Shown here: positions 1 to 64,000 of the stretch, in pieces
Position numbering within the stretch: the first letter of the stretch is position 1
Layout: each line of letters opens with the position of its first letter
NCBI RefSeq assembly: GCF_007748195.1
Contig: NZ_CP037920.1
Coordinates: 5,857,800-5,921,799, forward strand
DNA: 64,000 bases
Reading direction: 5' to 3'
From: Gimesia aquarii
GTDB taxonomy: Bacteria > Planctomycetota > Planctomycetia > Planctomycetales > Planctomycetaceae
Position numbers and translations under genes: made by a program
The notes under the pieces: model-generated
The model's database searches: none
What the model saw: only the letters and a program-made list of their open reading frames with translations
Told to the model about the DNA's origin: nothing

Positions 1-375
1 TCTCGATTCGAAGAATGCGCGACAATCATCAATGAACTGGAAGCGAGGGGGTTTCTGGAACCAGAAGCAGAGCAGATCAAATCACAACTCGAACTTCAGG
101 CAGCAGCAGATGAAGCAGGCGGTGTCGAGGAAGCAAGAGCGACTTTGGCTGCCGATCCGGAAAATGCGACTCTAAAAATTGCATTAGCAGATGCCCTGGC
201 GATTGCGAATAAACATGAAGAGGCTCTCGAAATCTGTCTTTCAATCATCGAACAAGATAAAACAGGAGTTGGAGTTGAAGCCAAAGAAACAGCGCTAAAA
301 ATCTTTGACGTACTTGGCCCGCAATCGACTCTAACAAGTACTTATCGCAAAAAACTGGCGACACTGCTTTATTAA
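1..375 (+). CDS. cnoX: CnoX/YbbN-like thioredoxin, C-terminal part (5' end outside window)
   Basis: The frame is open from base 1, so only the last 124 residues are visible. They match the helical tetratricopeptide tail of the CnoX (YbbN) family: an Asn-Pro-Glu-Asn-rich helix pair followed by the typical ending (ETALKIFDVLG ... YRKKLATLLY). CnoX proteins are thioredoxin-fold holdases that protect proteins under oxidative or chlorine stress and pass them to chaperones; whether this one has a CxxC site cannot be seen. It converges on the ExbD-like gene with only 8 bases between the stops. An alternative reading is a generic TPR protein, but the ending is characteristic. Confidence 0.75.
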   Translation, partial: SRFEECATIINELEARGFLEPEAEQIKSQLELQAAADEAGGVEEARATLAADPENATLKIALADALAIANKHEEALEICLSIIEQDKTGVGVEAKETALKIFDVLGPQSTLTSTYRKKLATLLY

Positions 376-383
376 TGATGTGA

Positions 384-1544
384 TCATTGTCCGGCAGATC
401 TGGTTCCCTGCGGAGAACCTGCAATCGGTACTCCAAATGGTAAAGGACGACCAGCGACTTGATAGCCTAAAGAGTGCGCATGTTTCTGTAAGGCACGATA
501 AAGCTCAAAGCTATCAGGATAGACCCAGAATGTGAGCGTAGAACCTGTCCCGATATCCGTTAATGCCTGATAAAATCGAGATTGAACCTGAAGTGCGACT
601 TCTTCATTCTCTTCACGCACATCATCATCGCGATCAATTTCCCATTTTGTTACTCCAACGCGAAATCCTCTACTGCCTCCATTCCTTAATTGGTCTATAG
701 CCGAGAGTACCTGTCGTTCAACCACATACTTCATGGTATACCCTCGGATGGGTCCCACCTTACCGTGGTGTTCCCGATATTTGGCAAGCCAATTTCCACG
801 TTTCAGGACCTGATCTCTCAAATCATCAAGTAGTTCGTTGATCGGCACATAAGATACTTTGTTTTCAGAAAGTAAAAAGTGCCACTCTTTATCAGTCACC
901 AACTGACTAACGGGAGTCAACCGATGCTTCAATTGCTTCACTTCATCGCGCGGTACGGAAACCTGTCGAGACTGGGCCACGACCCGTTCCAGCTCTCTTT
1001 GTGTTTCTTTATTCGACTTCACTAAACCTAGTAACTTTTCATAACGCTCTTCTAACGTATCGCTTTTTTGTTCAAGCTGAGAAACTAATGATTGTACTTT
1101 TCCGCTGACAGTCTGTTTTTGGAACAATAATTCCTGCGCACCGATTTTTCGACTTTGCATCACTTGATCCAACTCTGACAACTCTGCTTCCATTCTCCGT
1201 ACTTCACTAAGCAATTCTGCAGAAGGTTCTTGGTAGATAATTCTTGGTTGTTGAGGAACAATTTGCTTCGGTTCAGGTGCCTGTTGAGTAAGAAGCAGCC
1301 CAGGCGCTTCTGTTGTCGGTGGATCTGGTTCTATTTTGGGAAGAAATGTCTCTAAATCAGTATCAATAATTTCTGGTTGTGGTGGACTAAGCGGTTGGTT
1401 CTCAGTCATCGTAACCGGAGCCTGACTCATCCTGACACCAGCAATCACAATCAAAATAATGAGAATCCCCACAATATTGGCAACGATATCCAAAAAGGAA
1501 TCAGAACCAAAATTAGCTTCCCCCTGTGGTGTGCGGCGACTCAT
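384..1544 (-). CDS. ExbD/TolR-like membrane protein with long periplasmic coiled coil
   Basis: This 386-residue protein has a short basic cytoplasmic N-terminus and a single membrane segment (about residues 16-37, SFLDIVANIVGILIILIVIAG). The Asp at residue 19 sits where ExbD/TolR carry their proton-relay Asp. A Pro-rich linker (50-105), a predicted coiled coil (about 105-200) and a globular C-terminus follow, so it is far longer than a classical ExbD (about 140 residues). It is the last gene of a minus-strand operon, starting one base after the stop of the 745-residue gene. The role by family is coupling the proton gradient to envelope work with an ExbB-type channel; the substrate is unknown. 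No TonB gene is nearby. Confidence 0.7.
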   Translation of the reverse strand: MSRRTPQGEANFGSDSFLDIVANIVGILIILIVIAGVRMSQAPVTMTENQPLSPPQPEIIDTDLETFLPKIEPDPPTTEAPGLLLTQQAPEPKQIVPQQPRIIYQEPSAELLSEVRRMEAELSELDQVMQSRKIGAQELLFQKQTVSGKVQSLVSQLEQKSDTLEERYEKLLGLVKSNKETQRELERVVAQSRQVSVPRDEVKQLKHRLTPVSQLVTDKEWHFLLSENKVSYVPINELLDDLRDQVLKRGNWLAKYREHHGKVGPIRGYTMKYVVERQVLSAIDQLRNGGSRGFRVGVTKWEIDRDDDVREENEEVALQVQSRFYQALTDIGTGSTLTFWVYPDSFELYRALQKHAHSLGYQVAGRPLPFGVPIAGSPQGTRSAGQ

Positions 1545-1545
1545 G

Positions 1546-3783
1546 TTATTGCTCCTTCTCAGATTGGGGAGAAGAAATGGCTGGCAAAGGATCTAATGTA
1601 TGTTTCGCCGCTGTCTGTAAACCCATTTTCTGGGCTGACGATTTCAATCGTTCATAAAACTGATTCCCGCCCGGACTGACCGTAAACTGAATCGTGGGAA
1701 CCCAGTAAAAACCTTTTGGTGCCGGCCCCCAGTCATTAACGTGCTGATCCATCACCATAATCATTGACTGTAATAACTCTTCTTGAGTCACTCCCTGATT
1801 AAGCTTCACACTTTGATTTTCACCAACGATAATTCTGTCGGCTCCCACCTGAACCAAAATCTCTCTTTCGAAACCGATCCCTGATCGAGATTGATGGGGG
1901 CGCCAGCGTTTTTTGTTTGCAGACTCTATTTCTGAATGAGGGTTACCTTTACTTCGATTAAAAGCGAATGAACTCATACTGTTTCCTGCGCCTGAAGCAG
2001 ATTTCCCGGGAGGGGCTCCTGACGAACGAGCCTGCGATTGAAGGCTTCTTCTCTCTACTTTCGAAATTTTTGATCCAGCTTGGGTTTGGTTTTCGTCATT
2101 TTGCGTTCTTTGGCTTTGAGCTCCTTCCCTTCCAAATGCGTTTTCAATCAGGCGATCTGTAGCAGACATCGTTGCGGACCTGCTTCGCTGCTCCTCTTTT
2201 CGAATGTCTGAAACGCCACTCGTTTGTGTACTATCAAGAGTAACTAAATGTTGCTCTGCCTGCTGTTTGAGTTGGTCACGTCCCATTACTTTTGCCTGCT
2301 TCAATCCGACACCATTACTTTTGCCTTGGCCCTGACCACTTTGTGCTTTTAAATCTGCAAGATCATAAACTTCAGCTCTTTGTCGACTTCCGGGGATTCG
2401 CTTGAATGTGTCAGCTTCTTTTAATGTGTCAGCTTCTTTTAGTGTTGAGACAGAGTGTTTTCTGGAATTCAATCCTTGTTGTTCAGAATCGGAAGTTCCT
2501 TCACCTTCGTCAGCTACAATATGTCGTTGATTTGCGAGTCGTTGTAAGTACTTTGCACGTGCCAGTTGCTGTCGAGCAGTTAATACGTCACTAAAACGAG
2601 ACTCACCATCAGTTGCTCCACGCTTACGGGTTGCCCGTTTTCGTGGCTGTTGATGTGATCCTGCCCCCGTTCCCAACTCATCTTCAGGTTCAATAACTCG
2701 TACCATGCCGGTACGAGCATCAAATTGTAGTCTGCGGCCTCCGGAACCTGATCCTTCCTGATGCTGTTGTAACTGTGAGACAAGTTGTTTACGTTCACTT
2801 AAAACTCGATCGATAGCATCCTGACAAACCTGTTCTGCCATTAAATCTTTTTCAGGTAGCTCAAAATCCCAATCTGCATCAATAAGCTCATAACCAGAAT
2901 CTAGTTTCAAATTGTTTAGCAACTTTCTCGCAACATAATAGCCCACACTTCCACTTGGTCTGATCAAAATCAAAACATAGGGTTCCTGATTAGGTTGCTG
3001 ACTTTTATTCTGCCAATGTTTTACTAATGCTTGCGTACCAGCTAGCAAAGGATTGTATCCAGGTGTAAAGTCTTTTAAATCATCCGGAGTCAAAGTGATT
3101 CCTTCTGGAAGAAACGTCAGCCCCTTATCAGTACATTCGATCAGAATAGGCCGTTTCGCAGTCCCGGTTTGGCCATCATATGGAATCACAGAATATTTAC
3201 TTCGAGCAGTCTTTTGTGACTGTTTTTTCTCTTTAAGTGAATGTAATTCTTCTTGAAGCAGTTCAGCAACACGGAGTTTCTGCTTCGTAATTTGCACCAT
3301 TTTATCATTGAGTTCTTGATCTTTTTGACTTAACACTTGAAGTTGTTGTTTGCTCTCAATCAATAGTTTCTCAGATTGATTCAGTTCATTTTTCAATCGG
3401 ATCAAATTTTGATTCTGCGATTTCAGATGAGCTAGCTTTTTTGCTCTTTCTAGACTTAAGGCTCTTAACTTGGCTTCCTGCTCTAAAGCTAGATTAATCA
3501 CTTGAGGTTCTGGCTCTGTGATAATAACAGGCTCTTCCGGTCTTATTATTTGCGGTGCAGGTATTTCCGGTTCAAGAACTTCTGCAGCAAATAACACAGG
3601 AGGATAAAAGTCTTCATCGACCACCTCTTCCACGGAGACGCTTTGTACCTGCTGCAATGCCTGGTGACGGATGCGGCGCGTGGTAACGACCAACAGAAAA
3701 ATCAAAGCCCCCATCGCACAAATAAGAACCGCTAAAAACGGAAATAGCGATACCGAACGTGTTTCGCGACCATGCTTACTCAT
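1546..3783 (-). CDS. Single-TM coiled-coil envelope protein, second ExbD-like partner
   Basis: The protein has 745 residues. The N-terminus has the same layout as its downstream neighbour: basic leader, one membrane segment (about 12-34, SLFPFLAVLICAMGALIFLL), acidic Pro-rich linker and coiled coil (about 100-190). The membrane segment has no Asp. A folded region at about 205-335 is followed by a long Ser/Gln/Arg-rich stretch (about 340-630) and a second folded region (about 640-730). The low-complexity part holds a short in-frame tandem duplication. It lies between the ExbB-like and ExbD-like genes, so it is probably a third subunit of that motor. I recognise no named family outside the ExbD-like N-terminus. 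Confidence 0.6.
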   Translation of the reverse strand: MSKHGRETRSVSLFPFLAVLICAMGALIFLLVVTTRRIRHQALQQVQSVSVEEVVDEDFYPPVLFAAEVLEPEIPAPQIIRPEEPVIITEPEPQVINLALEQEAKLRALSLERAKKLAHLKSQNQNLIRLKNELNQSEKLLIESKQQLQVLSQKDQELNDKMVQITKQKLRVAELLQEELHSLKEKKQSQKTARSKYSVIPYDGQTGTAKRPILIECTDKGLTFLPEGITLTPDDLKDFTPGYNPLLAGTQALVKHWQNKSQQPNQEPYVLILIRPSGSVGYYVARKLLNNLKLDSGYELIDADWDFELPEKDLMAEQVCQDAIDRVLSERKQLVSQLQQHQEGSGSGGRRLQFDARTGMVRVIEPEDELGTGAGSHQQPRKRATRKRGATDGESRFSDVLTARQQLARAKYLQRLANQRHIVADEGEGTSDSEQQGLNSRKHSVSTLKEADTLKEADTFKRIPGSRQRAEVYDLADLKAQSGQGQGKSNGVGLKQAKVMGRDQLKQQAEQHLVTLDSTQTSGVSDIRKEEQRSRSATMSATDRLIENAFGREGAQSQRTQNDENQTQAGSKISKVERRSLQSQARSSGAPPGKSASGAGNSMSSFAFNRSKGNPHSEIESANKKRWRPHQSRSGIGFEREILVQVGADRIIVGENQSVKLNQGVTQEELLQSMIMVMDQHVNDWGPAPKGFYWVPTIQFTVSPGGNQFYERLKSSAQKMGLQTAAKHTLDPLPAISSPQSEKEQ
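2405..2440. repeat. Two perfect tandem copies of an 18-bp unit inside the 745-aa gene
   Basis: The unit aatgtgtcagcttctttt occurs twice head to tail (2405-2422 and 2423-2440). It encodes a repeated LKEADT segment in the low-complexity part of the protein and preserves the frame. It is a simple slippage-type duplication. Confidence 0.85.
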
Positions 3784-3852
3784 GAATTAAACCGGGGAAA
3801 TAGACTTCGTTCAGTATGAAATAAATAAGAATCGCAACATCCGTTTTCAATA

Positions 3853-5343
3853 TCAAGCAGCATTGTTTCGATTTGATCGAGCTGTGAGTAGATGTACTGC
3901 CGCACTTAAACTATGCAAAGTTTCTTCAAAAGTCTCTGCTGCACGAATTGCATCCAGATTTTCATTTAATCTATTTTGTAAACCAACAAGATGCTCTTCC
4001 TGGCCAACTATTTTCAAGAGGTTTTCACTCTGCGAATTGAGAGCTTCAATCTGTAAAGTCGAAACTTCAGATGTTTCTTTCAACTGATGATTCCACTGTC
4101 TGACTTCACCAGCTATTTCTTTAGTGGCTTCCTCGATTTGTAATGTCTGTCGTGTTTGTGCCGATATCACATCCTGATGGACTTCGTTCCAAATCTGGGC
4201 CAGATGCTTTGAAAACTGACTGTTCGATTCTTTCTGTGTTTCCTGCCAGCGAGTCATCATGAGCTCAATTTGTTCGGTAGTGGATTGATAGGCACTCAGG
4301 AACTCGTTACGCAATGATTCCAATTGTGAAGAGTGAGTATCTAGAGTATTTGACATTCCTTGCTGCATCGAATGATCAAAATTGACTTGTTGCCGCTCCA
4401 TTACCTCGTTCCAGCGACTCCGCAATGACTCCAGGTTTTGCTGCCAAAGCTCTGTTTGGCGCTGTATCATTTCTTCTGTACTCTGAACCAATTGCTGGGC
4501 TGCCTCTGCTTCTGCTAGCTCTAACGGACTAACAGACTTTTCTGAAACACTCATACAAGTCGCAATATTTTGAATACCAAACAGCTCAATTTTCTCAAGT
4601 TGTTTTTGTTCCATTCGTTCAACAACAAAAGTCGAAAAGACCAAAACCAAAGACAAACCCAGTGCCAATGCCGTCGTATCAAAGGCAACCGCTAATCCAC
4701 CAGTTACTTCTGATAGAGAGGTATCCAGTTGATCGGGTGTCACATTGGCAATTGCGATCGTGATACCAATTACCGTTCCCAGAAATCCGATAATGGGAAC
4801 TGCCCAGGTAATTGTTCGAATGAGAGAATAGCTGGCATGCATCTGCTCAGATGCCAGTTCCGCGAGATACTTGAGATGCTCATCAAGATCCTGAACAGAC
4901 CTTCGTGCTTTCACATAGGAAACTACATCCTGTAGTCTTTTGCCAAGATAAGTCTCTCCAATCCAACCGGGAAGAATTTCAACCTGATCCTCAAAAACAT
5001 CAATTCGCTCGTTAATGTCTTCAACTTCACCTATCGTTTCCCAATCAATGTTTGTTTCTGTTAATGATTTATTCTGGCCATGCATACCGATGCCCTTCAC
5101 ACCGATAATTGCCATACCAATAAAGAAGAGAGCAGTCGTTGCGTATTCAAGCGGATGACTACAAAAATACCGTTCTACGAGCGCCTGATATAAAGGAAGA
5201 TGTGGAATCAGCGCGTAAAATCCAAAGGTGGCAGCTGTCCCCCAAAAAAGGGGAGATTTCAGGACTGCTTTTGACCAATTCAACAAGTGATCTTCTTTTT
5301 CACTTTTCGTCAGCAATTCTGCATGTTCCATCTGTATGCTCAC
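3853..5343 (-). CDS. MotA/TolQ/ExbB-type proton channel with C-terminal coiled coil
   Basis: This 496-residue protein carries the ExbB/TolQ channel core. Membrane segments lie at about 31-50, 67-85, 175-200 and 217-241, the third with the family motif GFLGTVIGI (186-194) and the fourth with LAVAFDTTALALGL. Residues 260-490 form a long Gln/Glu-rich predicted coiled coil, which is not part of a standard ExbB (about 240 residues). It is the first gene of the operon continuing into the 745-residue and ExbD-like genes. ExbB proteins form pentameric proton channels in the inner membrane around ExbD. The long tail suggests a dedicated partner rather than general TonB energisation. The start is the ATG at 5343. 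Confidence 0.85.
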   Translation of the reverse strand: MSIQMEHAELLTKSEKEDHLLNWSKAVLKSPLFWGTAATFGFYALIPHLPLYQALVERYFCSHPLEYATTALFFIGMAIIGVKGIGMHGQNKSLTETNIDWETIGEVEDINERIDVFEDQVEILPGWIGETYLGKRLQDVVSYVKARRSVQDLDEHLKYLAELASEQMHASYSLIRTITWAVPIIGFLGTVIGITIAIANVTPDQLDTSLSEVTGGLAVAFDTTALALGLSLVLVFSTFVVERMEQKQLEKIELFGIQNIATCMSVSEKSVSPLELAEAEAAQQLVQSTEEMIQRQTELWQQNLESLRSRWNEVMERQQVNFDHSMQQGMSNTLDTHSSQLESLRNEFLSAYQSTTEQIELMMTRWQETQKESNSQFSKHLAQIWNEVHQDVISAQTRQTLQIEEATKEIAGEVRQWNHQLKETSEVSTLQIEALNSQSENLLKIVGQEEHLVGLQNRLNENLDAIRAAETFEETLHSLSAAVHLLTARSNRNNAA

Positions 5344-5909
5344 ATCCTAAAAGGCACGGGTGCTCTATCGAACTTAGTGTTTGGATTTAACCCCATAGGG
5401 GTCGTACCGTTTGAGGTCCATCACCTTCTTGCGAAAGCCGATAAACTCGTGGTAATACCTAAAAAACTGGTGATAATGAACTCTTATCAGAGTTTTGTGA
5501 TCAGAGTCGATTTTGATTCCATTTATGGAAAATCACTCAATTACCTGTCACTTGAGTAATACGCATATTCGTTATAATCGACATATTGTGACATCCAAGT
5601 TGAAGAAAAGTTCGGTCTCACGTTGAGAAGGAAAAAGTAATCAAATCCATCCACATGAACACTATCTAATATAGGCAAAACCGATGATGAGTTCTTTGAT
5701 GAATATTTTTCGATAAACTGCTTTGACAATTGAAGTTAGAATTCACAAACTGGATGCCGTTTTGACTCCAAACTACTAAAAAGAAAAATTGCTTCAGGGA
5801 TTCAGTCTTTTTGGACTGTTCACGAAGGAAACAGGCTGTTTTACTGCTGATTGGTAGTTGTCTTTGTTCATTTTATTATTTTCTGATTCAAACATTCACG
5901 TTTGCTAAT
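5344..5909. other. Intergenic region between divergent ExbB-like and orphan genes
   Basis: This is AT-rich and must hold promoters in both directions. Visible elements are a small inverted repeat ACCCC-ATA-GGGGT (5390-5402) close to the ExbB start, another AACTCT-TATC-AGAGTT (5479-5494), and a TATAAT hexamer on the plus strand (5573-5578) with only a poor -35 match. Short frames in this interval lack coding character. Confidence 0.4.
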
Positions 5910-8900
5910 ATGACTACATCGCGAAATCATAGCTCGGGACAAAATTCATTACCTACCGTTGATAAACTGATCACACGGGAGATTTTGGGATATCTGAATT
6001 TTTCCAATGGAAAACCTGATCCCAAGTTTCGCTTTAACTGGAATCAACTCTTTTCCGAATTAGATAGGCTTCCTTCTGCAGAAATACTCTACTCGCTTTT
6101 GTCCTCTGAACTGAATGCACTCAAAGGCACAACTCCGGCTTTCCAGGAAATCAAGCAGGCGGAAAATGTGCTTCGAATCGCTTTCAAGGAATGCCTGCCT
6201 CAATACAAGCAGCATCATCGCGATTTGTTATTTCATGTCACAGAACAAGAGTTTTTACAGCCTTATTTTTTGGCAGTTCTGTTTGAAGCGATCCTCGAAC
6301 AGGAAACTCCCTGGGAATCAGACGCACATGTCATTCAAGGGGCGATTGATAAACTAAATGATTTTGTCGGTTTTCGACCTGTAGCAATTCTTGAGAATAA
6401 CCAAAAAATGCAGGTTTACCCGCATGAGAAATTTCGCCCTATTCCTCTCTACTTTCGTGAAAGCGGTGTTGCCTGTGGAAGATATCAGCGATTAATCGAA
6501 TTCACCCTTAAGACGTTACAATCCACCCCGAACGATCTGTTGCACCAGGCGCATTTTGGACTGGATAAAATGGATGAAATCGCTATTGATTTACGTGCAC
6601 ACGATCACCTGCATCCCGTTAATAAACGAACCAACTATATGTTTGGGGAATGGGATCCCCACACCATAGACAACCAGGGTTACTATCGTCGGTTTATTAT
6701 CCGTAAATTAATTCTTGACTCATTGTTAGCCTGGATCGACGAAAACAAAGAGCTGCCTCTGCAAGAACGCTTACAGGATGCTGCCGCTGTCTTGAGTGGT
6801 ACTATGCTGATGGCGTCTTCGATTAGTGGATCAGGGCCAGATACTCATTCTAGTGAAACCAGCTTAACGTCACTACTTCCTAAAGTCGCCCGGCAGCGTG
6901 ATGACTATTACAATCGACTATTGGCTTCTGCTTCAGGACAGCGTGCAGAAAGGCTACTGAAAGAAGCAAAACAGTCACAACAACCGTTTGGACACATACG
7001 TCATTATCTGAATTTACATTTAGCACGTTACGGAGCGCAACAGGTACAGCATCGCCAGCTTTCAAGGATTTATGCACGCATGGGTTTCGCAACAGCGGCT
7101 CGTTGTGAAGCCGCTGTTATTCCGTGCACTTCAGTTCGATTCGAGTGTGAAATCCAATGGAGAGTGACCTTGGTTCACCTTCATTTAGAACGATATGAAC
7201 TAGAAGAAGCCTGGAATCTCATACCCGAAATAGAGGATTTTTTAACAAGGGGTATCGAATGCGGAGCATTAATTGACCCCTGGAATATCTTAGGGTTTCA
7301 AGGTTTATTTCCGCTTTTCATTTCTCGTGAAGACAGCATACCTGATCAACGTAGCGAAGTCCTCCTTGATCTGATGGAAGAAATTTTTTCTGCCTATTCA
7401 GCAACTCTCAGTGAAGCGGCTGCTCAAGGAAACAATAAGCTCAAACTTCAAATTTCTGATCGTTTTCAAAAATTGGCAGAGAAATGGGATCGCTATGCCA
7501 CAACTACGGTTGAAGATTTACCTCAGGTCAATGGTCAGGACTCATTTGAATCAGCGGCACATGTTTCGCAAATTCTGACAGAGTGGAAGAACGGAGGAGA
7601 ATCTGTAGGAGATATCTCATTCTGGAGACAGCACGTTGACCGGTTCGAATCTGCAAAAGCATATGCATTAACGGTCGATGCACTCTTGCAAAAACGAGAC
7701 CATGTCGCTGCTATCGGGCTAATCATGCAATGGCTCAGTCAAGTTGATCAAACCGGACTTGAATCGGGACCTTATTCGATTCATGCCGTACTACTACAAT
7801 GGATGCGTCAACTCACATCCAACCTTGATCCGAATACGATCGCAGGAAACTGTCATTCCATTCGCAAGATGTTCGATTATCTGGAAGCCAATGCTGCCGA
7901 TTATTGGTCGGTGCCTCGTTTTGACGCAGTCTTACCTGCTCCTGAAAAAGAAATTGAAGATCCTTTCGAAGATAATCTTGAAGATCAGGACGAGGAAGAT
8001 TCTCTGTTCGATGCCGCATATGAAAATGTCACATTTCGAGACAGTGCCGACGATGGTGTCCAAGGTGAGATGATGGACTCTGGATACTCATCCAGTAACT
8101 CTGAAATCGAATCTATCAATCGGCAACTGGAACCACGACTCAAGTTTTTGAATACACTTTCTCAACTTTGGCAAATCTCAGCAGCCTTTTTCTGTGAATC
8201 AGAGATCATCCTGCATAAAGAACAAGCCGATAACTCCCAACTTAAAGAACAGCCACAGTTGTTTGACCTTTCAACCAAACAGTCCATCGAAGGCTGGATC
8301 CAACATACCGAACACTTGCAACAGGAATTAGTGGTTTTACTCAACTCAATTTGGAATTATCAAATTCCTAAACCGAGTGGAGATCATGATTCAAATATTG
8401 AATATGATTTACAGCTCCAGACAAAATTTTATTTGATGCATGCCATTATCATAACAACGGTCAATTGTCGTTCTGCAAGGTTAATGCTGCTCTCTACACT
8501 TCCAAAGTCCGAGTCAGAACCAGAACTTACGGAAAATGAGAAAATACTGGTTCCCATCTATCGCGGAGTACTCACTCGAGACATCGACCTGGTGCAAAAA
8601 GAATTTCCAACATTTTTGAGTCACATTTCAGAGACGCCACTTCTATATACTCCCCTGGATCAAGGCGGAAAACCAAATGTTGTTCTGAAAGTTCGGTCAT
8701 TGCAAATGATCTTACGGTTTCTACTATCACAGTTACCCAGTTTGGGAATGCTACGTGAAACCTGGCAATTATTAAAAACCGTATACCGAATGGAGCGTTC
8801 TTCACGTCCGGAAGGGATTGCAGTGAGTGAATTTGATCGCCTCTTTAGAACGGCGTTGAGAAGTTCCCTCTCAGCAATTATTCGATCGGCACATGCTTGG

Positions 8901-9929
8901 GATTCTGAGCAATTGGACGATGAAAAATTGATTGATATTGCAGGAAAACTCGTCGAAAAATATCGAGAACAATGGCTCAAACATAGTCGCACAATGCGAC
9001 TTTCCAGTGCCGAAGCGTTGAATCAGGAATTTGTCTGGATGGAAGTGAAACAGTTCATCCAACAGTATGGATCGGAATTGTTCCACGCCCAATATCTCAC
9101 GCTGGGAAATCTGCGGGCCATTCTACATAACGGAATCGAACAATACCTGAATTACTTGGCAGAGTACCATGAACCTGCCAAGCCTATGCTTCTGCTCACT
9201 GATCTTGAAGAGGGTGAAATTGACATGGATGAAGCAGTGTCTAATCTCAAGGTCATCTTCGATTCCGTTGTTGATAAATTCGATCGATTCGTAGAGTACA
9301 ATAGCACAACCACTCAATCAGACTACGGCGAAATGTTCTACTGTTTGTTAGACTTTTTACGTATCGAAGCCGCTTATGAACGTGATGATTGGAAAATGGT
9401 CCCATTGTTGATCGCCCATAAAGTTCTCGCCCAAGAAGACCGCAACGAATCAGCATTAATTTGGGAAGCCGTCTTTGAAGCAAACTCTGAAGAGATTGCA
9501 AAAAAACATTTGAAAAAACTGAAACAAACCGAATCGGAATACAAAATTAATCTCCCACTGATTTCAGATCACCTGAATGAGAGATTTGTTAAACCATTGG
9601 CGGTAAACCGAATGATGGCACTTGTACCCCGTGCCATGAAAGATGCCCGTAATGGAAACGAAGACTCTGCTGCTTTTTCGATTCTCAGAGAGGAAATCGA
9701 ACGTTACCTGGCATCTACAATCGGTTCAGGAATTGATGTGCCTGACTGGATGAGAAATCTGGAAGATGAAATTGATCGATTAGACGAAAAAGTCACCAGT
9801 GAGCAGTATGACATCGAAACAGAAATTAAACTGTCACCAGTTCCAATGTCTCTCGATGATATCAAAAAACAACTGAAATTATGGAATCAACCACTGGCTC
9901 GCAATCGAAAGAAAAAGAAAAAAGAGTAA
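5910..9929 (+). CDS. Large conserved-looking hypothetical protein (1339 aa)
   Basis: I do not recognise this family. The frame can be read back to a TTG at 5811, but the 33 extra residues are Cys/Phe-rich and non-coding in character, so I take the ATG at 5910 (MTTSRNHSS). The protein appears soluble, with no clear signal peptide or membrane helix from this start. It is mostly helical by composition, with an acidic disordered stretch at about residues 675-735 (rich in Glu/Asp/Ser) and a lysine-only tail (RNRKKKKKE). The mid part resembles helical-repeat scaffolds, but no TPR consensus is convincing. It is alone on its strand and ends at a hairpin shared with the convergent EF-G gene. Confidence 0.75.
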   Translation: MTTSRNHSSGQNSLPTVDKLITREILGYLNFSNGKPDPKFRFNWNQLFSELDRLPSAEILYSLLSSELNALKGTTPAFQEIKQAENVLRIAFKECLPQYKQHHRDLLFHVTEQEFLQPYFLAVLFEAILEQETPWESDAHVIQGAIDKLNDFVGFRPVAILENNQKMQVYPHEKFRPIPLYFRESGVACGRYQRLIEFTLKTLQSTPNDLLHQAHFGLDKMDEIAIDLRAHDHLHPVNKRTNYMFGEWDPHTIDNQGYYRRFIIRKLILDSLLAWIDENKELPLQERLQDAAAVLSGTMLMASSISGSGPDTHSSETSLTSLLPKVARQRDDYYNRLLASASGQRAERLLKEAKQSQQPFGHIRHYLNLHLARYGAQQVQHRQLSRIYARMGFATAARCEAAVIPCTSVRFECEIQWRVTLVHLHLERYELEEAWNLIPEIEDFLTRGIECGALIDPWNILGFQGLFPLFISREDSIPDQRSEVLLDLMEEIFSAYSATLSEAAAQGNNKLKLQISDRFQKLAEKWDRYATTTVEDLPQVNGQDSFESAAHVSQILTEWKNGGESVGDISFWRQHVDRFESAKAYALTVDALLQKRDHVAAIGLIMQWLSQVDQTGLESGPYSIHAVLLQWMRQLTSNLDPNTIAGNCHSIRKMFDYLEANAADYWSVPRFDAVLPAPEKEIEDPFEDNLEDQDEEDSLFDAAYENVTFRDSADDGVQGEMMDSGYSSSNSEIESINRQLEPRLKFLNTLSQLWQISAAFFCESEIILHKEQADNSQLKEQPQLFDLSTKQSIEGWIQHTEHLQQELVVLLNSIWNYQIPKPSGDHDSNIEYDLQLQTKFYLMHAIIITTVNCRSARLMLLSTLPKSESEPELTENEKILVPIYRGVLTRDIDLVQKEFPTFLSHISETPLLYTPLDQGGKPNVVLKVRSLQMILRFLLSQLPSLGMLRETWQLLKTVYRMERSSRPEGIAVSEFDRLFRTALRSSLSAIIRSAHAWDSEQLDDEKLIDIAGKLVEKYREQWLKHSRTMRLSSAEALNQEFVWMEVKQFIQQYGSELFHAQYLTLGNLRAILHNGIEQYLNYLAEYHEPAKPMLLLTDLEEGEIDMDEAVSNLKVIFDSVVDKFDRFVEYNSTTTQSDYGEMFYCLLDFLRIEAAYERDDWKMVPLLIAHKVLAQEDRNESALIWEAVFEANSEEIAKKHLKKLKQTESEYKINLPLISDHLNERFVKPLAVNRMMALVPRAMKDARNGNEDSAAFSILREEIERYLASTIGSGIDVPDWMRNLEDEIDRLDEKVTSEQYDIETEIKLSPVPMSLDDIKKQLKLWNQPLARNRKKKKKE

Positions 9930-9964
9930 ACACAAGACTCTTGCAAGCAATGAGCTGTGATCCC

Positions 9965-9991
9965 CGCCACAGTGAAGCAATCACTGTGGCG
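9965..9991. terminator. 11-bp perfect hairpin between convergent genes
   Basis: CGCCACAGTGA (9965-9975), loop AGCAA, then TCACTGTGGCG (9981-9991) form a perfect stem. It lies 35 bases after the orphan gene's stop and 30 bases beyond the EF-G stop, so it can serve both. Neither side has a clear T tract, so its efficiency as an intrinsic terminator is uncertain. Confidence 0.7.
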
Positions 9992-10021
9992 AGGAGAAAA
10001 CTGCGTTGGACTTAAGCCATC

Positions 10022-12133
10022 TTACTCCTTGGGTTTGTTGAGCAGTTCGACGATTTTTCCCTGTTCATTAGGTGGAATCATTTCGTAATGACTTAATTCA
10101 ATATCATAAGTGCCTCGTCCTCCGGTCATACTGGAAAGAGTGCGGGCGTAAGTCATCACCTCAGCTAGCGGGACGCGCGCCTGAATAATTTCGTAACCAC
10201 CTGGAGAAACCTGCATGCCTTCCATTCGTCCTCGTCGACTGGAAAGATCGCTGCTGATATCTCCCACATTTTCTTCAGGGATGAGTATTTCGATTCGAAC
10301 AATTGGTTCCAGCAAAGCAGGCCGTGCTTTTTCAAATAACTCGGCAAAGCACTTACTCCCTGCAATTTTGAAAGCTGTTTCGTTACTGTCTACGGGATGG
10401 TCCTTGCCGAAGAAGACTTCACAAATTAAATCTTGTGCTTGACAACCTGCAATCACGCCTTGTTTCATCCGCTCCCGCACTCCTTTTTCAACAGCGGGAA
10501 TGAACTGATTCGGAATGGAACCTCCTGAAATCCGGTCAACAAAAGCAAAATTGAGGTCAGGATCATAATGGTATGATCGGAGATGATCAAAATTCGCTTT
10601 TGTAAAATATTCTTCCGGATTAACATCGGGCGGCATCGGAGAAACTTTGAGGTGAACCTCGGCAAATTGCCCTGCCCCTCCGGATTGTTTTTTGTGTCGA
10701 TAGCTACCCTCGACAGTTCCCATAATCGTCTCTCGATAGGGAACTTTAGGCTGATGCGTAACCACTTCTACCTTGTCGCGATGTAAGAGGCGTTCTTGTA
10801 CGATTTTCAGGTGCAACTCACTCATTCCCTGCATAACCATTTCATGTGTTTCTTCATCATGGACGACATGAAACGTCTGGTCTTCTTCTTCAATTTTGTG
10901 CAGTGCCCCCGAGATTTTCTGCTGATCATTCTGACTCTTCGGCTCTACTGCTAAACCTACAACGGGATGAGGAAATTTGATCTCAGGCAATGATAACCCA
11001 TCACCGTTCGCATCTGCGGTAATCGTATCCCCCAGTTTTAAATCATCGACTTTAGCCACAGCGAAGATATCTCCCACGGAAACTTCTTCAACGGGTTCCT
11101 GTTTTCCTCCCTGCACATCAAGAAATTGATTTAATCTGACTGGTTTCCCGGTACGAACATTAACGACAGAGGAATCTTTACTCAGCTTACCGGAAAAGAC
11201 TCTTAAATAGTTCATTCTTGAAATGAAAGGATCAATGCGTGTTTTAACAACCTGCGCGACAAACGGTTGATCAGGAGAGGGATCGAGCACCACTGAACGA
11301 CCATCTTTAGTCTCCTCCATTCGTTGAATATCTTGTGGACATAATGTGTAGTTCGACATTGCATCCATAAATTCAGTAACGCCAACACCGGTTTTGGCGC
11401 TCATGAATAATACGGGAATCAAAGTTCCTGCAGCCATTGCTTTCGGTATATTCTCGGACAATTCTTGAGCATTGAGCTCATCACCATCAAAAAATCGTTC
11501 CAGTAGCGTTTCATTCGATTCTACGATTGCTTCAATCAAAGCCTGACGCGTTTCCTCTGGATCTCCTAACACGCCGTCTCCTGGCGCATTAGAGTTTTTC
11601 ACAAGATCATATACGGCACTAAAATCGGCTCCCAATCCAACCGGCAGGTTAATTGGTATGCAATGAGAGCCAAATGTTTCTCGAATAGAAGATAACAAAG
11701 AATCATAATCTATATTATCTGCATCACATTTATTGAGGACAATCATACGGGCAATGCCAGCTTCCTGTGACATTTTAGAAACTCGCAAAGCATTGATTTC
11801 GACTCCATGGCCAGCGTTCAGTAAAATGATAGCCGTCTCGACAGCACGCAGTGCACCAGAAACTTGCCCTATAAAATCAGGGTAACCTGGTGTATCTATG
11901 AGATTAATATGGTGACCGCCATAGTCGAAATGAATTAGCGTCGAAGCGATGGAAATCCGATGGTCGATCTCTTCCTCATCAGTGTCCAACTGACTGGTAC
12001 CATCATCTACAGAACCTAATCGTGTAGAGGCGCCAGATTGATAAAGCAAAAGGTCGGCTACAGTTGTTTTGCCAACAGCCCCGTGGCCGACCAATGCCAC
12101 ATTCCTTACGTCATCAACCTTGTATTCATTCAT
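10022..12133 (-). CDS. fusA: Elongation factor G paralogue (EF-G2-like GTPase)
   Basis: At 703 residues it has the full EF-G domain order: GTPase (G1 GHGAVGKTT 16-24, G3 DTPGY 80-84, G4 NKCD 134-137, G5 SAKTG near 250), domain II, domain III, domain IV (SGGAGQFAEV, then a GGSIPNQFIPAVEKG block) and domain V. It is not the housekeeping EF-G subtype: G1 reads GHGAVGKTT rather than AHIDAGKTT, switch I has HRISI in place of RGITI, and the catalytic His of DTPGH is Tyr84. These marks match the EF-G2 class found beside normal EF-G in many bacteria. It stands alone rather than in an rpsL-rpsG-fusA-tuf operon, and its 5' leader contains hairpins. Confidence 0.92.
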   Translation of the reverse strand: MNEYKVDDVRNVALVGHGAVGKTTVADLLLYQSGASTRLGSVDDGTSQLDTDEEEIDHRISIASTLIHFDYGGHHINLIDTPGYPDFIGQVSGALRAVETAIILLNAGHGVEINALRVSKMSQEAGIARMIVLNKCDADNIDYDSLLSSIRETFGSHCIPINLPVGLGADFSAVYDLVKNSNAPGDGVLGDPEETRQALIEAIVESNETLLERFFDGDELNAQELSENIPKAMAAGTLIPVLFMSAKTGVGVTEFMDAMSNYTLCPQDIQRMEETKDGRSVVLDPSPDQPFVAQVVKTRIDPFISRMNYLRVFSGKLSKDSSVVNVRTGKPVRLNQFLDVQGGKQEPVEEVSVGDIFAVAKVDDLKLGDTITADANGDGLSLPEIKFPHPVVGLAVEPKSQNDQQKISGALHKIEEEDQTFHVVHDEETHEMVMQGMSELHLKIVQERLLHRDKVEVVTHQPKVPYRETIMGTVEGSYRHKKQSGGAGQFAEVHLKVSPMPPDVNPEEYFTKANFDHLRSYHYDPDLNFAFVDRISGGSIPNQFIPAVEKGVRERMKQGVIAGCQAQDLICEVFFGKDHPVDSNETAFKIAGSKCFAELFEKARPALLEPIVRIEILIPEENVGDISSDLSSRRGRMEGMQVSPGGYEIIQARVPLAEVMTYARTLSSMTGGRGTYDIELSHYEMIPPNEQGKIVELLNKPKE

Positions 12134-12228
12134 CGCTCGTCCTGCCTTTTAAAAAAATGGCGGGGCGTATTGTCTCTGTTCCGTTAAAGGCAACACGCTT
12201 AGCCAGGAAATGATGCGAACGTGTGCCG

Positions 12229-12246
12229 GGGAAAAGAACTTTTCCC
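12229..12246 (-). promoter_or_regulatory. Inverted repeat in EF-G2 leader (hairpin 2)
   Basis: GGGAAAAG (12229-12236) and CTTTTCCC (12239-12246) are perfect complements separated by two bases. The hairpin lies about 95 bases upstream of the EF-G2 ATG. No known riboswitch core is recognisable. Confidence 0.4.
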
Positions 12247-12261
12247 TGACATATCCTTAAA

Positions 12262-12284
12262 CCAGTTTTCCTTGAGAAAACTGG
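12262..12284 (-). terminator. 9-bp perfect hairpin in EF-G2 leader (hairpin 1)
   Basis: CCAGTTTTC (12262-12270), loop of five, GAAAACTGG (12276-12284). On the minus strand it is followed by TTTAAGG, a poor T tract. It could end transcription from the membrane-protein gene at 12517-13878 or be part of the EF-G2 leader structure. Confidence 0.45.
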
Positions 12285-12516
12285 ACCAGTCTTGCGATAA
12301 ATTCTCATTTGTGTGCTACACACACTTATATTTTATCCTATTGTTCCTCTAACAAAAGGATAACTTTTGGGTTTCTAAAAGGCGAAAGGATTTTCTGAAA
12401 AATAGACTTGCAATCAGAAATAACCCTACATGCCTTAAAATAGGTAGAAGAAAGAAGCCTGCAAATAGAAAGTGGATTTTCGCAAGACGAGCTGATAACG
12501 CGGCTTAAAGGCCAAT

Positions 12517-13878
12517 TTAGAATGGAACTGGTAATAAAAATAAATGGTGCTCAAGAAGAACTCCACTTCCATGAACTCCAATAAACTGTGTAAAGAACAC
12601 AATAAATACATAGACTGCCAAAAGCGGTAGTACGATGGTGCGACTCAACCAACGCCAGCCAAACCAGGCATTTTTTGTCCGGGAAGAAGCACGATAATAC
12701 ACCCAGCCTAAGAGAAGTTTTGTGGGATAGATGGTCGCCACAAAAATCAAAGTAATTCCCCAAACAGCATCTCGGGGTAATGCAGCCACTTTAAACAGAT
12801 ACAACGGTAAAGACAAAACAAAAACCACAATGATCGCCAACATCCATGCTATCGGCGTACGTTTAAATTTGCTTCTGATCGTTCGCAATTCAAACATTGC
12901 AGAGAACCGATTCTCTGCTGCAAAATGGGCCTGCAGCAAAGGCAACCAGCCAAGTACAATCACAAGACTCGCTCCTCCTAACAAGGTGATCAAGACGGAA
13001 ATCCCTTTATTACTCTCAGGAGAACTGGTAGCCGCTAACATCAACGAAGGAATGACCAACCATATGAACGCTCCCAGGAAACCTCGTAAACCCAAAGAAA
13101 AATTCTGCCCCAGTTTGAGAGAGGCAACAAATGAACTGACATTAAGCGCTGCCCTGTCGAAGTAACCACCAGCACGAATCTGTTTAATTAACCAAATCGC
13201 ATTTTTGAGAGGACGAATAAAACAGGAAAAAGTCCCCCCTCTTGCTAATGCAAGACAGAGATGAATCGCGATTAAAATGGATGCCAGTAATGTGAGAGCG
13301 TGTAATGTCTGGTCAGAAGGCCCACCCAGTTCAATCAATCTGGCATCTGCAGCGGCTCCTGCCAGTAATAACAATGGTATTAACCATAGTGTCACACCAA
13401 TGACAATCGTTCCCATACGAGGGGCGATGTCTAATAGAGGAAACGCCAGGCGAATCTTGCCGGTTCGCGCAACGCGTCCTTCAACATCCAACAGATACCC
13501 CAAAGCGATAAAATTGACTAAGGGAACAGCCGCAATCAGCGCTAGAAAAATAACCAGACAAACAATGCCAAACGTCATTCGCATCATCCAGAAGGCAGCT
13601 TTAATCGGATGTCGAAATAGATGGGGAAAAGGGGGAATATTTCCTACAACTTCGTCAGGATAAAACTGGTCAACCTCAATCGACGCAGTCTCAACTTCAA
13701 CGTCTTCTGAAATAAAATCCTCTACTTCAAACGCAGTTACCAACTTGCCCGTTTGTGAATCCTCATAATCGTTATCTTGCGCGGAATTTTCGTTCACAAG
13801 ATGCTCCGTCTGTTTCTTAGAAATTCGGGACGCTGATTTTAAATTTAAGGTTTTCCCAGAATCGGCATGGTTTTTCAA
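12517..13878 (-). CDS. Polytopic membrane protein of unknown function (453 aa)
   Basis: The start is a TTG (13878) preceded by a good ribosome site, AGGTG, about seven bases upstream; there is no in-frame ATG near it. Residues 1-80 are charged and probably disordered. From residue 85 on there are about eight hydrophobic segments, including an AAVPLVNFIALGYLLDVEGR loop after the first, a GW[LR]-type motif and short basic connecting loops. The fold resembles the DUF4013-type membrane proteins seen in planctomycetes, but I cannot name the family with confidence. It is followed by a hairpin and then the EF-G2 gene; no functional link is evident. Confidence 0.75.
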   Translation of the reverse strand: MKNHADSGKTLNLKSASRISKKQTEHLVNENSAQDNDYEDSQTGKLVTAFEVEDFISEDVEVETASIEVDQFYPDEVVGNIPPFPHLFRHPIKAAFWMMRMTFGIVCLVIFLALIAAVPLVNFIALGYLLDVEGRVARTGKIRLAFPLLDIAPRMGTIVIGVTLWLIPLLLLAGAAADARLIELGGPSDQTLHALTLLASILIAIHLCLALARGGTFSCFIRPLKNAIWLIKQIRAGGYFDRAALNVSSFVASLKLGQNFSLGLRGFLGAFIWLVIPSLMLAATSSPESNKGISVLITLLGGASLVIVLGWLPLLQAHFAAENRFSAMFELRTIRSKFKRTPIAWMLAIIVVFVLSLPLYLFKVAALPRDAVWGITLIFVATIYPTKLLLGWVYYRASSRTKNAWFGWRWLSRTIVLPLLAVYVFIVFFTQFIGVHGSGVLLEHHLFLLPVPF

Positions 13879-14107
13879 AGTATCACCTGTATATAGGTAA
13901 GTCCAACATATAACAGATATTTATCACTGTATCGAGAATTAACGCGGCAATATTCTCCGCAGCTCTCTTAATGGTACTCAGAAAAAAGTCCTAAGTTTCA
14001 ATAATTGGCTGAAACTTTCGAATTACCGATCTGGTATGATTACATGAAAGCGTGATTGAGTCTCTCAACCGCTGCCTTGTCATTCACATTTATTCAGAGA
14101 TCATTTC

Positions 14108-15748
14108 ATGAAGCAGAACATTCTCAAGTGGAAAGCTGTTTGCCTGCCGCTCTGTGTTGTAGCTCTGGTTATTACTCTGGTGACGTGGGCGTCCAGTAGC
14201 CCTATCAAGAACTCTCCCAAAGCTCCCGTGACCATAGAGGGAAACCCCTTCCAAAATACTGTGAAACAAGTTGACCAGTTTTTTGAAGAGCAATGGTCAG
14301 AAAGCAACATCACTGTATCAGAAACCACAGATGACCTTAACCAAATAAGAAGACTTTCTCTTGCCTTGCATGGAACTGTTCCCTCGTTGGAAGAAATCCG
14401 CGAGTTTGAACAAATGGAGGGAAACGATCGATTAGAACGCTGGACTCAAAAACTATTAGCAGACCGACGATTCGCCGATTACTTTTCTGAACGACTGGCC
14501 CGTGCTTTTGTAGGTGTAGACCAAGGTCAGTTTATCATATTCCGCCGTGATCGTTTCAAAGCCTGGTTGAGCGAACAGATTGAAGCGAATACACCGTATG
14601 ATGAACTGGCAAAAACTCTGATTTCAGGAGAGGGTCTTTGGACCGGTGATCCCGAGACAAACTATATTACTGCCGCCTCTGCTGACGGAAATCTTGATCG
14701 TAACAAGTTAACGGGAAACACAGTACGCGCCTTTCTGGGACAGCGTATCGATTGTGCGCAATGCCATGACCATCCCTTTGACCACTGGAAACAATCCGAC
14801 TTTGAAGGACTCACCGCCTTTTATGGGCAAGTCGAAGTTCAACTATTTGGAGTCAGACAGAACGAAGATTTAAAATATGAAGTAGAAGATCGAGAAACAT
14901 TGGAAAAACGTGTTGTTTCTCCTCAAGTTCCATTTCTTAATGAATGTCTGCCTCAAGAGGGAACGCTTCGTGAAAAACTGGCGGCCTGGGTAACACACCC
15001 TCAAAACCGAAGGTTTGAACGCGCTTCAGCGAATCGTATTTGGGGACTCTTATTTGGAGTGCCATATATTAACCCCGTTGATGACCTTCCAGCTCCGACA
15101 GACCTTTCGGAATTTCCTCCTGATGTACTCGATATTCTGGGGAAGGATTTTCGTGAAAACGGTTATGATATCAAACGGATGATTCAAATCATTGTTGCTT
15201 CAAAACCATTTCGGCTGTCTTCGCAATCAGAAAGTCGTGTATCTGAAGAAGAGGTAGAACGATTGAATGATTCCTGGGCTCTGTTTCCACTAGTCCGATT
15301 ACGTCCCGAACAAATTATCGGTTCAATGCTTCAGGCATCATCGTTAAAGACAATCGATCAGAACTCCAATTTATTTATGCGAGGTCGCCGGTTCTTCTCT
15401 GAAATCAACTTTATTAATGAATATGGTGACTTGGGCAGTGATGAATTAAATGATTTCCCTGGAACGATTCCTCAAGCATTACTTAGAATGAATGGTGAAT
15501 TTGCCCAAGATAACGGCACTGCTTCCCCACTGAACTCCGTAGGACGCATAGCGGGATTAGATTTTTCAGACGAAAAACGAATCGAAACCTGTTTTTTAGT
15601 CTGCCTGACCCGTACCCCCACCCCTTCTGAAAAAGACTACTTTTTAAAACAGTATCAGGCCACTCAGAATCAAAACGACCGTATTAAAGTGACGGAAGAC
15701 CTCTTTTGGTCTTTATATAATTCACCTGAATTTTCCTGGAACCATTGA
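14108..15748 (+). CDS. DUF1549/DUF1553 protein with CxxCH motif
   Basis: This 546-residue protein has an N-terminal membrane anchor or signal (about 8-32) and a DUF1549 domain (about 75-235) with the family signatures LRRLSLALHGTVPS and CAQCHDHPFDHW. The latter carries a CxxCH, the covalent haem-binding motif of c-type cytochromes, although haem binding has not been shown for this family to my knowledge. A DUF1553 region follows (about 270-540; RANRIWGLLFG-like block, then FGDLGS/NGEF segments). These proteins are expanded in Planctomycetota and nearly always lie next to a DUF1501 gene, as here, three bases downstream. An envelope-associated catabolic or redox role is suspected for the pair, but it is not established. 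Confidence 0.85.
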   Translation: MKQNILKWKAVCLPLCVVALVITLVTWASSSPIKNSPKAPVTIEGNPFQNTVKQVDQFFEEQWSESNITVSETTDDLNQIRRLSLALHGTVPSLEEIREFEQMEGNDRLERWTQKLLADRRFADYFSERLARAFVGVDQGQFIIFRRDRFKAWLSEQIEANTPYDELAKTLISGEGLWTGDPETNYITAASADGNLDRNKLTGNTVRAFLGQRIDCAQCHDHPFDHWKQSDFEGLTAFYGQVEVQLFGVRQNEDLKYEVEDRETLEKRVVSPQVPFLNECLPQEGTLREKLAAWVTHPQNRRFERASANRIWGLLFGVPYINPVDDLPAPTDLSEFPPDVLDILGKDFRENGYDIKRMIQIIVASKPFRLSSQSESRVSEEEVERLNDSWALFPLVRLRPEQIIGSMLQASSLKTIDQNSNLFMRGRRFFSEINFINEYGDLGSDELNDFPGTIPQALLRMNGEFAQDNGTASPLNSVGRIAGLDFSDEKRIETCFLVCLTRTPTPSEKDYFLKQYQATQNQNDRIKVTEDLFWSLYNSPEFSWNH

Positions 15749-15751
15749 GCC

Positions 15752-17020
15752 ATGTTTGATCCCATCTCTCTATCAGGCAAAATGAATCGCCGCGACTTAT
15801 GTAAAATTGCTGTTGGTAGCACGCTCTCATTTGCACTACCCGGCTTCGATTTCAAAGCAGCTGAAAAACGCGGCCCAGAACGGCGGAAATCGGTCATCAT
15901 CCTCTGGATGGGAGGCGGCCCTAGCCAGTTGGAAACCTGGGATCCTCATCCCGGTACAAAAATTGGTGGTCCAGGAAAAGCAATTAAAACGACAATGCCT
16001 GGACTGCAAATTTCCGATATGTATCCGCTGCTCGCCGAACAGCTCGAATCCATGTCAGTCATTCGCTCCATGGTCTCAAAAGAAGGCGATCACGAGCGCG
16101 GAACGAAATACTTCAAAACGGGTTACCGCCCTGAACCAACAACAGTCTACCCTGCACTAGGTGCGATTATCACACATCAAGCCCCTAACCCAGATCTTGA
16201 AATACCTCAACATATTTCTTTAGGTAACACCGAATTCCCAGCACGCGGCGGCTATCTCGGAGGACATCTGGATGCATTCCGTGTTCGTGATCCTGGAAAA
16301 AACATTGGTAACATGCGCGCCCGTGTTGAACCGCCAAGACAAAATCGACGGCTGAAAAACTTAAATATTGTCTCACAGGCATTCCAAAAGGGAAGAACGA
16401 TCCAAACGCAAAAAACATTGCACCAATCAACTATCGATCGTGCTTTGACAATGATGAGTTCTGAACAGCTTAATGCATTAGAAATTGACAAAGAGCCAGA
16501 GTCTGTTCGTAAAGCCTACGGAGATTCTCCCTTTGGACGAGGTTGTTTGGTGGCACGCAGGCTCGTTGAACAAGGAGTCCATTCTATTGAGGTCAACCTT
16601 CGTGGCTGGGACAGCCACGCGAATAATTACACGGGACACCAAACTCAGGCCGCGATGCTTGACCCTGGATTTTCAAGCTTGTTAAAAGATCTCAAATCCA
16701 GAGACCTTTTGGATTCTACTATTGTCTTGTGTATTGGCGAGTTCGGCAGAACTCCCAAAATCAATCCGCTGGACGGTCGAGACCATTGGCCCACCGGGTT
16801 TTCCTGTATCGTGGGAGGTGGAGGAATCAAAGGCAATGTGATCATTGGAGAAACGGACCCTACAGGCAAAGAAAAGAAACCAGCAGAACCAGTTCAAATT
16901 CAGGATTTGTACGCCACTATTCTCCAAAAATTGAATATCGACTACACCAAAGAGTTAATCTCACCCATTGGTCGTCCACTGGCACTCAGCGATGGAAATC
17001 CTATCAAAAAACTGATTTAA
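15752..17020 (+). CDS. DUF1501 protein, Tat-exported, alkaline-phosphatase-superfamily-like
   Basis: The 422-residue product begins with a Tat-like signal (NRRDLCKIAVGSTLSFALPG, residues 12-31). The body has the DUF1501 hallmarks: ILWMGGGPSQLETWDPHPG near the N-terminus, FGRGCLVARRLVEQGV and NLRGWDSHANNY in the middle, and GEFGRTPKIN and GRDHWP near the C-terminus. These resemble the metal-binding layout of sulfatases and phosphatases, from which an inactive or hydrolytic role has been guessed; no substrate is known. It starts three bases after the DUF1549 stop and must be co-transcribed with it. An alternative start is the Met at residue 11, directly before the twin arginines. Confidence 0.87.
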   Translation: MFDPISLSGKMNRRDLCKIAVGSTLSFALPGFDFKAAEKRGPERRKSVIILWMGGGPSQLETWDPHPGTKIGGPGKAIKTTMPGLQISDMYPLLAEQLESMSVIRSMVSKEGDHERGTKYFKTGYRPEPTTVYPALGAIITHQAPNPDLEIPQHISLGNTEFPARGGYLGGHLDAFRVRDPGKNIGNMRARVEPPRQNRRLKNLNIVSQAFQKGRTIQTQKTLHQSTIDRALTMMSSEQLNALEIDKEPESVRKAYGDSPFGRGCLVARRLVEQGVHSIEVNLRGWDSHANNYTGHQTQAAMLDPGFSSLLKDLKSRDLLDSTIVLCIGEFGRTPKINPLDGRDHWPTGFSCIVGGGGIKGNVIIGETDPTGKEKKPAEPVQIQDLYATILQKLNIDYTKELISPIGRPLALSDGNPIKKLI

Positions 17021-17117
17021 ATTTGTTAAATTAATCTCCAAAAGCTCTGTTCACTAAACATAAATTCCACCAAAACTCGAAAAAGACTTGCCTGAGAGAG
17101 TAATTCCCTCTAATTTG

Positions 17118-17156
17118 ATGAAATAACGAAACCAGCCTGCGAGATCGTTGTTTCAT
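17118..17156. terminator. Imperfect 11-bp inverted repeat after the DUF1501 gene
   Basis: ATGAAATAACG (17118-17128) pairs with CGTTGTTTCAT (17146-17156) with one mismatch and a 17-base loop. It lies about 100 bases after the DUF1501 stop and 50 before the PQQ-propeller start. It may terminate the pair or sit in the next leader. Confidence 0.35.
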
Positions 17157-17204
17157 TACTTAGCATGAAATCTCCTTCCTTCGACTTTTCAATGGAATTT
17201 GAAC

Positions 17205-18479
17205 ATGAACCGCGTTTGCTCTTTAGTGATTCTGTTATTCATCTCTTCAATCGGAAGTATTTCTGAGTCTCAAGCCGCAGACTGGTCACAGTTTCGTGGG
17301 CCATCCGGAAATGGCATTTCTACTTCAACTGGCCTACCCACTGAGTGGAGTGCTGACAAAAATATCACTTGGAAAACAAAGCTTCCCGGCCATGGATCTT
17401 CCAGCCCCGTGTTATTTGGCAATCAAGTCTTCCTCACCGCTTACTCAGGGTATGGCTTGAAAGTTGACGATGAAAGTAACCCGAATGAATTGCGATTACA
17501 CGTGATTGCTGTTAACCGTGAGAACGGCGAAATCATGTGGGATGAATCGGTTCCTCCCTTGAATCAGGTTCAGAAAATCACAAAACGAATTGTCGACCAT
17601 GGCTACGCCAGTGGTACACCTGCCTGCGATGAAACCGGAGTCTATGCATTTTTTGGAACATCGGGCGTTGTTGCTTACGACTTAAAAGGCAAACTCAAAT
17701 GGAGAGCCGATGTCGGTGATGGGACAGCTGGCTTTGGCTCTGCCTCTTCACCGATTCTCTACAAAGACTTTGTCATTGTGAATGCCAGCATAGAAAGTGA
17801 CACAGTTTATGCTTTACATAAAAAAACGGGTGATGTTGTCTGGAAAGCAGAAAATATTGTGAAGGCCTGGACCACTCCCACGATTGTGGATTTGCCAAAT
17901 GGAAAACAGGAATTGGTTGTCAATCAGAAATATCAGATTCTAGGATTTGATCCTGATACCGGTGAAAAGCTGTGGACTTGTGAAGGAATCCAAGACTATG
18001 TCGTACCAGTTGTGATTCAAAATGAGGGAATTCTCTACTGCCTGGGAGGCCGTAGTAATCGCAGCATTGCTGTTCGCCCCGGCGGGCGTGGTGATGTCAC
18101 AAAAACACACAAGCTCTGGGAAGTAAATGTCGGTGCTAATGTAACTTCACCTGTTTATTACAGTGGCCATCTCTACTGGGCCAGTGACCGTGGTATTGCC
18201 TTTTGTTTGAATGCCGAAAATGGAGAAGTTGTTTACAAAAATCGCCTTCCCACTAAAGGACGACTCTACGCATCCATTGTCCTGGCTGATGAGAAACTTT
18301 ACATCACTACCCGTGATAACGGAGTTGTTGTTTTGAAAGCAGCACCTGAATATCAGGAACTGGCTCGCAACGAAATCGAGACCGATGAAAACCTGTTCAA
18401 TGCCTCACCTGCCATCAGTGAAGGTAGTATTTACCTGCGAACCAATGGCTATCTCTATCGGATTGCAAATAATAATTAA
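17205..18479 (+). CDS. Secreted PQQ-type beta-propeller protein (BamB-like)
   Basis: I choose the ATG at 17205, which gives a clean Sec signal peptide (NRVCSLVILLFISSIGSIS, cleavage near SQAADW), over the TTG two codons upstream. The 424-residue protein has the repeated Gly-Asp/Asn-x-x-W blades of the PQQ-like/BamB propeller fold (e.g. NRENGEIMWDESV, DLKGKLKWRADVG, HKKTGDVVWKAEN, DPDTGEKLWTCEG, NAENGEVVYKNR). The start WSQFRGPSGNGIS is typical of the planctomycete family. These proteins are periplasmic; whether this one binds PQQ as an enzyme or is a scaffold cannot be decided, since clear dehydrogenase residues are not evident. It follows the DUF1549/DUF1501 pair in the same direction. Confidence 0.87.
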   Translation: MNRVCSLVILLFISSIGSISESQAADWSQFRGPSGNGISTSTGLPTEWSADKNITWKTKLPGHGSSSPVLFGNQVFLTAYSGYGLKVDDESNPNELRLHVIAVNRENGEIMWDESVPPLNQVQKITKRIVDHGYASGTPACDETGVYAFFGTSGVVAYDLKGKLKWRADVGDGTAGFGSASSPILYKDFVIVNASIESDTVYALHKKTGDVVWKAENIVKAWTTPTIVDLPNGKQELVVNQKYQILGFDPDTGEKLWTCEGIQDYVVPVVIQNEGILYCLGGRSNRSIAVRPGGRGDVTKTHKLWEVNVGANVTSPVYYSGHLYWASDRGIAFCLNAENGEVVYKNRLPTKGRLYASIVLADEKLYITTRDNGVVVLKAAPEYQELARNEIETDENLFNASPAISEGSIYLRTNGYLYRIANNN

Positions 18480-18599
18480 TAAGCAACACAAGAGATTTCG
18501 ATTAAACCACTTACAGCATAGTAAGACTTTTCGATCAGGCCATTGATACTGCTATCAAGCTGCTGGAAATCCCAATTCAGGGCTTCTACAATACGAGGC

Positions 18600-19475
18600 A
18601 TGACTGAACCAATCACCCAAAATTCATCCCTCTTTAAAACGATCGGTATTGTCGGTGTTGGTCTACTCGGAGGTTCCATTGCCGCAGCTGCACGCAAGAG
18701 AAAATTAGCAGAGACTATCTTGGGAGCAGGGCGAAATCCCTCTCGGATGCGCGCTGCTCAACACTCTGGACTCTTAGATCGTGGCACGACCAACATAGCC
18801 GAAACCTCAGCACAATCAGATTTAGTGATTGTTTGTACGCCCGTAAATCATATTGCTCATTTTATTCGAACAGTCGCACGAAATAGCCGGCCCGGAACGA
18901 TTATCACTGACGTCGGAAGCACGAAACAACATATCTGTGAGGAACTCTACGGAACTCTTCCCGAAGGAGTGACGTTTGTTGCTTCCCACCCTTTAGCAGG
19001 TTCTGAAAAGACGGGTTTTGAATTCTCAGATCCTGAACTGTTCCAGAACCGCTCCTGTGTCGTAACCCCCGTCGATTCACTACCCCAAGAGGCCGTTAAC
19101 AAGGTTATACAATTCTGGGAAGCGCTTGGGATGAGTGTACTCAAGACTTCTCCACAAAAACATGATCAAATCCTGGCCGAAACCAGCCATTTGCCTCACG
19201 TGGTTTCTTCTGCACTGGCAAGCACACTTGCAGATGAAAATCGGAAATTTACTTCGACCGGTTTTCGTGACACGACCAGAATCGCCGCCGGCGATCCTTC
19301 ACTCTGGGTTGACATACTCTTAAACAATAGAGAGTCCGTCGTGTCAAGCATCGACAAATACACTCAATCATTGCAATCATTAAGAAACGCCATCGATAAC
19401 AATGATGAAAATGAGCTTCGCATACTTCTGGAAGTTGGTAAAAGGAACCATGATGCATTAAATTCATCTCAGTAA
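18600..19475 (+). CDS. tyrA: Prephenate dehydrogenase (TyrA)
   Basis: The product oxidatively decarboxylates prephenate (or arogenate) to 4-hydroxyphenylpyruvate (or tyrosine). From the ATG at 18600 it has 291 residues, normal for a single-domain TyrA. It shows the nucleotide-binding GIVGVGLLGGSIA (about 16-28), DVGSTKQHI, the substrate-site SHPLAGSEKTGF, and the C-terminal helical motifs ETSHLPHVVSSAL and GFRDTTRIAAGDPSLW. There is no chorismate mutase or ACT domain attached. The frame is open back to a TTG at 18543, but that extension lacks any conserved feature. A strong terminator follows at 19522-19562, separating it from purL. Confidence 0.93.
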   Translation: MTEPITQNSSLFKTIGIVGVGLLGGSIAAAARKRKLAETILGAGRNPSRMRAAQHSGLLDRGTTNIAETSAQSDLVIVCTPVNHIAHFIRTVARNSRPGTIITDVGSTKQHICEELYGTLPEGVTFVASHPLAGSEKTGFEFSDPELFQNRSCVVTPVDSLPQEAVNKVIQFWEALGMSVLKTSPQKHDQILAETSHLPHVVSSALASTLADENRKFTSTGFRDTTRIAAGDPSLWVDILLNNRESVVSSIDKYTQSLQSLRNAIDNNDENELRILLEVGKRNHDALNSSQ

Positions 19476-19521
19476 TGGAAATATCTACTCAATTCTCTCA
19501 AATACAATTCAATTCAACGGA

Positions 19522-19562
19522 TCAGAAAAAACGGGCCTAAAAAGAGCCGCCTGTTTTTCTGA
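19522..19562 (+). terminator. Rho-independent terminator between tyrA and purL
   Basis: TCAGAAAAA pairs with TTTTTCTGA, continuing after a one-base bulge into CGGGC/GCCTG (one G-U). The stem is about 14 bp, and its A-rich left arm and T-rich right arm suit termination in either direction. It ends about 20 bases before the purL ATG. Confidence 0.8.
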
Positions 19563-19583
19563 CTCGATCAAACCATAATTGGA

Positions 19584-22505
19584 ATGAACATGCTTTGCGA
19601 AGTCGAAATCAAACCTGCCAAAAACCAGAAAGACCGTGAGGGAGCTCGAATCCTTAAAGAGTGCCAAGTCCTTGGTACAAATTCAATTCGTTCGATTCAG
19701 ACGGCACACTCTTATCTTCTGGAAGGTGAATTAGACCAAAACGGGCTGGAAAAAATTGCCCAGTCTCTGCTGTCAGATCCAATTGTGGAAACATTTGAAA
19801 TTCGAGTTCTATCGAGCAATTCCACTGACTTATCAGATCCCGATCAATTACTAAGTGTACTCTTCAAACCAGGAGTCACAGACAATGTCGCCAACAGTGC
19901 ACGGCAAGCGATTCATGACCTGGGTCTCTCTGTTGAAAACGTGGCAACATGTCGCAAATACTGGATCAATTCGGATGCAGCATCTGAAGAAATTGATCGG
20001 ATGGCTGCAAAGGTACTTTCGAATGATGCCATCGAATATGTCGTTCGTGGCCCTCTGAAAATGGATAGTATCAAACTGGGTAGCGAGTATACCTTCGAAC
20101 TGGTCACGGTCCCGATACGTTCGATGAATGACAACCAACTGGAAACACTCAGTCGTGAAGGACAGCTTTACTTAAATTTGACTGAGATGCAAACCATTAA
20201 AAACTACTATGTCGATCAGGGAAAAGATCCCACTGACATTGAGTTGGAAAGTCTCGCTCAAACTTGGAGTGAACACTGTTCGCATAAAACGTTGGCTGGC
20301 CGCATCCATTTTCGCGATGGTGACCGAGACATTCATTTCGAAAATATGCTTAAAGAGACCATCTTTGATGCCACAACTCAAATCCGAAAATCCTTGGGTG
20401 ATCAAGATTGGTGTGTGAGTGTCTTTGCCGACAATGCCGGTGTGATAACATTCGACGACAAACAAGATGTCTGCTTTAAAGTCGAGACGCATAATCACCC
20501 TTCAGCCCTGGAACCCTACGGTGGTGCCAATACCGGGTTAGGTGGAGTAATTCGCGATCCACTGGGAACAGGATTGGGAGGAAAACCAGTTTGTAACACC
20601 GATGTTTTCTGTTTCGCTCCACCTGAAATTTCTTATGAAGATCTTCCTGCTGGCGTCTTGCATCCCAAAGCGGTCGCTACAGGGGTGGTTTCAGGTGTAC
20701 GTGATTATGGAAACCGGATGGGAATTCCCACAGTCAACGGTGCCGTTTACTTTGATGAACGCTATCTCGGGAATCCGCTCGTTTACTGTGGTAACGTTGC
20801 AATGTTACCGGTGGGAAAATCAGCTAAGCAGAAAGTACAACCAGGGCATTATATCGTTGCTGTAGGAGGACGCACTGGCCGAGATGGCATTCATGGAGCC
20901 ACTTTTTCCTCCGCCGAATTGACTTCAGAGAGTGAAACACTCTCCGGAGGCGCCGTACAAATTGGGAATGCGATCACGGAAAAAATGACAATGGACGTCA
21001 TCCTGGAAGCACGAGATAAATCATTATTTTCCGCGATTACTGACTGCGGCGCAGGCGGTTTTAGCAGTGCTGTCGGCGAAATGGGGGAAGATACGGGAGC
21101 GGAAGTCTGGTTGGATCAGTGCCCGTTGAAGTATGCCGGACTTTCTTATACGGAAATTTGGATCTCTGAGGCACAAGAACGAATGGTACTGGCTGTCCCT
21201 CCTGAAAACTGGGAAGAGTTTGAACAAGTCTGTTCGAGCGAAGGGGTTGAAGCATCAATCATCGGAAAATTCACAGATACACATCGACTGGTGCTGAAAT
21301 ACCAGGATCAAGTCGTTGGTGATCTGGAAATGTCCTTTTTACATGATGGACGTCCCCCTGTAATTCGTGATGCAGTCTATAAAACACCTGCATTTATTCC
21401 GTTAACTCCTTCCGAAAAAGAGAACTACACCAAAGATCTAAAATCGATTTTAGGTTCGCTGAATGTCTGCAGCAAAGAATGGATCATTCGCCAGTACGAC
21501 CAGGAAGTCCAGGCTGGTAGTGTGATTAAACCATTGGTGGGGATCCAGAATGATGGCCCCTCAGATGCAGCCGTTGTCCGTCCCGATCTCTCTTCTGTGC
21601 GTGGTCTGGTAATTTCTTGTGGGATGAATCCACGTTATGGAGATTTAAACACACACTGGATGGCGGCATCAGCGATTGATGAAGCGATAAGAAATTGTGT
21701 GGCTGTCGGAGCAGATCCAGAAAAGATTGCGATTCTCGATAATTTCTGCTGGGGAAACACAGACCGTCCAGAAACTCTGGGAAGCCTGGTAGCTGCTGCC
21801 CTTGCCTGTCAGGAATTCTCTATCGCATATGGCTCCCCCTTTATCAGCGGAAAAGACAGCCTATATAACGAGTTTTCATATGAAAACGAACAAGGTGAGA
21901 AAGAAACGGTTGCGATTCCTCCTTCGCTCTTGATTAGTGCCATCGGACAAATTGACAATGTAAGCAAAGCAGTCACGATGGATCTCAAAGCCCCAGGCAA
22001 TCGTATTTTCCTCGTTGGTTCAACTCAGGACGAACTGGGAGGGAGTCACTTTGCTCTCGTGAATCATTTGGAAGGGGGTGACGTTCCGCAGGTCGACAAA
22101 GAACAAGCCCCAGAAGTATTCAAGGCGCTACATGCAGCGATGCAAAAGCAACTAATAAGAAGTTGCCATGATTTAAGTGAAGGAGGCCTGGCAGTCGCAG
22201 CGGCTGAAATGTCGTTTGCAGGTGGGTATGGAATGAAGCTGGATGTCGCTCGACTTCCTGAAGCACTGGAGCTTTCGACTGCCAGCTTACTTTTCTCAGA
22301 AAGTAATACGCGGTTTCTGATTGAAGTTGAGTCAGACAAAATTGAAGCACTACAACCTTGCTTTAATGATTTACCTCTGGTTGAAATTGGTGAAGTTGTC
22401 AGTAGCAGTCAGTTCACTGTCAAAGGGAAATCAGGAAAAACGGTCATTGATGTAGGCTTAGAAGAGCTAAAAGCAGTTTGGAAAAACCCACTGGCCTGGG
22501 ACTGA
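19584..22505 (+). CDS. purL: Phosphoribosylformylglycinamidine synthase PurL with N-terminal PurS-like domains
   Basis: PurL makes FGAM from FGAR, ATP and glutamine-derived ammonia in purine synthesis. At 973 residues it lies between the small type (about 740) and the large type (about 1300). Residues 1-80 ([19 protein letters not shown]) and about 88-160 ([20 protein letters not shown]) both look like PurS domains. The catalytic part starts at about 205 with [14 protein letters not shown] (His near 230), followed by [37 protein letters not shown] and a second half with SGKDSLYNE and [13 protein letters not shown]. No glutaminase domain is present, so a separate PurQ is expected elsewhere. 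The start is the ATG at 19584. Confidence 0.95.
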
Positions 22506-22854
22506 TGAATTCAAAAAAACTTTGTGTACAACCTGTATTTTCGATTCAGATATCATTTGCTTTAAACGTTGAAAACACGATCTTCTCAATGATCTCTCCA
22601 AGATACGCTAAAATAAGGCTTTTCCACCTGCCACATGCGAGTAAAATGAGTGAAACACACTAAAATTTTAACGCTGGTAACTTGCATCGAGTTTTGAAGT
22701 AAATCCTTCCTTTTACAGCCCTTCTTCGATTGGAAGGAAACCCCTGTAATTTATTGATTTATGGTCGCAAAGTCCTATCTCAGGCATTACGATAGAGTTA
22801 ACGGAACTATCTGCGCCCTGCAGTGTTTACCTTTGTAGAAAGGTGTTAAAACGG
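22506..22854. other. Promoter region of the moxR operon
   Basis: This is the only long gap before an 18.5-kb run of plus-strand genes, so it should hold that operon's main promoter. I see a ribosome site GAAAGGTG just before the moxR ATG and a short CCTTCC...GGAAGG pairing at about 22705-22740. No convincing -35/-10 pair is present. A 52-codon frame overlapping the purL stop is discussed among the rejected items. Confidence 0.4.
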
Positions 22855-23931
22855 ATGTCGGAAACGAATCATCATACAAATGACTCTCATGAATTCGAGA
22901 TTACTCAGGAATCGATCGATAAGCTTAGTTCTGCCTATCAACAGATTCATGGGCAGATGTCGAAAGTTATCGTTGGACAGGATCAAGTCGTAGAACAACT
23001 CCTGATTGCCCTTTTTAGTCGAGGTCATTGTTTGCTTGAAGGTGTCCCCGGTCTGGCTAAAACACTGATGATCAGTACTTTGGCACAAAGTCTGTCGATG
23101 TCGTTTAGCCGCATCCAATTCACCCCGGACTTGATGCCCGCAGATATCACGGGAACAGACGTCTTACAGGAAAATCGAGAAACAGGCGAACGAGAGTTTC
23201 GATTCATCCCGGGCCCCTTATTTCATAATGTTATTCTGGCAGACGAAATTAACCGCACGCCTCCCAAGACACAGGCTGCCTTACTGGAGGCCATGCAGGA
23301 ACACCAAGTCAGTGTCGGCCAGACGCGGCACGTACTCAGTGATCCGTTTTTTGTATTAGCTACGCAAAATCCCATCGAACAAGAAGGTACCTATTCGTTG
23401 CCGGAAGCTCAACAAGACCGCTTTATGTTTAAAGTCTATGTACGATATCCTACATTTGAAGAAGAACGCCAAATAGCCAGACAAACAACTTCTGCGACAA
23501 ATGAAAAAATTGAGCATGTATTAAATGCAGTAGATGTTCTGGAGATCCAAAAAATCGTCCGTCAAGTTCCTGTTTCAGACCACGTGATTGATTACGCTTT
23601 GGCGCTAGTCAGGCAAACCAGAGTGAATGAGCCAGGTACTCCCGATTTCATCAACGAATGGCTCAGCTGGGGTGCCGGGCCCCGCGCTGTACAAAATCTG
23701 TTATTAGGCGGAAAAACAAGAGCATTACTGAATGGTCATACGCACGTCTCTACTGAAGATATCAGCGCTTTAGCGGCACCTGTATTACGACATCGAATCG
23801 TAACGAACTTCTCAGCCGAGTCGGAAGGAATTTCTTCAGATCGTGTAATTGAGAGACTGATTGATGAGACTCCGTCTAAGGAAGGCGAACTGACGAGTGA
23901 CCCAAGATTACAGAAAATATTTGCTGCCTGA
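22855..23931 (+). CDS. moxR: MoxR-family AAA+ ATPase
   Basis: The ATG at 22855 is preceded by AAAGGTG at good spacing; the alternative GTG at 22843 overlaps that site. The 358-residue protein has Walker A GVPGLAKT (about 63-70), Walker [23 protein letters not shown] (about 126), the sensor segment [23 protein letters not shown] and the MoxR lid domain with WGAGPRAVQ. MoxR ATPases act as chaperones that assemble or activate partner complexes, usually with the DUF58 and VWA proteins encoded next to them, as here. It begins the long envelope operon and overlaps the DUF58 gene by 35 bases. Confidence 0.93.
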
Positions 23932-24808
23932 AGCAATTTCCCGAATTTCTCGATTGGAAATTCGGGCACGTTCAATTGTCGAAGGGTTCCTGTCTGGATT
24001 GCACCGTAGTCCTTTTTTTGGTCAATCGGTGGAATTTGCTCAGCACCGTGAGTACGCACCTGGAGATGATGCGCGAAATATTGACTGGAAGGTCTGGTCA
24101 AAAACAGACAAATACTACATTAAACAATACGAAGAAGACACAAATTTAAGAACGACATTATTGGTTGATGTCAGTGAGTCGATGCAGTTTGGTACAGGTC
24201 CACTCAATAAGTATGAATATGGCTGTACCGCGGCTGCCGCTCTGGCATATCTTCTGTTGAAGCAACAAGATGCAGTTGGTTTGATTACATTTGATGATGC
24301 CATTCGTTCCAAAGTTCAGGCATTAAGCAAGCGAAACCACCTAAATGCCTTGCTCACTGCACTGGCAACAGAAAAACCTGCTCAAAAAACTGACATTTTC
24401 GACGTATTAAAAGAAGTCGCCGAAACTCGGTCTAAAAAAGGAACCATCGTTCTCATTTCCGACCTGTTTGTGAATCGGGAAAGCCTGTTTAAAGGCTTAA
24501 GACTATTACAATATCGGGGACACGATGTGATGTTGTTGCATATTCTAGATGACGAGGAACTCGATTTCAGTTATGCAGGTACAACTCGCTTTGAAGGGAT
24601 GGAAGAGACCGGAGAACTTGTATGTGATCCTCGTTCTTTAAGAGAGGGTTACCTCGACGCAATGCATGATTTTTTAAATGAAATCAGAAGGCGTTGTGCC
24701 AAAAATAAATTTGACTATCAAACAATACGAACCAGTGAATATTTAGACGCAGCTTTAGCACATTATCTCAACCATCGAATTGGTATGCAACAATCCATTA
24801 GACAATAA
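23897..24808 (+). CDS. DUF58 domain protein, MoxR partner
   Basis: This 303-residue soluble protein begins at a GTG inside the end of moxR, implying translational coupling. The N-terminal segment [21 protein letters not shown] and the block [20 protein letters not shown] (about 50-70) are diagnostic of DUF58. The second half has a von Willebrand A-like fold with a MIDAS-type DVSESM (about 92-97) and ISDLF. DUF58 proteins are obligate genomic partners of MoxR and are thought to be regulated by or to regulate VWA membrane proteins; the molecular task is unknown. Unlike many homologues it has no N-terminal membrane pair. Confidence 0.9.
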
Positions 24809-24867
24809 GCACTCCCTCAACTTCAGACCTTAACAAGCTTTAACTCAATTAACTGATAACGCATTTT

Positions 24868-27135
24868 ATGGAAACATGGTTAACACAACATTTTGTGAAT
24901 TCCACGCTGGTCTACGCCGGTGCGTTGATGGTTGCTGCGCCTATTATCATTCATTTAATAAATCGCTTTCAATACAAACGTGTTCAATTTGCAGCAATGG
25001 AATTTCTGTTGCAAAGCCAGCAGACGAATCAAAGGAGAGTATTGCTCGAACAATTACTACTCTTGTTGCTACGAATTCTGCTGATTATTTGCCTATTATT
25101 ATTGATTGCGCGACTGATTCTCGATCCTAATCAATTATCAATGTTTCGTGGTGCTAAATCACATCATGTAATCGTATTGGATGATAGTGGTTCGATGCAA
25201 AGTATCTGGGGGGAGCAAACTGCTTTTAATGAAGGTCTACAGGTGATTCGTAAAATTGTGGCAGAAGGAACGAATCGCCCTAACACAGAAAAATTATCTC
25301 TGATCGTACTCTCTCGTGCTGATGCACCACTTTTTTTACAAAGAGACATTAATGAAGAACTCATCAATGAACTGGATGCAAAGCTGACTAACCTTACCTG
25401 TTCACACCAGAGCCTCGATCTGAATCAAGGCTTAGAGACGGCTGCGGACTTGCTCAATGAAGACCGTGCTGTGATTAAAACTCTCCATTTGATTTCTGAT
25501 TTCAGAAAGTCAGACTGGCAGGATAAAAAAGGAATTGCCTCCACCATCGAAGAATTCAGTAATGATGACATTGCCATTAATTTAATTAAAACGGTCCCCG
25601 ATTCTCAACCGAATCTGGCAATTACCGAACTTTCTGGCGCAACAGAAATGGCTGCCGTTGATATTCCTCTGCGTTTAAAAGTCAGGATCAAAAATTTAGG
25701 CGATCAGGTCGCAGAAAATGTGCGGGTTGCCGCATTTGTTGATAATAACAAGCTACCAATGAGTATTGTCTTTGACAAAATTGAAGCGGGAAGTGAAATC
25801 TCCCAAGACTTTGACGTTGTTTTTAATAAGCCCCATTTACATCAAGTCAAAGTCAGTCTGACAAATGATGTGCTTGCCGGCGATAATGAACGATTTCTGG
25901 CCATTAATGTCAAACCTTCAAATCCCGTATTGATCATTGATGGTAATCCCTCTGGTAACGAGTGGATATATATTCAAACGGCGATTGCCCCCGATATTGC
26001 GACAACTGGATTTGCACCTTCAGTTGAAAGTTTAGACTATCTTCGCAGACATCCCTTAAATCAATTTAAAAATATTTATCTACTGAATGTTGCCGAGCTT
26101 CCACTCGATGCGATCACTCCTTTAGAAGAGTTCGTCTCTGCAGGTGGAGGCTTAATCTGGTTTGTTGGCCCTTCAATCCAACCAGACTTTTATAACGATA
26201 AACTATATAAAAATGGGAATGGACTCTTTCCCGCCCCGCTAGAACCATCGCCTCGAGAGTTACCGGCGCGAGAAACCAATTCCACTGTGGATATGCAAGT
26301 CAGTGATCACCCTCTCTTTTCCGTATTTGCAGGTCAGGACAATCCACTCATTGAAGCAGTCACGATCTCAAAATATTTCCCTCTTTCACAGAGATGGCTG
26401 CAAACAAAATCACAAAATGCATCGGGCGTTAATGTGATTGCCACTCTTAGAAATCAAGAACCATTTATCATTGAACATCGGTTTGGTAAAGGGCGAATTA
26501 TCACTTGTCTAACATCAGCAGGTCCCTTACTTTCGAATGAAGGCGAACCCTGGAACTCCTGGGCACTCAACCCGAGCTATATTGTGTTTCAATTGGAATT
26601 GCAAAAATACCTGGTCCAATCTCAATCCCACGAACAAGCAGAAATTGTTGGCGATCCGATTGCATTTTCTCTCGACGCCTCGTTGTACTCTGATGAGATT
26701 CAAATCCAGACACCCACTTCCGAGGGCGAAAGAACCATCAGGCTCAAAGCGTCACCTAAACAAATCACAGATGCGACACAGAGTGGTTTATTACAGTTAA
26801 TAACGACTTACCGAGAAACAGATCAGCCCGGTGTCTATTCCGTACAATTGAAACGACAAGATCAAACAATTGAACAAAAAATGTACGCGTATAACTTCCC
26901 AGTGACAGAAAGTAATCTGGAGTTGACAGCTTCGGATGACTTAATCAAACAGCTTGGAAATAATCCACAAATCCAAATTCAGGAACCGGGAGAGTTCCAA
27001 TGGATTCAAGGGCAGGAAGCAGGTCGGGAAATCACCAATACTATTTTAATACTCCTGTTTCTTTTACTAATCTGTGAACAGCTATTGGCATACAGGTTAA
27101 GCTATCATCCTAAAGTAGCGGGTGCTGTAGCATGA
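24868..27135 (+). CDS. BatA-like VWA membrane protein with N-terminal double TM
   Basis: The protein has 755 residues. The N-terminus is the typical BatA-type double membrane domain: TM at about 13-32 ending in HLINRFQYKRVQFAAMEFL, then TM at about 60-85. A VWA domain follows with the metal-ion site DDSGSMQ (about 104-110). The middle has a CARDB-like beta domain (LRLKVRIKNLGDQVAENVRV) and a glutamine-amidotransferase-like fold (about 350-450, VLIIDGNPSGNEW, SAGGGLIWFVG). One membrane helix lies near the C-terminus (about 722-742). It shares an ATGA overlap with the next gene. By family it works with MoxR/DUF58 at the inner membrane; its ligand is unknown. Confidence 0.88.
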   Translation: METWLTQHFVNSTLVYAGALMVAAPIIIHLINRFQYKRVQFAAMEFLLQSQQTNQRRVLLEQLLLLLLRILLIICLLLLIARLILDPNQLSMFRGAKSHHVIVLDDSGSMQSIWGEQTAFNEGLQVIRKIVAEGTNRPNTEKLSLIVLSRADAPLFLQRDINEELINELDAKLTNLTCSHQSLDLNQGLETAADLLNEDRAVIKTLHLISDFRKSDWQDKKGIASTIEEFSNDDIAINLIKTVPDSQPNLAITELSGATEMAAVDIPLRLKVRIKNLGDQVAENVRVAAFVDNNKLPMSIVFDKIEAGSEISQDFDVVFNKPHLHQVKVSLTNDVLAGDNERFLAINVKPSNPVLIIDGNPSGNEWIYIQTAIAPDIATTGFAPSVESLDYLRRHPLNQFKNIYLLNVAELPLDAITPLEEFVSAGGGLIWFVGPSIQPDFYNDKLYKNGNGLFPAPLEPSPRELPARETNSTVDMQVSDHPLFSVFAGQDNPLIEAVTISKYFPLSQRWLQTKSQNASGVNVIATLRNQEPFIIEHRFGKGRIITCLTSAGPLLSNEGEPWNSWALNPSYIVFQLELQKYLVQSQSHEQAEIVGDPIAFSLDASLYSDEIQIQTPTSEGERTIRLKASPKQITDATQSGLLQLITTYRETDQPGVYSVQLKRQDQTIEQKMYAYNFPVTESNLELTASDDLIKQLGNNPQIQIQEPGEFQWIQGQEAGREITNTILILLFLLLICEQLLAYRLSYHPKVAGAVA

Positions 27136-29591
27136 GTTTTTTTTCTCTCATTCCTGATTCATTGATCTTGGCTGTAGACGAAACAACTGCGTTTCGTTCG
27201 ATCGAGTATGATACGCCCGAATCAGGCTGGGGGTGGATGCTATTACTTTCTGGCCTGATTTTTGTTCTGGTTCTCTCTTTCCGAACTTCCTGGAAAGACT
27301 CTTTCCAGCTCTCTCTTCCCTGGCGTTGCTGGTTAATTGGATTGAGACTCAGCGTATTAGTCGCTTTGATGATCATCGTGTTCAATCCACATGAACGAAC
27401 TCAGAAAATGTCATTTCGTCCATCGCGGGTGGCGGTTTTGATTGATACCTCGCTCTCGATGCGGCATCCAAATCAACAAATTCCTGTGAATTCAAGCTCA
27501 CCCGCCAATCGTACTGTTCCCAGTCGTATGCAGGCTGTGGAAAAACTACTGTCTGAATCACCATTAATTACAGATTTGCAAAAAAAACATCAGGTCAGCG
27601 TTTATACATTCGATCAAAACTTAACTGGGCCACATCATGTCTTTCAAAGAGAACAAGCTACGGATATAGCGATTAACCAAAATCTCGAGCCTAATACCCA
27701 AAGGAAAACGACATCCCAAATCGATTGGAACAGCCTCTTGCAACCTCAAGGACTGGAGACAAGATTAGGAGAATTACTGGGACAGTTAATTCGAGAGATC
27801 AATGGGCCTACGCTCTCAGGGATCATAATTGCCACGGATGGTGCTTCGAACGCAGGTACTGATTTACTTAGTGCTAATGAAACAGCAAAGGAGTCAAAGG
27901 TTCGCCTGATCACACTCGGCGTCGGGAGTCCCACGAAACCAGCGAATGTACAAGTCTCGAAAATTATTGCTCCCACAGACGTGCAATTTGGTGACAGTTT
28001 CGAAATCACTGCACTCCTGCAAGCAGTCGGAATGCCGGGCAAAAACATTACAGTTGAATTATTGAAAAAATTAGAAGGAGAAGCACAGCCTACAGTCGTT
28101 GAGTCGCGCGATATTCTCCTGCCCACAGAAGAAGGTTTGCCTCTTGATGTGAAATTTGAACGCATCCCCAGCGAAGAAGGTGAAATCAGTTATGTGATTC
28201 GAGTGCGGGGAAATCAACTGGTACAAGATGCCAATGCAATGGACAATGAGCTGGAACATTCAGTCAATGTTTTCAGTCGTCCAACAAAAGTGCTGATTAT
28301 AGCCGGCGGGCCAATGCGTGACTACCGTTTTGCACGCACGATGCTCTTTCGACATCCTTCTATCAAGTCAGATGTCTGGTTGCAAACAGCGTCTCCTGGT
28401 GTCACTCAGGATGCCGACCAGATGTTATTTGAATTCCCAGAACGAACCGCATTGTTTGAGTATGACGTGATACTTGCCTTCGATGTGAATTGGGAACTGC
28501 TTTCACAGGAACAAATGCAAACTTTGAATGAATGGGTTGCAACCGGAGGCGGGGGAATTGCTCTGGTTGCCGGCGATGTATACACACCTAAACTTGCCCG
28601 GGATATTGAACGATTTGAACCAATTCTCGACCTATATCCCGTAGCCATCAACTCATTTGTGCGTGATTACCTTGATGAAGAAGCGACTCAAATCCGCAGA
28701 ATTGAGTGGACTCAAGCAGGCTTGGATATCGGTTCTCTCATGTTGACCGATGATCCGGCGACGTCCAAACAGTTATGGGAAAATTTCCCTGGTATGTACC
28801 GGTGCTATCCTTCTAATGGTGCCAAAGCTGCCGCTACCGTCTATGCCTATTTCCCTGACCCCAAAACACAGACTGAATTCGGTTTCCCAATATTGATGGC
28901 ATCCCAATATTATGGCGAAGGTCGTTGCTTTTATCTGGGTAGCCCGGAACTTTGGCGTCTACGATCGATTGAAGAAGATTACTATGATCGTTTCTGGACG
29001 AAGCTTATCAGGAATATCGGGCAAGGGCGTACCAAAAGAGGTACCAAACGAGGCACATTAGTTTTAGAACGAGATGAATACTTACTTGGTCAAACTGTTT
29101 CTGTGCGTGCGAGATTACTCAATCCTGAATTTAAGCCTTTGATTCAGGAGTCTGTACCTATGGAAGTAACCGATCCACGTGGAAGACCTTTAGTTCCTAA
29201 TTTATTATTAATGCATGATCGAAACCGGCCAGGAGAGTATTTCACGAGTTTCCGCGCGAGTCTTGCAGGGAAATATCGCTTCAAAATCATCGTTCCCAAT
29301 TCGAAAGGACAAACTGTAGAAGGAAACCTCTCAGTTTTACTTCCCCGACTGGAAGATGAATCTTTGAGCCAAAATGTGAAAGGACTCAAAGAATTGACCC
29401 TCGATACGGGCGGTACTTATCTTGCCATTGATGAAGCAGCACAGATTCCGGCACTCTTACCTGATCTGGGGGAAGAGTTTTTAGTAGACGAACGCCTGAA
29501 AACCCTCTGGGATCAACAATGGGTTTTCTTTCTGTTAGCCGGACTTTTGGCAACAGAGTGGCTTACTAGAAAGCTATTTAAATTGTCATAA
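27132..29591 (+). CDS. Second VWA/glutamine-amidotransferase-like membrane protein
   Basis: This 819-residue protein starts in an ATGA overlap with the preceding VWA gene. Two membrane segments (about 34-54 and 65-83) precede a VWA domain with MIDAS residues DTSLSM (about 105-110) and TDGASNAG. It continues with a beta-rich region, a GATase1-like domain (VLIIAGGPMRDYRFAR at about 388-403; GGGGIALVAGD near 472), a further beta-sandwich and a final membrane helix (about 795-812). No GATase catalytic Cys is apparent, which is usual for this branch. It is a paralogue in layout of the 24868-27135 product, and the two may form a heteromer. Confidence 0.85.
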   Translation: MSFFSLIPDSLILAVDETTAFRSIEYDTPESGWGWMLLLSGLIFVLVLSFRTSWKDSFQLSLPWRCWLIGLRLSVLVALMIIVFNPHERTQKMSFRPSRVAVLIDTSLSMRHPNQQIPVNSSSPANRTVPSRMQAVEKLLSESPLITDLQKKHQVSVYTFDQNLTGPHHVFQREQATDIAINQNLEPNTQRKTTSQIDWNSLLQPQGLETRLGELLGQLIREINGPTLSGIIIATDGASNAGTDLLSANETAKESKVRLITLGVGSPTKPANVQVSKIIAPTDVQFGDSFEITALLQAVGMPGKNITVELLKKLEGEAQPTVVESRDILLPTEEGLPLDVKFERIPSEEGEISYVIRVRGNQLVQDANAMDNELEHSVNVFSRPTKVLIIAGGPMRDYRFARTMLFRHPSIKSDVWLQTASPGVTQDADQMLFEFPERTALFEYDVILAFDVNWELLSQEQMQTLNEWVATGGGGIALVAGDVYTPKLARDIERFEPILDLYPVAINSFVRDYLDEEATQIRRIEWTQAGLDIGSLMLTDDPATSKQLWENFPGMYRCYPSNGAKAAATVYAYFPDPKTQTEFGFPILMASQYYGEGRCFYLGSPELWRLRSIEEDYYDRFWTKLIRNIGQGRTKRGTKRGTLVLERDEYLLGQTVSVRARLLNPEFKPLIQESVPMEVTDPRGRPLVPNLLLMHDRNRPGEYFTSFRASLAGKYRFKIIVPNSKGQTVEGNLSVLLPRLEDESLSQNVKGLKELTLDTGGTYLAIDEAAQIPALLPDLGEEFLVDERLKTLWDQQWVFFLLAGLLATEWLTRKLFKLS

Positions 29592-29651
29592 ATACCACTC
29601 GTTATAAAAGATAATTAGTTTAACTCAATCACGTCAGCGTTAAGTAAACGA

Positions 29652-32135
29652 ATGAACGAACCGTCTAATTCATCAATACCTCATGAAATCACAAACCTGC
29701 TGAACAGGTTAAGTAAGAAAATACGTAGATACATTCTACTGGAAGGAACCGCCAGACTGCTGGCAGTCATTGGTCTCATCTTTTGGTTCAGCTTCATTGT
29801 CGATTGGGTTTACTTTCAACTCAGCCATCTTGAACTACCCATCTGGTTTCGTGCTTCCTATATTCTCATTTCACTGACTACGATCCTCGTTCTGTCTGGC
29901 AGCTTCATCTTCTTGCGGCTCATGAAAAGAATGAAACGAAAAGCATTGGCTCTGGTATTGGAAAAACGTTTTCCAGAACTAAATGATCGATTGGCTACAG
30001 CGATCGAATTGAATGAAGACAACAGACCACAAAACGCTTTAACGCAAGCGATGTTGGCAAGAACAGTGAAAGAAGTTGTGCAAGGCAGCCAGCAACTTCC
30101 ATTGGAAGATGTATTTGATAAACGCCCCTTAAGGCGCGCTGTTTTCGGGGCCTTTGCGTTATTTATTTCGATTCTTAGCCTGGCAGTCATTAACCAACCT
30201 GCCATGGCCCGTTGGGCTAAGGGGTATCTCGAACTGCGAAGCGATTACTGGAATCGTGAGACTGGTCTCATTGTGAAAGTGATTGCTCAACCCGGTGATC
30301 GAATCAAAGAGTTTCAGGATCTTTCGTATAAACATGGTCTTGGTAATGACCTGACACTGTTGGTAGAGACCGTTGACAGCACCAAAGCCCCCGAACGTGT
30401 GCAGTTGACGTATCGCATGCAGAACGGTCGTGGGGGTGGACGAACTGTAATGTCGCGCATGGGTGAAGGTCGATTTAAACATACCATTACTGATTTATTG
30501 GATGGGATTCAGGTCTGGGTCACCGGAAACGACTTTACAAACCCTGAGCCCTACGTTGTTGAAGTTGTTGAAACTCCTGTTCTCGACCAGATTCAATTAG
30601 ATTGTTATTACCCCAAATACACAGGATTAAACCAGGTTGATTCTGATACTGGTAAGCTGCTCTCAGATATGCAAAATGTTCAGGGAACACAAATCGCTCT
30701 GCCGATTAATACAAATTTTAATATGATTTCGACCGCTAATAAACCAATCATTCGGTACTCATTTGAAACCGACCAATTGAAGCTCCAGTTAGAACGAAAA
30801 ACAAGCGATCCAACTAATGCCCTCAGTAATTTCCTGGCATGGAAAAACTCAGACGGAACCGTGATAAATCAGATCGCACTCAATCGATCACAGGTTACGC
30901 AGATGATAGACTCCGATGGACGCCATTTTCGAATTCCGTTTGCTTTAATCACTGAAGAGAAACACGAAACCTCTTCTTTGAAAACAGACTCGATTCCGAA
31001 ATATATTCCCCTGCTAGCAGACCAACCCATTCGTATTTATTTAGAAGACGAGGATGGCTTACTGGTAACAGAACCAATTCGACTAAGCATCAATGGCATC
31101 GTCGATCAAGCCCCCAAAGTAGATACACAACTAAAGGGAATTGGTAAGTCTGTTACCCGTAAAGCGATGATTCCGTTAGAGGGGATCATTACGGATGATT
31201 ATGGAATTCAATCTGCTCATTTTGATTTTCTCGTCGATCAGGAAAAAGACTTCAGGCCGCGTCCTTTCCGTAAGAAGCCAACAGGAAAACCAAAAGAATT
31301 TACCCTGCAAAGAAGCGAAAAAAATCGCTGGGAGCGGTTTGAAGTATTACCACTTGATTTAAAAGTCGGACAAAAATTGAGCCTTACTGTTAAAGCCAAA
31401 GACGCCGATAACCTAAGTGGGCCACATCAAACTCATGGAGAAATTTATCACTTTGAAATTGTCACTGATGAAGCGCTGCTTTCCCTCCTTTATTCTAAAG
31501 AACTAAACCTACGAAAGCGATTTGAGCAAATTTATAAAGAAGTGAGACAAACGCGCGATGATCTAAGTCAACGCATCGAACAATTACAACACTCTCAAAC
31601 GATCAAAGAAAAACAAAAGCAAGGGCAATCAGCGCCCGGATGGCAAGCAACACTTGTAGAAATCAGCAATGCGGTTGCTACTTCTGCTGATCGCTCTTTG
31701 TATGGGACTCGAAAAAATGCGACTGAGACTGCTTCGATTGTCGAATCATTTCATGATATTCGAGCAGAACTAGTCAACAATGGTGTTGCAACTACACAAA
31801 TTCTGAGTCGCATCGATGACAAAATTCTTCAGCCTCTTACCATCATCCACCTACAAGATTTCCCTGACATTGATCAGCAGTTAGGACTGTTTCGCCTCGC
31901 AATCGAAAAAGAAGATAGTCCGTTGCAAGAAATTCAGACAAGTATTGAGCTTTTGGACGCCATGTTGGTCCGTATGCAGAATGTTCTGAATGAAATGCAG
32001 GACTTGTTGGAGTTCCATGAAGCCATTGAGATGCTGAAGAATCTGATCGAAAAGGAAAAAGAACTGACAGAAGACACAAAAAAGTTTCGCAAAAACAAAC
32101 TTTTAGATCGTCTCAAAGGGCTAGGATTGGACTAA
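29652..32135 (+). CDS. DUF4175-like large membrane protein
   Basis: This 827-residue product has an N-terminal helical part with two membrane segments (about 35-55 and 66-90) and a third at about 168-190, then a long extracytoplasmic region. The segment LVLEKRFPELNDRLATAIEL just after the second TM is characteristic of the DUF4175-like proteins that follow MoxR/VWA genes. Middle domains look beta-rich (e.g. VVEVVETPVLDQIQLDCYYP, then ITDDYGIQSAHFDF). The last 220 residues are a coiled coil with many Glu/Lys and heptad Leu. It starts 60 bases after the VWA gene. The function is unknown; position suggests a structural partner of the VWA proteins. Confidence 0.75.
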   Translation: MNEPSNSSIPHEITNLLNRLSKKIRRYILLEGTARLLAVIGLIFWFSFIVDWVYFQLSHLELPIWFRASYILISLTTILVLSGSFIFLRLMKRMKRKALALVLEKRFPELNDRLATAIELNEDNRPQNALTQAMLARTVKEVVQGSQQLPLEDVFDKRPLRRAVFGAFALFISILSLAVINQPAMARWAKGYLELRSDYWNRETGLIVKVIAQPGDRIKEFQDLSYKHGLGNDLTLLVETVDSTKAPERVQLTYRMQNGRGGGRTVMSRMGEGRFKHTITDLLDGIQVWVTGNDFTNPEPYVVEVVETPVLDQIQLDCYYPKYTGLNQVDSDTGKLLSDMQNVQGTQIALPINTNFNMISTANKPIIRYSFETDQLKLQLERKTSDPTNALSNFLAWKNSDGTVINQIALNRSQVTQMIDSDGRHFRIPFALITEEKHETSSLKTDSIPKYIPLLADQPIRIYLEDEDGLLVTEPIRLSINGIVDQAPKVDTQLKGIGKSVTRKAMIPLEGIITDDYGIQSAHFDFLVDQEKDFRPRPFRKKPTGKPKEFTLQRSEKNRWERFEVLPLDLKVGQKLSLTVKAKDADNLSGPHQTHGEIYHFEIVTDEALLSLLYSKELNLRKRFEQIYKEVRQTRDDLSQRIEQLQHSQTIKEKQKQGQSAPGWQATLVEISNAVATSADRSLYGTRKNATETASIVESFHDIRAELVNNGVATTQILSRIDDKILQPLTIIHLQDFPDIDQQLGLFRLAIEKEDSPLQEIQTSIELLDAMLVRMQNVLNEMQDLLEFHEAIEMLKNLIEKEKELTEDTKKFRKNKLLDRLKGLGLD

Positions 32136-32351
32136 AACTCTAGAGATTAAGCAAAATAATAGATTGAAGGACTGAGCGATTACCCAAGCTAAAAAAATGT
32201 ACAAAAAAACACGCTTCGGCCACAGACAATCACTTGATATAATAATAACAGGGAATTTACGTATGAGTTCTTTAAAAGGGCCAGCAATTTTACATTTATC
32301 CTCCCTTATCAGCTCTGAAATTATTATGAGAATTTTGACGGGAGAACCCGC
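32136..32351. other. Gap inside the operon with -10-like element and short leader frame
   Basis: This is the longest gap within the plus-strand operon. It holds a TATAAT hexamer (32238-32243) without a matching -35, and an AGGGA ribosome-site-like sequence followed by a short ATG frame annotated separately. An internal promoter is possible. Confidence 0.35.
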
Positions 32352-32358
32352 ATGTTGA
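32263..32358 (+). CDS. Possible 31-codon leader peptide overlapping the Gln-rich gene start
   Basis: An ATG at 32263, preceded by AGGGA at good spacing, opens a 31-residue frame (MSSLKGPAILHLSSL...) that ends at a TGA at 32356-32358. Its last codons overlap the ATG of the next gene (32352) by seven bases, the geometry of a translationally coupled leader. No recognisable attenuator structure or regulatory residue run is present. It could be a chance frame. Confidence 0.3.
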   Translation: MSSLKGPAILHLSSLISSEIIMRILTGEPAC

Positions 32359-34058
32359 ATCGTCCTCAGATCGCCGTTGTACTAATGGCTCTCGTCATAA
32401 GTATCGTCACTCCGAGTTTGTGCAGTGCTCAGGATAAGAATCCGCAAGCCAATGCCAGTAAATCAAGCGGCCAAGATCAGAAACTCTCGGACAAACAAGA
32501 GGCGATCTCTCAACAGTTTAAACGATTTGAAACGACCCTGCACGATCTAGGCGAATATATGAAAAAGACAGACCCTGCCCGGGCCGATCTTCTTTTTCGT
32601 GCGTTTGGTCAAAGTAAACAAAAACAAATGACAGTGGAAATGCAGCAAGTTCTACAGATGTTGCAAAATGGCCAATTAGGTGATGCTGTAGAACGGCAGG
32701 AAAATCTTGTCAAAAACATGCAAGCATTACTGGCGCTCCTTCAAAGTGAAGACAGAATGAGCGAAGTGGAAAAAGAGAAGAAGCGTATTCAGGACCTTTT
32801 AAAAGATGTCAATCGCCTGTTAGGACAGGAAAAAGATGTCAGAGCTGCAACGGAACGTGGTGGTAAACAAGCTGATTTAAAAAAGAAACAGAAACAAACT
32901 GCAAACAACGCTCAGAAGTTGATTGAAAAAATCGATAAGCAAGACACAGAAAAAAACCGTTCGCAAAATTCTGAAAATGACCAACGTAATAAGCAGTCTC
33001 AAAAGAGTGAAGGACAGCAAAAATCCCAGAAGGGTAAATCAGGTTCCGAGTCTAAAAATTCTCAAAAGTCAAAATCGAAAGAAAAATCTCCTCAACAAGG
33101 AAAGTCGACACCTAAAAAGCAGAGTTCAACACAACAGCAACAATCTCAACAGGGGAAGCAATCACAGTCTCAACAACAGCAGGGGCAACAAAGTCAATCG
33201 CAGCAAGGAAAGAACCAAAAGTCTCAAAGTCAACAAGAGAAGCAAACCCCTGGACGAGAGCAAATAGAACAAGCTCGACAAGAGATGGAAAAAGCGATTC
33301 AGGAACTGGAAAAAAAACAAAAAGAAGCAGCATCACAACATCAGGATGATGCGATTCGTAAATTAGCAGAAGCAAAAGAAAAACTGGAGGAAATGCTACG
33401 TCAGCTCCGTGAAGAGGAGCGAGAGCTTTTGTTGGCCGCAATGGAAGCCAGACTGCAAAAGATTCTGGCACAACAGAAACGCATTTATTCTGGTACACTC
33501 TCTATCGGGCAGGTCCCTGAAAATGAACGGAACAGTCGCCATACAGCTAGAGCCGTCCAACTGGCACGCGAAGAGAATGTAATCAGTTTAGAAGTGGAAA
33601 AGGCAATGTTATTGTTAAGAGATGAAGGATCATCCGTTGCATTCAGCGAAGCATTATCAGAAGTATGGGAAGACGTTCAAACTGTTGCATACCGTTTAAA
33701 TCGAACACAGGTCGGAGAACTGACTCAGGAAATCGAAAAAGATATTATCAGTTCTTTGGAAGAAATGATTGAAGCACTTCAGAAAGAAATGGAAAAGTCT
33801 GAAGAGCAAAAACAACAGCAGCAGCAACAGCAGCAAGGTTCTCCCAAAGACAAATCTCTGGTGGAACTGTTGGCAGAAATTAAAATGCTGCGTTCTTTAC
33901 AGCTTCGCGTCAACAAGCGTACTCGCAGGATTGAAAAAATGGCTTTGGAAAAAGACGCAAATCAGGCAGAAATTCTTGAGCAACTGCAGCAGTTATCCGA
34001 TCGCCAAACCCGAATACAAAATGCTACTTATATTCTGGCAACTGGCAAGAATAAATAA
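32352..34058 (+). CDS. Secreted Gln/Lys/Ser-rich coiled-coil protein
   Basis: The 568-residue product has a Sec signal peptide (about 8-26, [19 protein letters not shown]), a helical region (30-200), then a strongly biased stretch (about 205-310) of Ser, Gln and Lys with runs such as [21 protein letters not shown] long coiled coil follows (about 310-480), then a second poly-Gln run (about 488-496) and a final helical segment. I know of no enzymatic family. Similar Q-rich proteins recur downstream of MoxR/VWA genes in planctomycetes (from memory, unverified), which would suggest a conserved structural role in the periplasm. It precedes the helical-repeat gene by 20 bases. Confidence 0.75.
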
Positions 34059-34078
34059 TCTGAAGGCTAAAGATTAAT

Positions 34079-35194
34079 ATGAGACAATTGAACCATTTTT
34101 TGCCGAAACAACAAACATTCGATCATAAACTACGGTTGATAGTACTGGTCGCTCTCGTTTTTGCATTGGCCACCCCTCTTTCTCTACGAGGGCAAGAAAA
34201 ACAGAAAAAATCGCCTGAAGCCAAAACGGAATTATTTGCGGTCCCCGGAGCTTCTGAACTCAAAATGCATTTACAGAATTGGACTGCGGAGCAAAAAATA
34301 AAAAAACCAGACCAGTTAAAGAATGTTGCGAGCTTATTAATAAAGCTGGAGTCTCCACTTTCGAGTGAAGAAAAGCTGGAACTGGCAATACAGGTATTTT
34401 CTGAAATGAATCTGGAATCAAAACAACTAATCCAGGCATACCAGATTTCAGACCGACTCCCTCAATTTTCCAGCCATCCATTGTTAGTCGAAGGTCAGGC
34501 AGAAACGTTTTACTTGTCAAATATGCGTTATTATGTCGCAAGGAATCTGACACAATTTCGAATGATCGATCAAGCTCTGGATATGTTCAATTCCATTAAT
34601 CCGAAGTTCTTAATAGATCCCGCGGGTTATCTGTTTTTCAAAGCTGTTTGTGAACACCATTTGTTACAAAAAGAAGAATGTGAAAAGACATTGAAATTAC
34701 TTCTAAACCATACAGAAAGTGTTCCTCAAAGGTATACACAGGTCGCCACACTCATGCAGGCAGATCTGGCCGATCTTAAAGAAGAAAGTTTGGATGAAAT
34801 CTCGCGAAAAATGAGTGATGTTGAACGCAGACTCGAATTAGGAAACTCAGGAGAAAAAGTTCAAAAAGTTGAAGACGATATTATTGCCTCTCTGGATAAA
34901 CTCATAAAACAAATGGAAGATCAGGCAAAAAGCGCATCCTCTTCATCATCAGGCGCAGGTCAGTCCGGATCATCTAGTTCAGGCTCAAACGAAAGCCGTG
35001 TAAAAGGTCAGACCGCCCCTGGAGAGATCGACAAAAAAAAGTTATCTGACAACGGTGGCTGGGGACAGCTTCCTCCTAAGAAACAAGCTTCCGCCAAGAA
35101 CATTATTAACCGCAATTTCCCCTCACACTACCGCAAGGCAATTGAAAAATATTTCAAGAAGTTAGCAACTCAAAAAGCAAGTTCAAGCAATTAA
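34079..35194 (+). CDS. Secreted helical-repeat protein with Ser-rich linker
   Basis: This 371-residue protein has an N-terminal signal segment (about 18-38, LRLIVLVALVFALATPLSLR). Residues 80-245 are helical pairs resembling TPR/SEL units without a strict consensus. A Ser/Gly linker (about 280-308, SASSSSSGAGQSGSSSS) leads to a conserved-looking basic C-terminal tail (GWGQLPPKKQASAKN ... FPSHYRKAIEKYFKKLA). That tail pattern, with HYRKAIEKYF at the end, recurs in proteins of MoxR/VWA clusters as far as I recall. It starts 20 bases after the Gln-rich gene with GAAGG upstream. The function is unknown, but co-operonic placement suggests a periplasmic complex. Confidence 0.72.
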   Translation: MRQLNHFLPKQQTFDHKLRLIVLVALVFALATPLSLRGQEKQKKSPEAKTELFAVPGASELKMHLQNWTAEQKIKKPDQLKNVASLLIKLESPLSSEEKLELAIQVFSEMNLESKQLIQAYQISDRLPQFSSHPLLVEGQAETFYLSNMRYYVARNLTQFRMIDQALDMFNSINPKFLIDPAGYLFFKAVCEHHLLQKEECEKTLKLLLNHTESVPQRYTQVATLMQADLADLKEESLDEISRKMSDVERRLELGNSGEKVQKVEDDIIASLDKLIKQMEDQAKSASSSSSGAGQSGSSSSGSNESRVKGQTAPGEIDKKKLSDNGGWGQLPPKKQASAKNIINRNFPSHYRKAIEKYFKKLATQKASSSN

Positions 35195-35253
35195 AGATTT
35201 TACCGCTAACAGATTTCAACTTGTATAATAGTGAGTTATAAAAAGAGGTTTTC

Positions 35254-36420
35254 ATGCATTCTCTGCTTGTAGTTTCAATGTCAACACTGCTTGCCGTTTC
35301 ACCTGAAGTCGAATTGACTTCTTTAAATGGAGATTCTGCATCAGGGAATCTACAGTCATTGAGCAAATCTACCATCAATCTGAAACAGGGAGGAACAGTA
35401 AAAGAGATTTCACTTTCAGGTGTACTCAATATTCGATTTCCCAAAAACCGTTTTCAACGCAGCCTGCAATCACCAATTACAGTCAGGTTAACTGATGGAT
35501 CAAAATTTCCTGTCCAGTCTTTACAAAGCAATGAACGACAGATCAAAGTAAGTGGAGAGCCGACTGGAACATTAATCTTGCCAGCAAAGAATGTCTCCTC
35601 AATTCGCTTTGAGCCACTGAACTCAAATATTCGAGAAGCTTGGGAAAAGTTACTGAGAGGTAAAAATAGTAAAGATCTGCTCATCGTTCAGAAGGAAAAC
35701 GTACTTGATTTTATTGATGGTGTGATCGGTTCTGTGACAGATGAAAAAATACAATTTTTTACAGGAGATGATGAGGTCGCCGTCAATCGCAAGCGAGTTT
35801 TTGGAATCATTTATGCGAGAGAACCACTTCCAGAAACATCGTCATTTTGTACGATCCGATTAACCAACAATGGATTGATCCAGTCGTCATCAATTACATT
35901 TGCTGATAACGAATTTAAGGCAACATTACAAAACGGCATTCAAACTAAATTTGCCGCACAATCGATTGCAAATCTGGACTTCAGTCAAGGAAAAGTACGC
36001 TATCTATCAGATCTGGAGCCACGAAATATAGAATACACCCCCTTCTTCGACACTGTTTGGAAATATCGTAAGGACAAACATCGTGATGGGGGCCCACTTC
36101 GTCTAGACGGTAAAGAATATGCACGCGGACTTTACATTCATTCAAAGACACTCTTGCAATATCGCATTAGAAATCAATATCGGAATTTTCGGGCTGTTAT
36201 GGGTATTGATGATTCTGTTCCCGGAATTGGATTTGTCTATGTCGAAATCAAAGGCGACGGCCGCATACTCTATTCTGGAAATGTACGCAGTGCAGACCCT
36301 CCAGTAGAATTAAACCTCGATATTCGCGGGGTACGTGATTTTGATATTTTAGTTGATTTTGGTGATAACCTGGAAATTTGTGATCATCTCGATTTATGCG
36401 ATGCGCGCTTCATTAAATGA
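35254..36420 (+). CDS. NPCBM/NEW2-domain protein
   Basis: The ATG at 35254 has a good ribosome site (AAAGAGG). The 388-residue product has a short hydrophobic start that may be a signal peptide. Residues 20-240 are three or so repeated beta units (e.g. TVRLTDGSKFPVQSLQ, IRLTNNGLIQSSSITF). The C-terminal 130 residues form an NPCBM domain: FDTVWKYRKDKHRDGGPLRL, YARGLYIHSKTLLQYRI, FRAVMGIDDSVPGIG and VRDFDILVDFGDN. NPCBM modules are carbohydrate-binding-like domains found in planctomycete and actinobacterial envelope enzymes. Here no catalytic domain accompanies it, so it is likely a binding or scaffold component of the operon's complex. Confidence 0.82.
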   Translation: MHSLLVVSMSTLLAVSPEVELTSLNGDSASGNLQSLSKSTINLKQGGTVKEISLSGVLNIRFPKNRFQRSLQSPITVRLTDGSKFPVQSLQSNERQIKVSGEPTGTLILPAKNVSSIRFEPLNSNIREAWEKLLRGKNSKDLLIVQKENVLDFIDGVIGSVTDEKIQFFTGDDEVAVNRKRVFGIIYAREPLPETSSFCTIRLTNNGLIQSSSITFADNEFKATLQNGIQTKFAAQSIANLDFSQGKVRYLSDLEPRNIEYTPFFDTVWKYRKDKHRDGGPLRLDGKEYARGLYIHSKTLLQYRIRNQYRNFRAVMGIDDSVPGIGFVYVEIKGDGRILYSGNVRSADPPVELNLDIRGVRDFDILVDFGDNLEICDHLDLCDARFIK

Positions 36421-36486
36421 TCTTTGCCAGGCGAGTTAGCGATATAATGCTGCTTACCTTACTTTTTGAAGTATTAAGGAAATTAG

Positions 36487-38244
36487 ATGCAGAGAAAATT
36501 CTTCTGTGCTCAGATAGTAACTAGCATTGTGATAATTTTGTTGCTGCCTGCTTCTTCAAAGTCAGCAGTTGTCGATCCAGCAGTCTTAGCAGCGCAAAAA
36601 CAGCGTATTGATGTCATTAAAGCAGTCTCTCCTTCAGTCGTTGCCATCTTTGGTGGATCTGGACAAGGAGGAGGTTCGGGCGTGCTCGTTACTCCAGATG
36701 GATATGCTCTGACAAACTTTCACGTCGTTTCTGGAGCTGGTAGCTTCATGAAGTGTGGGCTCAACGATGGCAAACTCTATGATGCTGTTATTGTGAGTAT
36801 TGATCCCACTGGTGATGTCGCAATGATCAGGTTACTCGGGCGTAATGACTTTCCCGTAGCAAAATTGGGAAATAGTGATACGGTCAAAGTTGGGGACTGG
36901 GCTTATGCCATGGGAAACCCATTTTTATTAGCAACTGATTTTCAACCGACGATTACCTATGGAATTGTCAGTGGAGTACATCGGTATCAATATCCCGCTG
37001 GAACATTTTTAGAATATACAGATTGTATTCAAGTTGATTCATCAATCAATCCAGGAAACTCAGGAGGACCTCTGTTTAATGCGCGTGGCGAATTAATCGG
37101 AATTAATGGACGCGGCTCATTTGAAAAACGAGGACGAGTTAATTCAGGTGCGGGATACGCCATTTCTATTAATCAGATCAAACATTTCTGGGATCATCTC
37201 AAGAGTGGTCGCATCGTAGACCATGCCGCTTTGGGAGCAACTGTTTCCACGGGTGCTGACTCTACGATTGATGTTTCTGAGATCCTGGAAGAATCAGACG
37301 CTTATCGAAAAGGTCTGCAGTTGGGTGATGAGATTGTATCTTTTGCAGGCCGTCCTATGCGTAGTGTAAACCAATTTAAAAATATCTTAGGAATCTATCC
37401 AGCAGGCTGGACTTTGCCGCTTGTTTATCGACGGGATGAGAAAAAGACGAAAATCTATGTTCGCCTTCAAAATTTGCATAGCGCTTCGGAACTACAGGAA
37501 CAAGCGGGACAAAAAAAAATGATTCCTGATAAGTCTCCCATGCCTGAAGACAAAAAAACTCCTCGGATTCCTAATCCACATGCAAAACCAACTGTGACAC
37601 CACCTCCAGAGAAATATAAACATCTCTACGTTCCTAAAACCGGGTTTGCAAATTATTACTTTAACCAACAACACCAAGACCGATTATTACAGACCTTAAC
37701 GGATCGTAGTGATTTTTCTGACCGTAAAGGAACTTGGACTCTGACCGGCAAGCAGATTGATGGCGATGAATTTATACTCACGTTAGCTGATAAAGGCGTG
37801 GGCTTTGAAATTGGCAATGAGGTGTTCCTGCAATCACTGGAGTCCGGAATCCTGGTGGATGAACCACCTGGAACTGGTGGCCTGTTGGCAGCTTTACATC
37901 ACTTCCGGTTATTACTATCCGGTCAGACGAAACACTTCACCGACTTTTATTACTTGGGCAGTGAACCCCTTGACGGAAAAAATGAAATGGTTGATGTGTT
38001 GGTCGGCACACAAACAGGTGCTATTTCCCGCTGGTACTTCAGTAAATCAGATCTTTCTCTGCGAGGCTTTGACTTTTATCTCACAGAAAATTCAGAAGTT
38101 TGTACAATTCGTTTTGAGCAATTTCAAACTCTCAATGGACAAGATTTCCCTAGCGAATTAGATGTCTTTATTGGAAATCGCCCCGTCATGAAATTAAAAA
38201 TTGAACGGTTGAAACTAGAAACTTTAGAAGACATGAAAAAATAG
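36487..38244 (+). CDS. HtrA/DegP-type S1C serine protease with PDZ, intact triad
   Basis: The 585-residue protein has a signal peptide (about 8-26) and a trypsin-like S1C domain with all catalytic residues: His79 in TNFHVVSG, Asp110 in PTGDVAMIRL and Ser192 in NPGNSGGPL. A PDZ domain follows (about 245-330), then a Pro-rich linker (about 345-375) and a C-terminal domain of about 200 residues I do not recognise (beta-rich, no motif). AAGGA precedes the ATG. HtrA proteins degrade or refold damaged periplasmic proteins. Two further HtrA-like genes follow directly, both lacking catalytic residues, so this is the only apparent active protease of the trio. Confidence 0.9.
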   Translation: MQRKFFCAQIVTSIVIILLLPASSKSAVVDPAVLAAQKQRIDVIKAVSPSVVAIFGGSGQGGGSGVLVTPDGYALTNFHVVSGAGSFMKCGLNDGKLYDAVIVSIDPTGDVAMIRLLGRNDFPVAKLGNSDTVKVGDWAYAMGNPFLLATDFQPTITYGIVSGVHRYQYPAGTFLEYTDCIQVDSSINPGNSGGPLFNARGELIGINGRGSFEKRGRVNSGAGYAISINQIKHFWDHLKSGRIVDHAALGATVSTGADSTIDVSEILEESDAYRKGLQLGDEIVSFAGRPMRSVNQFKNILGIYPAGWTLPLVYRRDEKKTKIYVRLQNLHSASELQEQAGQKKMIPDKSPMPEDKKTPRIPNPHAKPTVTPPPEKYKHLYVPKTGFANYYFNQQHQDRLLQTLTDRSDFSDRKGTWTLTGKQIDGDEFILTLADKGVGFEIGNEVFLQSLESGILVDEPPGTGGLLAALHHFRLLLSGQTKHFTDFYYLGSEPLDGKNEMVDVLVGTQTGAISRWYFSKSDLSLRGFDFYLTENSEVCTIRFEQFQTLNGQDFPSELDVFIGNRPVMKLKIERLKLETLEDMKK

Positions 38245-38273
38245 ATTCCGTTAGAGATGAAAGTTAATTTTCA

Positions 38274-39323
38274 GTGAAAAAAGAGAACATAGTAAAAGTC
38301 ATTTTCGTTTGTTTATGCCTGATAGGTTCTTGCTTGATAGTCCCGCTTACAGCCAAGGCCTCCTCACAATCAACGATCAATCATGCTTTACCGCGATTGG
38401 TAAAAATATTTGGTGCCGGCGGTGTAAAGAATCTGTATGCATATAGCACTGGTTTTCTGGTATCTCCTCAAGGACATATCGCTACAATTTGGAGTCCTGT
38501 TCTTGATACTGATCGACTTTCAGTTGTCCTTAACGATGGACGACGATTTGAAGCAGAAGTGCTTGGCGCTGAACCACATCTTGATCTGGCAATAATCAAA
38601 TTAAAAACAGAACGTGAACTGAATCTGCCCTATTTCGATTTTCGCGAAAAAGTAATCGCTGGTCCAGGTACACGAATATTGGGATTTAGTAACATGTTTC
38701 GTGTTGCTACAGGGGATGAACCAGTATCTGTATTGCATGGAGTGATTGAAGCTCGAACGGAATTACCTCGAAGAAGAGGTGCTTTCGAACTCGCTTACTC
38801 AGGTGATGTCTATGTTGTCGATGCCATTACCAACAACCCGGGCGCTGCTGGAGGGGCCATTTTGACTTATGATGGCAAACTATTAGGAATGATCGGAAAA
38901 CAGGTTCGAAATGCCAAAACCAACACTTGGGTCAATTACTCTCTCCCGATTGATGTATTAAGTAAAAGTATCGAGCAAATTATTACCGGCAAATTTGAAT
39001 CTAGCGAAAATCAAAAAAAACCAGAAACACAAGCACCAGAACGCTATCGTTCTGTCGACTTTGGAATGGTAATGGTACCCGATGTCCTGTATCGCACTCC
39101 GGCTTATATTGATAGTGTCCTTCCTGGTTCGTTAGTCGCTAAAGCGGGTCTGAAACCTGATGACTTGGTTGTTTTTGTAAATGATGAGCTCATTAAATCG
39201 TGTAAAACACTCAATGCTGAACTAGGAAAGCTTGAGGCTGGCGATTTACTACGTCTAGTTGTTCGTCGTGATAATCAATTGGTCTCTATTGAATTCCAGG
39301 TCCCACCTGAAAAAAATAACTAA
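38274..39323 (+). CDS. HtrA-like pseudoprotease with PDZ (His and Ser lost)
   Basis: This 349-residue protein starts at a GTG and has a signal peptide (about 8-28). It aligns through its length with the S1C domain of the upstream gene: FLVSPQGHIATIWSPV corresponds to VLVTPDGYALTNFHVV, placing Ser74 at the catalytic His. PHLDLAIIKL keeps Asp104. NNPGAAGGAIL corresponds to NPGNSGGPL, placing Ala192 at the nucleophile. A PDZ domain follows (about 255-345, with YIDSVLPGSLVAKAGLKPDD). It is therefore almost certainly inactive and probably acts as a binding or regulatory partner of the active protease 30 bases upstream. The frame is intact, so it is not a decaying gene. Confidence 0.85.
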   Translation: MKKENIVKVIFVCLCLIGSCLIVPLTAKASSQSTINHALPRLVKIFGAGGVKNLYAYSTGFLVSPQGHIATIWSPVLDTDRLSVVLNDGRRFEAEVLGAEPHLDLAIIKLKTERELNLPYFDFREKVIAGPGTRILGFSNMFRVATGDEPVSVLHGVIEARTELPRRRGAFELAYSGDVYVVDAITNNPGAAGGAILTYDGKLLGMIGKQVRNAKTNTWVNYSLPIDVLSKSIEQIITGKFESSENQKKPETQAPERYRSVDFGMVMVPDVLYRTPAYIDSVLPGSLVAKAGLKPDDLVVFVNDELIKSCKTLNAELGKLEAGDLLRLVVRRDNQLVSIEFQVPPEKNN

Positions 39324-39340
39324 TTTACAATCGAATAATT

Positions 39341-41335
39341 ATGACTCAAACAAACACAAAATTATTTCTCACTTTGACAATGATTGTCAGCGTGCATCTT
39401 CAAGCTGTCCATGCTCAGTCTTCTCGCCCTAACCTGGAATTGCTGGAAGAACGAGCCTTCAAACAAGCTGCGGCGTTTGTGAATCCCTCTATCGTCAGAA
39501 TTGAAACCGTCGGTGGGCAAGATCGCGTAGGAAAAATCGTGACCGGTACCGGCCCCACTTCCGGTGTCATTGTTAGTAAAGATGGTTTGATTATATCCAG
39601 TGCCTTCAATTTTATTGGAAAACCAACCTCAATATTGGTGACTCTGCCAGATGAACGCCGCTTTCCAGCACAGATTGTCGCGAGTGACCATTTGAAGATG
39701 CTGACTTTATTGAAAATCGAAGCACAAAACCTTCCGGTCCCTTTGGCTGTCCCTGAAAATGAAATCCAAGTTGGCATGTGGTCGATTGCCCTAGGACGAA
39801 CGTTTAATTTGGAACAACCAAGTGTATCTGTCGGAATTGTGAGTGCCTTGGAGCGAATCTGGGGAAAAGCCATTCAGACCGATGCAAAAATTTCCCCGGT
39901 CAATTACGGAGGGCCACTGGTAGACATTAATGGTCGCCTGATGGGCATTCTGGTCCCGCTCTCTCCTGGAGCAACCGGAGAAACAGCGGGCGTTGAATGG
40001 TACGACTCAGGAATCGGATTTGCGATTCCCATCCAAGATGTACTAAAAATTATTCCGCGACTGAATACCGGAAAAGATCTCTATCCTGGATTATTAGGCA
40101 TCACATTGAGTGGAAAAGGGAATCTGTCTACTGATATGAAACTGGATCGCGTTCGCTATGGAAGCCCTGCTCAAGAAGCTGGAATTAAATCTGGCGATGT
40201 TTTGACAAAGCTGGATGGCCACACCGTCAGTATGCATTCCCAAGTAAAACATGTCTTGATGAATAAGTATGCTGGCGAATCAGTTAGCCTCACAGTTACT
40301 CGAACCGGTTCAAAAGAACCTCTAACTCTTAAAGCAACCCTGGTAAAAAAACTAGTTCCATTTGAATCAGGTTTTTTAGGAATACTTCCCCAACGAGAAT
40401 TTAACGAACCATCAGAAAGAGGAGTACGTGTCCGGTATGTGTTTTCAAAATCTCCCGCTGCACTAGCAGGCCTGAAATTAAATGACCAGATTTTAGAATT
40501 TAATCGGCAGAAGGTTACCAATTCCAAATCACTGGCATCAATGGTCAACCATTTACGTCCTGGTGATTCCGCAGAATTATTGCTGTTACGTGAAGAACAA
40601 CCGTTAATAGTTAAAGTCACTTTACAATCGATTCCGCATACTGTCGAAAATACGTTGCCAAGCCAGATCGTTTCATCTAAGACTGCCCCCAAAAACAAAC
40701 CAGCTTTCAAAAAAGGGCACTTTAAAGACACGCTCCCCGGCGATGAACAAAAATTTTGGGCTTATGTCCCTGAGGACTATAATCCCGACAACCAATATGG
40801 TCTGATGGTATGGATTCACCCTCACGGAAATACGATGGAATCCAATATTTTAAATAGCTGGAAGAGTATTTGTGAGCAACGTGGAATCATCATTGTTGGT
40901 CCGACATCACAAGATGTGATTCGTTGGAATCGAGATGAATCCGAGTTTGTCAAAGAAGTCGTTGAATCAATACTGGCTCAATATTCTATTGATCCAAAAC
41001 GCATCTTTCTGCTTAGCCATACTGATGGTAGTGATTTCGCCTTCCATCTGGTATTTAAGTATCGAGAACTCTTTCGAGGAATTGCCGTCTCAGAATCATC
41101 CATAAAAAATAAGCCTCCTGAAACCGACCCTGACTTCCCACTTAGCATCTACTTTGCCTTAAATGCCCAAAACCCCTTTAATCAGCTTCTACAATCGCAA
41201 ATAGAAATCTTACGCAAAATGAATTACCCCACGGTATTCCAAATGATTAAGAGTAAAAATCAAGCTGGGCAATATCTTGACAAACCATCTTTAGAAGAAA
41301 TTGGTCGCTGGGCAGACAGCCTGGACCGAATTTAG
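39341..41335 (+). CDS. HtrA-like pseudoprotease, two PDZ domains, hydrolase-like C-terminus
   Basis: The 664-residue protein has a signal peptide (about 8-26, ending VHAQ). In the S1C-like domain (about 35-235) all three triad positions are replaced: Phe89 for His (DGLIISSAFNF), Met120 for Asp (DHLKMLTLLKI) and Tyr189 for Ser (SPVNYGGPL). PDZ domains follow at about 250-335 and 343-430. Residues 460-664 have an alpha/beta-hydrolase look (FWAYVPEDY, GLMVWIHPHGN, RIFLLSHTDGSDFAF), but the nucleophile elbow reads S-H-T-D-G instead of G-x-S-x-G, so Thr561 sits where Ser is expected. It is the last gene of the operon, 17 bases after its neighbour, and converges on the 2226-residue gene. Confidence 0.85.
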   Translation: MTQTNTKLFLTLTMIVSVHLQAVHAQSSRPNLELLEERAFKQAAAFVNPSIVRIETVGGQDRVGKIVTGTGPTSGVIVSKDGLIISSAFNFIGKPTSILVTLPDERRFPAQIVASDHLKMLTLLKIEAQNLPVPLAVPENEIQVGMWSIALGRTFNLEQPSVSVGIVSALERIWGKAIQTDAKISPVNYGGPLVDINGRLMGILVPLSPGATGETAGVEWYDSGIGFAIPIQDVLKIIPRLNTGKDLYPGLLGITLSGKGNLSTDMKLDRVRYGSPAQEAGIKSGDVLTKLDGHTVSMHSQVKHVLMNKYAGESVSLTVTRTGSKEPLTLKATLVKKLVPFESGFLGILPQREFNEPSERGVRVRYVFSKSPAALAGLKLNDQILEFNRQKVTNSKSLASMVNHLRPGDSAELLLLREEQPLIVKVTLQSIPHTVENTLPSQIVSSKTAPKNKPAFKKGHFKDTLPGDEQKFWAYVPEDYNPDNQYGLMVWIHPHGNTMESNILNSWKSICEQRGIIIVGPTSQDVIRWNRDESEFVKEVVESILAQYSIDPKRIFLLSHTDGSDFAFHLVFKYRELFRGIAVSESSIKNKPPETDPDFPLSIYFALNAQNPFNQLLQSQIEILRKMNYPTVFQMIKSKNQAGQYLDKPSLEEIGRWADSLDRI

Positions 41336-41401
41336 CGTCTGTTGTTATCAACTACCACAAAATCAGGTTTTACTTGACACAACCGTCTCAAGAATTGGCT
41401 T

Positions 41402-44400
41402 TTATTCTTTTAAGCTTTGCGTTCCAGAGAAGTTTGTAATCGGCTGGCTTGACCTGGGCGGAATTGTTCGATTTGTTTTGAGTGCCAGGAAGACAGAAAT
41501 TGAGATAATCACTATCCCAATGACTTGAGGCGATAAAAAGAGAATCCAGAGCAAACCAAGCACCAGTAATCCAACTGTGGGATGAGCATTTAACCATGCA
41601 GCAGACCGTGGCTGAATGCATTTACTGGTAATGGGAAGCAAAATTAGTAGACTCAAGCACGCTATAATCATATCCAGAAAAAGATTGGGGATATTCCATA
41701 CAACTAAAGCTTCCTGGTTTGGGACTGAGTCTCCCGAACTGGCATAGTAACGTACTCTGTCTACAGGAACGGTTGCTAATTTATGCTGAAATTGCTTCAC
41801 GAATGAGTGTTCTTGAGGAGTCGTTTCTTTTGCTGGTTCTACATATTGTTTTATTACAAACACCCGCTCCTTCAAAGTATCAAAACGATTCAGTTTTTCT
41901 CGAATCCCTTGGAATTTGTTCGAAGTATTAGACAGAATTAATTCCAGCTGGTTGAACTCTGTCTGAATTGCACCCCAAGTGGAAGGCGATACGCTTGCCT
42001 CTTCCCCCAATTCCAACTCAATTTCAGCAATTTCAAGATGCTTTTCTAACTTGTCTGCCACGTACGAAAAGGGAACGACATGGTTTGATAAAAATATACT
42101 GTTCTGGGCTGAAGTGATGATTTTAATAAGATTCTTATCAAGACGAATATTCGATGGTTTCGGAACTTCTAAGTTGATTTTTTCCAAAAAATATTGATGA
42201 TCAATATGCTGAGACTTCCAGAACAAAGTAACCTCATAAAAAAGTGGCCCACCATTTAAGGGAACTGTCAGCAACCCATTTTTTTGTTCGATTGATGTAT
42301 CAAGTTCATCGTTCATTAAAATTGCCGTCAACTTAGTATTCCGAGGCCACTCTAACTTCAGCTCTCGGTTCGTTTGATTAAATAACTTAATGTAAGTAGA
42401 ACCAATAGCCGCGCCATCATTCCCTAAAAGAATTTCTGACTCCATAAATGGAATGAATTCTTGATTAGATTCACCTGTATTAGGCAATCTAGCGTTTAGT
42501 TTCCAAGGCGTCTGTGAAGAAATAAATAATCGCTCACAATCTAAATCAGGAGACGCATTACACCTGGCTTGGATCCAATCCGGAATATTTTCTGGTGCAA
42601 CGATATTCCTCTTTTCTTGATTCGTTAATTCATACTCCAGAGAAGAAGATAACAAAAGAAAGTGATTTTCTGTTTTAGAGTTCTCCATAATTATGGGAAT
42701 CACATTAAATTCATTGACAGGCTTTAAGATGGTAGACCTGACCGTTACTGTCTTGTCACCCGTTTCAGAGTTACCGGGTTGTAACTCAACTCTTTGTCTA
42801 CCATCGGACATTTTATCCAGAATTTCGTATGGCATTCCATCTATAGCAAATGCACTACTATAATCTGCAGGGATTATCAGAGATAGTTTTTTGTTCTCAC
42901 CAGGAGGCATTGAAAAATGCAAAGATTGAGACACTTCAATTTTTGAAGCTTCTAATAATTGTACAATGGTCAGAGAATCAGCAGATACTATGAAATTCCG
43001 CGGTTTGATGAGAAGTGATAGCGGCTGATGATGAGACTCAATGGCCTGAAAGCGTCCGACAAATGAATCGAGATCTGTACTTGAAACGGCTTTAGCTGAA
43101 TCATCTTCAATTCGTTGATAATGCGAAGAGATGAACTTGACGTCAACTTGATTTTTTTTAAATAGTGTCAGTTGTGAGTCTTCAATTTCAGCTCCTTCAA
43201 TTTGAATATTTGGAACATTCAGTTTTCCAAATTTTCGGACTGGTAGCCATCCATTTAGTGTGAGATCCTGTAACCCAGAGGTTTTATTTTTCAAAAACAA
43301 TATAATTTTGTTTCCAATTCGATGCCAATGAGCCAACCTTTCTACGTCTTCTTCTTTTATAGAAAGTGATTCAATTCTGAGGCCTTCTGGAACAATGATG
43401 GAATGCCGAAAGGCAGGTGCCTGACTAACCCGTAGTTCTGCGGAAAAGTTCCAATCGATATTTTTCCTGTTCACTACAACAGACTGATTGATACGTGCTT
43501 TTCGTTCTGGTTTTTTGGATTTGAGGATCAGCGAAATAGGTACAGATTGACTAACCTGAAAGAGCAAAGCAGGAGATTTTAAAATACTACTTTCGATTTG
43601 CTTTCCAAGAGACTTAGACGAAATAGACACTACTCCATCGGGCAGTGTTCCTGCCTGCTCTATCTCAAATTCAGGGCCAGATCGCACACCTATTTGATGT
43701 GACAGCACCTTAGTCGCTGAGGTTTTAGATTTAACCTTTTCGAAACTAAAATCAATAATTGGAATACTGACTTTTTGCTCTTGAGAACTAACAGCGAAAT
43801 CGAATACGGCGTCAACTACAAATTCACCTGTTTTGGATTCGGATAATTCTAAGAGCAGCTCTTGGGACCTACTATCTTGTACTGTATTCAATGATGACTT
43901 AATACTAATTTCAGGAGATTTCACACTACGTAATATCATTCCAGGAGGAAGTTTCCACGTTAGATAATCCACTTTTCCATTAATTACATTGTATTTAGCT
44001 TTTACTTCCAGATGAATTAGAGAAGGAGAAACTTCAGTATTTGTGAAAACGACTGCTTCCAGTTGTAATGGATTATCATCAGAATCTTGATTTGTCATCC
44101 ATTTTATATTGAGTCGTGAACTCTCTTTAAGAAAAGTAGAAAATTGTTTTTTGCCTGATAACTCATAAATGGACATCCCATTCTCGTCAGTGATTTCGAT
44201 AAGACGGATAGCATCTTTGAACTGAAAATCGAACTGATTTTTAGAGATACGAGGAATTCCTATTTCAAACTGTCCACTGGTTGGACTCAATCTCACAGCT
44301 GGATGTAAAACCAACTCGATCTGGTGATCCTGATATGTTAAAGGAAGTACTGGTTTTTGAGCTTCAACGAATTCTCCCTTTTTTTGTTGTATCTTTGGTA

Positions 44401-47400
44401 ACTGAGTTTTTTTATTTTTTACTTTAATCAATATGCTACGCCCATCTGTGCTTAGTAAAACAGGGCTCACTTTACCATCAACCATACATGAGTTAGGTCC
44501 TCCCAAATTACCCCCACTAATAGGTAGTTGGATCATTACAAATGATTTCTCTGCGGGAACTTGAACCTGAAATACTGCCTTAATGGTCAGAAGTTGATTG
44601 TCACGCATTGAGCCTGCATAATGAGCAGAGTTCAGCAGGTATTCCGGTTGAGTAGACTCCGTTACATAGTTTTCTAATTCACGAATTAATTCAGACCTGA
44701 GATAAACAATTGATTCTGAAGTGGAGTCTGGTGTTTTCGGTATGAGAACTAGCTCTGTTCGTTGTTCCGTTGATTGATCCTTGACTGGTGAATTAGGTGC
44801 CAAGGGTAAACTTTGCGCATACACAGTCGCCGTGAGGCTAAGGATTATAAAGAAAAATAATCGGGCTGTAGTATAAATTGAAGAAACTGGTTGCTGATAT
44901 GCTTTAGTACTTTGATCTTCTACTTGGATTTTACTTTCCTGCCAGAGAAATCGTCGTGGAATCAGCATTACAATTAAGATACCGGTAAAACAACTTCCAG
45001 CAATCTGCGCTAATGTAAAAGGCAATATCCAGGAAAATATTAAAGAGATTAGTGCTAAAATTATACAAAGTTTGTTACGAATACCTATACGATAAATTCG
45101 TAACAAAAGCCCAATCAAAATTGTTGCTAATAAGACAATCCAAGAGATAATTTTTGCTTGTCTTGTATTCGAAGTTTCAAGAGTTCCATACTTTACTGGA
45201 AAGAAGACAGCAGCATGCCATTTTGTCTCAGAGTTTTCAGTTTCCCCTTGTTTTTGCCCTAGGACTCCAAAGAATCTGCGGATTAATGATTCTTCAGGTA
45301 AAGCCTCCTGTAAGGCCATGTTTTCAGGGCCGCTGACAAGTTTGATTCCAGAAGGCAGAATGAAGTTCCATTCTGTTGCCAATACATGTTGGTTCACTTG
45401 AGGAAAAGGGATCTGACGGGTTACGGTCAATTGGTTTGGTGATGACAAAGTTTGATACTGAATGGTAATCTTGTAAGAATCTAACTGATCAAATAACGGA
45501 ACCAAATATTGGTCCGTTAATTCTATCGGCGTGATTCTTCTCTCTCCAACTGAAGTTGAAATCAGTTTCACGTTTGCAGGAAAATGGAACGTGAATTTAT
45601 CATCAAATGATTTTGACAAATCAAGCATTACTGTTGCTTGATGCACATCTGGTTCTCCATCACCGTGTCCAAATTGTGTGTTAACAGTAATTGTTGCAGT
45701 ACCTTGCTCAGAACTATTATCTGGCATTTCTGAAAATCGCCCGATCGTCAATGCCCCCAATGGTTGCTCATATTCCCATTCATAATTTCTCTGTTTGCGT
45801 TGAAAAGTCTTCTTTGTCATTGGATCGGAATTCATGACAAGACCTTCTGATTTGATGCGTAAATTTAATTCATTCGAATTCAAAACACGAATCATGCCAC
45901 GAAATGGTTTAGCTTGAGGAGCGTAAACCAAGGATGCTCGCACACTATTCAAAAAGGGGCGACTGCGTTCCCCTCGAATTTCAACTTCATTAAAAATCGG
46001 AGTTGAAAATGTCAGTTCCCAAAGTTCACCTAAATTGGGAACATGCCACCTTTGATGATTGGAAATGGCTAGCTTTTGACTACTTAATTTTGACTGTAGA
46101 CCGCTTTCCGAAGATAGCGACCACTTTACGGGCTCACCCTCTTCGTCTTCCGATAAATAAATCAACACGCGCTTCATACCACGAGTTGAAGGCACACAAT
46201 TGAGGATAAAATTTTCCTGAACCACATCGTTATTAAGTGTGATATAAGTATTAGCAACAACTTGTAACGATTGGTCCAACTCAGAACGATTTACTTGCCC
46301 CCATCTTGAACCAGAATAAGGAGAGAGATGAAAATACTGAGACTTACCCAAGCTAGCGACTGGATATTTCCAGTTTTGGGGAAGCTCGCTGGACTCTCTC
46401 TCTTCAACCTCTTTAACTGACTCAAAAAATAATTGATTTTCTGAGGTTTTAGTGAGTTCTAAAAATCGATCAATGTTGTTACATCCCAGAGGCTTAACAC
46501 AGGAAAGGCCAATGGTTCGATTTGATCCAAGAATGATTCGCTTCGCTTGGATCTCAATTGAATAAGGAGAATCAGGCGATACGGAAGTGGGAAGCCGGAT
46601 TCTCAAATTTTGCTGCTTCCCACTTTGTTCGACATCCCAAACTAAATCTCCAGAAGTATTCTTGGCCAGACTTTTCACTTGAGTAATTTCCCATCCAGCG
46701 GGGATGATGGACTCAAGACGATATGTAGAACCAGCTGCTGAAGACCAATGTATACGTGATTTCAATTTCCATTCTTTATCTTCTACTTGAATCTGACTGT
46801 GAACTTTTGCAGAAAGATTAAGGTCAGGTAAAGCTAATCGATATGACAAACGCGCATCAGAGGAATACTGCTTGAAATCATAGGCCTCTCCCTGTTCTTC
46901 TTGAATCAATACACCTGTTTGGCGTAAATCAGCTGATTTGATCTCATGGGTTTCTAAAGGAGCAGAAATATCAACATGAACAGTTCCCCCTAAAAAATGG
47001 GCCTGGGTTAATTTTAATCGAGGAATTATAATTTCTCCCTCTAAAGAGGGTGATGCTAGTGCACGAACCGATAAGGGACGGCTGATGCCCATAAGTGGGT
47101 CGATCAAATCAACAATGATCAGACTTTTGTCTTTCTGTTTCTTAATCTCAAATGGTAATGCCAAATCATTACCCAAAGTTACCGAATAAACTTCAAATTC
47201 TGACGCAGCTTCAAATTCCAATTTCCTGACAGGTTCATTCAAGACTTCTATTTGAAAATCTTCGCGTAATCTTAAGCCATCTTCTCTAATACCTATTTGA
47301 GCAAATTGATGATAAAGAATCTGTGCTGGCGTATTTTGCAGATTCTCTTTTTGATAAATCACAACATGAAACTGGGACTGACCACCTAATTCGATCTTCC

Positions 47401-48082
47401 ATAAATCATAATTGGGAATATCTGATTTTGTTGGCTCAGAGACATAACCTACAGAAGTAGTTAGAATCATTCCTTGTGGAATCTTGAGATGAATCCGAGA
47501 CACAACTGTTTCTGGTAATTGGAAAAAAAACTCTGTACGGCGAGGAAGCTTTCGACCTTTCAGGCTCCATTGGCCGGCTAATGGCTCATTAAAATGATCG
47601 ACTAGTAGCAATTTTTTTTGATTAGGTGCCAACCCCCAAACAGCATCCTGATTGCCCCATTTGAATTCATGAATCGCAAGATTTAAATTTGAGAGTTCGA
47701 CAAAACGCGGTTCGCGTTTGGAACTGTGCAGAGCATAGGTTAAACGGCCATTAATCAGGTGATCATCATCTAGTGTGGCTTCGTAAGTCGCTTCTTGAAT
47801 CCAAGAACTCTTGGGAGTATTTTTTTTTAACAACGCTCTACTTATAAGCGAATTGTATTTTTTTGCAGAAAAAGGGTACCAATTCCCCTCAGGCCATTGA
47901 GAAGGATCTTTACCGGATACCTTAACTTCTTGTATCTCTAATGAAGGTGAAATCTTGAATATTTTATTCTCGGCAGCCTTTAACAAATCCGGTTGAAATA
48001 GAAATATCATTCCGAGAAAAAAGAGGTAGGCCATTTTAAGAGTAAAGCTCTGATTCATCTGTATTCTTGACTTCGCTGTCAT
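41402..48082 (-). CDS. Giant envelope protein (2226 aa), two fused beta-rich modules each with TM cluster
   Basis: The start lies in an ATGA overlap with the stop of the 1139-residue gene, implying coupled translation. An N-terminal signal or TM (about 16-37, LKMAYLFFLGMIFLFQPDLLKAA) is followed by about 900 beta-rich residues and a cluster of about three membrane segments (about 978-1040). A second signal-like helix ending TATVYAQS (about 1070-1090) then opens another 1000-residue beta-rich half, closed by a further TM cluster (about 2131-2205). Both halves share phrases with the neighbour: an early beta unit with IPL/LPI, an isolated DGR or FLW turn, and paired LP...IHLKIP strands. I know no named family. 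It looks like an internal gene fusion of two paralogous units; the function is unknown. Confidence 0.75.
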   Translation of the reverse strand: MTAKSRIQMNQSFTLKMAYLFFLGMIFLFQPDLLKAAENKIFKISPSLEIQEVKVSGKDPSQWPEGNWYPFSAKKYNSLISRALLKKNTPKSSWIQEATYEATLDDDHLINGRLTYALHSSKREPRFVELSNLNLAIHEFKWGNQDAVWGLAPNQKKLLLVDHFNEPLAGQWSLKGRKLPRRTEFFFQLPETVVSRIHLKIPQGMILTTSVGYVSEPTKSDIPNYDLWKIELGGQSQFHVVIYQKENLQNTPAQILYHQFAQIGIREDGLRLREDFQIEVLNEPVRKLEFEAASEFEVYSVTLGNDLALPFEIKKQKDKSLIIVDLIDPLMGISRPLSVRALASPSLEGEIIIPRLKLTQAHFLGGTVHVDISAPLETHEIKSADLRQTGVLIQEEQGEAYDFKQYSSDARLSYRLALPDLNLSAKVHSQIQVEDKEWKLKSRIHWSSAAGSTYRLESIIPAGWEITQVKSLAKNTSGDLVWDVEQSGKQQNLRIRLPTSVSPDSPYSIEIQAKRIILGSNRTIGLSCVKPLGCNNIDRFLELTKTSENQLFFESVKEVEERESSELPQNWKYPVASLGKSQYFHLSPYSGSRWGQVNRSELDQSLQVVANTYITLNNDVVQENFILNCVPSTRGMKRVLIYLSEDEEGEPVKWSLSSESGLQSKLSSQKLAISNHQRWHVPNLGELWELTFSTPIFNEVEIRGERSRPFLNSVRASLVYAPQAKPFRGMIRVLNSNELNLRIKSEGLVMNSDPMTKKTFQRKQRNYEWEYEQPLGALTIGRFSEMPDNSSEQGTATITVNTQFGHGDGEPDVHQATVMLDLSKSFDDKFTFHFPANVKLISTSVGERRITPIELTDQYLVPLFDQLDSYKITIQYQTLSSPNQLTVTRQIPFPQVNQHVLATEWNFILPSGIKLVSGPENMALQEALPEESLIRRFFGVLGQKQGETENSETKWHAAVFFPVKYGTLETSNTRQAKIISWIVLLATILIGLLLRIYRIGIRNKLCIILALISLIFSWILPFTLAQIAGSCFTGILIVMLIPRRFLWQESKIQVEDQSTKAYQQPVSSIYTTARLFFFIILSLTATVYAQSLPLAPNSPVKDQSTEQRTELVLIPKTPDSTSESIVYLRSELIRELENYVTESTQPEYLLNSAHYAGSMRDNQLLTIKAVFQVQVPAEKSFVMIQLPISGGNLGGPNSCMVDGKVSPVLLSTDGRSILIKVKNKKTQLPKIQQKKGEFVEAQKPVLPLTYQDHQIELVLHPAVRLSPTSGQFEIGIPRISKNQFDFQFKDAIRLIEITDENGMSIYELSGKKQFSTFLKESSRLNIKWMTNQDSDDNPLQLEAVVFTNTEVSPSLIHLEVKAKYNVINGKVDYLTWKLPPGMILRSVKSPEISIKSSLNTVQDSRSQELLLELSESKTGEFVVDAVFDFAVSSQEQKVSIPIIDFSFEKVKSKTSATKVLSHQIGVRSGPEFEIEQAGTLPDGVVSISSKSLGKQIESSILKSPALLFQVSQSVPISLILKSKKPERKARINQSVVVNRKNIDWNFSAELRVSQAPAFRHSIIVPEGLRIESLSIKEEDVERLAHWHRIGNKIILFLKNKTSGLQDLTLNGWLPVRKFGKLNVPNIQIEGAEIEDSQLTLFKKNQVDVKFISSHYQRIEDDSAKAVSSTDLDSFVGRFQAIESHHQPLSLLIKPRNFIVSADSLTIVQLLEASKIEVSQSLHFSMPPGENKKLSLIIPADYSSAFAIDGMPYEILDKMSDGRQRVELQPGNSETGDKTVTVRSTILKPVNEFNVIPIIMENSKTENHFLLLSSSLEYELTNQEKRNIVAPENIPDWIQARCNASPDLDCERLFISSQTPWKLNARLPNTGESNQEFIPFMESEILLGNDGAAIGSTYIKLFNQTNRELKLEWPRNTKLTAILMNDELDTSIEQKNGLLTVPLNGGPLFYEVTLFWKSQHIDHQYFLEKINLEVPKPSNIRLDKNLIKIITSAQNSIFLSNHVVPFSYVADKLEKHLEIAEIELELGEEASVSPSTWGAIQTEFNQLELILSNTSNKFQGIREKLNRFDTLKERVFVIKQYVEPAKETTPQEHSFVKQFQHKLATVPVDRVRYYASSGDSVPNQEALVVWNIPNLFLDMIIACLSLLILLPITSKCIQPRSAAWLNAHPTVGLLVLGLLWILFLSPQVIGIVIISISVFLALKTNRTIPPRSSQPITNFSGTQSLKE

Positions 48083-51000
48083 CGATTCGCCCCGGCTTCT
48101 GATGAAGATACGGGTTTGTCAACAAGTTCAGAACCAGGTCTGACAGCTGTGATGTCTTCAGGATCAACTTCCGAAGGTTGAATACGTTCAGAATACGAAG
48201 GTGGTGGTATAAAATCGCTGTGTGCTGACATTGACAAAAGCTTGGATTCTCTTCGTTTTCTTGAAGTACCATTTATCAAGGCTGCAACAACGGCTAATAA
48301 TAATCCAAAAATAGCAGGCTGCAGAAGTACTTCCACAGGAGCGGTATACCACAACGCAACAGCAGAAACCGCAGTCATCATGATCAGTAAAACTAAAACA
48401 CTTCTGAGGGGAGAGATACTCATTAAAATGAACCCCAGTAGGAGCGAAGTTCCGGCACCAATGAATACAATCATCGAACGGGATAGTGCATGAAATTCCA
48501 GAGAAGTCGCTGGGCCGAGCCGGTAAAACTGATAGCTATTCATTCCAATAGAATCATTTGATTCCAGAGGTGCATTCTTCAAAGCGACAGGAATTTCATC
48601 CTGTCCTGCAAACTCACGTGACCAAAAAACCCCTTGATTCTCCCAGCGAAACTGAGGGGTATATCCACGTGGAATTGTGAAGAGATGTTGGCTGTTGGGC
48701 AGACTTACTTTCCACATTGTCTTTTCCACCCACAAATTATTAGAAAATTCAGCGGCACTAACCGAAAGGAGACTAAATTGTGATTCTCGCATGCGCCTTG
48801 TGGAATGGTATTTAATAGTAAGAACGTTTAAAGAATTTTCGTTTCTTTGAATCTGTGGCAAACTGAGTTGGTATTCAGTGGAATTTCCCGGGACTTGAAT
48901 GAAGGTAACTGGCTCCTCGTTCCACCAAACCTCATCTATTTTAACGTTCGCATTTTCAGGCATTCTGAAAGAAAGAGTTTTTGGGTTAGCAGGGAACTCA
49001 TATTGAGCATGAGCTTTATACAGGCCTGCTAAATCGAAACTAGAATGAATCCAAGCCTGACGGATCGCGTATGAAAATAATGATCGGGAATCACTTTTTT
49101 TCAGTTTCAGGTTGATGTCTGCCTCCGGATCAACGGCTCTCCAAAACGCATCTTTATCCATGGCTAACTGTTGTTGCCAAGCTGTATCTGTACTTTCGAC
49201 TTCGATGAACTGTGCCCCCTCTTCATTCTGTATTGAAAGTTCAAATCGACTTTCTGAATAAGGAACATCGTCAGAGCGAATGAGTGGCACAGAGACTTCT
49301 GTTTCAGATTTCTGAGGTAATAAGTAAATGGCAGTGATTTTCACAGGCCCCAATTTTTTGCTTCGTAATGAAAGTCGTGCTTTTTGAATGGGATCTGTTT
49401 CATCCGAGATCCAAGTCGGCACGAGAGGGTTTTGCTCATCATCCAAATAAAAATCAACATGATTTTTCAACGACAGAGGTACAAGCAATCGGATTTCCGA
49501 AAGTGGTTCATACTCAACCAGATATTTAATTTCCTGCTCGACACGCACCTTGGAATCATCCATTTCCAGTTTTGCTGCACTTGTCGCAATAATTTCTTGA
49601 CTATGAATTGAAACGACAGCAGAAAATTCATTCACACCAGGTTGAATTTGGAATTCATCCTTCCTCAATGCTTGAACTTTAGCAGGCAAAGAAAATTTTT
49701 CGATTTGCACTAACGGTGAGGAAAGGACTTGCGTTTTAGGAGATGGGGTTAGATCAGTTACGACGTTGAAATCATTGGCAATCACCAGGGAAGTCGCAGA
49801 AAGACTGGGCGCCTTGATTTCAGGAAGAGTAAAGCTAAAAGGCTCCTCATCTGCAATCACAGGACGTCGGGCACGGAAGGTAACTTCGAATTCCCCCTTA
49901 GATCGTTTTAATAAATTGATGTTAATCCTTCCTGCTTGGCCCTGATCAATCTCAATCGCTGCAGTCAATGAAGGTTCCTGCATCAATTCCAATTCCCAGC
50001 CTTCTTCAATGCGATGAGGCCAGTTAATTGCGACTTTATCCAATGCACCTTGAAAGACATTAATTTGTACTCGTGCTTCGAGTTCAGCCCGGTTACCAAA
50101 CATCTGCACTAGATAAAAGGGCTTGGCAGAAAAGTATGGTTTGACTCGCTCTATTTTCAGAGGCAGTCGAAATGGCTGTTTCAAAAAGCGATACGAACTA
50201 TCCAAATCTTTCTGATTTGATTTGATTTGGTAGACAAATCGATTTTGCCCCTCTTCGCGAAAAATGCGATATCCATCAAGTGTCTGAATATCAATAATAC
50301 CAGTTTGTCTCTTCGCGCGGTCTATCTCGAAACCATCAATTAAAAAATGACCTTCCACTTCGGGAAAATCTGTTTCCAGTGTCCACTGTAATTCAATCGG
50401 GCCAACAGTAGGCTCAGTCAGAGATACCTCTACTAGATTCCCTTTTGTAACTTTATGGCTTTTATAACTCTCACATTTCACGTCTAGTAATCGAAATGCC
50501 TCAGGTAATTTAACTTTGACTGATTGAAAGCTCCCCGTTAAGGCTTTAATTGATTGTGATGCATTCAGTAAAACAGAGTCTGAAGTGAAATCAGTCGTAA
50601 GCAATGTTTCAGCTTGTAAAACAGTTTCAACTTTCTTCTCGTCAGGAATTGGCTGCCAGGAAAGATCCAGTTGATCACCTAATCCGAACATTTCGATCAA
50701 GCTCTGGTTAGTTGAAATTGCCTTCTTTGATACAGCAACTCCTGTCGGAACCTCAAGACTTATTTGTGGTAAGGGAATTTTTAACTGTAAATTACTCACG
50801 GCAGTCTGTGGTAATAATAACTGAAGACGTCTTGAAGGTAATTGCTGTTTAAGTGAGATGCTCAACGTGATATTGATTTTATGGGTGCCTTTACCTCGAA
50901 ACCACCAGAGATATCCATCATTACGATTAAATCCACCAGGGCTTGACTCTCCATCACCGGAGTAACTTGTTTTCAGGAAGATTGATTCATTGAGCTTCAA

Positions 51001-51498
51001 AGGAATGCGGACCCATGTATTTGCTTCATTGATCAAAACAACAATTTGCGCCTCAAGAATCGCGCGATCGTCTTCAACCTTGCCAGAAAGAGACACAGAG
51101 GAAACCGCATACTTAGGTGAGTGTTCTGGCTGTACCGCCTGCTTCTGTTTCAGATAATCAAGTACTTGATCTAAGCTCAAGTTAGGTACGGGAAAATACT
51201 GACCGTCGTCTCCTTTGAAAAACACTTCTTGTTTGGGGTTTGTCTTTTCCTGCGGCTTCTCAATATTTGTTTCTTTGGAACTAGAAACTGATTTTGAAGA
51301 TTTTGAACTGTTTTTTCCTAAGTCCACAGATTTTTTAAGATCTGTTTCTCTGTCGAATTTACTCTCACTTTTCTTAGCACTATCTGTGGGAGTGGACTTT
51401 TTTTGCGCATAAAGATTGTGAGACGCACGTTCCACGCCGAATGACAACAGCACAGACAACCCCAAAGAGGCTATAAGTAAACGAGCAAAAAATGACAT
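48079..51498 (-). CDS. Large envelope protein (1139 aa), beta-rich ectodomain with C-terminal TM cluster
   Basis: I take the ATG at 51498, which gives a Sec signal (MSFFARLLIASLGLSVLLSF); the frame runs back to 51594 but the extra 32 residues lack a signal and look untranslated. A Ser/Lys-rich linker (about 32-85) is followed by a short helix (NLSLDQVLDYLKQKQA) and about 850 beta-rich residues, then three or so membrane segments (about 1003-1070) and a charged tail. The order signal, ectodomain, TM cluster matches each half of the downstream 2226-residue protein. It is the first gene of that two-gene operon, with a -35/-10-like promoter about 150 bases upstream. I do not recognise the family. 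Confidence 0.75.
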   Translation of the reverse strand: MSFFARLLIASLGLSVLLSFGVERASHNLYAQKKSTPTDSAKKSESKFDRETDLKKSVDLGKNSSKSSKSVSSSKETNIEKPQEKTNPKQEVFFKGDDGQYFPVPNLSLDQVLDYLKQKQAVQPEHSPKYAVSSVSLSGKVEDDRAILEAQIVVLINEANTWVRIPLKLNESIFLKTSYSGDGESSPGGFNRNDGYLWWFRGKGTHKINITLSISLKQQLPSRRLQLLLPQTAVSNLQLKIPLPQISLEVPTGVAVSKKAISTNQSLIEMFGLGDQLDLSWQPIPDEKKVETVLQAETLLTTDFTSDSVLLNASQSIKALTGSFQSVKVKLPEAFRLLDVKCESYKSHKVTKGNLVEVSLTEPTVGPIELQWTLETDFPEVEGHFLIDGFEIDRAKRQTGIIDIQTLDGYRIFREEGQNRFVYQIKSNQKDLDSSYRFLKQPFRLPLKIERVKPYFSAKPFYLVQMFGNRAELEARVQINVFQGALDKVAINWPHRIEEGWELELMQEPSLTAAIEIDQGQAGRININLLKRSKGEFEVTFRARRPVIADEEPFSFTLPEIKAPSLSATSLVIANDFNVVTDLTPSPKTQVLSSPLVQIEKFSLPAKVQALRKDEFQIQPGVNEFSAVVSIHSQEIIATSAAKLEMDDSKVRVEQEIKYLVEYEPLSEIRLLVPLSLKNHVDFYLDDEQNPLVPTWISDETDPIQKARLSLRSKKLGPVKITAIYLLPQKSETEVSVPLIRSDDVPYSESRFELSIQNEEGAQFIEVESTDTAWQQQLAMDKDAFWRAVDPEADINLKLKKSDSRSLFSYAIRQAWIHSSFDLAGLYKAHAQYEFPANPKTLSFRMPENANVKIDEVWWNEEPVTFIQVPGNSTEYQLSLPQIQRNENSLNVLTIKYHSTRRMRESQFSLLSVSAAEFSNNLWVEKTMWKVSLPNSQHLFTIPRGYTPQFRWENQGVFWSREFAGQDEIPVALKNAPLESNDSIGMNSYQFYRLGPATSLEFHALSRSMIVFIGAGTSLLLGFILMSISPLRSVLVLLIMMTAVSAVALWYTAPVEVLLQPAIFGLLLAVVAALINGTSRKRRESKLLSMSAHSDFIPPPSYSERIQPSEVDPEDITAVRPGSELVDKPVSSSEAGANR

Positions 51499-51648
51499 AA
51501 TCGAAGATCGATCCCATATTGCGGGAGCAAGAAAAGTCTGACTGGAAATGATACCTTTTCTTGAGGGAACGAATACACAACGAATCCCCCACACCCGTCC
51601 TCTAAAAGCTGAAAGAATGAGAGTCTTCCGGCCTTAAAAGCAGACAGT

Positions 51649-51677
51649 CACATATGTCCACATTTCATCAAAGTCAA
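51649..51677 (-). promoter_or_regulatory. Putative sigma70-type promoter of the 1139/2226-aa operon
   Basis: On the minus strand TTGACT (51677-51672) and TATGTG (51654-51649) are 17 bases apart, about 150 bases upstream of the ATG at 51498. The -35 is good and the -10 moderate. Confidence 0.35.
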
Positions 51678-51755
51678 ATTCCCATCACGTCCCCTTTGAC
51701 ACTGTATATCATACGTCGTATTTTGGGCACATTAAAGAACGAATCTCAAAGCTGA

Positions 51756-52541
51756 CTAAAAAAGAGGCTCAGCTAACAATGTTTGTAACTCGTTATGAAT
51801 ATTTGTTCCATTTGTTGCTAAAATACTAGGAATTTCAATGGAATAGGAACCGTCTTCGATGGATGTCACTGTACCTCCAGATTCACGGCAGATGAGTACA
51901 CCGGCTGCCATATCCCAGGGTTTCAGATTGCCGGACCAGTATCCATCGACTCGACCGGCGGAAACATAGCATAAATTCAAAGCAGCAGACCCCGTACGTT
52001 GCACTGTCTGTGCTTCGGGTAACACTCTTAAAAATCGTTTAACGGCAATGTCTTGTGCTGAAGTCCCAACTGGTAAGCTGGCCACTACCATCGCTTGATC
52101 AAGAGACGGAAACTGAGAAGGGGTGATAGGCTCCCCATTTAACGTCGCTCCCTGCTCACGAAAGGCAGAAAACATCTCATCAGCATTAGGATCATAGACA
52201 ACTCCCAAGATCAGTTCACCCTTAAATTCGAGGCCGATAGACACGCAATAGTAGGGGAAGCCGTGGACGTAATTTGATGTACCATCAAGCGGATCAATCA
52301 CCCAACGATAGTCAGATTCTCCCTCCTGGTGAGCCAGTCCCTCTTCGCCTAACATATGATGAGATGGAAACTGCTGGCTGATATGTTCTACAATTGCCGT
52401 TTGTGATGCAAAATCAGCATCCGTTACCAGGTCGGCTCTTCCTTTTTCAGAGACTTGGAACTTGTCAACCCAATCCAGCAGGCATTTTGCTCCCAGTCGG
52501 GCAGCAGTCTCAGCAGTTTTTATCAATTCAGTGGAATTCAA
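51756..52541 (-). CDS. suhB: Inositol-1-monophosphatase family protein
   Basis: The 261-residue product has the Mg-dependent phosphatase signatures: DLVTDADFASQ (37-47), GEEG (65-68), DPLDGTSNYVHGFPYY (83-98) and WDMAAGVLICRESGG (about 209-223), so all metal ligands of the IMPase superfamily are in place. Such enzymes hydrolyse myo-inositol phosphates or related sugar phosphates, and in some bacteria (SuhB) also act in rRNA transcription. The start is a TTG at 52541, supported by AAGGAAGG just upstream and the absence of a nearby in-frame ATG. It stands alone between the two-gene envelope operon and the divergent Tad locus. The exact substrate cannot be told. Confidence 0.9.
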   Translation of the reverse strand: MNSTELIKTAETAARLGAKCLLDWVDKFQVSEKGRADLVTDADFASQTAIVEHISQQFPSHHMLGEEGLAHQEGESDYRWVIDPLDGTSNYVHGFPYYCVSIGLEFKGELILGVVYDPNADEMFSAFREQGATLNGEPITPSQFPSLDQAMVVASLPVGTSAQDIAVKRFLRVLPEAQTVQRTGSAALNLCYVSAGRVDGYWSGNLKPWDMAAGVLICRESGGTVTSIEDGSYSIEIPSILATNGTNIHNELQTLLAEPLF

Positions 52542-53168
52542 TGTGATACCTTCCTTGAAACGTGTTTTGAGCCGTTGTCCACATAGATCTCAAATCAGAT
52601 TCCGAATGCCAATTCATGATGTCGCATTAGAATCAGATAAAGTCCTCAGAAAAACGTACCATTTTTTGGGTTATTACAATTATTCAATCTAATGCTATTC
52701 TAAGAATCTCATAACTGATCGTGAACCATCAGCATTTTGAATCTGTAATTCTTTTCCACCTTCATCGAATACTCAAAACTCCCTGCCTATCTGAAACACA
52801 CATTCTCTGACTTCAATGATAGCAACCGCTTACGTTATTTTGCCGGGTCTATTTCACTAGTCCTAAGATTTATCTGCTGATTGGCTTGTCACCACGCAAA
52901 CTATGACAGACAGATTGTAACGATTTTCACGATTGAACTAAGTAATACGATTGTAACTGATCTATCAATTCCATTAATCGGTGTTGCGTATTGCAAACAG
53001 TAAAGGAAGTCAACATGCGGAAATTTTTCAGATAAAATGCATCGGGTAAGAAACATGATGTATATTTTCAACACCTAGTAATAGGTACCAAATTGATGCA
53101 CTCATATTGCTACCCATCAGTCACGGTAGAAATTTCATAACAAACAAATCTGATTGAAAAGACACCAA
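52542..53168. other. Long intergenic region between suhB and the Tad locus
   Basis: This AT-rich gap of about 630 bases should hold the divergent promoters of suhB and the Tad operon. Two copies of GATTGTAAC (52913-52921 and 52949-52957) lie 36 bases apart with a related CACGATTGAAC between them, a possible binding-site array. I searched for a Flp pilin gene here and found none: no frame shows a prepilin cleavage site followed by a hydrophobic helix. Confidence 0.4.
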
Positions 53169-53738
53169 ATGGATTTTCCGTTAACACAGCTCTCACTATA
53201 TGTCATGGCAATAAGTGTGGGGATTTTCACAGTCATTGCAGCCATCACGGACCTCAAAGCGAGAAAAATCTATAACGTATTAACCGTCCCTTTCTTTGTT
53301 CTTGGTATTGTTTATCAAGCGGTTTTCAATGGCTGGGAAGGTTTGATGTATGGTGGATTAGGTTTTCTGGCAGGGTTTGGATCATTTTTCCTGATCTGGA
53401 TCGTGGGTAGTGGTGCTGCCGGAGACGTGAAAATGATGGGCGCCTTATCTGTTTGGTTAGGTTTTAAAGCGACACTTGCTGTCATGATTGTTGGTACGGT
53501 CTTTGTGCTGTTTGGCTCATTTGCAATATTGTTCTGGAGTGTGATTACAAAGGGTACACGTAAAACGAAAGAAACCTATCTGGCAACTGGTAAGACCTTA
53601 AAGAGTAAAAAGAAACAGAAACCTGAAACAAGGGAACAAAAGCAAAAGAGAGGCCTGATGCCTTTTGCACTTCCTGTTGTATTGGCAACCTGGAGTGTGA
53701 CGACCTGGATGGTGGTTAAATCTGTAGTACTCCAGTAG
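53169..53738 (+). CDS. cpaA: Prepilin peptidase, A24 family (TadV/CpaA)
   Basis: From the ATG at 53169 the protein has 189 residues. It shows the two aspartate sites of type IV prepilin peptidases: AAITDLKARKIYN near the N-terminus and GAAGDVKMMGALSVWLG in the middle, where the usual GxGD reads A-x-G-D with the Asp kept. Five or six membrane segments are visible. It lacks the N-methyltransferase domain of PilD, as expected for the TadV/CpaA type, and processes Flp pilins and TadE/G-type pseudopilins. A TTG five codons upstream is an alternative start. It is the first gene of the Tad operon. Confidence 0.9.
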   Translation: MDFPLTQLSLYVMAISVGIFTVIAAITDLKARKIYNVLTVPFFVLGIVYQAVFNGWEGLMYGGLGFLAGFGSFFLIWIVGSGAAGDVKMMGALSVWLGFKATLAVMIVGTVFVLFGSFAILFWSVITKGTRKTKETYLATGKTLKSKKKQKPETREQKQKRGLMPFALPVVLATWSVTTWMVVKSVVLQ

Positions 53739-53791
53739 AGATCGTCTGCAGGAAAAAAAGAGATAAGAAAAACCGATGAAAGAATTCGACT

Positions 53792-54211
53792 ATGAAATTC
53801 AAACGAATTCATAAAAGAACTAAGAAGCAAACAAAGCGAAGCGGGTTTCTGAGTATGGAACTCGTGTTGGTACTACCAATCTTCGGAATTGTTTTGTTTG
53901 CACTTTTGGAGTTTACACTCCTTTTTTACGCTCGCGCGGATGTAGTTGAAGCCAGCCGCATTGGTGCTCGCCTGGCAACGTTACCAGGTGTAACACAGGA
54001 AAATGTAGAACAAGAAGTACTCAAAATACTTCCACCACAATTAGGTCAAGGGGCTGTAATCCAAACTGAGCTGGGAGAACATGCAGGAGACGTTGTAACA
54101 GTTGCTGTTAGCATACCCATGTCACTGGCATCACCTAATTTACTTTGGCCCATTGGTTACGATTTAACAGAACAAAATTTGTATTCAGAGACCAGAATGA
54201 TTAAAGAGTAA
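53792..54211 (+). CDS. tadE: TadE-family pseudopilin
   Basis: The 139-residue product has a basic leader, then SGFLSMELVLVLPIFGIVLFALLEFTLLFYAR (about 14-45): a short charged leader, Glu near the start of the hydrophobic helix and the downstream VVEASRIGARLAT typical of TadE. The rest is a small beta-rich domain. TadE is a minor pseudopilin of the Flp/Tad system, processed by the peptidase encoded just upstream. The spacing to that gene is 53 bases. A small inverted repeat follows its stop. Confidence 0.88.
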   Translation: MKFKRIHKRTKKQTKRSGFLSMELVLVLPIFGIVLFALLEFTLLFYARADVVEASRIGARLATLPGVTQENVEQEVLKILPPQLGQGAVIQTELGEHAGDVVTVAVSIPMSLASPNLLWPIGYDLTEQNLYSETRMIKE

Positions 54212-54265
54212 ACCAAGAACAAACTTACTCAACATCATTTTTTATATATTGAAATAACCGTGTAG

Positions 54266-54289
54266 CCCTCCGACGAATTAACGGGAGGG
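54266..54289 (+). terminator. Small hairpin between tadE and cpaB
   Basis: CCCTCC (54266-54271) and GGAGGG (54284-54289) form a 6-bp GC stem with a 12-base loop and no T tract. It may process or attenuate the transcript within the operon. Confidence 0.35.
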
Positions 54290-54343
54290 AATGTTGGAAG
54301 CATTTGAATATACTGCTTCATTCAGTAATGGGAGATTGATCCG

Positions 54344-55435
54344 GTGAAAAGCCTGACCCCTGCAAAAGTGACTCTGTTGATGTTTGGCATCTTTGGTATC
54401 CTGATTGCAGCTTATATCGGAAAGAGACTACTGGCGGGAAAAGAAGAAGCACCGCCTGTGGCAACACGAAACATTCCTATGGCAATCAGTGAATTAGAGC
54501 CAGGTACGTTGGTTACTGAAGAGCACTTGGGATTAGGTCCGATCGCTATCAAAGATTTGAAGCCGGAAATGATGACTTCAAATCGTGTCATTGTCGGACG
54601 AATTGTGAAAGAGCCAATTCCAGCTGCTACTCCAATCTCAACCAGCCAGCTCTACCCTGCCGGAGAAACTCCACCTCTTAAAATCGATCCAGGAATGCGT
54701 GCCATCTCTGTGCCTCTTGAATCATCGGTTGATCTTGTAGATGGATTGATAAAACCAGGAGAATACGTTGATGTCCACATGACTCCCACTGGTATGACTG
54801 ATGACAGACGCTTAAATGGCGGACTGACTCTCACCTTATTTAAAGGCGTACGTGTCATTGCCATCAATCGAAGCTATACACAAAGCGCTAATTCAAGACG
54901 AGGTACAAATGTGACACTTGAGTTAACTCCAGAACAGGCCAATATCATGATTCTCGCTCGTGACAAGGGTGATATCACGATGAGCTATAACCCAGAAGGC
55001 AAGGGAGATGGAGGCGTGGCTGTCAGTAGTGCAGATCGAGCAACACTGTATGAAATTCTGGGATTAAAAGCCCCCGAAAAAATAGCGGAGCCTCCCAAAC
55101 CATTTGTAATCGAAGGCTATTATGGTTCCAGTCGCAGCGTAAATCAATTCGATCGTAACGGTTTGCGTATTGGTGATTATAACAATTTCAATCGTGGCAG
55201 TGGCCGTGCATTCAACTCCGGAGGATATCTCAATCCAGATTGGGGACGCGGTCAAGGATACGATTCCTATAACAGAGATTCTATCAGTGCTCCTGCAAAC
55301 CGAGCATCAGGTCCCCAAGGTAATGGTCAAAGAGAAGTAGGGCCTTCCGCACAAAGAGGACCTCAAGGTACTACCAGTGGTAGACAGGCCTCGGGCACTC
55401 GTTCTTTTGCGCAAAACCGAAGAGTGGGGCGTTAA
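54344..55435 (+). CDS. cpaB: Flp pilus assembly protein CpaB (RcpC) with low-complexity tail
   Basis: The protein starts at a GTG (GGGAG upstream) and has 363 residues. An N-terminal membrane anchor (about 8-25) is followed by an SAF domain (about 44-110, MAISELEPGTLVTEEHLGLG, VGRIVKEPIPAATPIS) and the RcpC domain (MRAISVPLESSVDLVDGLIKPGEYVDV). CpaB binds the secretin ring in the periplasm. The last 110 residues (from about 255) are unusual: rich in Gly, Asn, Arg, Ser, Tyr and Gln without hydrophobic core, e.g. DYNNFNRGSGRAFNSGG. No CpaC secretin gene follows, although it normally does. Confidence 0.9.
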   Translation: MKSLTPAKVTLLMFGIFGILIAAYIGKRLLAGKEEAPPVATRNIPMAISELEPGTLVTEEHLGLGPIAIKDLKPEMMTSNRVIVGRIVKEPIPAATPISTSQLYPAGETPPLKIDPGMRAISVPLESSVDLVDGLIKPGEYVDVHMTPTGMTDDRRLNGGLTLTLFKGVRVIAINRSYTQSANSRRGTNVTLELTPEQANIMILARDKGDITMSYNPEGKGDGGVAVSSADRATLYEILGLKAPEKIAEPPKPFVIEGYYGSSRSVNQFDRNGLRIGDYNNFNRGSGRAFNSGGYLNPDWGRGQGYDSYNRDSISAPANRASGPQGNGQREVGPSAQRGPQGTTSGRQASGTRSFAQNRRVGR

Positions 55436-55497
55436 AGAACCACAGAAATTCTCGTTTTTATTATTCCAGTTGTCGTTGAGTATTGAATTTGACACTC

Positions 55498-56760
55498 ATG
55501 AAACGTTATCCGAAAACCACCACCAGAGTATCACAGACCATCGCTGGTCGACGAGGGATCATAACCCCTCTGGCTGCGATGGTGATGCTAATTGTAATGG
55601 CAGGGATTGCACTAATTGTGAATCGCCTCTGGTTAGATGCGGCTTCTTTGGAAGTGACGACTTGTGTCGAAACAGCAGTGTTAGCGGCTGGCCATGAATT
55701 GGCATCTGATGAGTTGTTGAAGGAAAAACCTGATTTCCAGACTCTGATGAATCGAGCCGAAAAGACTGCCAACAAAGCAATTATTCTGAATACTGTCGCA
55801 GGGCAAAGAATTGGAATTCAATTGACCAAAGGTGACAATTTACTCTTTGGGAAATCGATTCCCGTGGCTGGTACCGGAGTGAGACAATTTGTTCAAACCG
55901 ATAATCAACCAACGAGCGTTCAAATTAAAACGCATCATGCAAATCGACTTAATAACCCTGTGGCAGATTTCATGTCTGATTTAATGCAGACAAATCTGGG
56001 AACAGCCGGGGCGCAGATTGAAGCTTCCATTGACAACAATATTATTGGGGTCCGTCCTTTTGAAAATGTTTCTATTCCTGCATTTCCGCTGGCAATTCTG
56101 AAGAATGATCCTTCTGGAAAACACATGGAGACCTGGGAGCTTCAGATTGATCAGAAACAAGGAAAAGACGAATATCAATTCGATCCTGAAACTCAAACTG
56201 TCAAAAAAGGCTCTGACGGAATCCCGGAAATTCGACTGACAAGTAAACCACGTCGAGGAAATATTTCAGACGCGAATATGCAAATTCTGGACTTCGGCTC
56301 AAAGTTTAATTCTGAAATTGTTGATCAACAAATTTTATCAGGGTTGTCCGAACAGAATTTAAAAGACTTTCACGGTCAATTACTGTTTGATTCAGGATCA
56401 ATCCAAATTGCCTGTAGCCCCAATATTGAAGATAGTGAGCAGGATGCGTTTCAGCGAATGATTGCTCAGTGCCGTATTTGTTTCTTGTATGACAAAGTCG
56501 ATGCGACACCTCGATCTTTTAATGGAATTGCCGATTGCACAAATATGGTTGCCGGAAGAATTATGGCGATTAAGAGACTTGATAATCAGTCCTGCGAAAT
56601 CATTCTTCAACCCGGAGTGATCACATCGCGTGCTGTGATTCTAGCAGAAATAAATCCATCTGAAACAGACTCAAATTCTGCTCAGAAAGCATCAAAAGAA
56701 AAAGACAACAAAGAAGAACGTCAAAATAAATACATTTACAAGCTTTATCTGACCCAGTAA
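55498..56760 (+). CDS. TadG-like pseudopilin/pilus assembly protein
   Basis: From the ATG at 55498 (420 residues) the N-terminus reads as a TadE/TadG leader: RRGIITPLAAMVMLIVMAGIALIVNRLWLDAASLEVTTC. The remainder is a large extracytoplasmic region, partly beta-rich, with a Lys/Glu tail (KASKEKDNKEERQNKY). TadG-type proteins are minor pilins or tip proteins that also require the Tad prepilin peptidase. A TTG five codons upstream is an alternative start. It lies between cpaB and cpaF, where many planctomycete loci place cpaC and cpaE. Confidence 0.78.
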   Translation: MKRYPKTTTRVSQTIAGRRGIITPLAAMVMLIVMAGIALIVNRLWLDAASLEVTTCVETAVLAAGHELASDELLKEKPDFQTLMNRAEKTANKAIILNTVAGQRIGIQLTKGDNLLFGKSIPVAGTGVRQFVQTDNQPTSVQIKTHHANRLNNPVADFMSDLMQTNLGTAGAQIEASIDNNIIGVRPFENVSIPAFPLAILKNDPSGKHMETWELQIDQKQGKDEYQFDPETQTVKKGSDGIPEIRLTSKPRRGNISDANMQILDFGSKFNSEIVDQQILSGLSEQNLKDFHGQLLFDSGSIQIACSPNIEDSEQDAFQRMIAQCRICFLYDKVDATPRSFNGIADCTNMVAGRIMAIKRLDNQSCEIILQPGVITSRAVILAEINPSETDSNSAQKASKEKDNKEERQNKYIYKLYLTQ

Positions 56761-56774
56761 GGGCGGAGATTAAA

Positions 56775-58127
<1,353 letters not shown>

Positions 58128-58138
58128 GAGATTTACCG

Positions 58139-58999
58139 ATGGCAACCGATGCCGCAATTAATACCCGTAATTCTGCAGATGATTTTTCCGAAATCCTCCG
58201 CGATCGAAATAAATATGCCACCACCGATTCTAAAGAAATTGGGAATCGTGTGAATGGTGGTTTTGATGAATTGATCGTCCAATCTGGAATCGACGCCCAT
58301 CCAAGTGTTGTCTTGTTTTTCTGCTTGATGATGTCGATCCTGCTAGGCGGACTAGTCTTTATTTTACAGGAAAATTTCCTTTCCACATCGATGGCTGTAA
58401 TGTTCGGGGCCATGCTACCTATCGGCTATTTAATTTTCCGACGCAGTCGACGCCAGAAACAAATCAATGAACAACTTTCGGATATGATTGACGAACTGGC
58501 TCGTTCTGCAAAAACGGGACGTAGCTTAACCCACTGTTTTATCGATGTCGCAGAAAAAACCGCAGCACCTTTAGGTGATGAACTCAAAAAGTCAGCCCGA
58601 AGGTTACAAATGGGCGTTTCGATGAAGGCGGCTTTGGATGGACTTTACGAACAAACCGGTGTAGCGAGTTTGAACATTCTTTCGATGGCATTAATCGTTC
58701 ATCAGGAAACCGGGGGCGACCTGGTCAAAGTTCTTGAACGACTGGCAAGAACCATTCGTGACCGTATGTTATTTTTGGGTCGATTGCGAACAGCAACTGC
58801 CGGTAGCCGTGCGACGGCAGTTTTGATGATTGCCCTGCCCCCTTTGATTTTAGGGTTCTTCATCTTACGTGATTCAACTTATTTGACCACATTGATGGCG
58901 TCTTCCTGGGGGCGTGGAGCGACATTTACTGCTATCGCATTACAAGTAATTGGATCCATCTGGGTTCTAAGAGTCCTTAAAACAAGTCAACGTACCTGA
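58139..58999 (+). CDS. tadB: Tad inner-membrane platform protein TadB
   Basis: The 286-residue product has membrane segments at about 56-75, 80-98, 232-250 and 262-282, with a type II secretion F domain between (about 110-225; LSDMIDELARSAKTGRSLTHCF, LVHQETGGDLVKVLERLARTIRDRM). TadB and TadC form the membrane platform on which CpaF works. It lies 11 bases after cpaF and 50 before tadC. Confidence 0.92.
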   Translation: MATDAAINTRNSADDFSEILRDRNKYATTDSKEIGNRVNGGFDELIVQSGIDAHPSVVLFFCLMMSILLGGLVFILQENFLSTSMAVMFGAMLPIGYLIFRRSRRQKQINEQLSDMIDELARSAKTGRSLTHCFIDVAEKTAAPLGDELKKSARRLQMGVSMKAALDGLYEQTGVASLNILSMALIVHQETGGDLVKVLERLARTIRDRMLFLGRLRTATAGSRATAVLMIALPPLILGFFILRDSTYLTTLMASSWGRGATFTAIALQVIGSIWVLRVLKTSQRT

Positions 59000-59048
59000 T
59001 CAAACTATAAATTAATGAGACCTGCCACAAGATGGCGAGGGCAATCCT

Positions 59049-60155
59049 ATGTTTACACCAACAACAATTACAGTCTTTTATGCGGTTTGTGGTCTTATCA
59101 TTCTGTGGATGTTGTATCGCATTATCCGAAAAAAGACTCCTCAGCCAACAGAGCAGGAAACTCATGAAGCTGTAATTGAAACTGAAGAAACGTCATTAAC
59201 ACCTTCAACGACTTCTTCAGCATCTGCCCCTGTAACGTGGAAAAACCGTCAGTTGTTTTCCTCTGATACTACAAGCGGACAAGATTCTGTGACCGCTCTA
59301 CCACAAGTCGAAGCAGCCGATGTCCCCGTGATGGGTACTGATGACTATGTATTTGGCTCAGCGACCCCTGCCCTGGCTGAAATGATGCCGGAATCTGAAG
59401 GCAGACAAGTTCAAACGAAAAAAGAGTTACAGGCAGCGGGCTACTATCAACCACACGCTCTGCAAAACTTTTCTGCGATTCGTTATCTTTCGATTCTCGG
59501 CACACTCATGCTTTTTGGAATCGCATTGATCCTGGCACCAGAACGATTTGAAATCCCGATCCTGATTGGCATGATTCTGGTACCCATCCTTGTTTGGGCG
59601 ACTCCATTCCTCTATATCACCAGCAAGGCTTCTGACCGAAGAAGTGAAATTGAACAGGGAATTCCCGATATGCTAGACATGCTCAACATGTGTGTGTCGC
59701 AAGGGATGATGGTTCCTCGTGCCTTGCAAAGAGTGAGTGGTGAATTAGGTAAAGTTTATCCAGCTTTGGCACAAGAGCTAAGAATTGTGATTGAACAGAC
59801 AAATATTGGAACCTTTTCGCAAGCACTTTCGAATTTCAGTAAGCGAATTGACGTTCCCGAAGTTCATTCGTTCGCCTCTTTGTTGATTCAAACGGACCAA
59901 ATGGGAACTGATGTGACATCTGCGCTTCAAGAATACAGTGATAATATGCGAGAAAGTCTGCAGCAACGTGCAGATGAAAAAGCCAACAAAGCAACGTTCA
60001 AACTACTATTTCCCACTGTTCTTTGTCTGATGCCTGCGATTTATATCTTCCTGTTGGGACCAGCGATTGTAGAACTTTCTAACTTCTTCAATTCTGGTGG
60101 AAGCGATAGTCTGAATAGTACGACTGATTTGTTCCGTGATCTTGGAAACCGTTAA
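59049..60155 (+). CDS. tadC: Tad inner-membrane platform protein TadC
   Basis: The 368-residue protein has an N-terminal membrane helix (about 4-24), a charged and Thr/Ser-rich insert of about 105 residues (about 30-135) not found in short TadC proteins, two further helices (about 140-185), the T2SSF domain (EIEQGIPDMLDMLNMCVSQGM, VPEVHSFASLLIQTDQMGTDV) and a last helix (about 325-342). It forms the platform with TadB. It is the last gene of the Tad operon and ends at a strong terminator. Confidence 0.92.
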   Translation: MFTPTTITVFYAVCGLIILWMLYRIIRKKTPQPTEQETHEAVIETEETSLTPSTTSSASAPVTWKNRQLFSSDTTSGQDSVTALPQVEAADVPVMGTDDYVFGSATPALAEMMPESEGRQVQTKKELQAAGYYQPHALQNFSAIRYLSILGTLMLFGIALILAPERFEIPILIGMILVPILVWATPFLYITSKASDRRSEIEQGIPDMLDMLNMCVSQGMMVPRALQRVSGELGKVYPALAQELRIVIEQTNIGTFSQALSNFSKRIDVPEVHSFASLLIQTDQMGTDVTSALQEYSDNMRESLQQRADEKANKATFKLLFPTVLCLMPAIYIFLLGPAIVELSNFFNSGGSDSLNSTTDLFRDLGNR

Positions 60156-60175
60156 CCAGATCTTTGAATTCAATA

Positions 60176-60211
60176 AAAACTTCCTGGCGAGGTACCTCAC
60201 CAGGAAGTTTT
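60176..60211. terminator. Bidirectional rho-independent terminator after tadC
   Basis: AAAACTTCCTGG (60176-60187) pairs perfectly with CCAGGAAGTTTT (60200-60211) around an inner GAGGTACCTC palindrome with one mismatch. T-rich sequence follows on the plus strand (TTTTATATTTT) and A-rich runs lie on the other side, so it can serve tadC and the convergent oxidoreductase. Confidence 0.85.
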
Positions 60212-60236
60212 ATATTTTGGTATGAATCAGTTGAGA

Positions 60237-61550
60237 TTAGATCTGTGGCAGTTCCCAATTTTGTCGGTATTCTCGTCCCAGGAATCCATTTGCCTGTTCG
60301 TCATTGACAAAACGTGCTTGTTTTTTGTCAAAGTGAATTTCTCTACCGACTCGATAAGCAATGTTACCCAGGTGACATAAAGCACTTGAAGTATGGCCAA
60401 TCTCAATATCAGAAGTTGGTCTGTTTCTTGTCTTGATGCAATCCACAAAATTGCGATGATGTGTTACAGCCTGATCACTGGTTCCGGAAGTAGCAGCCTC
60501 TTTCTGATCGTAAACTTTCCACCCCCCCCGATCGACCACAAGTGTTCCTCGATCCCCATAAAAAGCAGCGGCAGCATTACGACCTTCCATGCCATGCACG
60601 CTCCAAAGTCGATGCTCCCATAGAAGTGTTTTATCTGCATAACTAAACTGTACAGTTTGGGTATCTGGTGTTTCCTGATCGTCGTCAAAGAAATATTTTC
60701 CTCCTGAAGCGGATATTTTCTCTGGTAGTTCTACACCAAGGCCCCAGCGTGCAATATCCAGCATATGCACTCCCCAGTTGCCCATCTCACCAGTTCCATA
60801 ATCCCAGAACCAGTGCCAGTTATAATGAAATCGATTTGGATTAAAAGGACGTTTCGCAGCCGGTCCCAACCAGAGGTCATAATTCACTCCGGTCGGAATT
60901 GATGCATTTTTCTTTTTACCGATTGGTTTCCGACGATGAATCATCCAGGCTTTAGCCAATTTAACGTTGCCTAATTTTCCACTACGTACAAAATCAACTG
61001 CAGATTGAAAATGCGCACCACTACGTTGATGAATTCCGGATTGAATCACACGCTGGTGCTTTCTCCCTGCCTCGATAATCTTCATTCCTTCATTGAAATT
61101 ATGTGAAACGGGTTTTTCAACATAGACATCTTTTCCTGCCTGACAAGCCATGATTGCCATCAATGCATGCCAATGGTCAGGCGTCGCGATAACAACTCCG
61201 TCAATTTCCGGGTCATCCAGAACTTTACGAAAATCCGTTACGAAGTCTGGCCCTACTCCCTGTGCCTTTTCAATCGACTTCATTGCTGCAGGTATTACTG
61301 ATTCATCTACATCGCAGATAGTTTTGAATCGGACATCGGAAAAACCAGCCATACTGGATGTTAAAAATTTCCCCTGCCCACGAACGCCAATCCCGGCCAA
61401 GACGACTCGTTCATTTGGCGAAGATTCTGCCAGTGATACATTACTGGCCAAGCCAACAACGCCCGCAGCCATTCCGGCAGCATTTCGCGCACTTCGATCT
61501 AGAAATTGACGACGATTCACGTCTCTTTTCAGAAATTCTTCTACGTCCAC
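60237..61550 (-). CDS. Tat-exported Gfo/Idh/MocA family oxidoreductase
   Basis: The start is a GTG at 61550 with GAGAGG upstream. The 437-residue product has a Tat signal (NRRQFLDRSARNAAGMAAG, about 12-30), then a Rossmann fold with AGIGVRGQG (GxGxxG, about 53-60), the family's EKPV motif (VYVEKPVSHNFNEG) and SGIHQRSGAHFQSA. The C-terminal domain has HWFWDYGTGEMGNWGVHMLD, the planctomycete form of this family. Members oxidise or reduce sugars or inositols using NAD(P), some with the cofactor bound tightly for use in the periplasm. The substrate cannot be told. It is monocistronic and convergent with tadC. Confidence 0.92.
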   Translation of the reverse strand: MDVEEFLKRDVNRRQFLDRSARNAAGMAAGVVGLASNVSLAESSPNERVVLAGIGVRGQGKFLTSSMAGFSDVRFKTICDVDESVIPAAMKSIEKAQGVGPDFVTDFRKVLDDPEIDGVVIATPDHWHALMAIMACQAGKDVYVEKPVSHNFNEGMKIIEAGRKHQRVIQSGIHQRSGAHFQSAVDFVRSGKLGNVKLAKAWMIHRRKPIGKKKNASIPTGVNYDLWLGPAAKRPFNPNRFHYNWHWFWDYGTGEMGNWGVHMLDIARWGLGVELPEKISASGGKYFFDDDQETPDTQTVQFSYADKTLLWEHRLWSVHGMEGRNAAAAFYGDRGTLVVDRGGWKVYDQKEAATSGTSDQAVTHHRNFVDCIKTRNRPTSDIEIGHTSSALCHLGNIAYRVGREIHFDKKQARFVNDEQANGFLGREYRQNWELPQI

Positions 61551-61869
61551 AAAAAACCTCTCGCTTAACTTACGGACTCATAAGAACTTTTGTATTTCAT
61601 TCAGTTCATGGATTTATTATGCACAATTGAATGTCTATTATTATATCAGGTATAAGTACGTTTGTCAGACCTTCATTCTATGAAGGAGACCCATTTCTGT
61701 TACATTAAAATACGTGTCATCCCTAAGAACTGAACAAAAAATTCTTTGATTCTTTTTACTTGCTTTTCAACATGAATTCATTGTAGTAAAAATAGTTCTA
61801 CAGACGTTATCAGTATGATGCACTAAACCAGTCCTCCAATCTTGAAAGCGATCAAAAAGAAACTTTCGA
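61551..61869. other. Divergent promoter region between oxidoreductase and zinc-ribbon genes
   Basis: This is an AT-rich gap of 319 bases. A small TGTAG...CTACA pairing at about 61782-61802 and several T/A runs are visible, but no clear promoter or gene. Confidence 0.35.
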
Positions 61870-62565
61870 ATGCCTATCAAATTTCGGTGTCAACATTGTG
61901 ATCAACTCATGGGAATTTCACGTTCCAAAGCAGGCGAAATTGTAGACTGCCCGACCTGCGGTTTATCGGTGCGAGTCCCTGGTCTGGATGGTCAAATTGC
62001 CCCCATCCCTCAGCCTAAGCTGAATCTAAAAGATTCAGAGTTGTCTAATGCGCTGGATGAATTAGCGTCAATCGGTACTAACGTCACGCTTGACAAGCAA
62101 GTAAATTCCGATCTCGACCACGATCTTCAGATTCCTAATTCAACAGCCCCTGAACCTCAAGTCAAAGAGCCAGATTCAGCAGAGGCATTCAAAGCTATCC
62201 CAGTCAGAGAAATTAATCATAGTGCCCTGGTTCAACAAGTTGAAGAAATCAACCCGACTCCGATGCCGGCAACACCAGTAGCTCCCGTCAACCAGTCAGC
62301 AGCAATAGATCAAATCAACCCGACTGATTTAGACCATGAACACGAATTGACCAACCTGGCCAGCCTCGCACAAAAACGTGCCGCCGATATGCTGGTAGAA
62401 AAAAAGAAAGCGCGGTTGAAACGTTCTGCAAAGTATGAACTACCCACGGGAACCTGGGTGATTATTCTAATCACATTTGCTGCATTGACTTTTTCAATCG
62501 GTTTACTTGTAGGCAGAAATATGTCCAATGTGCTACCTGCCTCTCCAAACGCAACTCAGAATTAA
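61870..62565 (+). CDS. Zinc-ribbon protein with C-terminal membrane anchor
   Basis: This 231-residue protein has an N-terminal zinc ribbon with two CxxC pairs (CQHCDQ at about 7-12 and CPTCG at about 28-32), a long acidic Pro/Glu/Asn-rich linker (about 45-165), a basic segment and one membrane helix (about 197-218). Such proteins with a ribbon of FRCQHCDQLMG type are frequent in planctomycetes; the function is unknown. The layout, a soluble ribbon tethered to the membrane, suggests a regulatory or sensor role. It converges on arsC with five bases between the stops. Confidence 0.8.
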   Translation: MPIKFRCQHCDQLMGISRSKAGEIVDCPTCGLSVRVPGLDGQIAPIPQPKLNLKDSELSNALDELASIGTNVTLDKQVNSDLDHDLQIPNSTAPEPQVKEPDSAEAFKAIPVREINHSALVQQVEEINPTPMPATPVAPVNQSAAIDQINPTDLDHEHELTNLASLAQKRAADMLVEKKKARLKRSAKYELPTGTWVIILITFAALTFSIGLLVGRNMSNVLPASPNATQN

Positions 62566-62569
62566 TACT

Positions 62570-62914
62570 TTATAAGAGTTCGTTGACATTCTCTGGAGGC
62601 CGTCCCAGTACAGCTTTTCGTCCCTTGACCACGATGGGTCGTTCAATCAATGTGGGATGCTCTACCATAACGGCAATCGCTTCTTCGCGAGACATCTCCT
62701 GTTCAGCAAGATTCAGTTCGCGATAAATTTTTTCTCCTTTACGCATTAATTCTTGCGGCTCTCGATTTAACTTTTTCAATATGGAATCCAACTCTTCAGC
62801 AGTCGGAGGTGATTTTAAATATTCGATGACTTGTAGTTGATTACCCGACTCTTCAATCAGAGCCAGTGCTTGACGACTCTTACTACAACGTGGGTTATGA
62901 TAAATTTTGATCAT
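62570..62914 (-). CDS. arsC: Arsenate reductase, ArsC glutaredoxin-coupled type
   Basis: From the ATG at 62914 the protein has 114 residues and lines up with E. coli ArsC: catalytic Cys10 in YHNPRCSKSR and the three arsenate-binding arginines Arg58 (LMRKGEKIY), Arg92 (LIERPIVV) and Arg105 (VLGRPPENV), matching Cys12, Arg60, Arg94 and Arg107. It reduces arsenate to arsenite with glutaredoxin. The frame could begin six codons upstream at a TTG, but MIKIYHNPRC is the usual start. Its first 20 bases overlap the end of the sulfatase gene. No arsB/acr3 or arsR is seen nearby. Confidence 0.92.
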   Translation of the reverse strand: MIKIYHNPRCSKSRQALALIEESGNQLQVIEYLKSPPTAEELDSILKKLNREPQELMRKGEKIYRELNLAEQEMSREEAIAVMVEHPTLIERPIVVKGRKAVLGRPPENVNELL

Positions 62915-64000
62915 GTTTTTTGCTCTGCTCAAGTCGAGAGGAAAACTGTGCTACGACTTCAGGTAGTTGTGCATGCAACTCGTAGACATCCCATCGGTCC
63001 ATCGGCTTTTGATAAAGTTGCGTTGTCAGGTTATCACTCAACATTTCAGTCTCTCCAGAATCGAAAGACTCCCGATTAATTGCTAGTCGCAGATAATAAA
63101 AATCTGTCGAACGTAATGCAATAGCCTGATCACTGGCGGCATAAATTAAGGGCTCAGAAAAAGCCTTTCGATCAAGAATCACATCGAATAAATTATTTCC
63201 AAGGTTGGAATCTATCTCGAGTGGTTTTCCGAACCAGGATGATATTGAGACTGGAAGATCTGCTGGCTGCGAGAGAAATTGCCGTCTGTTACCTTGCTGT
63301 TCATTCTTAGAATCGTAAATAAACAAAGGTACGTGGCTTATTTCTTCAAACAGCCCCCAGTCCTCTGCTTGCCGAACTGGTCCTAGAAGTGCGTTTCCGC
63401 CCTTCGCTGCTGTCACTATCAATAGAAATGAATGTGTTTCTGCATAATCTAACATTTGATCGAGGAAACGTCCAAACCATTGATCGAGCAATGTTACATA
63501 ACCTGCATAGATGGCCCGTGCCATCTGTCGTTCATGGTCATCGAGTTCAGACCACTCTTCAGGATTGGTAAATAACTCAGCGACAACCGTGATCAATTCC
63601 AGCCAGTCCTCTGGATCAAGATCTGGTTCTGAATAATCCGACGGTTCATCTTCCTCTGATAAGCTTTGCTCAGCATGATCTCCTACAAGATTAACTTCAT
63701 CAAAATTCTCTTCTTCCGTATCTCCCTGATCGAGTACTTCATCAAGATACAACGTAGAGAAAAACTCCGGAGCTAACGGAGATAAGGGAACCCCTGTGGA
63801 CCGAATCCAAATTAATCGCTCTTGAGAATCTTCCATCCACTCTGGCAGTCGTTCGATTGCAGCTTGCATCAACTGCGCTATGGGAGTTTTGTCTTCGCTG
63901 ACTTTGAATCCATTTTTCCCAACTATTGTCTCGACTTGATCGAATTCTACAAAATAATTCTCTTGAGATCGATCAGTTGCATTGCGCCCCGTTTGACTAT
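62895..64000 (-). CDS. Sulfatase-family protein, C-terminal part (5' end outside window)
   Basis: The frame is open to the window's right edge, so about 367 residues of the C-terminal part are seen. The segment MARAIYAGYVTLLDQWFGRFLDQM is the sulfatase-family block, followed by VPLFIYDSK and a QPADLPVSI stretch like the metal-site region and C-terminal loop of these enzymes. An unusually acidic insert (rich in Asp/Glu) precedes it at about 90-130 visible residues. The catalytic Cys/Ser-x-Pro-x-Arg site lies outside the window, so the activity cannot be judged. Its stop overlaps the arsC start by 20 bases, implying co-transcription. Confidence 0.75.
   Translation of the reverse strand, partial: SQTGRNATDRSQENYFVEFDQVETIVGKNGFKVSEDKTPIAQLMQAAIERLPEWMEDSQERLIWIRSTGVPLSPLAPEFFSTLYLDEVLDQGDTEEENFDEVNLVGDHAEQSLSEEDEPSDYSEPDLDPEDWLELITVVAELFTNPEEWSELDDHERQMARAIYAGYVTLLDQWFGRFLDQMLDYAETHSFLLIVTAAKGGNALLGPVRQAEDWGLFEEISHVPLFIYDSKNEQQGNRRQFLSQPADLPVSISSWFGKPLEIDSNLGNNLFDVILDRKAFSEPLIYAASDQAIALRSTDFYYLRLAINRESFDSGETEMLSDNLTTQLYQKPMDRWDVYELHAQLPEVVAQFSSRLEQSKKHDQNLS

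Follow-up and report, generated by a model that had tools for sequence, protein, structure and literature searches.

Two conserved HtrA pseudoproteases encoded beside an intact HtrA protease in Gimesia aquarii and many other Planctomycetota

The 64,000-nucleotide stretch of Gimesia aquarii DNA analysed here (the window) contains three intact open reading frames in tandem on the forward strand, separated by gaps of 29 and 17 bases. P1 (36487..38244, +) encodes an exported HtrA with an intact catalytic triad, as assigned from the open reading frame list, Pfam and phmmer alignment. P2 (38274..39323, +; GTG start) and P3 (39341..41335, +) encode HtrA pseudoproteases, assigned from the same sources together with model folds and, for P3, NCBIfam. 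P2 consists of an S1C domain and one PDZ domain, and P3 combines S1C with two PDZ domains and an esterase-like C-terminus. In each protein a Trypsin_2 (S1C) match followed by at least one PDZ model scored above the Pfam gathering scores; P3 showed two PDZ stretches and P1 a single one at about residues 247-313. The N-termini appear signal-peptide-like by eye, and the P2 and P3 models start with a helix. A first-pass annotation of this DNA had described three tandem HtrA paralogues with intact frames and PDZ domains kept throughout, and this description holds. It had missed the extra C-terminal domains of P1 (uncharacterised, about residues 370-585) and P3.

P1 was placed in the family by its sequence only, and AlphaFold models were used for P2 (mean pLDDT 85.2) and P3 (mean pLDDT 89.2). 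The P2 model matched the HtrA structure 6jjk_F with a Z of 25.4 and an rmsd of 13.6 over 267, as two mobile domains, and 1y8t_B with a Z of 24.6 and an rmsd of 2.3 over 189; the P3 model matched 4ynn_A with a Z of 27.6 and an rmsd of 7.3 over 365. Both proteins are predicted from these models to adopt the HtrA fold. All three proteins scored far below the cut-offs of the Do family (TIGR02037, 416.2 bits; P1 222.6, P2 86.2, P3 212.8), of MamO (NF040961, 800 bits; 59.9, 41.9, 24.8) and of MamE (NF040960, 800 bits; 120, 33.1, 124.3), and neither P2 nor P3 gave a TauE-type Pfam match.

Because structure searches give residue ranges and no residue pairs, the catalytic columns were assigned by phmmer alignments to DegP and DegQ. 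P1 keeps His79 (36721..36723, +), Asp110 (36814..36816, +) and the nucleophile Ser192 (37060..37062, +). P2 carries Ser74 (38493..38495, +) at the His position and Ala192 (38847..38849, +; motif NNPGAAGG) at the Ser position, and retains Asp104 (38583..38585, +). In P3, Met120 (39698..39700, +) occupies the Asp position and Tyr189 (39905..39907, +) replaces the nucleophile, a placement to which the homologue rows also contributed. Owing to a one-residue insertion the His column of P3 is ambiguous between Phe89 and Asn90 (39605..39610, +), neither of which is His. The active HtrA triad is present in P1 and absent from P2 and P3, in agreement with the first-pass reading of an intact P1, a P2 with Ser and Ala in place of His and nucleophile and its Asp kept, and a P3 with Phe, Met and Tyr, the Phe now being Phe89 or Asn90.

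We read these columns in three homologue sets, one from the order and class (89 P3 rows), one from outside the class (15) and a third set (80 P3 rows); because some genomes recur in more than one set, L252 and L220 being an example, their counts are not additive. P1 of L067, which is truncated and reads as a gap, and three P1 and two P2 rows without letters in the third set were left out. Every readable P1 homologue kept the triad (80/80, 15/15 and 59/59), and the P2 His was absent from 83/83, 13/15 and 69/69 readable homologues. Among the 83 P2 rows of the order/class set, the Asp column held Asp in 60 and Glu in 18, and the nucleophile column held Ala in 53, Gly in 26 and Ser in none. Ser was kept by 10 of the 69 readable P2 proteins of the third set, with Gly and Gln at the His and Asp columns, and His by two of the 15 outside-class rows (L225, L229), where Asp and Ser were lost. 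Tyr stood at the P3 nucleophile column in 88/89, 15/15 and 79/80 rows, the exceptions being Val in L181 and Phe in L291, and P3 position 90 was His in 2/89 and 4/80 rows. A hidden triad was sought in the P2 and P3 alignments; the proteins examined showed partial retentions only and none complete. No alignment recovered a His-Asp-Ser triad in P2 or P3; such a recovery is what the first-pass annotation had named as fatal to its reading. Read from aligned columns, the same losses recur in homologues from the order, from the rest of the class and from some outside relatives, an extent beyond chance.

A further column, taken like the triad from sequence alignment, concerns the L3 sensor arginine, which in human HtrA1 acts on the neighbouring protomer and activates it. 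P1 carries this residue as Arg166 (36982..36984, +; Arg in 80/80, 14/15 and 59/59 readable homologues) and P3 as Arg172 (39854..39856, +), which was invariant (89/89, 15/15 and 80/80); P2 has no L3 arginine at the aligned position. This invariance points to activation of a neighbour rather than to a binding or gating role for P3. For aromatic trimer contacts a single column was tried, which held mixed letters in P1 and was not used.

The C-terminus of P3 (about residues 459-664; 40715..41332, +) resembles PHB-depolymerase-like esterases (NF050058, E 2.8e-11; TIGR01840, E 6.2e-5) at scores far below both esterase cut-offs (43.4 versus 150 bits and 22.6 versus 107.85 bits). Esterases of this type carry their nucleophile in a GxSxG motif. 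The nucleophile Ser is absent from this domain in the window's P3, which has Thr561; of the 89 order/class rows, counting those with a gap, just 9 have Ser in column 561, and 14 of 15 outside-class rows have a gap there.

In a 66-row S1C tree, which included outside-class members and left out the own-genome paralogue L005 (the motif filter gave no open reading frame), P1, P2 and P3 each formed one clade (100/97, 100/100 and 100/99, respectively). Median dN/dS of the S1C domain was 0.017 for P1, 0.031 for P2 and 0.033 for P3, calculated from pairs with dS of 0.1-2 only (33 to 62 of 105) and with dS near saturation. Purifying selection on both dead S1C domains is strong.

Of the 170 order genomes, 153 carried all three genes. 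This number was counted from the misses, and a few of the genomes are included on the strength of a weak or incomplete match (such as those to P2 in G010 and G097, P3 in G076 and P1 in G165). The remaining 17 missed at least one gene, and five of these missed all three; 13 were less than 90% complete and four were 90-94% complete, among which G046 lacked P1 only, G123 and G124 lacked P1 and P2 and had P3, and G104 lacked the whole trio. Sporadic loss of the dead copies, which would have spoken against the first-pass reading, was not seen, with the exception of the few incomplete order genomes missing one or two genes. In other families of the class the trio was adjacent and in the same order at 20/20 loci picked by P2 matches; outside the class it was found at 15 of 20 loci picked by P3 matches, or 14 of 20 by the class adjacency rule. 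The pattern is thus not confined to the window. Adjacency is not needed, because several order genomes hold P1, P2 and P3 at separate places. On ten contigs P1 and P2 are fused in one open reading frame, with no signal-peptide-like stretch at the junction. The 18 class genomes examined that had no clear P2 (16 of the 49 genomes without a match, and G188 and G206 with a paralogue-level match) all lacked P1 and P3 as well, and both controls carried all three. Since many planctomycetes keep the trio together and others lack all of it, it is almost certain that the dead copies are functional components.

Phylum-wide conservation of the trio was considered and rejected, P3 proper being patchy outside the class. 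A P3 profile built mainly from P3 outside the class gave bimodal scores (at least 336 or at most 265 bits). The upper group was made up of 8 genomes from the class and 18 of the others, which numbered at most 141; in a larger sample, with three candidates scored per genome, 29 of at most 352 outside-class genomes reached at least 276 bits. A distinct arrangement occurs at L230-L232, where an active HtrA grouping with P1 (98/91) lies beside P3-like proteins lacking the His, one of which keeps Asp and Ser and two of which keep Asp with Val in place of Ser. This arrangement suggests that the His was lost first, but the placement with P3 is weak (89/50). Two more divergent cases are L233 and L237; in G400, to which L237 belongs, another place ranks higher for P3.

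Just upstream of P1 lies a gene for an NPCBM-domain protein (35254..36420, +; Pfam), with a homologue upstream in 20/20 class loci. It is preceded by genes for a MoxR AAA+ protein, a DUF58 protein, a BatA/VWA and a VWA protein and by three further genes (22843..35194, +; Pfam). The MoxR/DUF58/BatA-VWA gene order is conserved upstream in many class loci, and these genes probably share an operon with the trio. Scans for promoters (9 versus 9.3 in shuffles, the shuffle level) and terminators (7 versus 4.8 in shuffles) were not used.

We favour a single exported HtrA-type system in which work would be split among paralogous subunits, P1 being the sole catalytic one. P3 would have given up catalysis and kept its sensing and relay parts, the PDZ domains and the invariant L3 arginine; within a physical complex, we infer, it would act in trans, with the PDZ domains taking in a signal and the L3 loop bringing the active site of an adjacent P1 into order. 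Tyr189 may plug the old active site and fix one state. P2 would most likely be a structural or substrate-binding subunit held beside P1. The trio stands at the end of the probable MoxR-DUF58-BatA/VWA operon, and its task is probably the quality control or maturation of envelope proteins. The first-pass proposal of an active protease with two dead partners stands for the state of the active sites, and for the partnership it gains indirect support from gene order, joint absence and the ten P1-P2 fusions. The dead copies are probably regulators in a shared machine. That the three proteins form a mixed HtrA complex, with P1 as the cutting subunit, P3 as sensor and activator and P2 in a structural or substrate-binding role, seems about as likely as not.

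Several observations weigh against such a complex. The fusions join P1 to P2 and not to P3, whereas the arginine argument concerns P1 and P3, and the arginine might be kept for the stability of the fold or for a homotrimer of P3. Several order genomes hold the genes apart, the trio is patchy outside the class, and G046, G123 and G124 hold partial sets at 90-94% completeness. According to PMC4794232, the activating effect of MamO needs its TauE-like domain and contact with MamE went undetected. Dispersal over the genome would suit P2 and P3 as independent pseudoproteases (peptide-binding scaffolds, chaperones or metal binders) that work in the process of P1 with no mixed oligomer, as would the extra domains of P3 and the precedent of MamO, which according to that paper acts partly by metal binding, needs a separate domain for its activating effect and makes no detected contact with MamE. 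This account is possible but doubtful, given the joint absence in 18/18 genomes, the arginine retained in every P3 and the fusions, which speak more for P2 than for P3.

Dead active sites with PDZ domains kept are also what would be expected of decoys or inhibitors whose PDZ domains and S1C clefts bind substrates and which keep P1 in check until it is released by a signal, the gating idea of the first-pass annotation. We judge this unlikely, since an invariant arginine whose role in HtrA1 is neighbour activation would be unexpected there. Activity by other chemistry is very improbable, whether through a shifted His75 in P2 or, in P3, through the esterase-like domain or a nucleophilic Tyr189: P2 position 75 is His in 63/83 rows and Tyr189 is almost invariant, but the P2 nucleophile column is Ala or Gly in 79/83, the window's P2 has Pro at 75, most P3 rows lack a His or an acid at the triad columns, and the esterase Ser is as rare as described above. 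The loss of catalytic residues is the sole point in favour of paralogues decaying into pseudogenes, an explanation with next to no probability, refuted by dN/dS of about 0.03, by clades reaching beyond the class and by joint presence and absence. The claim that the losses were selected is strongly supported by long retention, this low dN/dS and joint absence. Returning to the mixed complex, its widest form, an old hetero-oligomeric and MoxR-BatA-coupled HtrA machine in many Planctomycetota, with catalysis, sensing/activation and a third (structural or substrate-binding) role split over three mutually dependent paralogues, one live and two dead, and with the sensor subunit recognisable by its invariant L3 arginine and an almost invariant Tyr plug where the nucleophile once was, is put forward tentatively, at somewhat short of even chances.

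The usual description of an HtrA protease is a homotrimer with each subunit both sensing and cutting; here these jobs seem split over three genes. The split is kept through the order, most of the class and scattered relatives outside it, so that operonic, dispersed and fused versions can be compared. The trio makes testable the long-standing question of the neighbour's share in HtrA allostery and of pseudoprotease subunits as natural activators. If true, our reading would give the MoxR/DUF58/BatA operon a function-bearing context in bacteria whose cell envelope is unusual.

Among the literature matches listed, none was a paper on the planctomycete HtrA trio. The trio resembles DegP, DegQ and DegS in its S1C and PDZ architecture, its fold and the triad and L3 arginine kept by P1. 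These proteases are known as homo-oligomers of active subunits, and all three trio proteins lie far below the TIGR02037 cut-off. Plant Deg5/Deg8 offers a mixed HtrA oligomer of two paralogues, in which, in contrast to our proposal, both subunits are catalytic. In human HTRA1, according to PMC11252331, a catalytically dead subunit rescues a defective one by forming active heterotrimers, which is the mechanism proposed for the trio; the dead subunit there was engineered, whereas those of the trio would be natural, old and separately encoded. The closest precedent is MamE/MamO of magnetotactic Proteobacteria, in which an active protease of the HtrA type has a genetic tie to a degenerate HtrA-type pseudoprotease. 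As reported in PMC4794232, MamO activates MamE without catalysis, and selection has repeatedly paired active and inactive HtrA-type copies in magnetotactic bacteria. Unlike MamE/MamO, the planctomycete trio has no TauE-type Pfam match in P2 or P3, occurs in other organisms, and combines two kinds of dead subunit with P1-P2 fusions.

The three tandem HtrA genes lie on the forward strand of the window and encode P1 (36487-38244; 585 amino acids), P2 (38274-39323; 349 amino acids, GTG start) and P3 (39341-41335; 664 amino acids), with intergenic gaps of 29 bases between P1 and P2 and 17 bases between P2 and P3. Trypsin_2 and PDZ were matched in each protein by Pfam, P3 having two PDZ stretches, and structure searches recovered an HtrA fold for the predicted models of P2 and P3; the matches of the P2 model included MamO (5hma_A; Z 23.3, rmsd 2.5 over 187). 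Alignment to DegP and DegQ chains gave H79/D110/S192 for P1, S74/D104/A192 for P2 and F89 or N90/M120/Y189 for P3. The triad residues named in the first-pass annotation were thus correct for all three, the His column of P3 being either Phe89 or Asn90 owing to a one-residue insertion. The P1 C-terminal domain (∼215 amino acids; 37594-38241) is without a Pfam or NCBIfam match. The C-terminus of P3 (40715-41332) is an esterase-like domain with Thr561 at the nucleophile position, and just 9 of 89 order and class rows, gaps included, have the nucleophile Ser. With this residue mostly gone across homologues, P3 looks like a double pseudoenzyme.

Triad states were compared in three partly overlapping homologue sets, taken from the order and class, from outside the class, and from a contig scan with P3 patterns (80 loci among at least 566 relatives). 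P1 displayed an intact triad in 80/80 readable order and class sequences (81 rows), 15/15 outside the class and 59/59 readable contig-scan sequences. Every readable P1 of the order and class set (80/80) has both Cys90 and Cys180; Cys180, near the nucleophile, is mostly retained outside the class, where Cys90 is not. For P2, the 83 order and class rows contained S (67), N (15) or G (1) at the His column, D (60), E (18) or other residues (5) at the Asp column, and A (53), G (26) or four others at the nucleophile column, with Ser in none. Outside the class 0/15 P2 sequences had a full triad (His in 2, Ser in none), and His occurred in 0/69 readable contig-scan sequences; the ten of that set retaining Ser had Gly at the His and Gln at the Asp column. 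The P3 nucleophile column was occupied by Tyr in 88 of 89 (Val in one), 15 of 15 and 79 of 80 rows (Phe in one), respectively.

Fifteen genomes of the genus gave median S1C dN/dS values of 0.017 for P1, 0.031 for P2 and 0.033 for P3 (33-62 usable pairs out of 105; dS high), and the dead domains of P2 and P3 are constrained almost as strongly as the live P1 domain. Values for the P3 PDZ domains were 0.11 and 0.14, and for its esterase part 0.061.

P2 and P3 were each found in 160 of 170 order genomes and P1 in 158, and all 58 genera contained each of them. All three genes were present in 153 genomes and none in five; of the 17 missing at least one, 13 were <90% complete and four 90-94% complete, among which G046 lacked P1 only and G123 and G124 retained P3 only. 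By the adjacency rule the trio was adjacent in 34 of 60 order neighbourhoods; some of the remainder are contig ends, and in others the genes are sited elsewhere in the genome. The P2 profile (E 1e-25) matched 248 of 297 class genomes, order included, four of them at paralogue level (8e-27 to 4e-26). All 20 loci picked from these matches, representing 14 other families, showed P1-P2-P3 order and adjacency. In one of these loci, at L185:11467-13927, P1 is split across two overlapping ORFs, possibly through a frameshift or assembly error. We also searched 18 class genomes without a clear P2 (families f2, f6 and f7; 16 of the 49 unmatched by the profile and two with a paralogue-level match) alongside two positive controls. 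Scores remained at paralogue level for P1 (≤135 bits versus 531 and 607 in controls), P2 (≤93 versus 413 and 405) and P3 (≤212 versus 823 and 824); the three are absent jointly.

A P3 profile was searched against 392 genomes of the phylum, scoring three candidates per genome, and 20 loci were chosen, mainly from the better matches outside the class and not at random. Fifteen carried the same trio (14 by the adjacency rule). P3 measured 341-446 amino acids in 14/15, and the esterase column was empty in 14/15. A second search of 149 genomes, using a profile built mainly from P3 outside the class, separated scores into groups of ≥336 and ≤265 bits. Eight class genomes fell into the upper group, as did 18 of no more than 141 from outside it; the system is therefore patchy beyond the class. 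Titles of the 80 contig-scan loci were planctomycete-type except L305 ('Proteobacteria bacterium' MAG) and L315 ('bacterium').

Maximum-likelihood analysis of 66 S1C domains recovered P1, P2 and P3 as one clade each (100/97, 100/100 and 100/99), and each clade takes in sequences from outside the class. It follows that the trio either arose before these classes diverged or was transferred as a set. In L230-L232, from other families of the phylum, the active copy groups with P1 (98/91) and adjoins P3-like proteins that lack His and possess Asp, one also having Ser. The pattern fits stepwise triad loss, His first, with weak support for the P3-like placement (89/50); the copy retaining Asp and Ser (L231:9347-10414) is a possible intermediate. 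L233 and L237, also from other families, are of the same related cluster type.

A MoxR-DUF58-BatA-VWA operon occupies 22843-36420 and is retained 5' of the trio across much of the class; its products include an NPCBM protein and a K/Q-rich protein that looks exported. In the 20 class loci from other families the NPCBM gene was 5' of the trio in every case, and 14 of them also had three or more further genes of the operon. The MoxR/DUF58/BatA neighbourhood is suggestive of envelope stress; by analogy only, the Riemerella bat operon has been linked to heat and oxidative stress (PMC11834572). The minus strand (41402-51594) carries, convergent with the trio, two genes for very large proteins of 2226 and 1171 amino acids, neither with a significant Pfam match.

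The arginine of the GIVSxxxR motif, which we take to be equivalent to R302 of human HtrA1, a residue reported to act on the neighbouring protomer, was present in P1 in 80/80, 14/15 and 59/59 readable sequences (order and class, outside class, contig scan) and in P3 in 89/89, 15/15 and 80/80, and is not kept at the aligned position of P2. In mixed HTRA1 trimers a catalytically dead subunit restores a defective one (PMC11252331). MamE-dependent proteolysis requires the dead HtrA relative MamO independently of MamO catalysis, an effect reported to go through its TauE-like domain, with contact with MamE not detected (PMC4794232). The P3 arginine and these precedents support, without proving, a model in which P3 would activate in trans. 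The role of P2 would be structural or substrate-binding. P1 and P2 were encoded by a single ORF (815-1096 amino acids) on ten contigs, at 5 of 15 trio loci outside the class and 5 of 80 contig-scan loci; the triad of the P1 portion was intact in 10/10, and 0/10 junctions had a signal-peptide-like hydrophobic stretch. These fusions suggest that P2 is held near P1.

Within the literature covered by our search, no publication on the planctomycete HtrA trio was found. Pseudoprotease partners of HtrA proteases are already known from MamO. The planctomycete system differs in combining two dead proteins with one live protease, in being kept by nearly all genomes of the order and, in the class genomes without a clear P2, missing as a set, and in its P1-P2 fusions and Tyr/Arg signature.
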